Part shown: piece by piece, positions 1-64,000 of the stretch
Numbering within the stretch: the first letter of the stretch is position 1
Layout: every line of letters begins with the position of its first letter
Assembly (NCBI RefSeq): GCF_019649055.1
Contig: NW_026570249.1
Location: 806,001 to 870,000, forward strand
Direction of reading: 5' to 3'
DNA: 64,000 nucleotides
From: Paramacrobiotus metropolitanus
Taxonomy: Eukaryota; Tardigrada; Eutardigrada; Parachela; Macrobiotidae
The notes under the pieces: model-generated
Told to the model about the DNA's origin: nothing
The model's database searches: none
Seen by the model: only the letters and a program-made list of their open reading frames with translations
Made by a program: the position numbers and the translations under genes

Positions 1-897
1 AATATTGTTCAAAAAGGTTAATGTTCCCCTTAAGATTAGTAACATGGTTCTTTTTACAATCTTTTGGATTCAGGCTTTGTAGATTACAGTAAAAGAAATT
101 TACTATTTGAAGTACTGACACGGGATGAAATCGATTTCATAATTGTACGTTTGCAGTTGCAGACATGTGAACACATAAAACGAGTACGCATAACACACCA
201 TGTAATGGCATGTATAATGCAGTAATACATGCTTCTCGGGTTGGGTGTTCGCACCGATGCGATACTAAAATACATATTTACCGGAATAATAAACAAGCTT
301 CTATAAAAGTAAACCACACTTAAGCTTTGTAAAATAAAGCTACAATAGGCTGATATAATGCGATTACATTCCTAAACCCTCAGTTAAAAATATCATGTCT
401 TTTGGCTTTGATAGATTAACCCGACAATGAACTGAAGAACATCTTCACACCACTTTTTGTCGCCACGGTATTGAACTGGAGAGCCGGCATAACAATGAAC
501 CCGCCCGAGGAAAAAGATGAGGCAATAACACTTTCACTGTCACTTCATTCGCTGATACTTTCACTTTTATCACTAGGAAAATTGTTTTTATATCTGATTA
601 GTAACGCTGTAGCGTTTCCGGCTTCTTTATTGTCAGTTGCTGATCCGGCATGTGATAAATTTCCAGTTCAGCAATAACATTGCGCAGTAGTTTATATTAT
701 GCTTTTTTATAAACTTTGCAGTTTTTACTTTTTTACCCAAGCACACATATGCAAATCAAAATTTTGATAAAAGCAGCCATTGCTTAATCTTTGTTTTCTG
801 AGCGGTTATGCAAATATCTTGGCTCAGATCTGCTGTCTGATGTGATCGATGCTGTTGCGCTGTTGAATCTGAATGATTTATTTCGCACATATCGAGT
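1..897. other. 5' flank without visible gene
   Basis: AT-rich sequence with only short open frames that lack splice context or family resemblance. It lies upstream of the modular secreted-protein gene and should contain its promoter. I could not pick out a convincing TATA box or initiator. Confidence 0.5.
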
Positions 898-3800
898 ATG
901 AACGGTTTTGCTTTCCTTTGTTTATTTGTATGGGTAAGTCTGCAACCTCGTTAAGTTGTTATGATTCGTATGAACTCGAATAAAAGTATGTTTGGTTAAT
1001 AGCGCCCATATTGCTGTCACTTTCATAAATTAACGCTATAGAGGACGTATAAGTTATTTTTTACAAGAATTATAAGTATTTTTTTAATTACGTACTCCTT
1101 TCATAAAAAATTGAAATTATAAAAATTGTCTTGCAGATAAGTGGAACAACAGCCGATATACGGCACTTTATTCCTTTGCAAGCTTCTGCCAGAATAACAG
1201 GTTAATAATACGTTGTTAAAAAATTATAGAAATTAAGATAAGTTAGTAGGATGCTAAGAGAACATGCGTGACCAGGAGGCTGCATACATACGCGTACAAT
1301 GCCTAGAAGAAACATTATAATTTTCAGAAAGCACTTTGCACATTTCCTCGGTTGTAATGATTTTGCATGCTGAGACTTGAAAGTTATTCGGACATATTGG
1401 TATATCGTGCATGTTATTAGTCTTAGTAACAACTTTGTGACACAATACAATATATTGTATCGCCACTACTCGTACTCTTTCGAAATTCCAGTAAAAATAC
1501 GTGATTTGTGTCTCACAACTATTAGTAATGTCAAAGCACGTTTATATAAACGTTTCGTTTACAACTATATGCACAATACCGCAAGAATGCATAATGTTGC
1601 AAATACTTTGTACTTTCGAGACTCTGCGATGAGTACCGGCTGTAATGTTTCGTTGTCAGATGACGATATCGTCGTTCTTCACGATGCGGACAACTTTGTC
1701 AGTGAAACGACAACAACACCTGTGTCATTGCCCGATCTCCCGGTTCCCAACTGGTCTTTCGTCATATCTGACGTTGTGCTTATCAGTTATGCCACACCAG
1801 AAGACCGGGATATTGCGCTCCAGCAGATTACCCAAGTCTGGCAGGATGCTCTAGGTAAGGCAAACTTTACAGTTTTCCGTCATCATTCAATTAATTGTTT
1901 TTTGTAAAACAAAGCTGCTACAATAACCATTATTTTTCATATAAATAATTTGATGTTATGCTAATTTTCTTAATTATGTTTCGTACGTTCTCATAGCGCC
2001 ACAAGTGAACGATGTCCAGGTCGTGTTAGTGGACGATTTGCCGGCTCCATCCAATCTCTCACACCAATACGCCCGCTCAAAAAGCAAAGCCAATCTGATC
2101 ATCTACGTTGTGCTGGGCAACACAGAAGACCCGATTGACACGAATGCCGCAAAACTGGCGTTCCGTGATGAACTGGCCGAAACCAAGATTCCGGTAACAC
2201 CAGTCAATCTCACATCGCCCGACGCTACCAACGTAGTCAATCACGCCACGAACGAAACATTCGCCGTATTGGATTCCGTGTGGGTCAAGTACAATACCCC
2301 GGAAGAGCGCGACGACCTTTTACGAAGAGTTAAAACTATCTGGGAATCATTACTAGGTAAACTACCACGTATAGATAAAATGTTGTCTCATTTATCATCC
2401 AGTTCTAATTTTACTCATCTGTAAAAGTACATATACACCTATAAAATTATTAAAATTGGTGCTGTTTTGCCAGCGGGAATGGCGTTCAATGTGCATTTGA
2501 CTCTGTTCGGCGATACGCCAGCTACCTCGGAAGCGTTGCCCCATTTGATTACGTATATTATTACCGGGCGCAAACTGAACAACGAACAAATTTCCGATCA
2601 AGATGTGGGGCTAAAACTCCAATTCCGAAATTTATTGCGTTCTTCCCAGTATGCCGGATTGTGGCCGGTTGCGTTCGCGCTACCCAAATTGTCCGATGTT
2701 TCCACCACGACAACCGCAACCACTGAGAAATTAATTACATCATCCAGTAAAACTGTAGTAAAAAGCCCGACGTTGTCGGTAAAAGAAACTCCACAACCAC
2801 ATAATACGGGGTCACCTTTCTGGATTACGGATAACTTGATATTACCTTACGAAACTGTAGATCAGCGGAATTTCTTCCTGCAACAGATCAAAACTTTATG
2901 GAATAAAGTATTAGGCAAGTCCATTTAACAAATAAGAGCTTCACATTTTATTCTACAAAAAACATAATTTTATCCGGATTTTTCACATTAGGAGCAGAAG
3001 CGACGGGGTTGGATGTCCGTTTCGTGGACAGTGTCAAAGCCGACAACGACACGTCGTCATCGCAAAGGATACCGGTGTACAATGTCACATACGAAGTCAG
3101 CGGATGGAGTGTTGATCCGAAAATTTTATTGCACGCACTGGAGCGCTTCCACCAGGCGGTGGCGGACGCCCAAGGAGGGGGCCAAAAAGATACAACGACT
3201 AAACCGCGAACACCGATAATGACGTCAAATAATAAAACCATTGGTGTAAAGGACAAAGGAACGCTGCAGCCTGGGACGTTAACTGTAAGCAAAATGATGC
3301 TTTGTTTTGTATCTATACAGAGTATCGAAACGTTCATTAGAATTTTTTTTCGAAAGATTGGAAGTACATCGAACGAGCCCCAGACTGTTAATCTGGATAA
3401 CGCGGCGCAAGAGTTCATGTGGTCGTTACCACAAGAAACCGTTCAGTTAACAGCGGCCGTTGATGTCGTCACGAAACCGCCCACAACCGTTCCGACCACT
3501 CTAACGCTGACCGTGGAAACAGCCACGCAGGACTTCGCCCAACCCTTATCGGCAAAGATTAACAATGACCTTTTGAAGATTCCGTCATTTATGCAGGCAC
3601 TACCTGACGATAAAACCGCTAAAAATCCTACTACGGTCCAGCCGGTGACCGAACCGCCTGCAACGACGACGTACGCGTCGGTCGATGCGCAAATTCAAGA
3701 TCTTATTCGGAAGCGGTTTGGTGGTGTGAATCCTGCTGGTATGCACGCGACGGTGTTTAATGAGAATATCATGTTTGAACTGAACACCAACGAGACCAGT

Positions 3801-6800
3801 GTTGGGGAAATTATGGAAGCTATTCGCCGAGTTTGGATGGATGCCATCGGTACGTTTGTATTTCTTTATTCATGCTAATAACGTATTATGCTGACCTATG
3901 TCAGAATGTATTATGACGTCGTCAATCGGATGATATGGCGCATATTTGTTTTGTTTACTGATGCATCGAATCGTACAAGTGCTGTTTACTGTACAACGTT
4001 AATTTTTTTAATCTAAACCGTGGTAAAGTCGGTGTATTTTTGAAGCTGGCGTAGTGCAGTGGCTTAAGTCCAATGCAACATGCCAACAGGGCTATTTAAT
4101 TCGAACTATACGTACGATGCAGTCAAATAGTTGCACGAAGAATTTTTATTCAGGATCCGAAACACAAGCTGATGTATTTTTATCCGTTGTGCGCAATGAT
4201 TCCGTGCAAGTTGGTCCAGTGGATTCTCGAACCACCATCCAGAACGTGGATTACGTTGTTCTGGCACTAACCCGTGCTGGTGATCTTGATGTGGAGAGCG
4301 TTCGAAGCCGCTTCCGCGAACTATTAGCCGGAGCCGGTATGACGAATATTATCCCAAAAACGGACCTCTTTTCCGGCCTGTTTGACCGTCGTAAAGTGAA
4401 CAACAACATCATTCTGGGATCGTTGTCAGTCAGTTTCACCGATAAAGAGCTGCTGAGCAATTTGACTGAAGCGTTGCAAAAGATATGGTCCAACGTTTTG
4501 GGTGAGAGAATACATATGTACAGTTGTTTGTACCTGCATTCTTTGACACCTTAAAAAATATTTAGAAACCGGCTACTTTGGATACAGTGGAAGAATTAAA
4601 AATTATTGATTAAATAAAAATGTTTTACTCGTAACGGTCTAATACTCTTTTTACAGGTAGCGATGCGACCGACGTCCAAGTTTCCATATACCGGGACGCG
4701 CCACATGCCCCAACAACCGCCATCGCCGGCAACGAACTGTACCATGACGTTTACTATGTCGTCTTAGTGCAAACTACGAAATCCGATATTGACGTCGACA
4801 CTCTTCGGGATAAAGTTCGCGAACTGTTGCCGACGATTGATATTGCCGGGGTGACCGTTATCCCACCGGTCAAGCACGAATCAAACGACATTCCCGGTGA
4901 CTCCAGTGACAAAACCTTGAGCAAGCAACAAGTAAGGGTAAACAGTTTGGTGATTATCAGTATTACTTTTCAATCATTTGCTTTTGATGTTCTGCAGACG
5001 TCGGTAAATGCCAACGATCCATCTGCAGATCCTCTTTTGGGATTACAGCTACAGCACAGAATTTTATTGAATTATTCCACTGAAGCGCAGAAGATTGATG
5101 AACTGGGGCAGATTCGGCAGCTCTGGTTTGACGTCTTTGGTATGCTGAAATTTTTTAACAATAGTACTGAGTAGATTTACCGTAACTGGGAATTTTCGTG
5201 CAGTGTCATTACCTCGTACCATGCGTAGTCGCGCAGCAGAAGATTGATGAACAAATACAGTAGTCCATAAACTACAAAGCAATCAAACTTGTAAATGAAA
5301 ATTTTTTTCGGATCGAGGGCAACTTTTTTCAAGCTGGTGCGATTTTATTGCTTTTCCATAGGTCAGTGTAGCACTTCGTGTTTAATTAGGTAATACTGTA
5401 CTTTATTTGAACTTTACACTGTTCAAACGGCTCTTGAAATTTTTGTATCTCTTTGACTTACTTGAAATAAACTTGACCCTGACATACAGTTAACTCGTTT
5501 TTTACGAACTAAAAGTGCACGAAATTTTGTCTGTAATGATGCGGTCAGTGGTCATGTTTAGGTCCAGACGTCAGCGATATCAAATTACGATTGGACAACG
5601 AGACAACGGTCAGCACCAGCACCGACGGATCAGCGTTGAACTACATTGAATACACCGTATTTGTGGTGACCAAGTCCACAAACTACGACCAAGAAGCGGT
5701 TCTGCAGAAATTCCGGCATAATTTAAGGAGTGCTTTCCTGAACTTCCAAGCATCGGAAGTACCGGAGGTCATGGTGGCCACTGGTCGTGATGACAGTGAG
5801 GTGTTCGTTAAACTCGACCAGCCAGAGCCGATTCGGTCGGTCCTAGTTTACGACAGCGTAGTATTTCTTTACACAACGGACAAAGAAAAGGAGCAAAAGC
5901 TGGATCAGCTGAAGGAAATTTGGGGAAAATCTCTCGGTATTTTATGTGACCTTTATGACATCTTACAAAAAACCTTTTCAAAAAAAGTTCTAAGTGTTGC
6001 TGCCGAAAAACATTGTGAATAACTGAATTGTATTTTTGTAGGATTGAAAGTTGTTGCTGTTCACGTGCGCCCAATTTTTGACGAAGCTGTGCAGAATTCC
6101 AGTGTGCACCACGTAGAGTACATTCTTGTGGCACTGACCAACGGTACCGCTTTGGATGCGGATGAAGCACGAACAGGAGTGCGCAAATATGCCGCTAGTC
6201 GCAATCAAACCGTTTTCGCCTTTCCGGACAAAAACACCCTGTTGCATACCATGCCAAGCACGGCTAATTTTGCTGTTGTACCTTCCGGAATTTTAATCCG
6301 ATATGCCACTGCACTGGACCTGAAAAACATGGTGCAGGTGATTCAAAACACATGGCAAAAAGTGTTAGGTAAGAGAGTAATGCAACGAGTAAAAATTAAC
6401 GAGACAATAAGGAAAGTGAGTATCTTAATCGACTGATTATTATATTAATTTGAAATAAAATATATATACTATATACACTATTTTACACCAAGTAAATTAA
6501 TTAAAAAATATGTAAAACGTATCAGTTTTAAAAAATGTTTATTAACTGGCTGTTTTAGGACAAAATGCGCCAAAAGTTGATGTTGTTGTATATGATGACA
6601 TCATCCGACCGGAAGACCAAGTCGTTGCCGGTGACCCGCATCCCGTTCACTATGTGTCCTACGTCGCCGTCATTCAAACAAGCGGAAAACCCATTAACAT
6701 TCCCACCGTCATAGCGCGTTTTCAGGAACTTCTATCCGTCGGCATGGATCGCAATGCCACCAAAACCATTCTCGTTAATTCCACAGCGACCATTTCGAAT

Positions 6801-9317
6801 TCTCCAAAACGAACACTCACAGCAACCGTCGTCAACGCATCCCTTCTCCCAAATATAACGAAATCAGAGTCAAATAACACAAGTACCTTTAACATTACGA
6901 TAAACCTCCAAAATCCGAGAAAGAGCCTGCTTTTGTCAAAAGCCAACGATACTGCAGAAGGCACTACAAAGGTCATGAATGTGGCTACGACATCAGCAAC
7001 TGTAACGAGTCGGACACCCGCCCTATCGGTTAAGATGGTCATTTCCAAAGCGAATGTTTCCAGTCCAACATCTTCAAAGGTGAGTTTTATTTTGTAAACG
7101 GGCTATAACTTAAAAAATGATGATATTTTACCATAAGACAAATTGGTGGGCTTTGTTTACGTACAGAAGGAAACTTTGACCATTTCGCCCGTTGCAAGTG
7201 CCGGTGAGCCAGTTTCCGTGCCACCGCTTCCGGCCGCTTTATTGATAAAGGATCATATTTGGCTCGTATATAAAAGCAATATCGAACGGGATAACTATTT
7301 GGGACAAATTCGGGACGTATGGAAAAAAGTCCTACGAGGTAAGCCCATCCCAGATATGGGCCGCAGTTATTAACGATGAATTCACAAAATATTTAATGCA
7401 CAGAGAGTACTCTGTACGTTTAACGTATACAGATAGTACGTACAGTAAATAGAAGTTAATGCACAGAAATTAAATTAAATATGATTCAGTATAGAAATGA
7501 CGTACACGCTATAATTTTAAAGGATTGTTTTCAGTCATCTAACTTTATAGCACAGCCAAGAAGTTTCAGCGTGTGCTTATTCTGCACTAGATTTCGGGGT
7601 ATCGAATGTTTCTCTGGAATTCGATTTTGAAGCACTCGATCATACCGCCAGCAATTTACCGAATTCCCACAAAGTGTACTACACCGTTCTTGGGACACAG
7701 TCCAACAAAACCGCCCACATTGACACATACGCCGCTAAGCACCGGCTGCGCCAAATCTTACCGACCGGAAAATTCATGTTCGGTTTTGACGTCGAAGAGG
7801 TCAACGAATTTAACAAACACGCTGCTCAGGGTATTTACAAGGATATTGTTGAGGAGAAGCCACCCAAAAAGGAAATTGACGAATATGACGAGATAGACGC
7901 CGCACCGGTGACCTCTAAAATTACGTCTAACGATCCTAAGATAGAGATTGTACGGTCTGTTATTCTGCAATATTCGGACGATGAAGAACGAGACGCGGAA
8001 GTGGATCAGCTGTTATTATTGTGGAATAAAATTACCCGTAAGTAAAAACTGCCACCCGGTAAAAATAACATAATTAAATTCTTTTGGCTAACTGGTAACG
8101 TATCTGTATAAGCTTATACTTATAGTTGCTGCAAAAGTTATTCTTGATATTTTGTAGGTAAAAACGTGACAATTATTCGTTTATCGGATAAAATTCTTTC
8201 CACGGATGAAACATACGCACCCGGAAGTGTGCACGAATTCAACTATACCGTCCAGCTCAATGCCAGCAAATCGTCACTGAACAAAACCGCTTTGCTAAAC
8301 CTGGCAACGGCCTTTGAAAACGCTTTACGCCTGGAAAAATTTCCTTTCGTTCTTAATGGATCCGAGCTAATTCATCCGGTTATTCCAGAACGCAAATTGG
8401 TGATTACACTCGGCTCGATTATACGGGATTTCAGCAACGTGACCTTTAACGGTGTACCCATCAAAAATGTGAATTTCTCGTCCATTGCGGAACAAGTGCA
8501 AGAGCAGCTACAAAATTCTAGTATTACTATAACACCGAGCTTAAATGGAAATTTTACCATTGCAATTAACAATCATACTCAAAATGTTTCGGCTACCAAC
8601 AAATCTCACATCGACCACGGAAAAAATGTTGTAAATGGATCATTGTACATCCGATATTTCAATGCAACGGATAAGGAAGTAGCGCTGGGAACAATGCGAA
8701 ACATCTGGAAATCGTTGTTCGGTCAGTAAATTACCGTGAAAACGATTTCTTCAGCAGTTTTTTCGATATGACAATTTTACAGTTTTAGGTTTCAGCGAAG
8801 GATTGGTTAATCTGACACTGCTTATTGACGATACCAAGCAGACAAACGCAACTAATTTGTTACCACGATGTCCATAAGGTCACCTACACCATCTGGAGTC
8901 CCATTGACGTAGACCTATCGCCACCGCAAAAGAAGTTTGACGGTTTTCTTCGTGCCAGCAACGCGCCGTTTTTATATTACAAAGCCCAAGGCAACAGCAC
9001 CGCAGCGCCGACGACTTTTAATGCAACTGTAGGTGCGAAGATTTCATAGCGACGTGTGCGGTCACTCTGGTATTATTGAACAAAACAAGCGTATGCAGAC
9101 TATGTAGTTATTCTTTTTGCGATGATTACACTATTTTATGTATTCTACTTCAGGAACCCTTGCCACTGTTCCTATAAAAAGAATGAAGCGGGTTAACTCA
9201 TATCGAGATGGAAGCCTATTTTTACCGTATATTGGGGGATTTCTGTCGCGTGCCTTGGACGCTGTATCCTACAGGAGTCGCTCTCCAATAAGAGCGATAT
9301 CGTTAATTAGGGAATAG
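898..9317 (+). CDS. Large secreted protein of ~12 repeated unknown modules
   Basis: I do not recognise this protein. Exons inferred: 898-933, 1137-1200, 1492-1854, 1997-2356, 2474-2914, 2992-3284, 3357-3849, 4154-4501, 4657-4931, 4998-5139, 5562-5936, 6042-6368, 6559-7079, 7167-7338, 7570-8037, 8158-8721, 8789-9032, 9154-9317 (about 1,880 residues). The first exon (MNGFAFLCLFVW) plus the start of the second makes a signal peptide. Each later exon or exon pair encodes one module of roughly 110-190 residues ending in a W-x-x-x-L-G helix, and almost all junctions are phase 1, so modules can be added or lost without breaking the frame. N-glycosylation sequons are frequent; cysteines are nearly absent, and there is no transmembrane segment. 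The last exon gives a basic tail ending at TAG 9315-9317. The exon at 8789-9032 is frameshifted. Start choice rests on the signal peptide; the second exon's donor (GTTAAT) and the start of module 1 are the least certain parts. Confidence 0.7.
1492..9032 (+). repeat. Array of ~12 diverged protein modules
   Basis: Modules lie at 1492-1854, 1997-2356, 2474-2914, 2992-3849, 4154-4501, 4657-5139, 5562-5936, 6042-6368, 6559-7338, 7570-8037, 8158-8721 and 8789-9032. The shared pattern is a short strand with acidic residues (V-x-V-x-L-x-D-D), then H-x-V-x-Y-x-V strand, a helix with F-R-x-x-L, a variable Thr/Ser-rich insert, a hydrophobic strand ending Y-x-x-x-x-E-R-D, and a final amphipathic helix. 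Final helices read for example DRDIALQQITQVWQDALG (module 1), ERDDLLRRVKTIWESLLG (2), QRNFFLQQIKTLWNKVLG (3), QKIDELGQIRQLWFDVFG (6), ERDNYLGQIRDVWKKVLR (9) and ERDAEVDQLLLLWNKITR (10). The order beta-beta-alpha-beta-alpha suggests a small alpha/beta sandwich such as a ferredoxin-like or SEA-like fold; that is inference only. Confidence 0.75.
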
Positions 9318-9890
9318 ATGAATAACTGAGTGTATGGACTATAAAATTGTTTGTTATACCAAAGTTTATCATGTTATATATTACCGTGCTCGGTGTTTTT
9401 GTTATTGACCATGTATTAATTACTGACTGAATCCGGTTTGTCGACACGATCGAATTGCTAGCTAATCCATAATTTATTATTAATTTTGTTATTTCAATAA
9501 AATACCTGTAAAAAAGCCGAAATTGCATACAGATCTGCAGCGAAGCAAAATACTTTCGCCGGCGCGGCACTTTTTTTCTTCACAGTGCAAATCAACAAAC
9601 GGCAAATCACCTATTATTTCGCAAGAGACAACTCTAAGCGGCTGTAGAATGCGGTCGGAAAATTTAAAAAAAGATATACCGTAATCTGCATAAGAACAAT
9701 CAATCAATGAATTAGCACCCTGTCAAATCTACCGCTGTATGATGCATTATTAAAGAGCATAGACCCTTGATTTGGCTGTCTTTATGATTGTTCAACACCG
9801 CGGCAGTTACATACCTTCGCTTTCTCAAATTTTAAGAACATATTATTGCAAGAGCTAATAGAGACGGGAAGTGAGTGTATTTGTTTTCGT
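9318..9890. other. Spacer between modular gene and receptor copy 1
   Basis: Convergent 3' ends of the modular gene and the first receptor-ectodomain gene. Sequence from about 9355 to 9560 is recognisably repeated at about 13620-13810, marking part of a duplicated unit. No gene seen. Confidence 0.6.
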
Positions 9891-12758
9891 CTAAATGTGT
9901 AAAATATCTCTGTACTGATTCAAAACTGAAGAAAACTGCTGAATTAAATTTACTGTGGAGTTTAAGGCATGTTGGATAGGTGAACCTTGTTGCCGGCTTG
10001 CGGTCCCCTGCAATACATCCGCAGAAACATCCCAAAAGGTATTCCCACCTTTATCTCTTCCGTCTACAAATTCTTGCGTAAGCGGTACTGCATGACCCTC
10101 TTCGTATGTTGTCGTAGAAATAAACATAAATGTATACTCACCGGATGTGCATTTTGTTCCCCGGTAGCCGCAAAGCGGTTCATTCAACGGCGGACTCGAA
10201 CGATTATTCGGCCATACAATCTGACGAATACTGTTATCTAGCGGGTCGCGGCTTGGCTGCAGCCATCGTCGCCGGGCTGAGTACTCCATAACGGGCTGGA
10301 AAAATAGCGATTGGTTAACCCATATATAGTGACCTTCGGTGGTCGATATATTTTTGTCTGATCAAAAAAATCGATTGGATCAGTTTGTAAAGTGCCGAAT
10401 GACAAAAAAATTACAGATACTCTCTTTTTCATCACGGTCAATCAAAGTACAAGTTTACGTGTATACCATGGAAATACCTGAAAATTGCCATTTATATCCG
10501 GTTGGCTGAGAATCCAATCGGACTGGCGATCTCCAGTAGCGTTGATGAAAATCTCCTGTCCTAAGATTGTGTACGTGCGGTTCCACATCAGCCTGGACAC
10601 TGCCGCGCCATCGTGCAGATTCTCACCAGATCCCGACGTTGCCATTTCGTTTAGCGTCTTTGAAAGACATTCGTAAAACTATTTCTTCCGGTAATGTTAT
10701 GACTACACATATATGCTGAATATTTACCTGACCATAAATGGATAATGCATAGTAGTAGGCCATGGTAAATGGACTGACCTATAACGAAATTAGGCTATCA
10801 AAAAATATGCCATGCCCGTCGACGGGTCAGCAATTTAAAATCGATACGCTTATGCTACCGTAACGGACACGCAGTTAGAAAGAAAAGGTCATCAGTCGCA
10901 AGTCGGGCACCTCTAAATCGAATCCATTATAGTATGGGTCACCATACTTTTCTTTGATAAGTTGTTTCAGCGCCGGGGTAAAATTGCGATACTCTGGTTT
11001 GTCTTCGTACGATGAAGAGGTTGATATTTTGAATAGCGACCGAAACGCCAAACGCGCCTCCTAATGAGTGAGAAAGTAGGAAGATTAATGTTCACTTCTT
11101 CAGGAAAAAACAGCAAGTCCTTTCAATCTCCTGTTACTGTTTTACGTAAACCAGGAGAACTTACGTACCGCATCCCGTCCATCGTTTTTTGAATACCAGG
11201 TAATGTTGCCGACACTAGGGACTGGATGTCGAAAAGGTTCAAATGCAAAATACACCTTCAACAAAGCGGAACTATCAGATTAATTATGGAAAGAACTCAT
11301 TATGAATCTCTAAAGCTGTTTGCAATTTTCAATTAATTTACGCCCTTACGTATTCCCCATTCGTCATCTGCATATCGGAAGCAGCCAGCTGCGACATAAT
11401 GCAAACATTGAGAAAATTATGAGATACAAACTTTTTAAATTTTTCTGTACCATAATGGGTCGAATGCGATTGCCCTGCGCAATGACGATAACAACTAGCA
11501 CAAACTGAATAAAAGTACGCCGACAACAAGCATAGCCAAGTTTTTAATTTTATGTATATAAGTACCTTCTTCTGAGGTTAACGTTTAGAGCAAATATTTT
11601 TACCTCGGGCAACAGCCTTAATTTCTTCCAGAGAGTCTATTGTATTTTGCCTGTCCTTGCCTTGGATGTAGTACCAGCTGGCACTTATATTATAGATGTC
11701 GCGCAAAGTATTGGAGACCGATCTACACACGGACATAGCCAGAGCAGCCGAAGGGAACATCCCACTTCTGTCGCTACCCTCCGTCCCATCGCACAAAATT
11801 CCGACTGTATTATAACCGAAATTACTCAGTATCTTGTACAGAACTACGCTGACATCTTCCGCGCGATAAGGAGAAAGACGTGTGAGTGTGGGGTAACGCT
11901 GCTTGTCATAAAAACCCGAATCTCCCGAATTCCTACAATTTCACTGCGTATTTTAATGATTCTTTTTTATGAGCCTTGACCGTACCACTTACGTGGTCAT
12001 TATTGGTATGTTCCATTCTGTAAATAAAGATATTAGTTTACACTTTATATACCTGTACGTGCGTACAACTGCGTTCGTAATGCAGTACTGTATACATAAC
12101 ATCCGGTTGCTACATTATCATTACAAATTACATACATATAAATTACAATCACCATCAATATGTTGATTAATTAAGCAAAATAACGCGCTATATTACATTT
12201 ACTCTAGAATAATCATATTGCAGCGGAGCAGTGCCGAACCACAGTAATAATAAATTAAAATTATATGCTTTCGTTAGTGTACTTCTGCTCATAATACTAC
12301 TCACGCACATCTCACCTGTTGCGAAATTTGCCAATGATTTTGCTGGCAGTGGGCAATCTTAAACCAGGTAGAAGTGAGATGTCGATTATGCAAGTACATA
12401 TTAGAAGCAAAATACCGTAGCTGCTGTACGTACCTGAGCCAATCATGGCCAAAACGGGATCGCCAGTGGTTTGCCTGTAATAATAGCGCGCAGCCCAGTT
12501 GAGTGCTAGTGATCCCGTGTCATAACAGGCCTCCCAAGGGTTTGGAAGAAACCTTTCTCCCGTCACATTCAGTAGTGAACCATAGTTTGTTCGCAAGAGC
12601 TCTTCCCCTTTGTCCCATGCCGCCTTTGCGCTTTGATCTGCCACCGGGTTCCTGCCAGTCAGAGCAAATTCCATTAACGCGATATCAAGCGTTGACGCAT
12701 AAGTTGTAAATACAGCACCGACAAGAAACAAAGTCACTGGTGTCTGTGGTATTTGCAT
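9891..12758 (-). CDS. Secreted natriuretic-receptor-like ectodomain, copy 1
   Basis: Exons on the minus strand: 12758-12434, 12357-12316, 12017-11993, 11932-11604, 11494-11451, 11388-11350, 11255-11169, 11060-10911, 10778-10728, 10657-10478, 10295-10142, 10063-9891 (532 residues). It starts with a signal peptide (MQIPQTPVTLFLVGAVFTTY). The body follows the type I periplasmic-binding-like ligand-binding fold of natriuretic peptide receptors and membrane guanylyl cyclases: a G-S/P-G-x-C loop at exon 1/2, E-W-x-I-P, Y-P-T-L-T-R, MAYYYALSIYGQ, NRTYTILGQEIFINATGDR and the juxtamembrane PPLNEPLCGYRGTKC. In receptor cyclases a membrane helix, kinase-homology and cyclase domains follow; here exon 12 gives a polar 57-residue tail and stop. 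The same tail occurs in the other two copies. Likely a soluble ligand-binding or decoy protein (inference). The exon 8 donor, GTGCCC, is unusual; copies 2 and 3 have GTACGT. Confidence 0.8.
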
Positions 12759-14148
12759 ATTTGCAGATGTAATAAATTTTGTATTCTATAAAATTTTAAA
12801 TTTTCTCGGTGAGAGGATTGCACATACGAAATTATTATATGAGTGCTCGTTGGCGGCAAAAACAATAATGCTACTCAACAGTCTGCATCATCCTGGGTTT
12901 GTGTACGAGTACTTACTTCTCCGCGGTGCAGCGGCAAACCAGAATGATTACAATATCGTGATTCACCAGCATAACAGGCCCTCCGGCCACAATCTGATTA
13001 GTATATCCGCTAAGAAGTTTTGTGTTTATTAGAATACGGCTTGATAGCCACAATTAAAATTTGCATCCACTTGACGAAAACGTGTTCCTCCATTCTGAAA
13101 ACTTTTATATGAGTATGACAGGGAAAAAATTCCGGTTGTGCTGACATGGTAATGACAGTCAGCCGTAATGGATAGATGAATGATCGGCGTGAAATGTCAC
13201 ATAATAATAAAGCCTTTTTCGACAACTGCGATTTACTGTTTTGCGACAGGGGTGCACTCAACAACCTTTATAATTTTATAACATTCTATAATTATATATA
13301 CTGTTTTTGGACATCTTTGTTGCAGTTGCTAAATGGACGGGCAGGAAACAAGTTCGCGTAGACCTTGGCCACACGCCGCCCGCTTCCAGCCGCTTCGCTT
13401 GCAGATCATATGTGGCTTTGTACACACAAACAACACCGAACAGGATAACTGCTACCGTAGTATATGTGTACCTGGGACAAATTCGAGGCGTATGGAAGAA
13501 AGCTTAACGAGGTAACCACGACCATAAATCTTATCGGATACTGATACGTATCCGATAATTAAGTCTTACCGGATCTTGTCCGCTTTACAAAAAAATAACT
13601 GTAATTTTAACTTCCGCAAGTTTGCCATGTTATACATGACCGTGCTCAGTGTTTTTGACCATTTGATGCATTACTAACCGAAACCTGGCTTGTCGGTGTG
13701 AACTGCTAGTTGATCCGAAGTCTATCATTAAATTATGTAATGCCTTAAAATACGTTCAGTTTTAAAAAGATCCGACTGCATATATTTGCAGTGAAGTATG
13801 TATGTACAAAATTTCCGTCGTGCTGCGCTTTAATTTTTGCTCCACGCTGCAAATCAACAAATGGTAAATCATCTATTATTCTGCAAAAAATAACTCGGGA
13901 GGGCCGTGAGATGCGGTCGGTACAACCGTACAACGTAAAAAAAATTATCTGCATCACAACAATAACAAACGCATTAACATAACAAATGACGACACAGTCA
14001 AATTTACTACCGTTTTCTGTTGCGGTACTAAACAGCTTAGGACACTTGATAGGGTTTGCTCAATCCAGCGGCAGTTACCTTTGTTTTCTCAAAATTTTGG
14101 GATTTATTGAAAAATTAAATGGAGAAAACTGAACGTATCTGTCATCGT
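12759..14148. other. Duplicated spacer between receptor copies 1 and 2
   Basis: Upstream flank of copy 1 followed by downstream flank of copy 2. Stretches around 12930-13090 and 13160-13260 resemble 17510-17690 and 17800-17890, so the flanks were duplicated with the genes. It contains the modular-gene fragment at 13333-13512. No intact gene seen. Confidence 0.6.
13333..13512 (+). pseudogene. Fragment of module 9 of the modular secreted gene
   Basis: The sequence resembles 7195-7340, the second exon of module 9: matching stretches include CCGCTTCC-GCCGCTT, GATCATAT-TGGCT, CGAACaGGATAAC, and GGGACAAATTCG-G-GTATGGAA followed by a GAGGTAA donor-like end. The reading frame is broken by small indels and a stop directly after the Lys-Ala codons that match W-K-K-V. 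Immediately downstream, 13620-13980 resembles 9355-9700, the 3' flank of the modular gene. The piece was therefore carried along when the receptor genes duplicated and is no longer coding. Confidence 0.75.
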
Positions 14149-17100
14149 TTAAATGTGTAAAATGCGCCTATACTGATTAAAAACCGAAAAAAACTGCTGA
14201 ATTAAATCTACGGTGGAATTTAAGGCATTTTGGATAGGGGAACCTTGTTGCCAGCTTGCTGTTCCCTGCAATACATCCGCAACAACACCGCCAACGGTAT
14301 TCCGACCACCTCCATCACCTACAAATTTTTGGGTAAGTGGCATTCATTCTTGTGCTCGTATACTGTCGTAGAAATAGACATAAATTTTATGCGAGTACTA
14401 TCTGCCCTCACCAGATACGCATTTTGTTCCTCGGTAGCCACAAAGCGGTTCATTCAACGGAGGACTGGAACGCTTATTAGGCCATACAATCTGACGAATA
14501 CTGTTGTCCAGTGGGTCGCGGCTTGGCTGAAGAATTCGTTGCCGGGCGGAATACTCCATAATGGGCTGTCAAAATAGCAACTGGTCACTCATTAGCGCCC
14601 TTCATTGATCGGTACATGAGTGCTTTTGCTCCACACCATGCTTCCATAACTGGTCAAAATTGCCGAGCGACCAAAGGCCCAAATTTAGTTTTGCCCCACG
14701 GCCAGAGTGCAGTATAAGTTCTTACGGACACACAAAATACCTTGAAATTGCCATTAACGTCGGGTTGACTAAGAACCCAGTCTGATTCGCGGTCTCCACT
14801 AACATTTATGAAAATCTCCTGTCCTAAGATAGTGTACGTTCGGTTCCACATCAGCCTGGAAACTGCCGCACCGTCGTGCGGATCCCCGCCGGATCCCGAC
14901 TTTGCCATTTCGCTTACAACCTTTGAAGTACACTCAGAAAACGTATAAGAATTCCAAAAATATTATAAAACTCAGTAGCGACAGATATTCACCTGGCCAT
15001 AAATGGACGTTGCAAAGTAGTAGGCCATGGCGGATGGGCTGACCTTTAAAGAAAGCAAGAATAACACTCCATAGATAGAAGCACTAATTGTCGGCGGGTC
15101 AGAACACAAAATTAATGCACCACCGCTGTCGTAATGCAAACGCAACCAAATAGGATTGGTCCTTAGTCGCGCTTCCACGTACCTCTTCTTGATCAGAGAG
15201 CGGGTAACCATACTTTTCATTGGTTAATTGTTTTATCGCCTGGGTGAAATTGCGATATTCTGGGTTTTCTTCGTACCGCACAGGGGGTGATATTTTGAAG
15301 AGCGACCGAAACGCCATACGAGCATCCTAAAGCCAAAGCATAAGATGAATATGTAACGTGATGACACTTCTACATAAAAAGAAATCATGTCCCTTCAATC
15401 TCTTATTTAGATTGTTTTACTCGGCGGCGGAGCTTTCATGTACTAACCTCATCCCGTCCATCTAGGTTTCCTGAACGCCATGTCATGTTGCCGACAACTT
15501 GTGGATTTTGAAAAGGTTCAAAGGCAAAATATACCTCCAAAAGAACATAAGATGGTATATTTTATTCATAAAATATACAGAGACAAGCGTCGCTCACAAC
15601 GATACATTTAATGGAAAGTACCTAATGTGCATGTGTTTCTTACGTAATCTCCGTTCGTCATTTGCATATCTGAAGCAGCCAACTGTAAATAACTATATAT
15701 TGCAAGCATCGAAAATTCGTAATCAAGGTAAAAGTTCGCAGTGTTGCTGTACCATAATGGATCGGATGCGGCTGCCGTGTGCAATGATGAGAACAACTAA
15801 AAACAAATCAATGAAAATACGCTGACAATAAGCGTTGTCAAATATTCTTGCTGTTTCTTCTTCTGCCGTTAACGTTTTGAGCAAACATGCATGATTACCT
15901 CGGGCAACAGACTTGATTTCTTCCAGATAATGCATAGTGTCTTGCCTGTCAGTGCCATTGATGTGGTATCGGCTGGCGCTAGATTATAGGTCCAGCGCAA
16001 GGTATGGAAGACCGATGAACACATGATTATAGCCACAACGGACCTTCTGCGGCCATCATTTCGTATCATCACACAAAATCCCGACCGTATTGTAACCAAA
16101 GCCACTCAGTATCTTTGTAGAGAGCTACGTTGATTTCTTCCGGAGAAAACGGGGTCACCCGTGTGAGCGTGGGATAACGCCGTTTGTCGTAAAAGGACGA
16201 ATGTCCCAAATTCCTACAATTTTACTGGGATTTACGGTACGAATGTTGTTGTAATGAGCGAATTAGCCGCACCGATGTGACTTACGGAATCAGCATTGGT
16301 ATGTTCCATTCTGTAAAAAATTCAGTAATTTACACTTTGCAGTCAGTACCTGGACGTGCAATCAACTGCGCTCATAATACGGTACTGTCACATCCGGCTA
16401 ATATGTCATTATTACCACCAAGAAAAAACCAAACAATAATTTTATAGTGCCATGAAACCTCCCGGCTGTTCGATTCAGCTTTCAGGCAGCCATATTACGA
16501 GCAGGTTACCGGTTTTCGGACTTTTCTTCAGATTTTGCCGTTTTTACCGCTAATTAGCGCAGATTGCTTTATAAATCTTCCAAGATTTTTTTCATCAACC
16601 TGAAAAGCTTAGCTTATGCAAATGCTGAAGCATTGGACTGTTAATACGTGCGTCAGTTTATTTTTGTGTTTAAAAGTGTGCGATTAATATCTTCAATATA
16701 AGAACTTCAATACAACATTGCTGTGTTGTGCGTTTCAAAATGGAATTACTAAAGCGCAACCATATGTGTTGCTTAACTGGCTCAAATAGTGCACTATATT
16801 GCAGATACTCTAAAAAATTTCTTTGAAACAGTGCACTGCTGTTTGTCACTAAAATTATTTACTTTTTGGGTGCACTAATAATTATGATATGCACAAGTAT
16901 GTCGCACCTGTTGCAAAACTGGCCAAGGATTGTGTTACTGGTGAGCACTCTAAGATCAGGTAGAAATTAGATGGCGATTATGGCATCATTATGCATCCAT
17001 TAAAGCAATGTCACAGCTGGTGTACCTGGACCAATCATGGCCAAAACGGGATTGCCAGTGGTCTGCATGTAATAATGGCGTGCAGCCCAATCAAGTGCCT

Positions 17101-17359
17101 TGGATTCCGCGTCTGGCGCGTCATAACAAGCCCCTTGCTCATAAAATCTGGCTCCCGTCACATTTAGTAGTGAACCATAATTCGTTCGCAAGTGCTCTTC
17201 TCCTTTGTCAAATACGGCCCGTGCGCTTTGACCTACTGCCGAATTTCTGCCAGACAGTGAAAATTCCATCAAACCGATATCCACCGTTGCCGACGTATAA
17301 GTTGTAAAATATACAGCAAAGATAAAAAGCAAAGGTAAGTCTATCTGTAGTCTTCTCAT
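14149..17359 (-). pseudogene. Natriuretic-receptor-like ectodomain, copy 2, exon 4 broken
   Basis: Twelve exons collinear with copies 1 and 3: 17359-17026, 16949-16908, 16310-16286, 16213-15899, 15796-15753, 15682-15644, 15534-15448, 15326-15183, 15043-14993, 14920-14741, 14565-14412, 14318-14149. Signal peptide (MRRLQIDLPLLFIFAVYFTT) and eleven exons keep open frames and good splice sites. Exon 4 is 315 nt instead of 329 and does not translate through: an extra base after CTCTACAAA near 16120, a net deletion after the ILCDD motif near 16020-16080 that brings in a TGA, and a one-base loss near 15980 are visible against both sisters. An upstream in-frame ATG (17518) exists, but alignment with the sister copies favours 17359. 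Damage limited to one exon suggests recent loss of function or a sequencing fault; I call it a pseudogene with moderate confidence. Confidence 0.7.
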
Positions 17360-18067
17360 ATTTTGCAGATATATTTGGGATTTACAATGATTTCTAAATT
17401 TTGCTCGGTTAGTGGATTGTACGTGCGAAGTTACGTAGAAACTCTCTACAAAACCAAACGGGCTATACAAGCAGCGTGCATCATCCGGGTTCTGGTACTT
17501 CTCCGATGCCACCGGCAAACCAGATTTAAGTACTTTGTACTAAAATACGGGGACTAACATAACAGACCCTCCAGCCACAATCTGATTAGTATATCCGTTA
17601 AGGAGCTTTTGCATTTATTAGAGTATGGCTTCCTAGTCATAATTAAAACAGAAACATACGTGTAATCCACCTGACAGAAACGTGTTCCTCTGTTCAATAA
17701 GATTCTTTACTTCTATAATTATACGAGGACCACACAAAAAAATGCCGGTTTGGCCGACAATCTAGTCATGGCAATGCAGCCATACTGGATACAGTAAATG
17801 AATGAAGATCAACACCGCGTCACATAACAAAGCCGTTTTCGGAAATTGTTATTTACGATTCTGAGAAAGAAATGCAGTCATCAACAGTTATACAATATGT
17901 TATGATTTTGCCTGTTTTTGGACAGATGCCGCCTTTATACTGATGCTAATGCGTTGACGGGCTAGCAGCTTTAGTAAGCAGACCATTCCCAAAAAAATCA
18001 GTCGCTGCTTTTGCAACATATACGGATTATTTGTAAAAGCAGCTAGAGACGGTTGTCCTTGTCATTG
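17360..18067. other. Spacer between receptor copies 2 and 3
   Basis: Duplicated flank sequence, similar to 12930-13260 in its first half. No open frame of substance and no clear copy of the modular-gene fragment here. Confidence 0.5.
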
Positions 18068-21000
18068 TTAAATGTGGAAAATGCTTCTGTACTGGTTCAA
18101 GACCGAAGAAAACTGTTGAATTAAATTTACTGTGGAGTTCAGGGCACTCTGGATAGGTGAATCCTGTTGCCGGCTTGCCGTCCCCTGCAATACATCCGCA
18201 ACAACAACCCGAAAAGCATTCCTGTCTCCTCCACCACCTGCAAATTCTTATGTAAATATTTCTGCGTACGCTTCCTTATATGTTGTCGTCCACAGACATA
18301 AACATCTACGGAGTAATTTACACTCACCAGATACGCATTTTGTTCCCCGGTAGCCGCAAAGTGGTTCATTCAACGGCGGACTGTTGCGCTTATTCGGCCA
18401 TACAATCTGACGAGTGCTGTTATCCACTGGATCGCGGCTTGGCTGAAGAACTCGCTGCCGAGCCGAATACTCCATAACGGGCTGCCGAAATGACTTATTT
18501 GTTAAGACTACGTACATTCATTACTCTGTACAGAGTATAATAAACTAAAGAGCGACGGCGTGGTACTCACTCGTGATTCGCCATTAATTAACCTAACGAA
18601 TCGCGACTGAAATTCATGCTTTTAAGTTTTCCTAAATGTTTAGTCTGTAAACCGTAAATGCGCTAAAAGATTGGTTAGCTAATGGTGAGTGACCCTCGTT
18701 GATCGAGAGCTGCGGTTTTGCTCGATTGTATCACTGCACCAAAAGCTTCACTTGCACAGTAGGGAGACAATTAATGTTATTGTTAGAATTACGCACTTCC
18801 GGGGTGCCGAAACAAATAGGGAAAGGAAATACCTTAAAATTGCCATTATCGTCCGGTTGGCTGAGAACCCAGTCTGATTCACGGTCTCCATTAGCATTTA
18901 TGAAAATATCCTGTCCAAGGATGGTGAACGTACGATTCCGCATTCGCTTGGAAACTTCCACACCATCGCGCGGATTCCCACCAACTCCCGACGTCGCCAT
19001 TTCGCTTAGAACCTTTGAAATAAATTAGGTAAATTCTTATATGTATTTTCCAGTGATGTTGGGGATGCAGCAGTGCTCTATTTACCTGGCCATAAATGGA
19101 TAGTGCGTAGTAGTAAGCCATAGTGAAGGGATTGACCTTTTAAAACCCAAACAGGAAACATGTAATTATTCGTCAGAATTTAAAATTAATGTATCTGCTG
19201 TAGTGGACATGCAATCACATCAGAAAGGTCATCGGTCGTGCAATCACGTACCTCCTCTCCAGTAGCGTATTCGTAGCTATATTTTTCTTTGGTAAGTCGC
19301 TTCAGCTCTTTGGTAAAGTTGCGATACTCTGGAGATTCTTCGGGACGCGTTGATATTTTGAAAAGTGAGCGAAACGCCGTACGAGCGTCCTGGTGAGTAA
19401 GAGAATTTAGTTAACGTGTAGAAGTGTAGGGGAAAAGGACCATGCCCGTTCAAAACTGCTATCTTGTCGTTTAATTAAGGCTTTTTGCGCCACTGCTGAC
19501 TACTTCTATACGTACTTCGTCTCGTCCATCAGAGCTGTCCGAACGCCAGGTGATGTTACCGACCATTTCTGGACTTCGAAAAGGCTCAAATGCGAAATAT
19601 ACCTTCGAAAACCAGAATCTGTTAGATGGATTATCGATTACACGTATCCCTAAACCTTTCTTGAATTAGATTTCTTGACTTACATAATCGCCGTTTGTCA
19701 TCTGCGCATCGGAAGCAGCCAGCTGTGACATAATGCAAAACTGTGAAAATGTGTTGAGATACCAACTTTCTAATTTTTTTCTGTACCATGATGGGTCGAA
19801 TGCGGCTGCCATGTGCAATGATGACGACAACTAGAACAAATTACACAAACGTTAACTCTAATATTTGTGCTACAAAAGCGGAAATTACATATAATAGGCA
19901 TACTCTAGTTCCTTCAAGCATTCTTTTTTTTACAGTAATATGTTTGAACTCTGAAGCAGATTTACGATTTACCTCGGGCAATGGACCTGATTTCTTCCAA
20001 ATAGTGCATCGTATTCCGCCTGTCGTTGCCAGTGATGTAGAACCGGCTGACACTTAAATTATAATTCAACCGCAAAGTGTCGAAGACGGATGTACACATT
20101 GGTACAACGAAAGAGGAAGCAGGAGACCTCCCAGTTCTACCGCTATCGTCCGTGTCATCGCACAAAATCCCTACTGTATCGTAGCCAAAACCACTCAATA
20201 TCTTGTACAGAACTTGGTTGACATCATCCGGAAGAAACGGGGAAATCCGCGTCAGTGTGGGATAGCGTCGCTTGTTTGAAAAAGCAGGGTCTCCTGGATT
20301 TCTACAATTTCACGACGAATTACGTTTGCTGCTTTTATGAGCACTAATCGTACTTCTATACAACTTACGGCATCAGCATTGGTATTTTCCATTCTGTGAA
20401 AAACGCAGCAATTTATCTGTACGCAAAACATGATTCATAACTTCTTCCCCGGTATCTACATGTCCCTGATGCACGCGGATTAAGTAATTGAAAATTTTTA
20501 ACATACGGATTCACAATTTCCCTCGTTAATATGAAACTTCAACTTACAGATAATTTAAATTTACTACGGGTACAGTACTGAATTTCACTATAGCAGTAGT
20601 ACTGCTCCTCAACAGACAACAGTATCTGTACAAATACACATCAAAACGTTCCAATGCAATACAAAATTTTGCAGATAAAACAGAAACGATATAATTTTTT
20701 TTTGCTGTTATACTGCTCACGTTCGTCTTATAACCGTACCTGTTGCCAAACTGGCCAAGGATGTTGCTGCCACTGCACACTCTAAAAGCGTTTGGAAAAT
20801 GAGACGTAATTAGATACAAAGTCGCACCTGTTGTATCTACAGCATTTAAAGATGTATTTTGTAAGTACCTGGACCAAGCATGGCCAAAACAGGATTGCCG
20901 GTGGTTTGTGTGTAATAATATCGAGCAGCCCAGTTAAGTGCTTTTGGGGCCATGTCGATACAATTTGTCACATCTTCGCGATAAAACCGTGATCCTGTCA

Positions 21001-21193
21001 CATTCATGAACGAACCGTAATTCGTCCGCAAGAGCTCTTCTCCTTTGTCAAAGACAGCAGGTGCGCTTTGAGCTGCTGTCAACTTATTTCCAGTCGACAG
21101 AAAAAATTCTATCAAAGCAATATCTAATGTTGCCGAAGCGTAAGTTGTAACAACAGCAAAGACAAAAAATAAAAATGTATGCAGTCTTCCCAT
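18068..21193 (-). CDS. Secreted natriuretic-receptor-like ectodomain, copy 3
   Basis: Exons: 21193-20869, 20781-20740, 20393-20369, 20301-19973, 19830-19787, 19722-19684, 19602-19516, 19389-19252, 19136-19086, 19012-18833, 18481-18328, 18237-18068 (527 residues). All phases match and no frame breaks are seen. Signal peptide MGRLHTFLFFVFAVVTTYAS; start chosen at 21193 because it aligns with copy 1, although an in-frame ATG lies 11 codons upstream. Receptor-type landmarks: GPG-E-C loop, YPTLTRISPF, GYDTVGILCDD, VVVIIAHGSRIRPIM, LAASDAQMTNGDY, VYFAFEPF, NRTFTILGQDIFINANGDR and PPLNEPLCGYRGTKC. The protein ends 55 residues after the juxtamembrane cysteine pair with a conserved tail containing an N-S-T glycosylation site and an amphipathic helix, with no membrane anchor. 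It would act outside the cell as a soluble binding domain (inference). Confidence 0.82.
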
Positions 21194-22508
21194 ATTTGCG
21201 GTATACTGGATTCTACCAATTTTCAAATTTTACTCAAACGGAGTGACTGAAGGTGTGCAAGCAATCACTCAGTGGCAAGCATTCAGTGGCAAGGCAACAT
21301 TATTTTTGACTTTGTATTACAGTATTACAGAACAAGAAAAGTGAGAACCGCTGCAAAATATTACAGATGCGCGTAATAGTTCTGTTTTGTATGCTTTTCC
21401 AGTGCCACAGGCAAATAAAAACTACCGAAATACATAATACGGGATTGGTAGGCCCTTTAGCTACCATTTACTCAGTGTATCTGCAAAAATTGCTCTCGTT
21501 TATCTGGAAATATACTACTTACGATTAATAAAACGTCACCGTCAGTGTACACAAGAGTATTTACAGACTATGAAAAGATTAAACTGGTACCGGTAACGCA
21601 GCATAAATTTATAGCAACTGGTTATTAGTGATACATTATAAATTTGCATCCACCTAACAAAAAGGTGTTCTTCCATTAATCAATAAAATTCTGCACGAGT
21701 ATGGAGAAGAAAAATTGCGAGTTTGCCAACATCATTATGACAATATACTCGTACGTAGCTGCAGCAGATTATAAATGAGTCATATACTGTAATAAAGAAA
21801 TTGTTTCTCGACAGTTCTTGCACTGCAATTAACATAAGGTGCAGCCATTCAAATGAAAACAACATAAAGTTTTTTGTTTGTGCTGTATGCGGGCAGATGC
21901 CGGCCGCCGCTTTAACAGCCGGGGAGGAACAACTGCAGCAAACAATTTACTTTTAGCGCCAAAATTTATAAGCATTATACTATTACTGTATTTGCGTCTC
22001 ATGCTTTGCTTGTCAAAGAAGGTGTACATACCATAATTAATTTGTGAATCAATTGAAAGATAAACGGATCCAATTTTGAATTACACATGCGATTGGTAGA
22101 CTGCTTTTATACATCGCTATCTAATAGCGCCATTGCCATTCGGATCTGATTATGCATCACATCCGCTAATCAACTTCCGCTTGAATAAAATTCTCGGAGA
22201 TTGGTTCAGTAGAAGTATAGATCGTGCCGCGTGCGTATAAGGCAAATAAAAAAAACCGAAGTCTACCGTCTGCAAGTACAAAGAGTATTTAAAGCGTTGA
22301 CCAATTCTGAAAAAAATTCACTGTGCACTGGATCAAACATTGAGCCGCTCGCTAGTCTAGACGTAAACTTGCTTCCAAGCTGGGCAGTATGTCAGTTGAT
22401 TGTAATTTTTAGCAGATTAAAAGATTTTGTCAAACACGTCTTAGAATCACATTTACGAGCACAGCTGTGCTGGTCGAGGGAATTTCAACGGAACTATAAA
22501 CTTCGACT
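21194..22508. other. Intergenic spacer
   Basis: Divergent flank between receptor copy 3 (minus) and the first Kazal gene (plus). The part up to about 21700 resembles the upstream flanks of copies 1 and 2. No gene seen. Confidence 0.5.
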
Positions 22509-24032
22509 ATGTTTTTCATTGCCGGCCTACTTTTTCTAAGTCTAGGTACGCGCCAATTCGTGACCTTTTTGCGGTTATGCAGTGCCTGCAAAGAGCGGAT
22601 AGGCTGTTGTATTCTTTTCCAGTTGTATTGGCATGTTTTATTGATTAGCCAGTGCCGCTCTACAGTAGTATAGGCTACTGGGGCCAGCAGCCTATACTAC
22701 TGTAGAGCGGCACTGGATTAGCTATACTGTGCTTTATCCCTAAGACCCTAACACGAGTGATTTTAGTTTACACTGTAAGCTGCGCACATGGGCACGGAGG
22801 TTATGACAATTTGTTGCTGTTTTTTTAGTTGCAAATTTAACGGCGCAACAGTACACTACCACTGTACCGTCCTCTTCAAACACAACGACCGCATGTATTT
22901 GTACTCTGGAATATAATCCTGTTTGCGGAGTTGATGGAAAAACGTATCCTAACGCTTGTTCTGCACGCTGTGCAAGTAAGGCAAAGGGAAACTAAACTCA
23001 AAAAAGCTCAGTGGAACTAAACTTATGAAAAGTTATTTTTGTAACATGCATTTTTGTAACAAACGCATAAACTGATCATACTTGTATTAATACTTGTATT
23101 ATAACGGTGCACGTGTGCGGCAACAACCTCTATAAATGAAATAGCCTAACTATCATGAATTTGGTGGTGGTGACCTTAACGGCGGCAAACGTTTATAATT
23201 TCATTTCGCTATAGATCAGTTTCCTTTTTATCTTTTATAGATGTTGCGGTAGCTACGCAAGGGGAATGCGGAATCACAACCACCTCTAATCCAGGATGCA
23301 TTTGCACAGCCATTTTTGCGCCGGTTTGCGGTGTTGATGGACAGACTTATGCCAGCGCATGCGTTGCGGGGTGCGCCCGTGAGTGCAGTATGATTTTCAG
23401 TATACAGTATATATAAAATGAATAAATGTTGATGCAGGAGCTGGTAATTAGCATTTAAAACCTTTCATTTCTGTAAGACTTAAATGTTTTGCAGATATCG
23501 CAATAGCTTCGCAAGGCGAATGCCCCACAATGACATCAACAACGACGACCACGACAATGGCATCAACAACGACATCCCAAACCGTTATGTTCTGCTCGTG
23601 TTCCGACATGATTATTGACCCCGTTTGTAGTTCAAGTGGACAGACATACATCAACTCTTGCCTGGCGCTTTGCAGTCGTAAGAAACATATACGTAAAAAT
23701 AGTGCCGTATTTTGACAAAAAATTTTAATGAGTTCATTTAATTTAAACTTAGATGCAACAAACAAAACTCCCGTTAATATAAAGCTTTCACCTTGTATTG
23801 CCAATTTAATTACGTGTTGGAAGAATGTGTATTAACTACGGTAGAGTGTTATATACATATTAATATAAATACATACTGTACCTGACTTAAAAGGTTTGAA
23901 CTAGCCATGTTGTTAGACGCGGGTGCAACCATTGCTCATTGGGGATGCTGCGATCCGACGTCCTCTTCCTGTCCGACTACGACAACCACATCAACGCCAA
24001 CATCATCGCCCACAGTATCAACATATACATAG
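22509..24032 (+). CDS. Secreted three-domain Kazal inhibitor
   Basis: Exons 22509-22545 (signal peptide [12 protein letters not shown]), 22829-22975, 23241-23378, 23495-23677, then a less certain final exon. Each middle exon carries one Kazal core; the closing cysteine of each domain (QGEC) comes from the next exon, and junctions are phase 1. Domain 1 has [16 protein letters not shown], putting Leu at P1 (second residue after the second cysteine); domain 2 has [16 protein letters not shown] (Ala); domain 3 has [17 protein letters not shown] (Asp) after a Thr-rich linker. These would be serine-protease inhibitors outside the cell. The end is unclear: an exon from 23757 would give a short tail ending near 23834, or one at 23917-24032 gives a Thr/Ser-rich tail resembling the start of a fourth repeat. 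The second is used for the end coordinate. Confidence 0.72.
22644..22721. mobile_element. 68-bp foldback element with ATTAG duplications
   Basis: Two perfect 28-base inverted arms (22649-22676 and 22689-22716) surround a 12-base centre. The pentamer ATTAG stands directly outside both arms (22644-22648 and 22717-22721) and looks like a target-site duplication. It lies in the first intron of the Kazal gene at 22509-24032. It has no coding capacity, so it would be a non-autonomous foldback or MITE copy. Confidence 0.75.
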
Positions 24033-26107
24033 GAGTTTTATCCCTTTTTCATGGATTTCAAAGATTCACGAAAAAATATGGATGCATCTGTCTCAAGATG
24101 TGTACACGAACGACCATGGGTGGATATTGTGGTTCACTTTTGAAGCTGTACTTTTTGGGCCAATAGCTATCTGTAAATGCGAGTTGTTTATAGGGTTCTC
24201 GTTTTTCAATTTTTCACTTCAGTAAGCGATTGCCCCTTTTTAATTGCGCAAAGATGATGAAACTATTGAAGATGAAATAATCCCCAGATTGACGGTGCCT
24301 TACTAAAAATAATGAATGCGTAATATTGTTAAGAAAAAATACAACCGCATGGATTTGTCCTATGTATGCATGCAATACTGTATATAATATCGGTTTGTAA
24401 ATTTAAAATGTCAATTACGTTGAAGTCTGTATATTAAAGCAGGGATCTCACAGGTCACGATGGTCGACTAAATCGCAGACATTACTGCACCACGCATAGC
24501 AATATAGAAAAACGTCATAAACGATTTCTGTACATGTTAATATCAACGTAAATGCAAATGCATGAAGAATTGCATGTAGTAAACAATATTGTACGGCGTA
24601 ATTTTGACTCCTTGGGAACGAAGAAAGGAGCCGACCTGGAATGCTACGATCTACGGTGGCCCTTATATCATAACTGTACCGGCATCAGTGCAGGGCCACT
24701 GCAGGCCGAAGAAGCGGCTGTGTAATTACAGCGAGACAAAAACACGAAATACCGAAACACCACTTAGGACAATCTGTTGTACCCGCTGGGTTTAAAAACT
24801 CTGGGACCGGGGAGATCGGAGCCACTTACTGATACGGTGATACCCGAACTTGCAAGGAAAGTACATGGGAAACTGGAGACGGTGGATACAACGGATTAGC
24901 ACTGAAACGAGGAAACGCAAGAACATATATACTCTGTATAATGGGAACAGCAAAACCGGTGGCGGATTCAGACCCGATTTTTTCTGTCATCCTACCGCTG
25001 CGTAACCTGCTTTTCGCAGATGCCGAAATACCTATCTAATTTCCGATTATTTATTTAATTTAATTTAATTTATAATAATTATGTCTGTGCATAAACAATT
25101 ATACACCTTTATCGGAACAGATTCCGTTGAAAGCCAAATTAGCCATTAACACACCTCACAGACGGCTGTACATGGATTAGTAATCGGTGTTTTTCAACTG
25201 GATTCCTAACTTATTGTCATTATTAATTATTAGCGGTCATTCAAAACCCAAGAATTATTTACGAAATATTTTTGCATGCAGTATGGCATGCCAAATCAAC
25301 CTGAAGTATCCGGTTCATTGCTTTCACCAGGTTTCGAATATAGATATGTAATGTATTATTTATGTATACGTACGCAATACGCAAAGCGACAGTATTTTAT
25401 ACGAGCATAAGTAGTGCCGTACTGGCACATTCAATGTATTATTATTTCGCTCATGACTTACGATTAAAGGTTAATAATACGGTTTTAGGTATTAAAAAGT
25501 GGCAAAAATATAATTACACTGGACTTACATCAACAAAACCCACATTTACTCTTAATAATACATCTGTTTGTGTTATTCATGCAAAGCGTGCGCATTATTA
25601 TTTGTTTGCAAAGACATGAATAAGTGTGTGCATAAGTTATTGGCGCCTACTTATTGCTGACTAGCACAACATTTCAAATGAGCTTCCTATCAAATTTCAA
25701 AACACGGGGATAAAACCATAAAGTAAAAGCTTTGCAAATCAGCATGAAGAACTAGGGAATATTTGAAGTGGACGTGTTAGTATAAGCAGATACACGGATT
25801 TGACACCTAGGTATTAACGAACTCTTGACAACTTCCGCAAAAACATACTGATTGACGCCAGCTGAGAACTGTGGGTACCGCAAGAAGGTGTGTCCATTTG
25901 ACCATAATATATTAATGTTTCTCAGTCGGCGGGTGGCATATAAAACTGCATGAGTGATGCTCAACGCAAAATGTATGTTTTCAAGGTCAAGAAACCTATC
26001 AGCTGCATTTTTCGGCGAAAAATATTTCGATACAAAATCCTAAGGCGTTAATGCTTATGTTGTCGGTGTTTTAGTTAAAGGACTGTACATAATTATACAT
26101 ATTCAGG
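24033..26107. other. Intergenic stretch between Kazal genes
   Basis: Mostly AT-rich. A GC-richer patch at about 24585-24960 contains an open frame on the plus strand (24589-24795) with no start ATG, no splice context and no resemblance I recognise. It may be a relic of a mobile element. Nothing else seen. Confidence 0.4.
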
Positions 26108-28194
26108 ATGCTTTTCTTAACATATGTTACCCTGACGTTGTGTAAGTATTTTCTACGTAATTCCTTTTTAATTCAATTCAAAGTAATCAATACTTTCATG
26201 CTTGATCTGTACAGTTGTTTGGAGTACCCATGCACAGCAAAATTACGCCACTACTGTGCAGCCACCGGTAAATACGACTGCTGTCTGCATTTGCACGCTG
26301 GAATATAACCCGGTGTGCGGAGTGGACGGGAAGACGTACTCCAATGCCTGCGGCGCGCGTTGTGCAAGTAAGATGACCTTGCGAAATATAACACGACTGT
26401 TTGCAGCAATCTGGGACACGTTGTGCAGGAGTTTTATTATGGGAGCTTATTTTCCTTTCCCGGAATCTGCGATTATATAGTTTTAAACTGCCGGCATCCT
26501 CGCCAAATACTTGTTATTACTCGTATTTTTTTACAGACGTTGCAGTAGCTTCGCAAGGTGAATGCCCGGGATCGTCAACGACTACTGCCAACCCTGGATG
26601 CATTTGTCCGGCAATTTTCGCTCCTGTTTGCGGTGTTGATGGAAAAACATACTCAAGCAGCTGCGTTGCGGCTTGTGCAAGTAAGCAAGCAGACCTAAAA
26701 AAATTTTTCTCTCAATGTAAATCCCAAAATAAGTGCGCACCAAAGCGAAGAACAGTTTTTTGCCTGTGCAGCAAGGTAACAGATTACTCTAAAAATGCGG
26801 CGATGAAGAGTTAATTTAAAAATTAATCTTGCGGCTTCCATAAAGTTTTTAATCGGCATTCGGTTGATTAAACACGTACAGGCGTATTATTAATACGCTA
26901 TTGGTTGTTCAGATAACCATTTAACGGATATGAAATTTTATATATGGACACTTGCAGATTATATTTACTGTTATTTTTATGTTTGGGGTGTTTTGTAAAC
27001 AAAAAGGATAAATAATAATAATGTTGTAATAATAATAATAACAACTATTTCCAATGTACTGTAGCCGCGCGATAAGTTTGCACCACAGAGTCTGGTATAC
27101 GGAAATCGTCATACACGCTGCAGCACGTTCTACGTAACGTGTCCGCTGTCCGATCGGGGGCAGGCAGCGCCCGGATCTAAAAGTGGTGCAAAGTCATCGC
27201 GCGGCTACAGTATTTCCAGCGTTATTGTCCTAAACCTTTCAGAGGTTGCCGTGGCGTCACAAGGCGAATGTGGTACGACGACCGCAAATCCAGGTTGCGT
27301 TTGTACGGCAATATTTGCACCCGTTTGTGGTGTTGATGGGAAGACCTACGCCAGCGCTTGTGTAGCAAATTGTTCCAGTAAGTTTACTATCGACGACATT
27401 AATCCAAAACTGTAAAACCGACGCGTTAGATTTCTCCCCGCGAAATGTATAAACCATTCTCTATGAGGTGCTTAACCATGTGCACCATATTATTCTAGAA
27501 TTCTGGAAAACAAAACTAATGTTTTTGATGTGCTGTAGAAGTGGCAGTAGCGTCACAAGGCGAATGTCCGACCACAACCACACCAAATACCGGATGTGTT
27601 TGCGCTGAAATTTTCCAACCAGTTTGTGGTGCCGACGGGAAAACTTATGGCAACGCCTGCGAAGCAGGCTGTAAAAGTATGTAATATTGGGTAGTACGAT
27701 GATATTGTACATAACTTACCCAATCACATATTTTTATATTACTTGTATTGTCACTTTTGCACTATTTTTTAGTAGTGCGACACTCAACGCGTATGCGTGT
27801 ATCTGTATGTACATAGTACTTACATATCTATACATACTGAATTAACAGAATACGTGGCAGTTCTCAGAATAATGCTGTACGTAATTACTTCGCATATCAT
27901 AATTGCCACTGTTTTACAGATGTGGCAGTTGTATCCCAAGGCGAATGCCCTTCCACGACAACTCCCAACGTTGGGTGCGTGTGTCCGGCAATTTTCCAAC
28001 CGGTTTGTGGCGTAGACGGGAACACTTACGGAAACTCCTGCGAAGCTGGGTGTAAAAGTAGGCCGATTAGTTAAACAGAAACAAAGTCGGTGACAGGTTG
28101 CCGTTGGTTCTGCTGCATTAATATTATTGTTTTTTCAGATGTTGCTGTTGCATTTCAAGGATCATGCTCAACGACAGCAAAACCTTATTCTTAA
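26108..28194 (+). CDS. Secreted five-domain Kazal inhibitor
   Basis: Exons 26108-26141 (signal peptide [11 protein letters not shown]...), 26215-26367, 26537-26680, 27243-27377, 27539-27676, 27920-28057, 28139-28194, all joined in phase 1. It has five Kazal cores in a row with the pattern C-x-C-x7-C-G-x-D-G-x-T-Y-x-x-x-C-x3-C and the closing cysteine in V-A-V-x-S-Q-G-E-C of the following exon. The first domain ([16 protein letters not shown]) almost repeats domain 1 of the upstream gene, so the two are tandem paralogues. P1 residues read Leu, Ala, Ala, Glu, Ala. Linkers are short and Thr-rich. The stop is TAA 28192-28194 after a final exon that closes domain 5. Likely an extracellular inhibitor of elastase- or chymotrypsin-type proteases (inference from P1). 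Confidence 0.85.
27008..27046. repeat. AAT-type microsatellite
   Basis: An imperfect run of AAT/AATA triplets in the third intron of the five-domain Kazal gene, directly beside an inverted-repeat element. Confidence 0.7.
27054..27210. mobile_element. 157-bp MITE, hAT-like
   Basis: Inverted repeats of 29 bases, with 2 mismatches, at 27058-27086 and 27183-27211 (ACTGTAGCCGCGCGAT core). The octamer TATTTCCA occurs at 27046-27053 and again at 27211-27218, which fits an 8-bp target-site duplication. It is non-coding and sits in a Kazal-gene intron. The 8-bp duplication and short size suggest a hAT-type non-autonomous element. Confidence 0.7.
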
Positions 28195-30293
28195 AAGTAG
28201 TGTAAACATTCGTTTCGGGAATTTCCTGCTACGTGTTGTATTTGCCCTATGGAGCTTATAAATAATGCATGAAATTGCCAACTGCATGTTATTATATTTA
28301 TATAAATTTTTTTCTATACACTGTACTCGTTTATTTTCGGTTTAGGATGTTTTTTTTCTACTTGATGGCCTGTTTTATGACTTAACGCGAAGTGGCTAGC
28401 GAATTTTCAAAATAATTCCCAAAAATAACCATGGCTCATCTTACACAGCGTTTTTTATACTACATAACACGATAATTGTATTGAGTATATCTTTTTTCGT
28501 TAACACGCAAAAAATTAAAGTTGTACAGCTGGTAGAGGGGGGCACGTAAGGTGAACAGCACAATAATTGGTTGCGCCGCACTTATTGTGAGTAATGCCAT
28601 ATTCCTTCAATCGCCACCGACATCAGTGGTTGGCATTGAAGTAATCGCAATCAGGTGCGATCAGAATCTGCCACTGCCCGATCCAGTTTTGTTGAGCTTG
28701 TTGACAAGAAACAGAAACAAAAGACGCCATAAACGCAAATCTGCCGTCTGATTGCAGTCTTTTGTTTTAGCGTCTATGACTGCATCAGTCTGCATGAATG
28801 TTATATGGCTGCCTGCCTGTTCTGCGTCGCTCCACATGTGCATGTGCTTTTGTGTGCGGCAGCCAGCACCTCTCGGTACCGGCACCAAAGCCGTGAAAGA
28901 GGTGTATTTTTGCAAGCTAACAGCGAACAAAACGTAAAAAAACTTTGAAAATCAGCTGCAGATACATCTGGTTGCCAAAAAATACGAATAAAATCGCATT
29001 AAATAAAATATCGCACCCTGAGCTTATTGTACGGACAGAATCTCTGCTTAAGGTTTTGTTCGGCAGATATCGTCAGAAATATCCAGGGGTAGAGTGCCCC
29101 AAACACTTCTTTGGCACCCCCGATTTTTTTTCTTTTTCTGTTTTTTATCAATCAAAAATCTGTCCGTATAATAAGCTTCTAACACTTGAATCTTTAAAGT
29201 GGCCGTTTCAGAATATTTTTTTTCAAGTCTGTACTCTGTAAAAATCGACTTCAAATTTTTCACTTTAAAAGCTAATATCTCATTAACAACGAATGCGTTA
29301 CCATCATTGATCCCATTTTAAAGTACAAAAATCATTTCGTCATGTGCTATATGCTATGGTGTAGTCTAAAAGTGTAATGCGTCGGCGGTATGCCCGTTTT
29401 CGCAAAAGGGCTGAACTGCTAGCCACTTCGCGTTAAGCGAGTTTCATTGATGCTTTCTACTTAGAACGTAAATTAGCTTCTCAATTTTTGTGACACGGGC
29501 CATTTTGAGATCAAACTGACATGTGAGCACGATCGCGTCAGTTTATAATTAAGCTCAAGCGTATAGTAATTCGACGCGCGCTAGACATTTTTCGAAGTTT
29601 TTAAAAATTGACAAAGGGTAATTAATTAATCACGTGATATGGTAATAACTACAGTATATATAACGTAAGCATATATGCTTACCTTTACTGTATATTCATA
29701 CAATATGTAAAAGGATGCATTTTCTTGTAGTAAATTCTTATTGCAAAATGGCTGACCTGAATAAGGCGATGGGAAGCATGTATGTAATTGCTCAGAATTC
29801 TTTATACAAGTTTATCTCACTTTTGTTTGGTAACAGAAAAAATAAATTTATTGTACTTACTGCTTACTGTGATGATAGTCACTTATGCAGTAAGACTACT
29901 TTGACTGGAGACCAAATGTGTTGTACAAGTACATGTACCCCATGCATGGTTCGGGTTAGAAATTATTAGAGTAGTGCAACATTACGGTCGGAAAACACTA
30001 TACATAATAATAAAAAACCTGTAATCCACTTCCTGCAAGCTGATGTATATTACTCCCGGCAATTTCGCGACATTACGACGAGGTGGAATTTGAAAATTCT
30101 TCCAACCAGAAAAGCACGTGGACACACGCATTTAGTGTGCAGCATGCAGTGAAACGTTTTGGTTTGAGGCTTTGAGCTAACACTTTGACAACATAACGGC
30201 ATACTGTGACTGCAATTCGAAATTATCCTCGAAACATTCATATCGCGTTTTATGTCACTTATTCATTTGTCCTTGAAAAGTTTATTCGGCAAT
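28195..30293. other. Intergenic stretch containing a TIR element
   Basis: Holds the inverted-repeat element at 28381-29437. A perfect 18-base palindrome lies at 29665-29682 inside a larger weak inverted repeat. The open frame at 29715-29969 has no ATG-to-splice logic or recognisable similarity. No gene supported. Confidence 0.45.
28381..29437. mobile_element. 1.06-kb element with 20-bp perfect TIRs
   Basis: CTTAACGCGAAGTGGCTAGC at 28381-28400 is perfectly inverted at 29418-29437. The interior has only short open frames (66-98 residues) without transposase motifs, so it would be a non-autonomous copy. I see no clear target-site duplication (flanks TTATGA and CGAGTT), which leaves the family unassigned. 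Confidence 0.65.
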
Positions 30294-30820
30294 ATGAAAC
30301 CACGGGCATTCTATACATTATGGTGCATAATTATTCTGTGTTTCGGTAAGTCTCTGATAAATTATTTCATACCAAAACTTGCGCGTGGTCGAATGGAAGG
30401 TGTGCTGCTACGGTTAGGTTTGTTCATCGGAACGGAAGCACCGAAGCCGGGAACGAGCGGCCATCCGCACAAAGGGATGCAATCGGGCGCGTGTTTCTGC
30501 CAATATGCCGGCAACAGACCGGTGTGCGGGAAAAATCTTGTCACATATAGAAACCGATGTGAAGCCGACTGCAAAAGTAAGCTCTACTGCATGCAATTTC
30601 AGACTTCCTGCGTCTATTTAAATACAGTATTTTACTCTGGTACTGCGTAGTAGAAATATTACTAGTACCTAAGTAGGTAACATATTTAAAAGGGTGGTTA
30701 GGATGTTTACTTTTGGAAAAGATATTGATTTATTATTCGTATACTTTTGAGTAATTGCTGTTTATATCATTTACAGAAGTTAACGTGGCCCATGAAGGAC
30801 AATGTCAAGGCAAATTTTAA
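30294..30820 (+). CDS. Secreted single-domain Kazal protein
   Basis: Exons 30294-30345 (signal peptide MKPRAFYTLWCIIILCF), 30418-30576, 30777-30820, joined in phase 1. One Kazal core (CFCQYAGNRPVCGKNLVTY...C...C) is preceded by about 23 Pro/Gly-rich residues and closed by EGQC in the last exon, then TAA 30818-30820. The loop between cysteines 2 and 3 is one residue longer than in the neighbouring genes; P1 would be Tyr, suiting chymotrypsin-like targets. An in-frame ATG at 30252 is possible but would push the hydrophobic signal inward. Small mature protein of about 65 residues. Confidence 0.8.
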
Positions 30821-31612
30821 CTATTATACCGTGTAAAGATGAGAAAAAATTGGACCGAACACCGACTGATGAAGTCGTATTTCAAGAAATTTTGCACATT
30901 TTATTGATCTTCAGTGACCGCTGACTACGCGAGGAATGTGCAGTAGCACATTACACAAAAATTTACATCTTTTTGCCGGAAGTGATGATTTACGTTAATT
31001 AATATGCGAGTTGAAATTGTTCCAAAAAGTGCCGCATTGTAATGTATTTGCACGTTCTCAATAAATTTAACTTTTTGGTTACTGCTACATAATTATTCCT
31101 AAATGAGTGTAATATAAAAAGCTGCCGGAACTACAGAAACATGATTATGAACCATAATAAAAACAAGGCAGGCATGTATATTACACCTATAACAATAGAA
31201 GTATACGAGTATTATGCCGGACACTGTTAGGATATTTAATTATATTGCATAGGTGGCAATTTCTGACGCCGGTGATGTAATTCATTTTTGTATTACACAA
31301 ATGTTTGTTGCACTTATACCTGTTCCACGTGAAGTTCGAACGTGCTGCTGACCCTGAAAGAGAACTATCACAAACCTTATAGGTATTTCCGCTTTCAGGT
31401 AAATCAATACAAGCACTGCATCCGTTGCATTTGCTAGCAGATATAATTAAGCGATTATCATCTACTCAGTACCTGTTTGAATAATTGCTGCCAGCCCATC
31501 CCAGGGAACTGCACGGTTTGAAATTACGGAAGTATCCAATTTTACCGCATTCTCTTAATTCTGAATTTACGGATTCTGTAAATTAATATACGTGCATCAC
31601 GACCCGCATGAT
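30821..31612. other. Intergenic spacer
   Basis: AT-rich spacer between two single-domain Kazal genes. No gene or element seen. Confidence 0.5.
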
Positions 31613-32251
31613 ATGCCGGATATGAGGACGTTATCCATTACAATCACATGCCTGCTGATCATTGCTAGCGGTAAAGTACTGTTTCAAAAGTCATTATACA
31701 GACGTTATATTGTATGTAATTACAGGCGTTCTAGATAAATAATTTTATACACGTTGTGATGTACAGATAGTTTCGTACAGTCTGTAGTGGTAACAATTTT
31801 TCTCGGTAAAGTGTAAACTGTTAACGTATCGAACTGGAAATGCTGAGTAAAATACGGGTGCTGACGTTTTTTCGCGGTTACTTTGTTGCTGATATTCTGT
31901 AGTTCAGGAAAGTCTAGCTGATACCAGTAAAGCATGCCCTTGCACACATGAACGCGATCCGGTTTGCGGCAAGGACGGGAGGAACTATGCTAACACTTGC
32001 ATGGCCGAATGCAATGGTACGGTAAAAATTATTATAGGTGAAAATCGCGCTACCGCTTTGTTTAGTAATTAGCTGTAACATATTACTGCCATTCTGAAAC
32101 AAGTTACTTGAAACGCATTACAGTTACTAAGTTCATAATAAATCGTAATCGCCTAGTCGGCAAACTACATGTAAATACAAATCTGGTGCTTCCAGGAATC
32201 GAAATCGTACATTCTGGAAAATGCGAAGTCAGCGATGTCCCCAAAGGCTAA
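31613..32251 (+). CDS. Secreted single-domain Kazal protein
   Basis: Exons 31613-31670 (signal peptide [19 protein letters not shown]), 31903-32016, 32196-32251, phase 1 junctions. The Kazal core is [18 protein letters not shown] followed by C-M-A-E-C, closed by SGKC in the last exon; stop TAA 32249-32251. P1 would be His, an unusual residue at this site. The splice acceptor at 31901-31902 is favoured over a second AG five bases downstream because only the first keeps the frame open. Confidence 0.78.
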
Positions 32252-32640
32252 TGAATAATTTCCGTGGCACGACTGATGCAACATATAAACTGATTTTGTG
32301 ATTTTTCTAAACTGAATTGCTAGGATTTTTCTATGCAGTAGCTTTTTTTTGCTTAGGTTAATTATTCTTTCTAAATTCATATGCGGCTGCACTATGACAA
32401 AAAACAGTCTTGATAAATAAATGCTGGCCTCACAGTTATTAGTCTTGGTGGTCTTTCGCTTATACAAGAGCAATCACTAAACCTTCTGCATTGCGATTAG
32501 AACCGACCTAAACAATAAATAAAACAGCTGATAAACAAGCAAGCTATAATATAGGAGTGTCCGAAACATTTTTCCAAACAACTTCAAGAAAATCACAATC
32601 GAAAAAAAAGCGTCCAACGTTTGACCATGTCAATGTTAAT

Positions 32641-34199
32641 TTATAAATTCTGCCATATTGGAATTTTCGAACTAACGGATTGTCGCAGCTGATCCATTAC
32701 GGACTTGGGATCCGGACTTTTAACCACAGCTGTACCGGAAACAATGAGGTTCGCGCCAGCCTACAAAAACGCATTAACAGGATTTCTGCATAATTCCCAG
32801 TGCAACTTAAATCTTGCGAAAATACAGATAAATTTTCACATTCAAATGAAAAAGTCATCAAGTTGTTTGACTTTCGGTGAACAAAAAACAACACTGACCT
32901 ACACAAATGCTCTCTATTTAGTTTGTCCCAAAAAATGCAATGCCCGTTTCCGAAAAATTAAATTTTTAATAAAATGATTTCGGGTTTGTTAAGCAAATAA
33001 ATCAGAGAATAGCAGAAATGTACCTCTGCGCAGTGATGAATGGTATCCGGACTGACTCCGCCATCCACTTCGATATCCAGTTCCTTGAATTTCCTCCGCA
33101 GCGTCTGCACTTTGGGCATCATGTCCTGCATGAACTTCTGGCCGCCGGCACCCGGCTCCACCGTCATCACCAACACCAAATCCACCTCTTCAATGTACGG
33201 AAAGACAACATCAACCGCCGTCTTCGGCTTCACCGCAATGCCCACCTGCAATGACCCGAATAGTATATTTCAGTATTTCGGTGGTTTATTTAATCAGCGT
33301 CAAAATATGAACTTTACTCGGTAAAAATAAATCCTGAAACACAACAAATTAACCATCAAAATTAACGACGGATTACGAAAAACTAGCGTACGGCGCAAGC
33401 AAGTAGTATGTCTGTACGAACAATTAATGATTAAATTTCACACGAAGTAAGAAAAATCTTCTCAATGCAAAAGTGTGTACATAAAAATGATAAAATCGAA
33501 GAAAAGCAGAAATAAAATCGAAAACGCAAGAACTTTGTATATCTGCAAAAAAATCCTAACATACGTAACGCAAATAAATTATAAAACTAAGAAATGCACG
33601 AGTAAATTATACTGTAAAAACATTCAAAACTTTTTTTTACTGCAATGCCGGCAATGCTAAAGCACTGCACTAGTCAAGTTTTGTGCAGTACTGAAATACT
33701 GAACGCCAATCACTGAAATTAATAACTGAAATATAAACTGCAGTGTATTGCTGGTAGTAGCCTGGTACTATCTGTAGTGCAGCATGACGGTTTTAGTTTT
33801 ACTACCCGAATGCGCGGTTGCTTTGCTCGAGACGGTACACACCTTCATGCCAGCTTCGCGGATTTTGCGAATCGTCGTCTGCGGATCTTTGGTGGCCTCG
33901 TAATGGAAGACAAACTGATCAGCGCCCGCATCGCTCATGTCCTTGACGAATTTATCGGGATTCTCCACCATCATGTGCATGTCGAACCAGCAGCGATTCT
34001 TCGGGATGGTCTTGCGCAGGGACTCCACCATCTGGTGCCCGAACGTGATCGGCGGCACGAAATGCCCATCCATCACATCCAAATGCAGGTAGTCCGCGCC
34101 AGCATCGATCAGCCGGCTGCATTCGGAACCCAGTTTAGCCAGATCAGCGTTCAGGATGGAAGGACCAATTTTGGCGTGCAGTGTACTAAGAGACGACAT
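32641..34199 (-). CDS. RPE: Ribulose-phosphate 3-epimerase
   Basis: Exons 34199-33843, 33245-33024, 32760-32641, both introns phase 0, 232 residues, the usual length. It interconverts ribulose 5-phosphate and xylulose 5-phosphate in the non-oxidative pentose phosphate pathway, as a cytosolic TIM barrel. The family signatures are complete: KIGPSILNADLAKLG at the N-terminus, LHLDVMDGHFVPPITFG with the catalytic Asp and a metal His, WFDMHMMVENP, MTVEPGAGGQKFM, and IEVDGGVSPDTIHHC with the second catalytic Asp, ending with AGANLIVSGTAVV. The start is the first ATG, two residues before the usual N-terminus. It is divergent from the ferroportin gene. Confidence 0.96.
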
Positions 34200-34695
34200 G
34201 GTATGAATAATGGATACGGTGCGCTCTTCGAAGGATGCTAGAGATCAGGGAAAATGTTCGGACTTATTGAATGTTTCAAACACGCCGAAAAAACTGTGGG
34301 TCGAACCGTCGAAGAAAAATACTTTCTCAAAATACAAATGGAATTCGGAAGTGAATACTCCAAACACTGGCAGCTGCCAAAAGCGTGGAATTCATTACTT
34401 AACTGCATTCTGCATTAGATTTTCATTCAGGAAAAAATCAGCTGTTGCAAAGTGGTGAAGTGTAGCGAAATCGTCTCTCGTGGGAGGAAGCCTGCGTCAG
34501 CTCATAACGAAAGGAGGATCTGTTTGTTGACTTTCTTCATTTTGCAATTTTGCCTTGTTTTGCACAATAATAAAATGATTGTTTCGCCATTACAATGAGC
34601 ATAATTGGCATGTTGGAAACTGTTGCGCTTCAGTCAGAGCTTTGCGTGGCGTGATAACATCCACTGAAAATGGAACTGTCAATATAAATCCCGAA
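34200..34695. promoter_or_regulatory. Divergent promoter region RPE / ferroportin
   Basis: About 0.5 kb separates the RPE start (minus) from the chosen ferroportin start (plus), so both promoters must lie here unless ferroportin has an upstream exon. I see no clear TATA box. An AG at 34630 could be a splice acceptor into the ferroportin first coding exon. Confidence 0.45.
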
Positions 34696-37449
34696 ATGGA
34701 CCCCGAAGTTCCTACTCGTATCGCGAGCATAAACGTCGTTCCAGCATCTACTGCAAATCCTCGCGATCCCGTTGTTGTTCCCATCCAGGACCTCGTAGCT
34801 ACCAATGAAAACGAAGAAGCCGTACGAGAATTTATAGAAACCGAGAAATGTGAGCCATTTGACACTGCCGATCCTTACGCAGAGCCGGTAGATGTGGAAA
34901 ATGTGGATGCGATGTGCCGTGTTGCTGTGCATAATCTGCAACAAGTGTCTGCGGAAGAGCGTGCGGGTGTGGATGCCTCCTTCCCGGTGCAGACAGCAGT
35001 AGAAAAAATGCTCAGTGCAGACGATTCTGTATCCACATCCCCATCACCCATGCCTCGAAGATTCCTGGAAGATATGCGGGATCTGGAAGAACGAGTGATT
35101 CTCGATCGCGATGGAACGCCGTTGCCTGATATCGTTGTTTCCACCGGTAAGAGCTCGTCTCTGCGGTGTGTCAGAGATGTGTCAATGTTGGTTGGGTTGT
35201 TTTCGTAGAAAGTGCCAGAGCGACCAACAGTATCCACTTGGTGAGATGGTGGATTTATCTGGCGGAGGTTTTCGGTCGCTGGGTGAGAAAGTGCGTCAAT
35301 AATTCATATCGACTTTTAAAAACTGGGATTTGGAAATGTAATTCTTGTTGATTTTGATTTTTTATTATTTGCGACACATCAGCATGCTTAGTTTGCGGTG
35401 TATGTAGTATATTTAGATCTACAACCGGCGTCTCCACAATCTGTTTCCGTTTGAAAACTCCATGCACAGTAAATGTTCTAGAAGGGATAATGAAGTACAT
35501 TTTGAAAACTTCGAATGCACGTTTATAGAAAATCCGCATTAGGATTTAACGTTTGGCGGTATGCTTCTAGGGTGATCGGATGTGGAGTTTCACGGCGGCG
35601 CTGTTTCTGCTGGAACTGTTTCCCGGATCTCTGCTTCTTCCGGCAATCCACGGATTAGTCACAGGCTCGTGTGTTATATTATTTGGCTGGTCCATTGGAG
35701 AATGGGTAGATGCGACCTCTCGGTTAAAAGGTGCATTTTGTCATTAACAGTATTCGAGGGAAATTTTATTTGTACTGAGTAAAATACGAAGCCTTAAATA
35801 ATTGGTAAATTATAGTGTTTTCTAACCTTAACGGAAATCCCACAACCATGTACTGTAGTATTTTTTGTTTGCAAATTGTTTAACTTTTTTTTTGGATAGC
35901 TGACTGGGTATAGATGCTTTTAGTCGTTCGACTATATTCCGTTTGTAGAAAAACTTACCATTTGAATCTTTTTTAGCCATGCGAACTGCTCTGTTTATCC
36001 AGAACACATGTGTGGCTTGTGGATCGTTGATACTGACGTTTGCCTTCGTGTACCGTGCGGAGATGAACAGTGATGGGCGAATATTCTGCGTGGTTGGCTT
36101 TCTGGTATTTGCTGTGATTGCCGATTGTGCTAGTGTGGTACGTTGAAATGAATGCAAGGATTTCGTTCATGATGATCCTCTAATCGAATTCGTGATTTAT
36201 AACCTGATTCACGTTGTTATTCTGCTGTAGGGAATGAACATTATTATCGAAAAAGACTGGGTAGTGGTTATCGCAAATGGCAACAAGAAAGGCCTGGCAA
36301 GTAAAGAAATTGTGCTGATGTGTGTGTCATGAGTTGGTACTGAATTTTCGGATGAATTCATCTTCCTTTCTGAAAAATTGAATCCGCCTTTTTTTAGATT
36401 TGAATTCAGCAATTCGTCGGATTGACTTGACCTGCCAGATTCTCTCCCCCATTATTATCGCCCAAATCATGACATTTAGCGAGCATTACGTCGGCACGAT
36501 TGCCGTATCGGTTTGGAATGTGTGTTCCATGATGATCGAATACGTGATATTGATGAAAATTTACCGAAGAGTGCCTCGTCTATCGTGCAAGCCCCTACCC
36601 TCTCCAAGCGAAAAACTGATCAAGCCACTATCGCGAAAAATATTTAAATCGTGCTTTGCAATTCACGACGGATGGAAGGCGTACTTCCGTACGCGAGTGT
36701 GGCCGGCTGGAGTCGGTTTAGCGTTCCTCTACATGACGGCGTTATCCTTCGACGGAGTGACCAACACGTATATTCGGACGCAGGGCTTATCGGAATCGGT
36801 GATCTCCGTGATGATGGCATTGGGGGCCGCGGTCGGGATTGCCGGGACGTTTGCGTTTCGCACGGTGCGCGCCAAGTTCGGGCTGGAGCGAACGGGGTTG
36901 ATTGCGCTCAGTGCGCAACTGGTGTGCCTAACGTTTTGTGTTGTGTCTGTGTGGCTACCCGGAAGCCCATTTGATCCGTACTTCTGTTCGAAAAGTAACC
37001 GAACGGAAATTACTCCTAACGCTGCCGACATCGATGAGAATCAATGGATCACGAAACCAGTTGAGGAACTCCCATCGGTTGTTGTGTTCCTCTTCGGAAT
37101 GATTGCGGCACGTTTCGGGTACAAAACTCATTCAGTAAAATGCTGTTGAGCTAAAGTCTGAAAGTGTACGTTGTATTTTAGTTTGTGGATGGCTGATCTG
37201 ACGATCACGCAGCTCCTGCAGGAAAATGTTGCCGAGACCGAGCGAGGACTGATTGGCGGTGTACAGAGCTCCTTTAACCGGTTCATGGATATGCTGAAGT
37301 TTGTGTTGGTCATCGGTCTGCCGAATCCCCAGACATTTGGCTTCCTGGTTATTACTTCCTTTGCATTTGTTGCCACGGGACATGCTTTCTATGCGTGTTT
37401 TGCTGTCAGATCGGGCTGGCATGCGACGGTGACTGTGACGAGATTGTGA
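34696..37449 (+). CDS. SLC40A1: Ferroportin (SLC40 iron exporter)
   Basis: Exons 34696-35146, 35209-35282, 35571-35730, 35977-36137, 36231-36300, 36398-37118, 37182-37449 (about 634 residues). It exports ferrous iron across the plasma membrane. Family landmarks are clear: GDRMWSFTAALFLLELFPGS (TM1 with the Asp-Arg pair), SIGEWVDATSRLK, IIEKDWVVVIA, AIRRIDLTCQILSPIIIAQI, YMTALSFDGVTNTYIRTQG, FRTVRAKFGLERTG, and LTITQLLQENVAETERG with GLPNPQTFGFLVI. The acidic N-terminus of about 150 residues is longer than in vertebrates and contains no membrane segment. The start is the first in-frame ATG; the open frame extends upstream, so an earlier exon is possible. At the vertebrate hepcidin-binding position (Cys326 in human) this protein has Gly in SFDGV. 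Confidence 0.93.
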
Positions 37450-38370
37450 TTGAATTGGACGGTGAGTCTGTGCATGTGACTGGGACCTCCTGTTACTGTG
37501 ATTCTTTTGTATTTTGAAGTTATTGTTGCAATATTTCTTAGCAATGAAATCTGTTTTTCGATTGAATGACTTTGTACTTTGCAGAGTCGTTGTACGTCAT
37601 TGATTCTGTGATTTTTTTTTTCACGTAAACATAGAGCGCAGTTATTTTGGTACCAAGTTTATATCGCTGTATGCAGCTTATACTGAATTTGGCAAAGAAA
37701 GAACATGCAAGTAACTTCGTGCGGGATTATACAGTTATAATTAATTTTCGTGTGTTTAGCCCAGTCGTCCAAATATGTAAAACGTGTAAAGTTTTGCCAA
37801 ATTACTTTCCAGTGGTCTCGATCCTGGCTCTCCTCGGGAGTCTTTCCAACACCAATAAACAGAAATCTGTGTGTTGGTTGACTCGCTTACCGACTTTTCC
37901 GGAAGTATCATACACCGACATGTCTCGATAAGCTCGCGTCGGCTTATACGGCTCATGAGGTCATGTGAATTAAACGGAAATAATCTTCTATTATTTTTAA
38001 ACATCCTTGTTCTGCTCCCACCGGAAGCGACCGCTAAGAAAAGCTTAACTAGTCTGCTGATAGAGACATGTTCATGCACAATCTTTACCTTCTGCTCGAA
38101 AAACCAGCGAAAATATTAAAACTTTTATCGAACTGAAAGTTCATGCAGTAATGCTATAATCGAATTCTCTGCTATGTTTTAGCTATTTGGGAACACCAAT
38201 AAGCAGCAAATTGGGTGTGTGGGCTATTTTATTAATTCATCAAATCTGAAGTTAATGCATCGGAATTAATGTTCATATTTTCAACTAAGTCTTAGGTATA
38301 AATGCAGTGGCATGTTATCACACGTTCGTTCTATTTGACACTTCCGATGATAATATTTATTCTCCGTAAT
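37450..38370. other. Spacer between ferroportin and GPCR
   Basis: Convergent 3' flanks. A short phrase around 37849-37880 (ACACCAATAAacAG) recurs diverged at 38192-38220. No gene seen. Confidence 0.5.
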
Positions 38371-39411
38371 TTAACATGTGCAAAACAGCAGTTGGAATTT
38401 TCTCAAGAAAGCCATAATATCAGATCGTATTCCCGGCATGATACCGGCAAAAAAGACAGGATCCAACGCGGGTTGCAAAACGAACACACCTTGACAGAAC
38501 TCCAGTGTTACGGTATAGGACGATAAATCCACAAAACACCACACTGTATAGAATACCACTAACGGCGTCCAGCATAAAATAATGCTCAATGTCAGCACCG
38601 TTACCACGGTAAAGGAATTATTGCCGCTCTCACCGGGCCGGGTCAGCTTTGCCCGTTGGCCGGTTGAGGATGTCACGCGATGTCCGCTACTGCGAAGCGA
38701 CAATGCACGATTGAGAATTTTCACCCTGCGATACTCTCGCCGCATATATAACAAATACGGATACGCTCCGATGATCACCACATTGGGCAGTGCAAAGGTC
38801 ATAAACTGAGCCGTCGTATTCCACGCCGCCATTTTATCGATGTTCAGTAAACAGCCGCTGGTTTCAATGGGAAGCCGGTACCAGACCGCATCCATCACGA
38901 CACCGGGAAGGTACACAATATGCACATACATCCACACCGCCGCCACCATGCACACCGCAATCTGCACCGAATGATGTCGACGGTAAGCATGCGGAAAGGT
39001 CACCGCCCAGATACGATTGATGGTGATCAGGACGTGGGAGTACATAACAATGCCGCTGGGGATGTTGAGAGCGTATAAGTATAGTGAGCAAAGAGGGTCG
39101 CCCAGCCACCAGTACGGCGAGATAAAATTCAGGATGTCCAAGGGATTATCGAGAACGGCGAAGAAGATATTGGACACGAGGACGCTGGACAGGTAAATGT
39201 TGAAGGGGATGTTGAAGCGTTTGTTGATGATAAACAACGCCAGTATTCCGCCGTTGAGAAGGACTACGCAAGGGAAACTGATGGCCTCCAGCGCCGGTAT
39301 GAAACTCCATTGGTAGCGAAACTTTGCCGAAGTGTTGGTGGCCGTGTTGTCTGTTGCGCTACTCAGACTTTGATTCATTATAATTATAGATACTTCGGAT
39401 CTGTGAAGCAA
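38371..39411 (-). CDS. Orphan rhodopsin-class GPCR, single exon
   Basis: One uninterrupted frame of 346 residues with seven hydrophobic segments. N-terminal sequons NQS and NTS suit an extracellular end. Landmarks, numbered from the first Met: N53 in TM1 (LNGG), Cys108 after the WWLGD loop (disulfide Cys 3.25), N132-R133-I134 at the DRY position, CWTP in TM6, and LDPVFF in TM7. The TM2 Asp (2.50) is replaced by Asn81, while the NPxxY Asn is replaced by Asp317, a swapped pair. The ligand cannot be inferred. Met12 (39378) is an equally good start. A lack of introns beside intron-rich neighbours may mean retroposition, though many GPCRs are intronless. Confidence 0.85.
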   Translation of the reverse strand: MLHRSEVSIIIMNQSLSSATDNTATNTSAKFRYQWSFIPALEAISFPCVVLLNGGILALFIINKRFNIPFNIYLSSVLVSNIFFAVLDNPLDILNFISPYWWLGDPLCSLYLYALNIPSGIVMYSHVLITINRIWAVTFPHAYRRHHSVQIAVCMVAAVWMYVHIVYLPGVVMDAVWYRLPIETSGCLLNIDKMAAWNTTAQFMTFALPNVVIIGAYPYLLYMRREYRRVKILNRALSLRSSGHRVTSSTGQRAKLTRPGESGNNSFTVVTVLTLSIILCWTPLVVFYTVWCFVDLSSYTVTLEFCQGVFVLQPALDPVFFAGIMPGIRSDIMAFLRKFQLLFCTC

Positions 39412-40552
39412 AGTTTGATTTTAAAGGCAATGAGGTAACAGCTTTATATAAACTCCTGCAACAAACACCATATTATCCTGTAACATAAATCCGATCGCGT
39501 CTTTGAAAATATATTATTCAGACTTTCGCTGAACAGGACATAATTAAACATAACATTTGACGAACGAATCATATCCCGCCATTTTCAAGATGTACCGTGG
39601 AAGTTGTCATCAGATTTTTATTAATATCTTGAACGATAATTGGTAACTAAAGATGAGGTATCCGGTTATATACATCCTCTAAATTAGAGCAAAAAATACT
39701 TTTCCCATTAACGCCAGGATCGCTATGGATGATTCAAATAAATACACAGGCCGATGTATAATCATTAGTCCACATTTCCTGTACAGTACAGTAGCTATTT
39801 CTGTGCGATCCTTATAACTGGATTTATTCGCCACGTCGAATCCAGAAATTGTGAGCTGTCTTTTAGTGTCAACAAGCAAACGATACAGCACTCTAGATTA
39901 TACATATAATGGGATTGATCAGAACTGTAAAATAACAGTCCGCAGACGCCAACACCTTTTCTACCAGAACTCATAGATTCTGTGTAAATCAAAGCAGTAG
40001 CGACATACGTCAATCTGAATGCCATTCGCCTACGCCTGCTGGAGCGGGTCTATTCATGACCCTAGCGACTAACGCGGCGATCCGCAGGTCGTCTAGGAAT
40101 TTCCATTCAGGTCGGGATGTTATGGTCTTGAATGTTTCGTTAACTATACGCGTTAATACAGCTTTGGTCGTTTCGTTAATCCATCTGGAAAGTGCTGACA
40201 GAATGCCGACAAACCGCAAGTAAATGTGCTAAACCATCAGGTTACCTTCGAATTTGCATTTCCGGTAACATTTTCCCAGGCTTTCTTATAATTTTAGTAA
40301 ACGGTACAGCACCGCACGGCAAAGCAGGAAAATAAGACAGAAGTTTTTCATCTTACCGTCCCACGGCGTTCCCGAAAAATTATTCAACACAATTAATTAC
40401 TGTCGTAAAGATAGCACTTAAGAGTACTAAAAGAAGTATATATAGTTCAGCAAACAAGTCATTTTTATGAAGAGCTGCATAGGTTAAACGAAAAACAAAA
40501 TCTCCGCGAAAAACCATTTCTTTCTCTATTCTAGGGCATTGAATCCAAATCC
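39412..40552. other. Spacer between GPCR and gustatory-type gene
   Basis: Upstream flank of the GPCR and 3' flank of the gustatory-type gene. Only short frames; no gene seen. Confidence 0.5.
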
Positions 40553-42620
40553 TCATTGTTGCAGAAATTCTCTCATTAGTATCCCAGCGGAAGCCAGCAG
40601 CGTGCAGGTCTGCAATGCGTCAGACAACTGATGTAGTTAACGTTGATTATTACTTAGTAGTTGACGGCATGATCCACAATGTGCATATTGATGTTAGTAA
40701 TTATGTTTCTACGGAATGTGTAATTTTATGCGGTTGACATTTTGCTAAATTAAAACGGCTGCCTTTGTCTTGCGGTACTAATTATTACTAGCTGTGCGAA
40801 TAGCAGTTTACACACATAGAGTAGATGTAATTACAGCACTGGTGCTGGTACCGGTAATTATGTTTCTGTATATTGTAATTTTTATGCGGTTGGAGGTTTA
40901 TTAATTGATACGGCAGCCGGTGTCAAGTGAGTCAACGTACCCCCACCAACAATTCTCGTTTAATCGGCATCATTTCAGTTCCTTCCAGTTGAATGGCTTG
41001 GTTCGATACCATCGTAACCAGCGATGCCAAGGTGAGTTGCAATGCAGTCTGTTGCAACTTCAGAAAAAATTGGTAGCACCATTGATCATCGTTTACCGAT
41101 GAAAGCTCTTTTTAATAATTATTACACTAGTATTAAACCATTAAGGGCAGAATTCACAGATTCAAACTAGCTAGGAAGTATGACTGAAGTGCACCGAAAT
41201 AAAACAACTACGAAGAAGAATCATATGATTTATGCACCTAGTGTAGCATTGACGTTTGGCATTAGTGTATAACATGTGGTATTCTGTAGTCTGTACACAA
41301 AAGCTTTTGGTCGTGCGCGGACCAACGAATATTCCATAATCTAAAATGGAAAGCAGTATTGTAATCTAGGAGACTTACCGTGGGTGACGGAGACGAACTG
41401 ATTAGTGTTTGCATCGCCGCATCGGACAGGCAATGTAATGACAGACTAATTTCACGGCTCTGAATTTAAACAACACTGTATTCGAGTTAAAAGTATAGCT
41501 AGAAACGTCGGAGCGCTATTATTTTTAGTATACCAATTACCAAATAACTCATACTGTGTTTTAAGTTTTAGATGATTATAACGGTTTAGAATCTTACCGT
41601 TTCGTAAACTGTCGTAAGAGGCGCCAGGAATCCGATAATCCACACACCGCCGACCAGAGCGATATTCCCATAATTCATAGCATACATTAGCGGATGCTTA
41701 ATGCTGTTGTCAACGATGCCCGCCACGTACCCCGCTGTGCATAGCATATCCAACGCGTACGCAAAGCCGAGCATTCTACCGTAATAATCATTCAAACTCT
41801 CGCAGAAAACAACCATGTCCAGGTAGCGTCTCCGCAACTGCTCGACTTTTTTAGCGAACAACAGAATTTCTTTTTGATCTACTTTCTGATCCACTAAGGG
41901 AAGTTTCTTTATATACTGCATTTCGTACCATAGTGAATCGTGAAAGTTGCGAATGCATTTTCGCAGCAATAAAGCGTAAATGATTACTGTTACGTAAGCG
42001 AACTGGGATAGCAGTAAAGGCACTGCGACACAAACACCAAATAACGCAACACTAGCCGGAGAGGGGACCTTAATCGGCAGGGGACTGAAGCCTTCCAGGG
42101 ACACGTTTCTCACGTCATAATATCCCGGCATTATAGCCTCAAAACTGACAAACGATAGAGATAAAGAAACAATGCAGGTCACTACTGCCACTACAAATAA
42201 ACATTTCGTAATAATTGTTAAGCGTCGCAAATACTGCGTCTTTCCGTCAGAAACCAAAGTAGCGAAAAGGTCATCGGCTTTTTGTTTGATGGTACACCAT
42301 AGGGCGCGCTTATGCCAGATCGCAGATAATGTTAAGATGGCTCTCCAGTTTACCGAAACAGTTGGAAGGGTCATCAGGCCCACAACGATGGGGCTTTTTG
42401 AGCTCTTGAGATCTCCCATGGAGGACGTGGAATCAAAGAACGGCCAAAGTGTGCTGGCAATGTTGACACAACCACAAAACAGTGTTCCAGCCAACAACAC
42501 CCAGATCATCAACTTTCGCACAGTGCTACAGTGGCGCACGGGTGGTACGATTCCGAAAAACCGTAAACAGGATTCAGGAAGAGAAATTGTGGAGCAGAAC
42601 GTGAGTAACTTGTTCTCCAT
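40553..42620 (-). CDS. Gustatory-receptor-like seven-helix protein
   Basis: Exons 42620-41598, 41459-41379, 41048-40941, 40609-40553, all phase 0, 422 residues. It has several strongly hydrophobic helices, an intracellular-type loop with LRRRYLDMVVFCESLNDYYGRMLGFAYA, and a C-terminal layout typical of invertebrate gustatory receptors: a helix ending TTVYET|SREISLSLH, a linker, the acceptor exon with TALQLTLASLVTMVSNQ, then a short last exon with the final helix (TCTLLASAGILMREFLQQ). A clear TYhhhhhQF motif, usual for insect members, is degenerate here. Such proteins form ligand-gated cation channels in sensory membranes. Three short C-terminal exons in phase 0 are also usual for the family. 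The closest relative is the next gene, 45 kb side, on the same strand. Confidence 0.75.
40697..40892. repeat. Imperfect ~40-bp direct repeat
   Basis: 40697-40736 and 40854-40892 share GTAATTATGTTTCT, TGTAATTTTATGCGGTTG-like sequence. The repeat lies in the last intron of the gustatory-type gene and probably marks a small local duplication. Confidence 0.55.
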
Positions 42621-44962
42621 TATTTATACTGCGTGCAACGGAATAACAAATTAAAACATCCAATGGATTTTCAATATTAATTTACAGATATTATTTGGAT
42701 ACTAAAAAGACTGGATACTCGAGAGACTGGACACTATAGATTTACAAACTTGCGATCATGATCTTGGTTTGGTTAAAGATTTTCGATTTGCATACACTAT
42801 TGTACTACTGTATCAGGTTGTACGAAAGCTGAGAAGTACTGCAACAATATCTGACCAAGCTCAATAATAACCGAAGCAAATTTTGCTGTGCAGAGTATCA
42901 TGGGGATTCACATTAAACAACTTACAATAACTGCAGCGCACAGAGGTCAACAAAAACTTACGTATACAGGTATAATCAACTGGATCTGGTATGTATAGAG
43001 AAAACAGCGGGCAAATTAATTTGTATTAGTGGATCATGCGGTAAACAGATCGTCTCTGCAATCTTCTTATAATAAGGAGTTTACCTTATACGAAATTCCT
43101 ATAGTACGAATATAGATAAAAAAACAGCAGCTTCGTTTCGAAACGAGAAGCCTTATATGAGTAATTTATGTAAACCAACAATTTCGTGTTCTCCATCTCC
43201 CAACAAGGAAGGCTATGAAACTCACCGTTAAATTCAATATGCATAAGCACAAATACTGTAAATAGCATTACCAATTTTATTTATCCAGTTTTGTTTTGGC
43301 CTTTCATTGTGGTAAACTGGAATGTGAGTTTGTAAATTCATGAATGGTCTAAGGGGTATGTAGTTATCTTTACTGAACTGCTGACTGGAAAACAAACGAA
43401 CAGCCAATTACCGTATGCGCTAACGTGACAAAAATTAAACCGTCAAGGAGTCAGTGGCGCTGAGATGGAGCGATCCATGTACAATTTCTCCTCATAATTT
43501 TGAGTGACTCTTGAAGGTGAACGTTAGATGAGTATTGTTCCGAGCGCTCAATCAGGAAACACAAGAAGCCGATGAACCCCATAATGATCTGGAAATGCAG
43601 TTTTAATGGCAAATAGTGACGGCAAGGTGTATGGTTACCCCTTATACACGGCTTGGAAAAAAACCGGTGGTTAATCGTTTAATCGGTTAATTGAGCAGTT
43701 TATTTAATCTAAAATCCTAACGATGTGCTTAATTAAGGTGAATGTTTTGACGTACGAAGGGTCCACAAATACAGATCTAGTACAAATACAGATCTAGTAC
43801 CGAGCAGATCTGTTTTTATGGCTAGCCATATATGGCACAAAATTATGCTAGAAGTATCCCAAACGTAAAGAACCACAAATGCCACTGCTTTGCTACAGCA
43901 CGTGCGGATAAGCACTTTAGCTGTTAAGGTAACGGGAGACGTATGTGTATATTTCGTACAAACAAATACACAAATCCTTGCTCAGTTCCGATTAAACACT
44001 GCAGAGTGTGCGGAAGCACAAAATTAATGTGCGAATATTTACTTCTTATTTACAGAATTTGCCCTTACAGTAATTCCAGTTGAGGAGAAAATGTGCACAA
44101 CTCCCATGGCAGTGAGCGAATATGATCGATGTGCAGTCACATGAAGAATCGCCAAAAGCTTTTCACATTCCCCGGAGGACGTAGCCTTGAAAACACATTC
44201 GTGACAATTCCCCCGTAGAGGAATTGAATACGTAGGCGGTGGTTATATCATTAATACATAATACAAATATGCAGTGAAAAATTTGAAAAAAAGTTAAATT
44301 TTACCGTCTCACCGAATTTCTTTTGCACGACTGCAGTGTTTGCGAAGGAAACCTTCACGGATTGAAAAACTGCACCCATACCAGCGGACCATCGCTTCCG
44401 GTGTTCCCTTTCATTATGGCTACACCGGTGATTTGGGACCTTGGGTGCAGCTTTCTGATCTATGTATTTAGGATTCCTTTGTAAAACACTGCAGTCGTGC
44501 AAAAGAAATTCGGTGTGGATACTGGATACTGATAGTGAAAATACGCGTTTCACTGATGCCAATTAAATCGGAACCATGTGTTCATCTGCGTACGAGTTGT
44601 CTAGTTCTAACGTAGATTTTCTAGAATTTTGGAATGCCTGAACTATTCTGATGTGCAGCAATACGTTATTTTGACATGCATTGTTCATCTTGGACACAAC
44701 ATTCTTGTCCTGGGAAACGAGCAATTAAGTGTTCCAGTTCAATAAATTTTTTCTGAGCGCAGATAGTATGGAGAGTAAGGTGAGTCATCCACTGATACTG
44801 TCGTAGGACAATAGGAATGCAAGGCTGCTGCCCAACGATTGTATGATTGCTTTTTGAATACCGACCGTCTAGCTTTGCGATACATGTACAGCATCCGTTC
44901 GCTGTTCGAACGGGAATCCGACAGAGAATCGGCAACTGAACAGACAGGATTGAGGCTAACCT
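42621..44962. other. Spacer between the two gustatory-type genes
   Basis: 2.3 kb with no supported gene. It contains a perfect 17-base tandem duplication at 43765-43798 (ACAAATACAGATCTAGT twice). Confidence 0.5.
43765..43798. repeat. 17-bp tandem duplication
   Basis: ACAAATACAGATCTAGT occurs twice head to tail without mismatch, followed by a further CAGATCT. Confidence 0.9.
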
Positions 44963-46527
44963 TTAGTGTCCTTTACTTTCCATCTTTTCCCCGTTAGAGG
45001 ATAGACAGACGCAAAAGCTCAGAACAGACAGAATCATCCTGACCTTTCAGTAACCTTTCAGTTACACGTTGGATCCTATACTAATATAATATATAGACAG
45101 ACTTCGTCTGCCATATGTTATATTAGGCTTGCCCGTTTCAACCGTGCAGCGCCTACGTAAAATATTCATCCTCTTTATCAAAAGTGCTGTTACTATTACT
45201 ATCCACACATGTGCCAGGCTAGTGGTCACTCAGTTACTTTTGCACAGCATAATGCGCTTCAGAAATTAGCTGTGATGATACCACAATCAAATTATTTTGA
45301 GACCGAATGCATAAAATAGTGAATTCCTTACTGTCGAAGCGTTTCCGCGGTACTTTTGTCGATTACGGACAAAGTCACTCCAAACCGTTTTGGAAATAAC
45401 CGCCTAAAGCACAGGAACAGCAGATTTGAATGAATCGGATTTTTGGTAAATGTGCATTCTTGTACCGAGCTGTGGACTAACGCTGCTTGGGAAATGACAA
45501 CGATCAGCGCGATAATGGGACCTGTGACACTGGCAACGAATAGGCTCACATCGACGACATTGACCAGATTGGCCGAGACAAAACCGTTGGCGATGACAGA
45601 TGCCAAAATAACCACATTGCCACACAACATTACAGCCAATAAGTTCGATAATGATTTGTCCATATCCTCCAACAGAGACGAGAGTTTCTCATTCTGTATT
45701 ACTAAATTGCGCAGTATTTCGTCGAATGACCGAGTAAACCGGCATTTGGACGATAAAAAGGACATTTCTTTCTGTATATTTGAACAGAACACTGACCAGT
45801 ACTCACTAATTAAAGTGCAGTAATGCACAATCGAACAGTACAACGGCAGCATGGCGGCTTCGCTTACAATCATAGAAAACTGTACCCATGCTGAAATTTG
45901 ACCCATGCCCAGTGTAAAAACGAAATACGTGGTCTTCTCCCAATAACTCTCGGTAGCGTCAAGAGCGCTGTAAAGGTAGTAAGCAAAGCGAAAAACAATC
46001 ATGCACATGATGTATAAAATTCCAAAGAATGCCAGGCGATTTCTCCAGGTAAACGTTCCAGATCCAAACGGAAAGTCTTTAAGAAAGAGTGAGCATTTCC
46101 TCATAAACTGGCTTATCTTTCTTGATTTTGTAATGATTGTGACTTGTGCCAAAATCGTCAAGAGCCCCGTAAATTGACTGCGCAAGAAAGCTAATTTGGT
46201 TATGATCGGACTTTGACGGCCCTCTCGTACATCCGCTAATCCGACGCCGGCGAGAGATTCGCTGTGCATTAGCCAATCAGTGAAATCGATGAAGAACAAG
46301 AAGCTTAAATAGCTGAGTAGAGTGTACCGCAAACAGTACAACAAAATTTGTTTGACGTTTTTGACGCACCAGCGGCGATTGTTAGACAAACGGTTGGGTA
46401 CACCTCCAGTAATAATGTGAAAATATGGGCTTAGTGGGAAATCATGCAGATCTGGCTGCAAAAGGTCAACCTTGAATATTTTCCAAAGGTAGCAGACAAT
46501 ATGAACGAATTTCCGCAATCGATTCAT
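44963..46527 (-). CDS. Gustatory-receptor-like seven-helix protein
   Basis: Exon 1 46527-45332 carries 398 codons plus two bases; exon 2, 45038-44963, is the best phase-matching continuation (QMILSVLSFCVCLSS then stop), giving 423 residues against 422 in the neighbouring gene. Multiple hydrophobic helices include YTLLSYLSFLFFIDF, FFGILYIMCMIVFRFAYYL, LLAVMLCGNVVILASVIANG and TGPIIALIVVISQAALVHSS. The order of helices and loops and the short C-terminal exon follow the gustatory receptor family, but sequence identity to known members is low by eye. Exon 2 is inferred from phase and from the expected final helix, and is less certain than exon 1. Confidence 0.68.
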
Positions 46528-48031
46528 CCAGACTTATCTACTGATTATAATTTATAAACACTAGTGATGCAATATTTTCTCTAAACGATGACTGCAAAAC
46601 TGCAAGGTGGAATTTTTAACGACGTTCGACTAACCAGCCAGCGGCACTAGTGCTGTACCTGCGTGTGAACCGTAGTGTCTCTGTTAATTCCTCAGCCATC
46701 ATACTTGAGGCAAGAGCTCTCGAAGTCATGGAGCTCGCTGTACAAGGTCATGCGATTGAGTAATCAATCTTTACTTTTAGGTAATTTTTGTACAAGCAGC
46801 AGTTCTGAAGTTTAGATTAGCTGGAAACGGAATTGTTTGCAGAACGCTGAAAGGTAGACAAAAAGGAGTAGAAAAGAAAAAAGAGGAGAAAAATAGTACA
46901 CATACTTAAGGCTGACATATTTTTTACAAAATTTATCAAACTTTCTGCAACCTAAGAAGTAGTGCCTAGGACAAGGACGGCACGCTTTAAATGCAAGAGC
47001 GGAAAACAAGCATTAAATGGCGTCACTAGTACTGTGTTAATTATATGGATTATATCGCTTAGAGTAAGTATACCACGCGATTTAGGCTGTCCTGTACTGT
47101 GCAGAAAGTATGTACCGTCTATACTTATGCACAGGTGTAGGTGAAACGATACGGGAAATGCAACTGCGTGCGGCAATCATGGGCATTAGTAATTCACCTT
47201 GATGTAAATGTCGTAATGACTCGCCAGTACGTTATCTCTTTAACTGTGCCATTAACGTAAAATGGGCTATACGATCAATCCTTTTGGAATTGAATCATTT
47301 GTTTTTATTTTGTACTTACTTCCTCGTTGTAATAGTCACAATAGGCGTATCACGGCATTTTGCCGATAACCATTTATTACCATTGTAAGTGCGATAAGCA
47401 CAGCACCATTGTTACGCATTCTCCGAGATTATTTCCAATGGTTTCATGCGCATGTGATTTGCACAAACTGGTACAACTAGCACACAGATGACAGGTACGG
47501 TACGATACATACAATACTCGTGCTCTCCAGCACGATGTGCACAAGTGGTAGCGAGTCTAAAGTGGCAGAAACTCTTGAAAATTTTGGATAAGCTCTTGTG
47601 TGCCGACTGCTTTTCACCATCGTTGACAGACACTGAAGGATTTGTACCCGCCACACATTTCCTGTTGCTCGACAATGGTGAGTTAGAACTACTATAGAAG
47701 GCACGTTAGTGTTGTACAGAATTATTTGTATATAGTAGAAGATCCAGCGATATGATGGACAAGTTCAAACAATAAAATAACATTCTACAGTATCAGTACA
47801 GTTTAAATGGTTAACTGCTTTATAGCAAAACTTAGCTTAAATCGAAATAATTTTATGCTTATTTTTGTCGGAAAGAAATAACTGTTAAAACTTTTACCAA
47901 GTCAGGAGCGATGGAAAAGCGTTAGCGTTAGAAATACTTTCGTTTAATAAGTAGCTTTCGTTTAATAAGTAGCTGTAATAATTGCATGCTAACTGCTAAT
48001 GACTTGTTTTGGACGAGTGCGGTGTCTTTGT
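46528..48031. other. Intergenic stretch upstream of SLC6
   Basis: No supported gene. A perfect 18-base tandem duplication lies at 47937-47972 (CTTTCGTTTAATAAGTAG twice). Confidence 0.5.
47937..47972. repeat. 18-bp tandem duplication
   Basis: CTTTCGTTTAATAAGTAG repeated head to tail without mismatch, about 100 bases before a TATA-like sequence. Confidence 0.9.
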
Positions 48032-48058
48032 ATGCGGAAGAGACAAGTTGTGCGGTTA

Positions 48059-48095
48059 GTATATAAGCACTTGCGGATCAGAAATGTAAGTACAG
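48059..48095 (+). promoter_or_regulatory. Possible TATA box for SLC6 gene
   Basis: GTATATAAGC at 48059-48068 followed about 30 bases later by an initiator-like CAGTTAG. If this is the promoter, the transcript starts near 48095 and the first coding exon must lie between there and 48543. If instead ATG 48032 is used, this sequence is inside the first exon. Confidence 0.35.
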
Positions 48096-48542
48096 AGTAC
48101 AGTTAGTTCACTTTCGTTTTCTCCCGCCCGCCGCTTCCCTTTGTTTCGGTGGAGGGGGCTCACTGTGTTGAGCTGCTTGTTTGTCCGCCTCTCCTTGAGC
48201 GGTTTGTTCGTGTTTCCTGTTGTTTGTTGTGACGACCGTATGTTTAGCCAGAATGTTGTGTCTTCGGTGTTCGCTACGCCCATAAGAAGTAAAGTTTCTG
48301 TGCCGAACAGTCGTTCCGGTTTTCTTGCTTACACATTATATATACACAAGCGGAGACGTTATTGGGACATGTTTGAAATTGTGGTTTGAATTTAACTTAG
48401 CAATATGTGGCTGCTGCGCTACAAAAGTGCTAACCAGCTATGCATTTTTTGTATCGCTGGTTGTATAACATCATCGATAAACATAAAAATTGATAGAAGT
48501 ATACGAAAGCGTTTGTGTCTAACGTTTAATCGGTTTTTTTAG

Positions 48543-51500
48543 ACAAAAGGTGGATTCGATCTCCAGCATGGCGACTGGAAAGCGACAGAAGCCGGCGTAT
48601 CCCGCCGTCCTGGCGGGTTAACGGCTGAAAACACCAGCCAGGATGGCAGTGTGCCGGATCGCACACGATGGGGCCACAAAGCGGAATTCGTGCTTGCCTG
48701 TCTCAGTCTGTCGGTTGGTCTTGGAAATGTCTGGCGCTTCCCTTACATCGGTACGGAGCTTTGCTATTGGTCCGCTCCTTTTGCCGGAGTGTCGCACACC
48801 TGCCTTAATTTCACTGTCTACGCTTGTTTCAGCGTACGCCAACGGAGGAGGAGCCTTCTTGTTGCCATATTTAATCGTCTTGCTCCTTTGCGGCAAACCG
48901 ATGTATTTCATGGAAGTGGCCTTTGGTCAGTACCATCAAGAGGGACCGGTGACAATATGGAAGCGAGTGTCACCCATCGGAAAGGGCATCGGTATTGCGC
49001 AAGTGGTCATTCAGTTTATGACGGCCATGTATTACAGTAAGCAGTCGACAAACCGTATATACACTGTTGCGGATTTGGGGCAAAATGCAGAATCTGAAGA
49101 TTGTATGGTATGATGCTTTTCAGTTGTCATCATGGCGTGGACAATGTACTACTTCTGGTAAGCATATTTAGGAGGTATTGTCAGCTCACTGACAGCTGCG
49201 TTTTCATTCCTGCAGCACTTTCTTGTTTCGTAATTACGATTTTCTTAAAATTAGGACGACATTAATCGCCGCTTGCCAAGGGCAACCAGTACCGTGGAGT
49301 GGTGATTTTTGCACCACAGACTGGGCTCATCGAGATACCTGCCTAGTTTTAAAGGAAGCGGAAAAGCTCAACGCCAGTGAAATTGAAGTTGTCACTTTTG
49401 ACACTAATGAGGCGCATGACTTCAAACGGTATTCATCGGCACAACAGTATTTCGATCGGGTTATCCTTATGCGTTATGACCAAGGAGGAGACGAAAGCAC
49501 AAAATATGGACTCAAAAGTACCATGGGTAGCGTAAACTGGATTCTAACGGCAAATCTCGCTGGTTGCTGGGTACTGGTGTTTCTGTCATTGGTGAAGGTA
49601 AGCCACAGAAATGGGAATAAAAAAACTGATGTTTTAGAAATAACGAAATAACGAAATAAATAAATTACACTGTATTGCTTTTTCAGGGCATTAAATCAGC
49701 CGGAAAGGTAATCCTTATAAAATAGTTTCTGTACGTTGCCGTTTGGGTTGCAACGTTGGTTCGTTTATCTAGGTTGTGTATGTCACCTCAACTCTGCCAT
49801 TCATCGTGCTCATCATTCTTCTCGGAATAGGTAGTTGGAAATGTATAATATTTCGATGGATTGTTCCCAATTTATAATTCGTAGCTACGTTGACTAACCA
49901 TACTTCATATTCGGCTTGCAATCCTAAAATGATTGTGGTGTACGCAACCTGTATCATTACTAATCACGCTGATTCCCGTCTGCAAGGTATGATGTATCCT
50001 TAATAAATCTAATCTCACAGGAGCTGCACAGGACAACGCTGTCGAAGGAATACTTTATTTCATCACTCCTAAGTTCAGCAAATTGTTGGAAATTAATGTA
50101 AATTTTGATTTTCATTGATTACGGTGTTTTCATACAAATATCAACCTTACTTTTCATAGACCTGGCGAAATGCTGCTGAACAAATGTTCTACTCGCTGTC
50201 CGTTGCCTTTGGATCGTTGGTAATGTTGGGTAAGAATATAAATTGCGTACTTAAAGGATACGATTAGTAAATCTACTCTGTGCGATGTTTCAGGATCGTA
50301 CAATCAGAGGAACAACAACTGCTACCAGTAAGAACTGTTTATAAAGTTCATAATGGAATATTAAATCTAATGGATGTGGTAGCGGTAACAAGTACTAACA
50401 ACTTACTCGAAATGAACAAATTAATACCGTCATTGGTTTTGGTGAACAGGGATGCTATGATCGTGTCCATTGCTGATACCTTGACCAGTGTCACAGCCGG
50501 CCTCAGCCTCTTCGCCATTTTGGGTTATCTGGCCGGAGCGACAGATTCCCCTATTGAATCTGTAGCAGTTTCCGGGCCTGGACTTGCGTTCGTGACCTTT
50601 CCCGAAGCGGCCAGTTTGATGTGGGGATCTCATTTCTGGGCAATACTCTTCTTCGTTATGTAAGTAACTGCACTTTTTTAAGTGCGAAGTCGAAGCATCT
50701 ATCCAGGATGTCGTTCTACAGTACGCTTAATGCAATTCTTAAACATCGCAAAATGCTTTATTCATCACCTGAGTATGTGTTTGCAGGTTGTTCACTCTCG
50801 GCTTAGGTATGTTTTAATGCCGTCTTAAAGCAGTTACATCCCATATTCTACTGTTTTCGAATTCTGATTACGTGTACACAACTGGACATGGAAAATTTGA
50901 AGCATTTCTCCGTGTGTTTGCTAGCGAAAACTGTTTTTATTTGGTTGCAGGTTCTCAGATTGGTACTCTGGAGACTGTGCTGACTGTACTTTACGATCGG
51001 TGGCCATCACTGCGAACAAAAAAGCCACTGATGTGCGGGATATTTTGTTTTGGATGCTTCATCTTGGGATTCCCTTTCATGTTGCAGGTCAGTAATGCGA
51101 GTACATAAGGAACGCTATCAGCCGACCACCACTACTCGGGTAGGTCCGCATGGTGGTATAACCACTATTCGACATAACCAAGAATGTCATCTATGTAACA
51201 CAGATGGATTTACGAAACTCTATGTGATTAGATACTTATTTGCATAGCGGTCTGCGCTTGCGGTTGTTAGATCCCACGGCCATGTGGCTTCGTAGATCCG
51301 ATAATGATTTATTATGTTAATCGTGCTCTAGTTGCTGGATAACGTTAAGTAACTGAGTGCTGACGTCTCTGCTGAGTGGTTAAATTAACGGTTTTTTCAA
51401 TTAACTATAGTATATTTTGTATATGATAGGGAGGTATTGACCTTTTCGACATCTTCGACTCCTATGCCGGTGGATTCAGCGTGCTGTTCCCGGCATTCTT

Positions 51501-52393
51501 CGAGATTGTAATTGTCATGTGGGTGTATGGGCTCGATCGGTTCATTGATGACCTCAAGGATATGCTTGGCAAACGAGGAGATGTTGGATACTATTGGAGG
51601 TAAAAAAGATTATACCTCGTATTATTTTACAAGTTTCTAAGGATAATAATTATATTCAAAAAAGCAAACTTAAGCCCGTTAATATTACATGTAATACTGA
51701 TGTATTTAATTGTAATATATTGAGGTATTCGTCTTCTTACACTACGAGTAGCTATATAGGTATTTCTGATTTTTTTGCATGTTCGATGTAAAATTGTAGG
51801 GTAGGTCTTCCTATTAGCAACTACAAGTACACTCCCCGTAATAACTTATGCCGCATCTGTTTGCAGAACAACTTGGGGTTTTCTGGCGCCGTTGACCCTA
51901 TTTGTAAGTTCTAATTCATTTATGTATGAAATCATTTATGTATATAGTATCTGCTACCATGGAGAGTCGGAAAGATTAGCGAAATAATTTTGATCCGGTT
52001 TACAGTTTATTTTGGTTATTTCGTTTGTCTTCTACTCGCCACTTAATCACGGTGAAACGCTGCCAGCATGGGCGGATTTAATTGGATGGGGACTCGCTCT
52101 GGCATCTATTATCCAGATTCCCGTCTTTGCAGTCATTGTAGTATGGCAAACGCCGGGTAGAACGTTCGGCGAGGTATGCAAAATACGCTATTAGTCTACA
52201 CATACATATTACTGTAACGGTTGTTTCATCATCCATAATTTACATTGTCAAATTTGCATTATTGCAGAAACTACACGAAGCCATGTGGCCGCGCGAAATT
52301 ATGCAAAGTAACCCGGTCGTTTTGCATAATGAAATACCTCTGTCGGAAAAGCAAACTCCTAAGTATTTTGATAACCAAGGCTTCGAATCATAG
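48543..52393 (+). CDS. SLC6 amino-acid transporter, 5' end unresolved
   Basis: Exons 48543-48750, 48833-49036, 49124-49157, 49255-49597, 49687-49707, 49773-49830, 50021-50097, 50160-50229, 50294-50327, 50450-50659, 50787-50806, 50951-51087, 51430-51599, 51867-51903, 52006-52173, 52268-52393; all phases agree. This is a sodium-coupled symporter with 12 helices. TM1 is [20 protein letters not shown] with Gly where monoamine carriers have Asp, then [23 protein letters not shown], a large extracellular loop with a Cys pair, [29 protein letters not shown] and [16 protein letters not shown]. This looks like the invertebrate nutrient amino-acid transporter branch. The first visible exon begins in phase 0 without an ATG; a tiny exon 48032-48085 (phase 0, GTAAGT donor) is one candidate for the start. 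Confidence 0.92.
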
Positions 52394-53527
52394 CATTATC
52401 GCGAGCGGCGATATTCCCAGTTGCTCTGTGATCTACATTCGAGTAATTTGTAGTTTTCTAAAGTGTTGTATTAATACAAATATATTCCGTCTTGGTTTTG
52501 TACAGAAAATGCACGCCTAACTGGAATTGTACAAGTACTTCAGTTACAGTACTTGAGTGAGAACCTGACCATTCACCGATTGCAACCTATTAAATTTTGA
52601 GCACGAGAGGCGTAAGCCTTAATGCACAAAGCAACCTATATAAACACCAGCAACGCTTCCTTTAATTTTTGGTCCACATTTTTATCTGCACACTGCATAA
52701 TACGATGCAAAATTTTTGAAACCCCGTTTTAACAGTAAATCTATCGAGTGTAATACGGTACGCGCGCATATTCTCCCAGTGCATTTACGTATCTGTACCA
52801 TATTTGCAATTCCGGTGTCTGATGAATAAATTTCACTCGAAATGCGATTTAACTGGCCGAAAATAGAAGCACGTTAAACATATCGTAAAACTGTTGTACG
52901 CCGGTAAAAGTATTTTATAAAGTCGCACCGATGGACTGTTTAAATATTCAAAAAAGTTAATTTTGTTATCATCATCTGACAAATAAAATTTATCGGTCAT
53001 GCCTGGTTGTATCGATATGTATCTATGCGTTCACTGCATGTGAAACCTCAAACATTCATTTTATAAAAGGCAACTTAATGCATAATTATGAGTGTTGATT
53101 GTTATAAAATGCACATTTGCCGTACAGCACGAGTACTTCAGTTTGTGGTCTGCAGTGGTCATATACAGTAAGTATGTATAACCTACAAATGATTTCGTTC
53201 CACGGGTACAGCTTAATTTCACACAGCTTTAATTTATTATCTTATCTTATTTTGACAAGAAATCGTTGGTAGTGAATTGACCTGACAATGTTAGGGAAAT
53301 ATGCTGTTTAAATTTAGTAGGCTAACGTTGCAACAAAGATCGCTCTTTGTTGTGCATGCCATTAATGCATGATCTGTTCTAAGGATATTTACTTGGTAGT
53401 TTTCATTTCCACTTGGTATTTTTTTTTCTGTGGATGCTCTGTAGATGTGCACTCTTTTACGAGATACTCGTAGCTAGCTATCCGGATTTTGGATTCTTAA
53501 GAGTTTTCTGTTTAACTCACATCCATT
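52394..53527. other. Spacer between SLC6 and NRF-6-like gene
   Basis: AT-rich, with no gene seen. The promoter of the NRF-6-like gene should be in its right part. Confidence 0.5.
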
Positions 53528-56500
53528 ATGTGGATCAAATGGGTATTGTTCCTGCGCCTGGCCATTATCAGTGGAATGGCCCGGAAGCTGGAGTTCAAGC
53601 CACAAGCAAATGCTCTAGTCTCAGTTATGGCGCAAAATAATTTTTTCAGGTCTTATTTTGTTACGGGAAACATTCCCAAATCAGTCAGTGAACCTTGCAA
53701 GTTATATCTAGTGGATTTTATGGAAGATCTGGAATCCAGGAAGATGTCAGCTATTCAAAGTAAGGACTAGGGTTCAATAACTGAAACAAGCCGTACAAAA
53801 TTTCACTTTACCTTGACACGCTTCTGTCATAAAATTTACAATGTGATGCATCTTACGGATACTGAACTTTTTCTACGTATACGTATGAGTACCTATGCCA
53901 CTATATCTATAGAAGTATAGATATGTAATATTGATATGCGCATGGCGGTACTAAAGATTTAGATCTATTTAGTAGTGCCATGATATGCGCTGTACAATAT
54001 GTACGATATTTATAAATATAGATATATTGCGGTTGGCCAAGCACATAATTATATAGTGATTATGTTAAAGAATTAACATAATTACAGTATCTAACCGCCT
54101 GCCACAAGTGTTTTTCATTTCCTTCGATGTGCACCTCTCAGATACATATTAATTTACGCTCTTAACGTGTTGATAGTGGTGGATGCATTCGGAAAAATTC
54201 CCGGAAATATTTTACGAGGACACCTGCAGTGGATTGGATCTTATGATGAATGCGCGAATATAGCTAATAACTCGGCAAATTACTGCATCACAAAGCTCAG
54301 CACTTCTGACGCTCTGGTAAGTATCGCGTGAAAAATTCGGGAGAAAATGCAGGTAGCATTTTTTCTAAACGACTTTGCCGTACTCGATTATCGCAGCTTT
54401 GTGTTGACTGTGCAACAGGTCTGTAAAGCTTAATTATTAATTAATTAATATTGCTCTTTTTATTCACTACGTATACGTGTAACCTTTCCGTGACGAGGAA
54501 TGGTAACGCATATATATACATATACAATATATCTATACATTAGTCAGATAATAAAAATTTAGAGACTTTCACGGTTGCACTTTACTCGTAATATGCCAAA
54601 AACGTCTGCAATTTATTAGGCCAGCATTCAACAAAGCCCAGCACTGGCGACCTGTTTACCTCGACAATGCGGTCCCGCTGACATCACCGCCATCGTCGAC
54701 GACCTGATCGGCTACATTAAAAAGCTCCTTCCCCAACCAGTGCCCGAACTGGATGCCCTGTCGGCGCGCGATACGACCTGCGAACCCGATTTGCCCGTCG
54801 AGTGGGGATTCTACTTATTCTTCGTGATTATCGCGGTTCTGGTTATTCTGAATATCTTCGGCACTCTGGTGGACGGCTACGTGCTACCCCGACTGCACGC
54901 GGCCGAATTAAGCCGGAAGAGTTCCTTCACCGAGAGCGGCGAAGAGGACGAACCACTGCTGCAGGATGCGACTGCGGATGGGATCGAGGTCAATCCGTTA
55001 CCGGCCAGAATCCGAGCCATCTTGTGCTTCTCCGTGGCGAGGTCATGGCGATATTTAACTGCAGATCGGGAGGATGAGTTAAGCTTCCTGAACGGTATCC
55101 GTGTGCTGTCCATTTGCTGGGTGGTGCTGGCTGAATTTGGCAATCTGGGCGAAATTGCATATGGTAAGAGGCTAAGCGCTAACTGTTAAAAGAGACGCAG
55201 GGTCTATTTATTTACTGTAGACAGTAGGTACGTATACGCGTTCACAGTGGAACACCGGAAGTAAGTATCACATAGATGCAGAACTATTTTTTATTATCTA
55301 TACATAGAATAGTTCATACAAATACAGCTAGTAGTAGTACTTACCAGACCTGTGCAGTTATTTTTAACTATTTAACTTAACGCGAGTTATTTTCGAGTTA
55401 TCGAGTTATAGCGTAACTCGGAAGCGTAACTCGCTTCCCCAAAAACTTAACTCTAACGTAACTCTCCTGAAAATTCTATGTATTGTCAATGGTAGCGTAA
55501 CTCGCGGTATAACTCAAAACTCGATTTTCTTGCAGCAGTAGCGTAACTCGTAGCGCAACTCGCACGCTCTGTGTAACTCGTAACTCTAACTCTGGGTCAA
55601 TTTTCCATAACTGCACAGGTCTGCTCCCTTACTTTATACAGTTACTACGAGTAGGTGCTGAAAATATTTCAGACGCAGAAAAACCATCGTTTGTGAGTCG
55701 TGATCCGCTAATTCAGTCAAATAACATACGGTATTCTAAACTGGATATCGCAAAAAATTTTGCATAAACAACCAGCATCACAAAAATTGTGCATGTTCGT
55801 TAGATCACTAACGTTCTAATACAGATACTTGGGACCATTAGGCATTTACAATTAAATTTATTTACTTTTGCTACGCAGTTGATACGCTTCTATTATTGTC
55901 GATTTATCAGACCGAATATTAACATCGAATTTAAGTTGTGTTGATTTCGTAGTGTTTGAAGTTTAATTGCCTAAGCACTTAAAAGTTGTTAAACATTGTA
56001 ACACTGAACAGTCAAAACTCCACTAACTCATGCACGAAGTTTCAAAAACACGTATTTAACATATTAAACCAAAATGAAAGGAATCGTTCGTGTGCTAACT
56101 GGATCGAGACCATATGCAACAATTAAAACGTGCAAGTAGGAACATGAAAATAAGCAACATAAAAAAATAAAGAGACGTCCGAACAGCGAAATGCCAGGCT
56201 AACAAGCTACCCAAATAATACCGCTCAGACTGAGGTCTCCGGGCGAGCAGCGATCCACTCCTTGATGCCCTTCAGCTCGTGAACGCGGTCGCTGTGGGCC
56301 TTCAGCAGCGGATACGCGTTCAGGAAATCGGCGTTCAAGCGCTTCAGCTCATCGAACAAGATGACGATGGCGAAGTCGCCCCAGGTGGGCTTGTCGCCGA
56401 CGAAGAAACCCTGGCCGTCCTTGTTGGCCGCCAGTTTGCGCTGGAATCCGTCCAGATACTTGGGCAGACCCTCCCCGAAGTACTTGGTTTTGATTTCATC

Positions 56501-59500
56501 GGCTTTCTTCGTGTCTTTGGCCAGGAAGGCGCTGATCCAGGTGCCATAGTCCTTGGCAGCGTCTGCAGATTCAAATCAAAATATAAAATCGAATTCCAAA
56601 AAATGAACCACCGAAAATCCTTACCAAGAACATTCATTTAATTTAAAAACTTTTAATTTTTAAAATTTAATAAAACAAATCTACAAACTGATGCATTATT
56701 TCAATAACTTTAAAACGTGTTACAAAAATCCTAAAGGCATTAGGTATTCATAATAATCGATAGTTCTTTCAGGATAAGTTTACTGTTAAAATGGTTAATA
56801 ACCAAATTTTTATAACGTGATGTGCCGTGCAGCAAACACACGAAAACAGCAACACTGCAACAGAGAAAAATTCGCTAAAATTTCAAACTGCATAGAAATA
56901 GTAGAATAAATTATAATACACTAGTAACACAGCCAAAGAGCTAGTAATTTTTGAAAGCGGAAAGCCTAAACATATTATTGTAATCTGCCCAGGGGTTGTC
57001 ATTACTAATTCATAATTGGCAGCAAATTATTATACAATTTAGTCGGTAGTACCGACTCGGTACGAACGGCAAAATATAATGCGCACTGCCCACTATCTTC
57101 ATAATTCTTACCGATTCCGAAGTCGACCAGAGCATCAACTTCGGCCTCTTCCCAGGCATTCTGGCCGGCCAACTTGAAGGTACGGGCCAGGTAGCGAGCA
57201 ATGGCCATGCTCTGCGACAGTTTCTTGCCGTCGACTTCCAGCCAGGGCAGCGTACCATCGGGCGCGTTGGGTTTCTGGGCGGGCCATTCGGAGAACTCGT
57301 AGCGTTTGTCTTCAAACTCCTGGCCCGCGTACTTGAAGATCCATCGCGAGATTTCGCCGCGGGCACGCAGGTTAAAGTAATGCAGGGTGTATTTGGGTGC
57401 CATTTTCAAGTAATTAATTTCGAATTACAGCGAAAAATCGAGCTAATCTGCAAGTGGGCGAGGAGAAATTGATCAACAGTAAAAACAGTAAAAACACTTG
57501 TGCTGCACTGCAGTCTGCGGCTGTGCTTTAAATATGTACAGAAGGTACAGTGTGCAGGTTGCTGATACGTCAGCAGACCGGGGCGGGCGATCAATGAATC
57601 CTTGGCAGATGCTTATCACGTGAGTGATAAGCTGTGCCTGTGCAAATATCGTAATATGCCAACTGACGAAGCGGAAGTGATTTCGCGAAGGTTCTACAAA
57701 TGCGTTGGGCGTTCCGGTATGAATCTACAGTTTTTATTACCAACAACCGGTTTTGAGCTTTGACTTACTTTTAAAAATATCCAGGTGAGTTCCCGCCAGC
57801 GCTTACTTATGCGCCAGGTGCCGCCTACAGACAGCCGAAAATACAAGAATTCATGGTTTAATACAGCACCTTGCATAAAAAGCAGCATATTTAAATGTTT
57901 TGTGTTGGCAGTCTCATGTAATATCTATATTAACTCTCAGAGGGTTATCACATAGGGTACGCTTGTAACAAATGCATTCCGAAGCTTAATTATTATAAAT
58001 CAGACACGTACAGTACTATACTTGGTATATGTTTAAATATACCAGGACTTCGGTACTTTTAATTTCTACGAATTTTTTTGGCTTACAGAATGTAAACCTC
58101 CTATAATCGTATTGCCCGATGTCCAACACCCTACAGAATTTCAAAATATCGTACGTTGCATGAAACTGGGATACTATTCATAATTATTTATAGAACTATT
58201 CCCCACATCAATTCACAAGTACAATACAGTGCCAATGTGCCATCCTGAGAAAAACGGTTATGTTACTTCTGCCGTTTGCTGTTATTCTATGCAGTACGCG
58301 CTGGCCAGTGCAGATTAAAAATGCGCGCTAATATCTGAAAAGAATGTTTCGGCAACATGGTTTTTAATGCTTATAACATAAAATATTGCGGTATGTAGTC
58401 ACATTATTGTAGTGTATTTAACAATTGACAGCACGATATGCAAACGTTCGTATTAATGACTGCTTTATCAGTGGACCACTTTACACATAATTTCTAATTG
58501 CTTAGTCGAGCATTCAAAGTTAAAAGAATATGGTAATTAATAGTACAAGTACATACACTGACCGGCGTACTAGTGAAAACCGGATGCGTTTTCCTAAATA
58601 TTAAAATGCAATCCGTTTGTTTACGTTCCAATATCTATATTACGTATCTGTATAATTTTATGTTCACTTTCTGCGCATGTGCAGAGAAATGCGCATATAT
58701 GCGCATACCCGGTTCTACGGCAAGCAATTTTTTGACGTGCTTTAGACATCGTCGGAGCACAACACGCCGTCTTTAGAACGGCATGTTTCAGTATACTTAT
58801 GGAGCCCCTTTTTATGTACATTTTCACGTCTAAAATACATGGTCTACGAAACTATATTATGGCTTTTTGAAACTCAAAAAACAACCATCCAAAGGACATC
58901 TTTTGGATGAAGAAGACATGGGCGCTTTTTTTTCGAATAGAACCGGGATATATAATGCAGCTTTTTTGATCTTTTTAAATGGTACAGCTTTTAATCGTAA
59001 GTATGGAGGGTATGTTAAAAAACGTTTAACTAGACTTAGTTTACTGTCTTGGTGACTGCACTTTTAACACAATAAAATCGAAGAAGAGCTTGAGTACAAA
59101 TTAAACACTGTTTCATAATGTATTACGAGTTATCCTCAATTCTCAATCCCGTTATCTTCGCAGTTATCCTCAAATCATTTTGTTGATTGCAGAAAATCCG
59201 TTAGATTATTTGGACAGCGCTGGCACAATTTTTGGTCAACTAATTACCAACTTCTCTTTCGCTGCTGACACGTTTTTCATCGTTAGCGGCACTGTTTTGA
59301 CGTATACGCTGATGACAAAGCTTAAAGTCCGCAGCGGGAAAATTAACTGGATTTGGATTTATTTGCGGCGATGGTGGAGGTCAGTCTAGCTTGGTCGTGT
59401 ACCATCGGCAACTTTTTATTAATTTACTGTTTCCAATCATTAAGTCAAAATTTGGCTTATCAACCTTAAACGGTAAAGCTTGACACATGTTTTCTACACT

Positions 59501-60962
59501 GCAGGTTGACTCCACTCTACGTGTTCCTGTTGGTTATCTGTATCTTCGTTGTGCCGCAGCTTGTATCAGGACCGTTTCCGATCATAGCGGGTCAAGATTC
59601 CGGTGGTAATCCAATTGATTTCTGCAAGCAGAACTGGTGGGCAAATGTCTTGTACGTCAACAATTTCATCCCGACCAACACCCTGTACCTCTGCATGGAC
59701 TGGACATGGTTTATCGCGGTGGACATGCAGTTGTTTCTTATCACGCCAGTTATCGTTTACGTCCTTTACCGGTACGAAAAATCTGGCTTGCGTCATTTAT
59801 GTAGTCGTAATGTATAAACTAATTTACTTATTGCATACCTGTCATTAATATCATACATATAACATTACAAGCTCTGTAAAAATACATATTATACGCTCTG
59901 CAGTACAGTATACAGCTTATCGTTATATACAGCTATACGTTTAAGTAAGTTTTGCACTGTAATAACACTGTATAAATTAGGCGTTTCGCTGTAAGAGATA
60001 GGTGATAGCCTGATAGGTAAGAGATAGGTATCCTTGCTGTAAGAGGTAGGTGATAGGTATCCTTTAAGTTTGGCTGGTGTGTGTTGAACTGTGTAAAAAT
60101 TTCAGCTTGCCCAAAATCGGTACGGCAGCCACGATGATTCTGATTGCTGGTTGCGTCGTGGCGAATGGACTGATTGCCGGACACTGGGGATTGCCGGTGA
60201 CCGTTAATGAACAGTAATCTGCACTAGCTTCCCAGTTCTCCAGATACCTACACAGGCTACATTGCAACCTGTTTCATTTAATTTAGACCTATTTACCACA
60301 ATGAAACGTACGACCCTAACCACGACTATGTCAACTCGAAACCATATACCCGTGCCACACCCTATCTCCTGGGAATTCTGATCGGATTCTTATTTGCACA
60401 GAAAGCGGAATGGCACTGTGTCCGACCAAAACTGCGTTTCGCCGGGGTTAGCTTCGTTTGGATCCTCTCGTGCTTGACGGGACTGTTTACCGTGTTCGGG
60501 CTATATCAGTCCTACAGCTGGCCAAACGGGGCAACGTACACCGAGCGAGAAACCTATCAAACACTGAGTCGACTGGGTTATTCTCTGGCGGTTGGGTGGG
60601 TGCTAGTGGCATGCCGGTACGGAAGTTCTGGACCGATCAAGTATGCAGCTTTACTATTATACAAACTGAAAAATTCACCAGAATTTATTTGTTTAACAAT
60701 TTTGTTGCGCAGGTCCATCTTGAGCTGGAATATTTTCAAGCCATTGAGTCGCTTGACATTCGCCGTGTACATGTTCCATCCCTTGGTAGTCCAATACTTT
60801 CTGATCAGCCAGCGTGATCCCTTCTACTATAACGGGATCAATTTTGCCTATTTGTACCTCTCAATGCTCTTCATATCCCATCTACTGGCGACCATTTTAG
60901 CCGTATTTGTAGAAATTCCATTGTTGCGTCTAGAAAAGGAAGTGTTCGGTTCCAAACGTTGA
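53528..60962 (+). CDS. NRF-6-like membrane acyltransferase
   Basis: Exons 53528-53759, 54177-54316, 54620-55163, 59193-59379, 59505-59771, 60106-60213, 60287-60640, 60713-60962; phases agree throughout. The protein has a signal peptide (MWIKWVLFLRLAIISGMA), an extracellular NRF domain with VSEPC, VDAFGKIPGNILRGHLQWIGSYDEC and CLPRQC, then a multi-pass acyltransferase-3 region: NFSFAADTFFIVSGTVL, LRRWWRLTPLYVF, NWWANVLYVNNF, DWTWFIAVDMQLFLITP, PLSRLTFAVYMFHPLVVQYF and EIPLL. In nematodes this family takes part in lipid transport and drug uptake (nose resistant to fluoxetine). In the first acyltransferase helix the usual H (W-V-V-L-x-H) is E here (WVVLAEFGNL). Intron 3 is 4 kb and contains a GST gene on the other strand and a MITE. 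Confidence 0.92.
55345..55623. mobile_element. 279-bp MITE with internal GTAACTC repeats
   Basis: Perfect 17-base inverted ends: CAGACCTGTGCAGTTAT at 55345-55361 and its complement at 55607-55623. The interior is filled with degenerate copies of GTAACTC and its complement GAGTTA(C), mostly about 8-20 bases apart. It has no coding capacity and lies in intron 3 of the NRF-6-like gene. The CAG...CTG ends resemble hAT-type elements, but no target-site duplication is clear. Confidence 0.75.
55380..55600. repeat. Degenerate GTAACTC array
   Basis: More than ten copies of GTAACTC or GAGTTA(C) with variable spacers, inside the inverted-repeat element at 55345-55623. Orientation switches once near 55410, so the array is itself partly inverted. 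Confidence 0.75.
56225..57403 (-). CDS. Glutathione S-transferase, sigma type
   Basis: Exons 57403-57112 and 56562-56225, phase 1 junction, 209 residues. It conjugates glutathione to electrophiles in the cytosol. The N-terminal thioredoxin-like domain begins KYTLHYFNLRARGE with the catalytic Tyr expected in sigma GSTs, GTLPWLEVDGKKLSQSMAIA (the Q-S pair holds the glutathione gamma-glutamyl group) and IARYLAR. The C-terminal helical domain has GDKPTWGDFAIV and ends WIAARPETSV. The whole gene lies inside intron 3 of the NRF-6-like gene, on the opposite strand. Exons are notably GC-rich against the surrounding intron. Start at the Met just before the beta-strand; no ATG precedes it in frame. Confidence 0.95.
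59988..60061. repeat. Imperfect GTAAGAGATAGGTGATAG minisatellite
   Basis: Three to four diverged copies of a unit like GTAAGAGATAGGTGATAG in the fifth intron of the NRF-6-like gene. Confidence 0.7.
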
Positions 60963-61375
60963 TGTCCAATCAACTTGGATTTGATTTGTTCGTGGAATCA
61001 ATACCTATTATATTTCGCCGACGTTACTTTTATACCGGAAAGGCGGAAACTGTTGTGCTAGTATTACGTGATCTGTTGAGCAGCTGTGATAAAACTAACC
61101 ATAAAATACATCGTAGACACCACATTGGTTTAAATTTCTTAAAACTTACAACCTCGGCAATTAACTTTCAGAGATTCACGACCCATGCAAGTCATGTGCT
61201 ATTCAAACGAACAACAGTACTGATTTACTATGTGAAATTGATTTTGTGATAATCAAACACTCAAACACACTGAGCGCAATTCATGAGACCGGACGGAATT
61301 AGAAGAACCGCAACAGTAAATTATTACTGTCACTCACATCCCATAAAAAAATCTTTTATTAGATGTACCTTATCG
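60963..61375. other. Convergent 3' flank
   Basis: Between the stop codons of the NRF-6-like gene (plus) and SENP8 (minus). Nothing else seen. Confidence 0.55.
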
Positions 61376-62841
61376 TTAAAAAATGTCTCTCAAATGCCAA
61401 ATCAGATCGCGGATTTTTTTCCGTTTCTCCGCGACGAAAGAGGGGGTTATGTGCTCCAACTGTTGCGGCGTTCCCTTTATATAACTGGCCGCCAGCGCCT
61501 CGGAGAAGCAAATCACATACATTCCGCAATCAAAGCCTACGACAACACACGCAAAAATTAAAAATTTCACGGTTTACAGGGGGAAAATATTGCTAGTTGC
61601 TAAATTACTTTTTCTGAGCTTCTAGCTAAATCTACCGTTTACAGAGTAAGCGATTAACTGCGCATTGCCAGAATAAATACCAAGCAGTTCATCTCATAAA
61701 TACTTCTATTAAATGAATCAACTTTTCTTCGCTTTGCTCCGAAAAATGTACTTGCTGTTCGAAAAGCAAATAATCAACGACGCTTAACTTAACGGAATCA
61801 ATGAAAAGTGCAGCAAACATAAAAGAGGGCAGCTACTACAACCAGTCGACACTTATAGTACAGATACACGCATAATATTCATTGAATTTACGAGTACAAA
61901 ACGAACAGGTAAAAACGAAAAATCCAGTAATTTCAGTAATCAGATAATTTTGTTTCAACTCTATTTATTTTGTACGAGTATAAAAATCTGAAATTGTAGC
62001 GGTATTATTTTAGCTTGTTTAAAAAAAGTAGTTTAGTGTACAAGCCGTACCATTTGCCTGTTGGGGAACATCCAAATATTGGAATTTCGGCCGTTCCAAA
62101 ATACCAAGCGCCTTCTCCATAATGGCCGCAACTTCTTTGGCAGTTTTCATACTGTGTCCCATCCAGGAGTCCAAATAAAAGAAGGTATTCTCCAATCGAT
62201 TATACACCAACAGGCTCCTGAAAACAACAATTTCACTGGACAAATTAAACTGAAGAAAATAAAAACTTTAACCTACCAGTGGGTCCCTCCTGCAGCATCC
62301 ACATGCTCGTTATTGTTCAACGGTAGAAAGACGTAGGATTTCTCAGCAAGACGGAGATCTTTGGTTATATCACTGGCAGCGGCATCTGAATCATAATTTC
62401 AGTTATTTTAGTACCAATCTAGCAAAGCGACAAGATTGTCCTTTTCTGTTTTGTTTTCACCTGCATTAGACGATTATTATTAGAGTCATTAGACGGAACA
62501 GCAGAATCAGCTCATAATGAAAGTACTCTGTACCCGTGCTGACTGAACAGGCGAAGACCACATCGGGATGGACGAAACATATATCCGCACGATTTTCAGA
62601 ATAAACGTACTTTTCCAAATATCTACAGAAACCGAAAAAGTAATTAGGATTATAAAAAACTAATCGGAGTAAAAGTACTTAACTAGAGTTTCGAGCAAGA
62701 GCCGGGAACTTACTCATTATAGAAACCAATAATCACGTCGTTGATCCAGTGCTTTCCATCCAGTAGATCAACATCGCGTCGATAGATAAGAGTGTCAAAG
62801 AAGCTCAAAATTATTTCGTTCGGGAAGGGTTTTTCCGACAT
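61376..62841 (-). CDS. SENP8: SENP8 / DEN1 NEDD8-specific protease
   Basis: Exons 62841-62714, 62622-62534, 62385-62277, 62217-62051, 61536-61376, 217 residues, close to the animal family length. It is a C48-family cysteine protease that matures NEDD8 and removes it from substrates. The N-terminus matches DVDLLDGKHWINDVIIGFY, then CFVHPDVVFACS and FLPLNNNEHVDAAGG. The catalytic triad is visible: His in GGTHWSLLVYNR (split across an intron), Asp in FFYLDSWMG, and Cys in FDCGMYVICFSEAL, with the oxyanion-type Gln in DVPQQANG. All splice phases agree. The start is the first ATG of the open exon. Confidence 0.95.
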
Positions 62842-63594
62842 TTTATGCAAAGTAAGTTAACACCTAACACAATAATCTAACCAAAGAATTCTGCGTCATA
62901 AACTTCGAAAACAAAAAGAAAAACAAACTGAACGAAAAATATTCAAATGAATGTCTGAAACGTTCAAAAGTGAACCTCAAAAACAGCAGAAGTCACGTAA
63001 CCTTCGTGCGTGGTGGTGGATGCAGCGAAAGCGGCACCGCATTAACTTTTCCGGGTAGATTGTAGCACTACAGAGACGTAGAAACTTGAAAGGATGCGAA
63101 AGGGATGAGCTTTTTAAACTGCCAAAAAAAGGCCCAAATTCCAGGTACGGTTAGTAGCAGGGGCAGCAAAGCAATCTAGCAATCGTACTAGCGACATAAT
63201 GGCGTTAACGGTCATAATAATTATTTCCGTCGGTCCGAACATAAATAATACGCTGCATGTGATTCATCCTGAACACTGGATGTCCAACGTCCTTTCCGGT
63301 CTTATACATAGGACATGATACACTCGTACTTTTACAGGATGTATGTCCCGGTACAGTTTACATGGTGCATGGGAATGTGTATTATTTATTGTTTTATTTT
63401 TGCTCTGTTTTTTTTTGTACAGTTTTATTATGTACATTACCGTCCGTAAGAACAGATACGTATAAAATTGTCCGGCTCTACTCCGTAGTAAAAATCATGA
63501 TGGTTAACAACATTGTGCATCTTACTGTTAAAAACACTGCTACAGAGTATACTTACGTTATAAGTGAAAATTTTTAATCACAAATTAGTTCCAA
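62842..63594. other. Spacer between SENP8 and the next gene
   Basis: Upstream flank of SENP8 and 3' flank of the gene at the window edge. No gene supported; the frame at 63362-63577 lacks splice or family support. Confidence 0.5.
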
Positions 63595-64000
63595 TCAAAT
63601 ACTGGTGAGGTTTGCTTTGAGTTCTTCCGGAATGGTGACGTTGTGGTCGACAATCAGCTTGGTAACCATGCGGGCAGTTGACTGGATGTTCTCCATGCGA
63701 TCGACCGCAAATATGACGAAGCCGAGAACACAGCAGGCGAACTAAATATGTAAGTACAGTAATACATACAAGAAGCATCTTCTCCCCTGTGTACTCAAGG
63801 GAATTTCTAAAACATTCATGCCCACACGGGCCATACCAACATCTACATTAATTTTTTTCTGTATGGCTATGAATTGTTAATAATTTCCTTCTATATGTTC
63901 CCTTACTGTGAGTAAGGAAAGCGGTGTCAAATCCATAACGCCACCGGCGGACAATGTTAATCGTTTCGCATGGCCCCGCTCGACCAGGGAAGTCATAATA
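63595..64000 (-). CDS. 3' end of an unidentified membrane-protein gene
   Basis: Two exons on the minus strand: 64000-63907 (partial, runs off the window) and 63741-63595, phase 0. The partial protein includes a polar segment, then a hydrophobic helix formed across the junction (SLLT|FACCVLGFVIFAV) and a polar C-terminal tail of about 35 residues with an N-V-T sequon, stop TGA. Codon use matches neighbouring genes. The family cannot be told from this piece. Confidence 0.6.

Follow-up and report, generated by a model that had tools for sequence, protein, structure and literature searches.

Putative soluble receptor guanylyl cyclase paralogues encoded by a tandem gene array in the tardigrade Paramacrobiotus metropolitanus

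Introduction

What does a receptor gene encode when its reading frame closes shortly behind the ligand-binding ectodomain? The question is raised by three neighbouring genes in a 64-kb stretch of contig NW_026570249.1 of the tardigrade Paramacrobiotus metropolitanus (assembly GCF_019649055.1, positions 806,001 to 870,000), hereafter the window. An earlier note on this DNA had described them as natriuretic-receptor-like genes that keep the whole ectodomain and then share a polar tail instead of a membrane helix. The best explanation, which we hold with moderate confidence as judged from sequence, is that they encode secreted, soluble receptor guanylyl cyclase paralogues that would trap or carry ligands.

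Gene models and layout of the locus

The three genes lie in tandem on the minus strand (9891-12758, 14149-17359 and 18068-21193), each with 12 exons and GT-AG splice sites, and adjacent copies are only 708 and 1390 nt apart. The features relevant to the argument are as follows.

9891-12758, minus strand: copy 1 gene, 12 exons, 532 aa; signal-peptide-like start, ANF_receptor ectodomain and soluble tail
10142-10295, minus strand: copy 1 exon 11, ending in ...CGYRGTKCTSG, phase-1 donor GTGAGT
9891-10063, minus strand: copy 1 exon 12, soluble tail and stop
14149-17359, minus strand: copy 2 gene, 12-exon layout as in copies 1 and 3, exon 4 out of frame in the assembly
15899-16213, minus strand: copy 2 exon 4, small indels, frame lost
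14412-14565, minus strand: copy 2 exon 11, phase-1 donor GTGAGG
14149-14318, minus strand: copy 2 exon 12, soluble tail and stop
18068-21193, minus strand: copy 3 gene, 12 exons, 527 aa; ANF_receptor ectodomain and soluble tail
18328-18481, minus strand: copy 3 exon 11, ending in ...CGYRGTKCVSG, phase-1 donor GTGAGT
18068-18237, minus strand: copy 3 exon 12, soluble tail and stop

Copies 1 (532 aa) and 3 (527 aa) translate without a break, and exon 11 of the copies shares the end ...LCGYRGTKC(T/V)SG at its phase-1 donor. The gene models confirm the coordinates, the strand and the 12-exon structure with its GT-AG sites, as well as the juxtamembrane CGYRGTKC of the earlier note, here at the end of exon 11. 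Its claim of a whole ectodomain in all three copies stands for the unbroken copies 1 and 3 but not for copy 2, owing to the exon 4 frameshift in the assembly; likewise, the three-gene array is present as described, but the family is not limited to it, with relatives on other contigs. The proposed natriuretic-receptor type of the ectodomain was borne out for copies 1 and 3: profile searches returned Pfam ANF_receptor with E values of 4.4e-31 and 3.1e-36, respectively, and copy 3 matched NPR-A (3.3e-29) and NPR-C (2e-24) in the PDB.

All six ectodomain cysteines are kept in copies 1 and 3, and in both a hydrophobic, leader-like start (judged by eye) precedes the ectodomain. Compared over 478 aligned ectodomain codons, these two copies have a dN/dS of 0.31. 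Broken down by region and copy pair, the ratio ranges from 0.19 to 0.30 in exons 5-11 and is highest, at 0.41-0.49, in exons 1-3.

Exon 12 encodes a conserved soluble tail

In all three copies, exon 12 encodes an ADVLQGTAS core and an NST sequon and stops at the same place, yielding a conserved, stop-terminated tail of ~55 aa. Over its 43-codon core, dN/dS is 0.167, 0.128 and 0.094 in the three copy pairs (0.13 for copies 1 versus 3), below the values for both exons 5-11 and exons 1-3, whereas the two other frames give 1.2-2.2. Purifying selection acts on a single reading frame of exon 12, which is spliced and coding. This confirms the earlier view that the tail, with the same phase and stop in three copies, is real coding sequence, and the in-frame ratios contrast with the value near 1 that would have spoken against it. 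An origin of the tail by read-through into intron 11 is rejected in view of that intron itself (78, 93 and 90 nt in copies 1, 2 and 3) and the in-frame selection. An alternative acceptor within exon 12, TTGCAG, which would place the tail in another frame, was rejected because that frame has a dN/dS of 1.2-1.7 and contains stops in copy 2.

A search with the copy 3 tail alone returned no matches beyond the three window copies. The long tail is nevertheless present on two further contigs (C15 and C77; shuffle p 0.0002), the C77 tail having been detected with the C15 sequence as query; end and stop are kept there, and the sequon LN[SA]T occurs in all five long tails. Structure prediction yields two helices for the tail (mean pLDDT of 80 in the best model), and hydrophobic-moment shuffles of ten tails are weak (p 0.03-0.17).

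Membrane and catalytic parts are missing from the window

The nearest full-length relative is M8 (contig C229), a complete receptor guanylyl cyclase whose ectodomain is 59% identical to that of copy 3 and 52% to that of copy 1. Its transmembrane (TM) exon comes after the same phase-1 boundary as exon 12 in the window genes; at this position, soluble genes either encode a short tail that contains no membrane helix or come to a stop.

The earlier note had named transcripts that splice past exon 12 to a membrane and cyclase exon as a refutation; at the level of DNA, there is no sign of these. The kinase-homology and cyclase pieces of M8 have no match in the 64-kb window, where the closely spaced copies follow one another. 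Among 28 loci longer than 100 bases searched with the kinase-homology, cyclase and TM pieces, the first two match only L006 and L015 (C229, M8 itself), L016 and L017 (C163), L018 (C79) and L020 (C6). The TM piece has no match in the window either; it also missed the TM exons of C163 and C79 and recognised only M8 itself, so that this search could miss a diverged TM. In hydropathy, the 19-residue maximum (KD19) is 0.51-1.33 in 11 soluble tails versus 2.76-2.85 in the three TM exons from M8, C163 and C79, and at 0.51-0.63 the window tails provide no single transmembrane helix after the ectodomain.

A wider family of ectodomain-only genes

The 20 loci examined on seven contigs are ectodomain-only-type genes or their fragments. 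Frameshifts are seen in copy 2 and in several relatives. An exon-by-exon listing of ANF_receptor matches undercounts the family, because it gave no match on the window's own contig (C29). A cyclase search returned 200 matches, a figure that is not a count of full-length versus ectodomain-only genes.

How might the soluble forms have arisen? In the proposed scenario, the starting point would be a full-length cyclase like M8; its membrane exon would have shed the hydrophobic helix and acquired a stop, and tandem duplication would have come afterwards. Descent of the tail from the TM exon is argued from position and phase, since similarity between tail and helix is weak: shuffle p values are 0.018-0.90 for the M8 TM against 11 tails and 0.039-0.95 for the C163 TM, and sequence proof of this descent was not obtained. 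Of the pairs of a long and a short tail that were compared, only copy 1-M12 (p 0.001) and copy 3-M12 (p 0.028) match significantly; six more, involving M3, M13 and M15, gave p 0.06-0.59. The soluble forms may have arisen once or twice, the tree being compatible with either: M8 groups with the short-tail clade at a support of 67/61, and approximately unbiased (AU) tests gave p 0.263 for 12 rows (the soluble genes plus M17, whose tail is undefined) as one clade and p 0.186 when M8 is placed with the window clade.

Proposed function and rival explanations

If the products are secreted soluble paralogues, they would capture the family's extracellular ligands, or near variants of these, sequestering or transporting them. 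This could lower or reshape signalling by membrane-bound cyclases in the way that Drosophila Sdr acts on the insulin receptor, an analogy that makes a decoy or carrier role plausible. With no membrane to hold the ectodomains together, the predicted helices and the glycosylation sequon of the tail might serve to keep them soluble and perhaps paired. A bolder version, which we consider possible yet doubtful, is that in this lineage the membrane exon of a receptor guanylyl cyclase became, at its original position, a glycosylated, amphipathic tail that pairs the ectodomains. The outcome would be a secreted multi-gene repertoire of paired ligand-binding ectodomains, which would buffer or carry ligands outside the cell for a greatly expanded set of membrane cyclases.

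Other roles for a secreted ectodomain have to be weighed against free ligand traps. The proteins could instead be modulating subunits that pair with membrane cyclases of the same subfamily, in a dominant-negative or ligand-specifying manner. Receptor cyclases are dimers, and a passage on C. elegans describes heterodimers (PMC5225109). The low dN/dS of the tail core relative to the ectodomain is likewise what a pairing element would be expected to have. Yet a receptor-cyclase dimer with one TM-less partner is not known to us, and we regard this reading as unlikely. Still less probable, in our estimate, is that the ectodomain, once rid of the membrane part, was recruited for other small molecules or ions and serves as a carrier in chemosensation or body fluids, with no link to cyclase signalling. 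Divergence within the family (the copy 1 ectodomain is 41-49% identical to those of ten members beyond the window, soluble or unclassified), the dN/dS peak in exons 1-3 and the Cl-site motif GPxC, which reads GSDC in copy 1, would fit such new ligands, but none of the six cysteines has been lost, and the match to the receptor as a whole persists.

Two further explanations deny the genes a secreted product of this kind. Decay of receptor fragments without function would account for the frameshift in copy 2, for the frameshifts in 4 and incompleteness of 5 of the 19 related segments modelled, and for the copy-2-only changes in exons 1-3 (1 synonymous versus 9 non-synonymous); it is very unlikely for the array given the dN/dS of copies 1 versus 3 in both ectodomain (0.31) and tail core (0.13), and the C15 and C77 tails keep their end, stop and sequon. 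Least probable of all is an incomplete gene model, in which transcripts would bypass exon 12 in favour of a membrane and cyclase exon further away. Stretches with a KD19 of at least 1.9 do occur 3′ of copy 2 (an open stretch at ~13993 with a KD of 2.61, and a weaker one at ~12993) and 3′ of copy 3 (~17833, also weaker); as hidden TM exons, these were judged to be chance, and none lies 3′ of copy 1. Against skipping also stand the in-frame selection on exon 12, the lack of kinase-homology or cyclase matches in the 64 kb and the short distances between copies.

Should the preferred reading of secreted ligand-binding paralogues hold, a membrane receptor family would have become a soluble one by a single-exon change that kept position and phase, and tardigrade cGMP signalling would have a concrete, testable candidate for its control from outside the cell.

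Comparison with known systems

With NPR-A/GC-A-type receptor guanylyl cyclases, the window genes share the ectodomain family, its cysteines and, as seen in M8, a phase-1 boundary where the ectodomain exons end; unlike these, they have no TM in the tail, and neither a kinase-homology nor a cyclase part turned up in the window. NPR-C, an ectodomain homologue without cyclase that is regarded as a ligand sink, was itself among the PDB matches of copy 3. It is, however, membrane-anchored with a short cytoplasmic tail, and the window genes, having no TM in theirs, depart from this clearance-receptor architecture.

Expansion of receptor-ligand-binding proteins in tardigrades has already been published, and our literature search found no paper on secreted receptor-cyclase ectodomains. 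The passage reporting the expansion does not otherwise explain it (PMC5531438), and what it says of orthogroup OG0000104 (H. dujardini, R. varieornatus) is silent on a secreted architecture such as that proposed here.

Finally, Drosophila Sdr is described, in the passage concerned, as a secreted InR paralogue that has neither TM nor catalytic domains and interacts with ligands (PMC12398695). The window genes belong to another receptor family, form a tandem and multi-contig set, and are putatively secreted; like Sdr, they comprise a receptor ectodomain without TM or catalytic domain.

Layout and integrity of the three tandem genes

The three genes resembling natriuretic peptide receptors lie head-to-tail on the minus strand, with gaps of 708 and 1390 nt between neighbours. 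Each gene model comprises 12 exons and GT-AG introns, and exon phases are identical in copies 1 and 3.

9891-12758, minus strand: copy 1, 532 aa, unbroken reading
14149-17359, minus strand: copy 2, laid out as copies 1 and 3, frame lost in exon 4 as assembled
15899-16213, minus strand: exon 4 of copy 2, in which small indels cost the frame as assembled
18068-21193, minus strand: copy 3, 527 aa, unbroken reading

The earlier note had credited all three copies with a whole ectodomain, which stands for copies 1 and 3 but not for copy 2, whose exon 4 is frameshifted as assembled. An assembly resembling this genome is described as built with Nanopore plus Illumina reads (PMC8277472), and because the reads were of these kinds, the frameshift is possibly an assembly error. 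Codon changes private to each copy are tabulated below.

Codon changes found in one copy only, synonymous:non-synonymous
Copy 1: exons 1-3, 9:11; exons 5-11, 17:16; exon 12, 1:2
Copy 2: exons 1-3, 1:9; exons 5-11, 20:11; exon 12, 6:5
Copy 3: exons 1-3, 14:7; exons 5-11, 26:15; exon 12, 7:4

A profile search against Pfam places copies 1 and 3 in ANF_receptor, which bears out the proposed receptor-type ligand-binding ectodomain, and in the PDB copy 3 finds chains of NPR-A (3.3e-29) and NPR-C (2e-24). Copies 1 and 3 share six cysteines at corresponding positions, and their N-termini look, by eye, like signal peptides. The motif S(x)nGPxC, reported for the Cl-site of many rGC ectodomains (PMC5225109), is represented at that position by GPEC in copies 2 and 3 and by GSDC in copy 1. 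Exon 11 ends in LCGYRGTKC(T/V)SG at a phase-1 donor and is followed, after an intron of 78-93 nt, by exon 12, which encodes the tail.

Elsewhere in the window, three Kazal-type serine protease inhibitor domains lie in open frames at 22807-23712 on the plus strand (best Pfam E 2e-9, 4e-8 and 1e-6), and a ferroportin-like exon lies at 36382-37146 on the same strand (PF06963, E 9e-63). A Rhodopsin-family GPCR occupies a single open frame at 38374-39420 on the minus strand (PF00001, E 2.4e-19), and 41589-42623 holds a possible chemosensory 7TM gene, under its Pfam cut-off. A run of exon-like open frames at about 1600-8730 on the plus strand, with a frequent terminal motif like QI..W...LG, perhaps encodes a multi-repeat protein unknown to Pfam; none of the four frames tested had a match above the cut-off.

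Exon 12 is a coding exon

Over the 43-codon core of the tail, from DVLQG through the stop, Nei-Gojobori dN/dS was 0.128 for copies 1-3, 0.167 for copies 1-2 and 0.094 for copies 2-3, values well below 1 that confine themselves to the proposed frame; the alternative frames gave 1.9-2.2 and 1.2-1.7, and third-position bias of the differences likewise appears in the proposed frame only. The tail is therefore coding sequence, as had been argued from its shared phase, length and stop. The preceding 13-14 codons of exon 12, apparently less conserved, were left out of this calculation. Elsewhere dN/dS was 0.19-0.30 in exons 5-11, 0.41-0.49 in exons 1-3 and 0.31 over the copy 1-3 ectodomain. Structure prediction from the three window tails gave two helices, at residues 8-23 and 28-54 of 56. 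The best of the five models reached a mean pLDDT of 80, the others 65-77.

A full-length relative and the search for an enzyme part

The nearest full-length relative is M8, a receptor guanylyl cyclase.

Contig C229, 52695 down to about 44885: M8, with ectodomain, TM exon, kinase-homology, dimerisation and cyclase parts

Across the ectodomain, copy 3 shares 59% identity with M8, copy 1 shares 52%, and the related segments M3 and M4 share 69%; more distant full-length cyclases on C163 and C79 share 36-38% identity with the window copies. The kinase-homology, dimerisation and cyclase pieces of M8 had no tblastn match in the 64 kb window; among the 28 loci exceeding 100 bases they matched six: L006 and L015 (C229), L016 and L017 (C163), L018 (C79) and L020 (C6). 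The TM piece matched solely L006, its own source, so a diverged TM would escape that search; the absence of a membrane helix from the window genes is drawn from the low hydropathy of the tails and a scan of the three 3′ stretches.

The cyclase complement of the genome is very large: PF00211, a class III cyclase domain that also takes in adenylyl and soluble cyclases, gave at least 200 exon-level matches with 150 of 849 first-look candidates scored. The region of fragment M9 is repeated in opposite orientation at the end of C229 (L006, L007), and a cyclase gene on C163 (L016, L017) recurs on C79 (L018); these are possible haplotype copies or assembly duplicates.

What replaces the membrane exon

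In M8 and the C163 and C79 cyclases, the exon after exon 11 opens with EQ and encodes the TM helix (maximum 19-residue hydropathy, KD19, 2.76-2.85). At the same place, after a phase-1 donor, M3, M4, M16, M12, M13, M14 and M15 have an exon of 24-29 codons plus a stop, with KD19 of 0.51-1.33; that of M3 reads EQRNQYQQLVAAVVNLFEVIKGMIA before its stop. Only M3 and M16 begin EQR, as M8 does (M12 KQ, M15 GQ, M4 KE, M13 and M14 KP). By eye, M2 and M19 show no GT donor after exon 11 and run directly into a stop, with a GC donor possible.

Window tails have 56-57 residues and that of M18 (C15) has 44. The C15 and C77 tails resemble those of the window (shuffle p 0.0002 in the pairs tried with copy 1), share their end and keep the N-glycosylation sequon LN[SA]T. 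Between long and short tails, shuffle p was 0.001 for copy 1-M12, 0.028 for copy 3-M12 and 0.06-0.59 for copies 1 and 3 against M3, M13 and M15. Because similarity of tail to TM exon was mostly non-significant (p 0.018-0.90 for M8, 0.039-0.95 for C163), descent of the tail from that exon rests on position and phase.

The wider family and its origin

Searches with copy 3 matched C29 (the window's contig), C8, C229, C233, C367, C132, C15, C163, C79, C77 and C6. Nineteen segments were modelled: ten keep an open, unshifted frame through exon 11 (M2, M3, M4, M8, M12, M13, M14, M16, M18, M19; exon 4 of M13 is split across 4.7 kb and the 5′ end of M18 is incomplete), five are incomplete (M5, M9, M15, M17, M20) and four frameshifted (M6, M7, M9e, M11). 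M1, also frameshifted, stands outside the 19. Ectodomain-only genes or fragments of such account for 20 loci spread over seven contigs (C29, C8, C233, C367, C132, C15, C77), a count of loci examined rather than a genome total, made up of the window copies, M1-M7, M11-M16 and M17-M20. It includes M5, traced through exon 6, and M17, whose 3′ end is ambiguous, and leaves out the C229 fragments M9 and M9e and smaller pieces on C8, C233 and C367. The two parts of M20 are possibly one gene.

C77:545114-546108: M20, exons 1-4
C77:565378-565779: M20, exon 11 and tail

In a tree of 16 rows, the window copies fall together with M17-M19 (support 100/99), and M2 joins the short-tail genes in a second group (93/96); M8 has no firm placement between these groups and the outgroup. 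A single origin of the soluble form was not rejected (p-AU 0.263, 15 rows).

Function

Orthogroup OG0000104, with a receptor ligand binding domain, is reported with 284 members, 276 of them from tardigrades (PMC5531438), and 20 hormone-receptor orthologs, the majority atrial natriuretic peptide receptors, are described as confined in expression to day 3 of the H. exemplaris egg (PMC6925440). Among the matches listed from the openly licensed literature, no title or abstract start concerned secreted receptor-cyclase ectodomains. The gene anatomy would suit secreted proteins that trap or carry ligands, and Drosophila Sdr, of another receptor family, is a tested precedent (PMC12398695).
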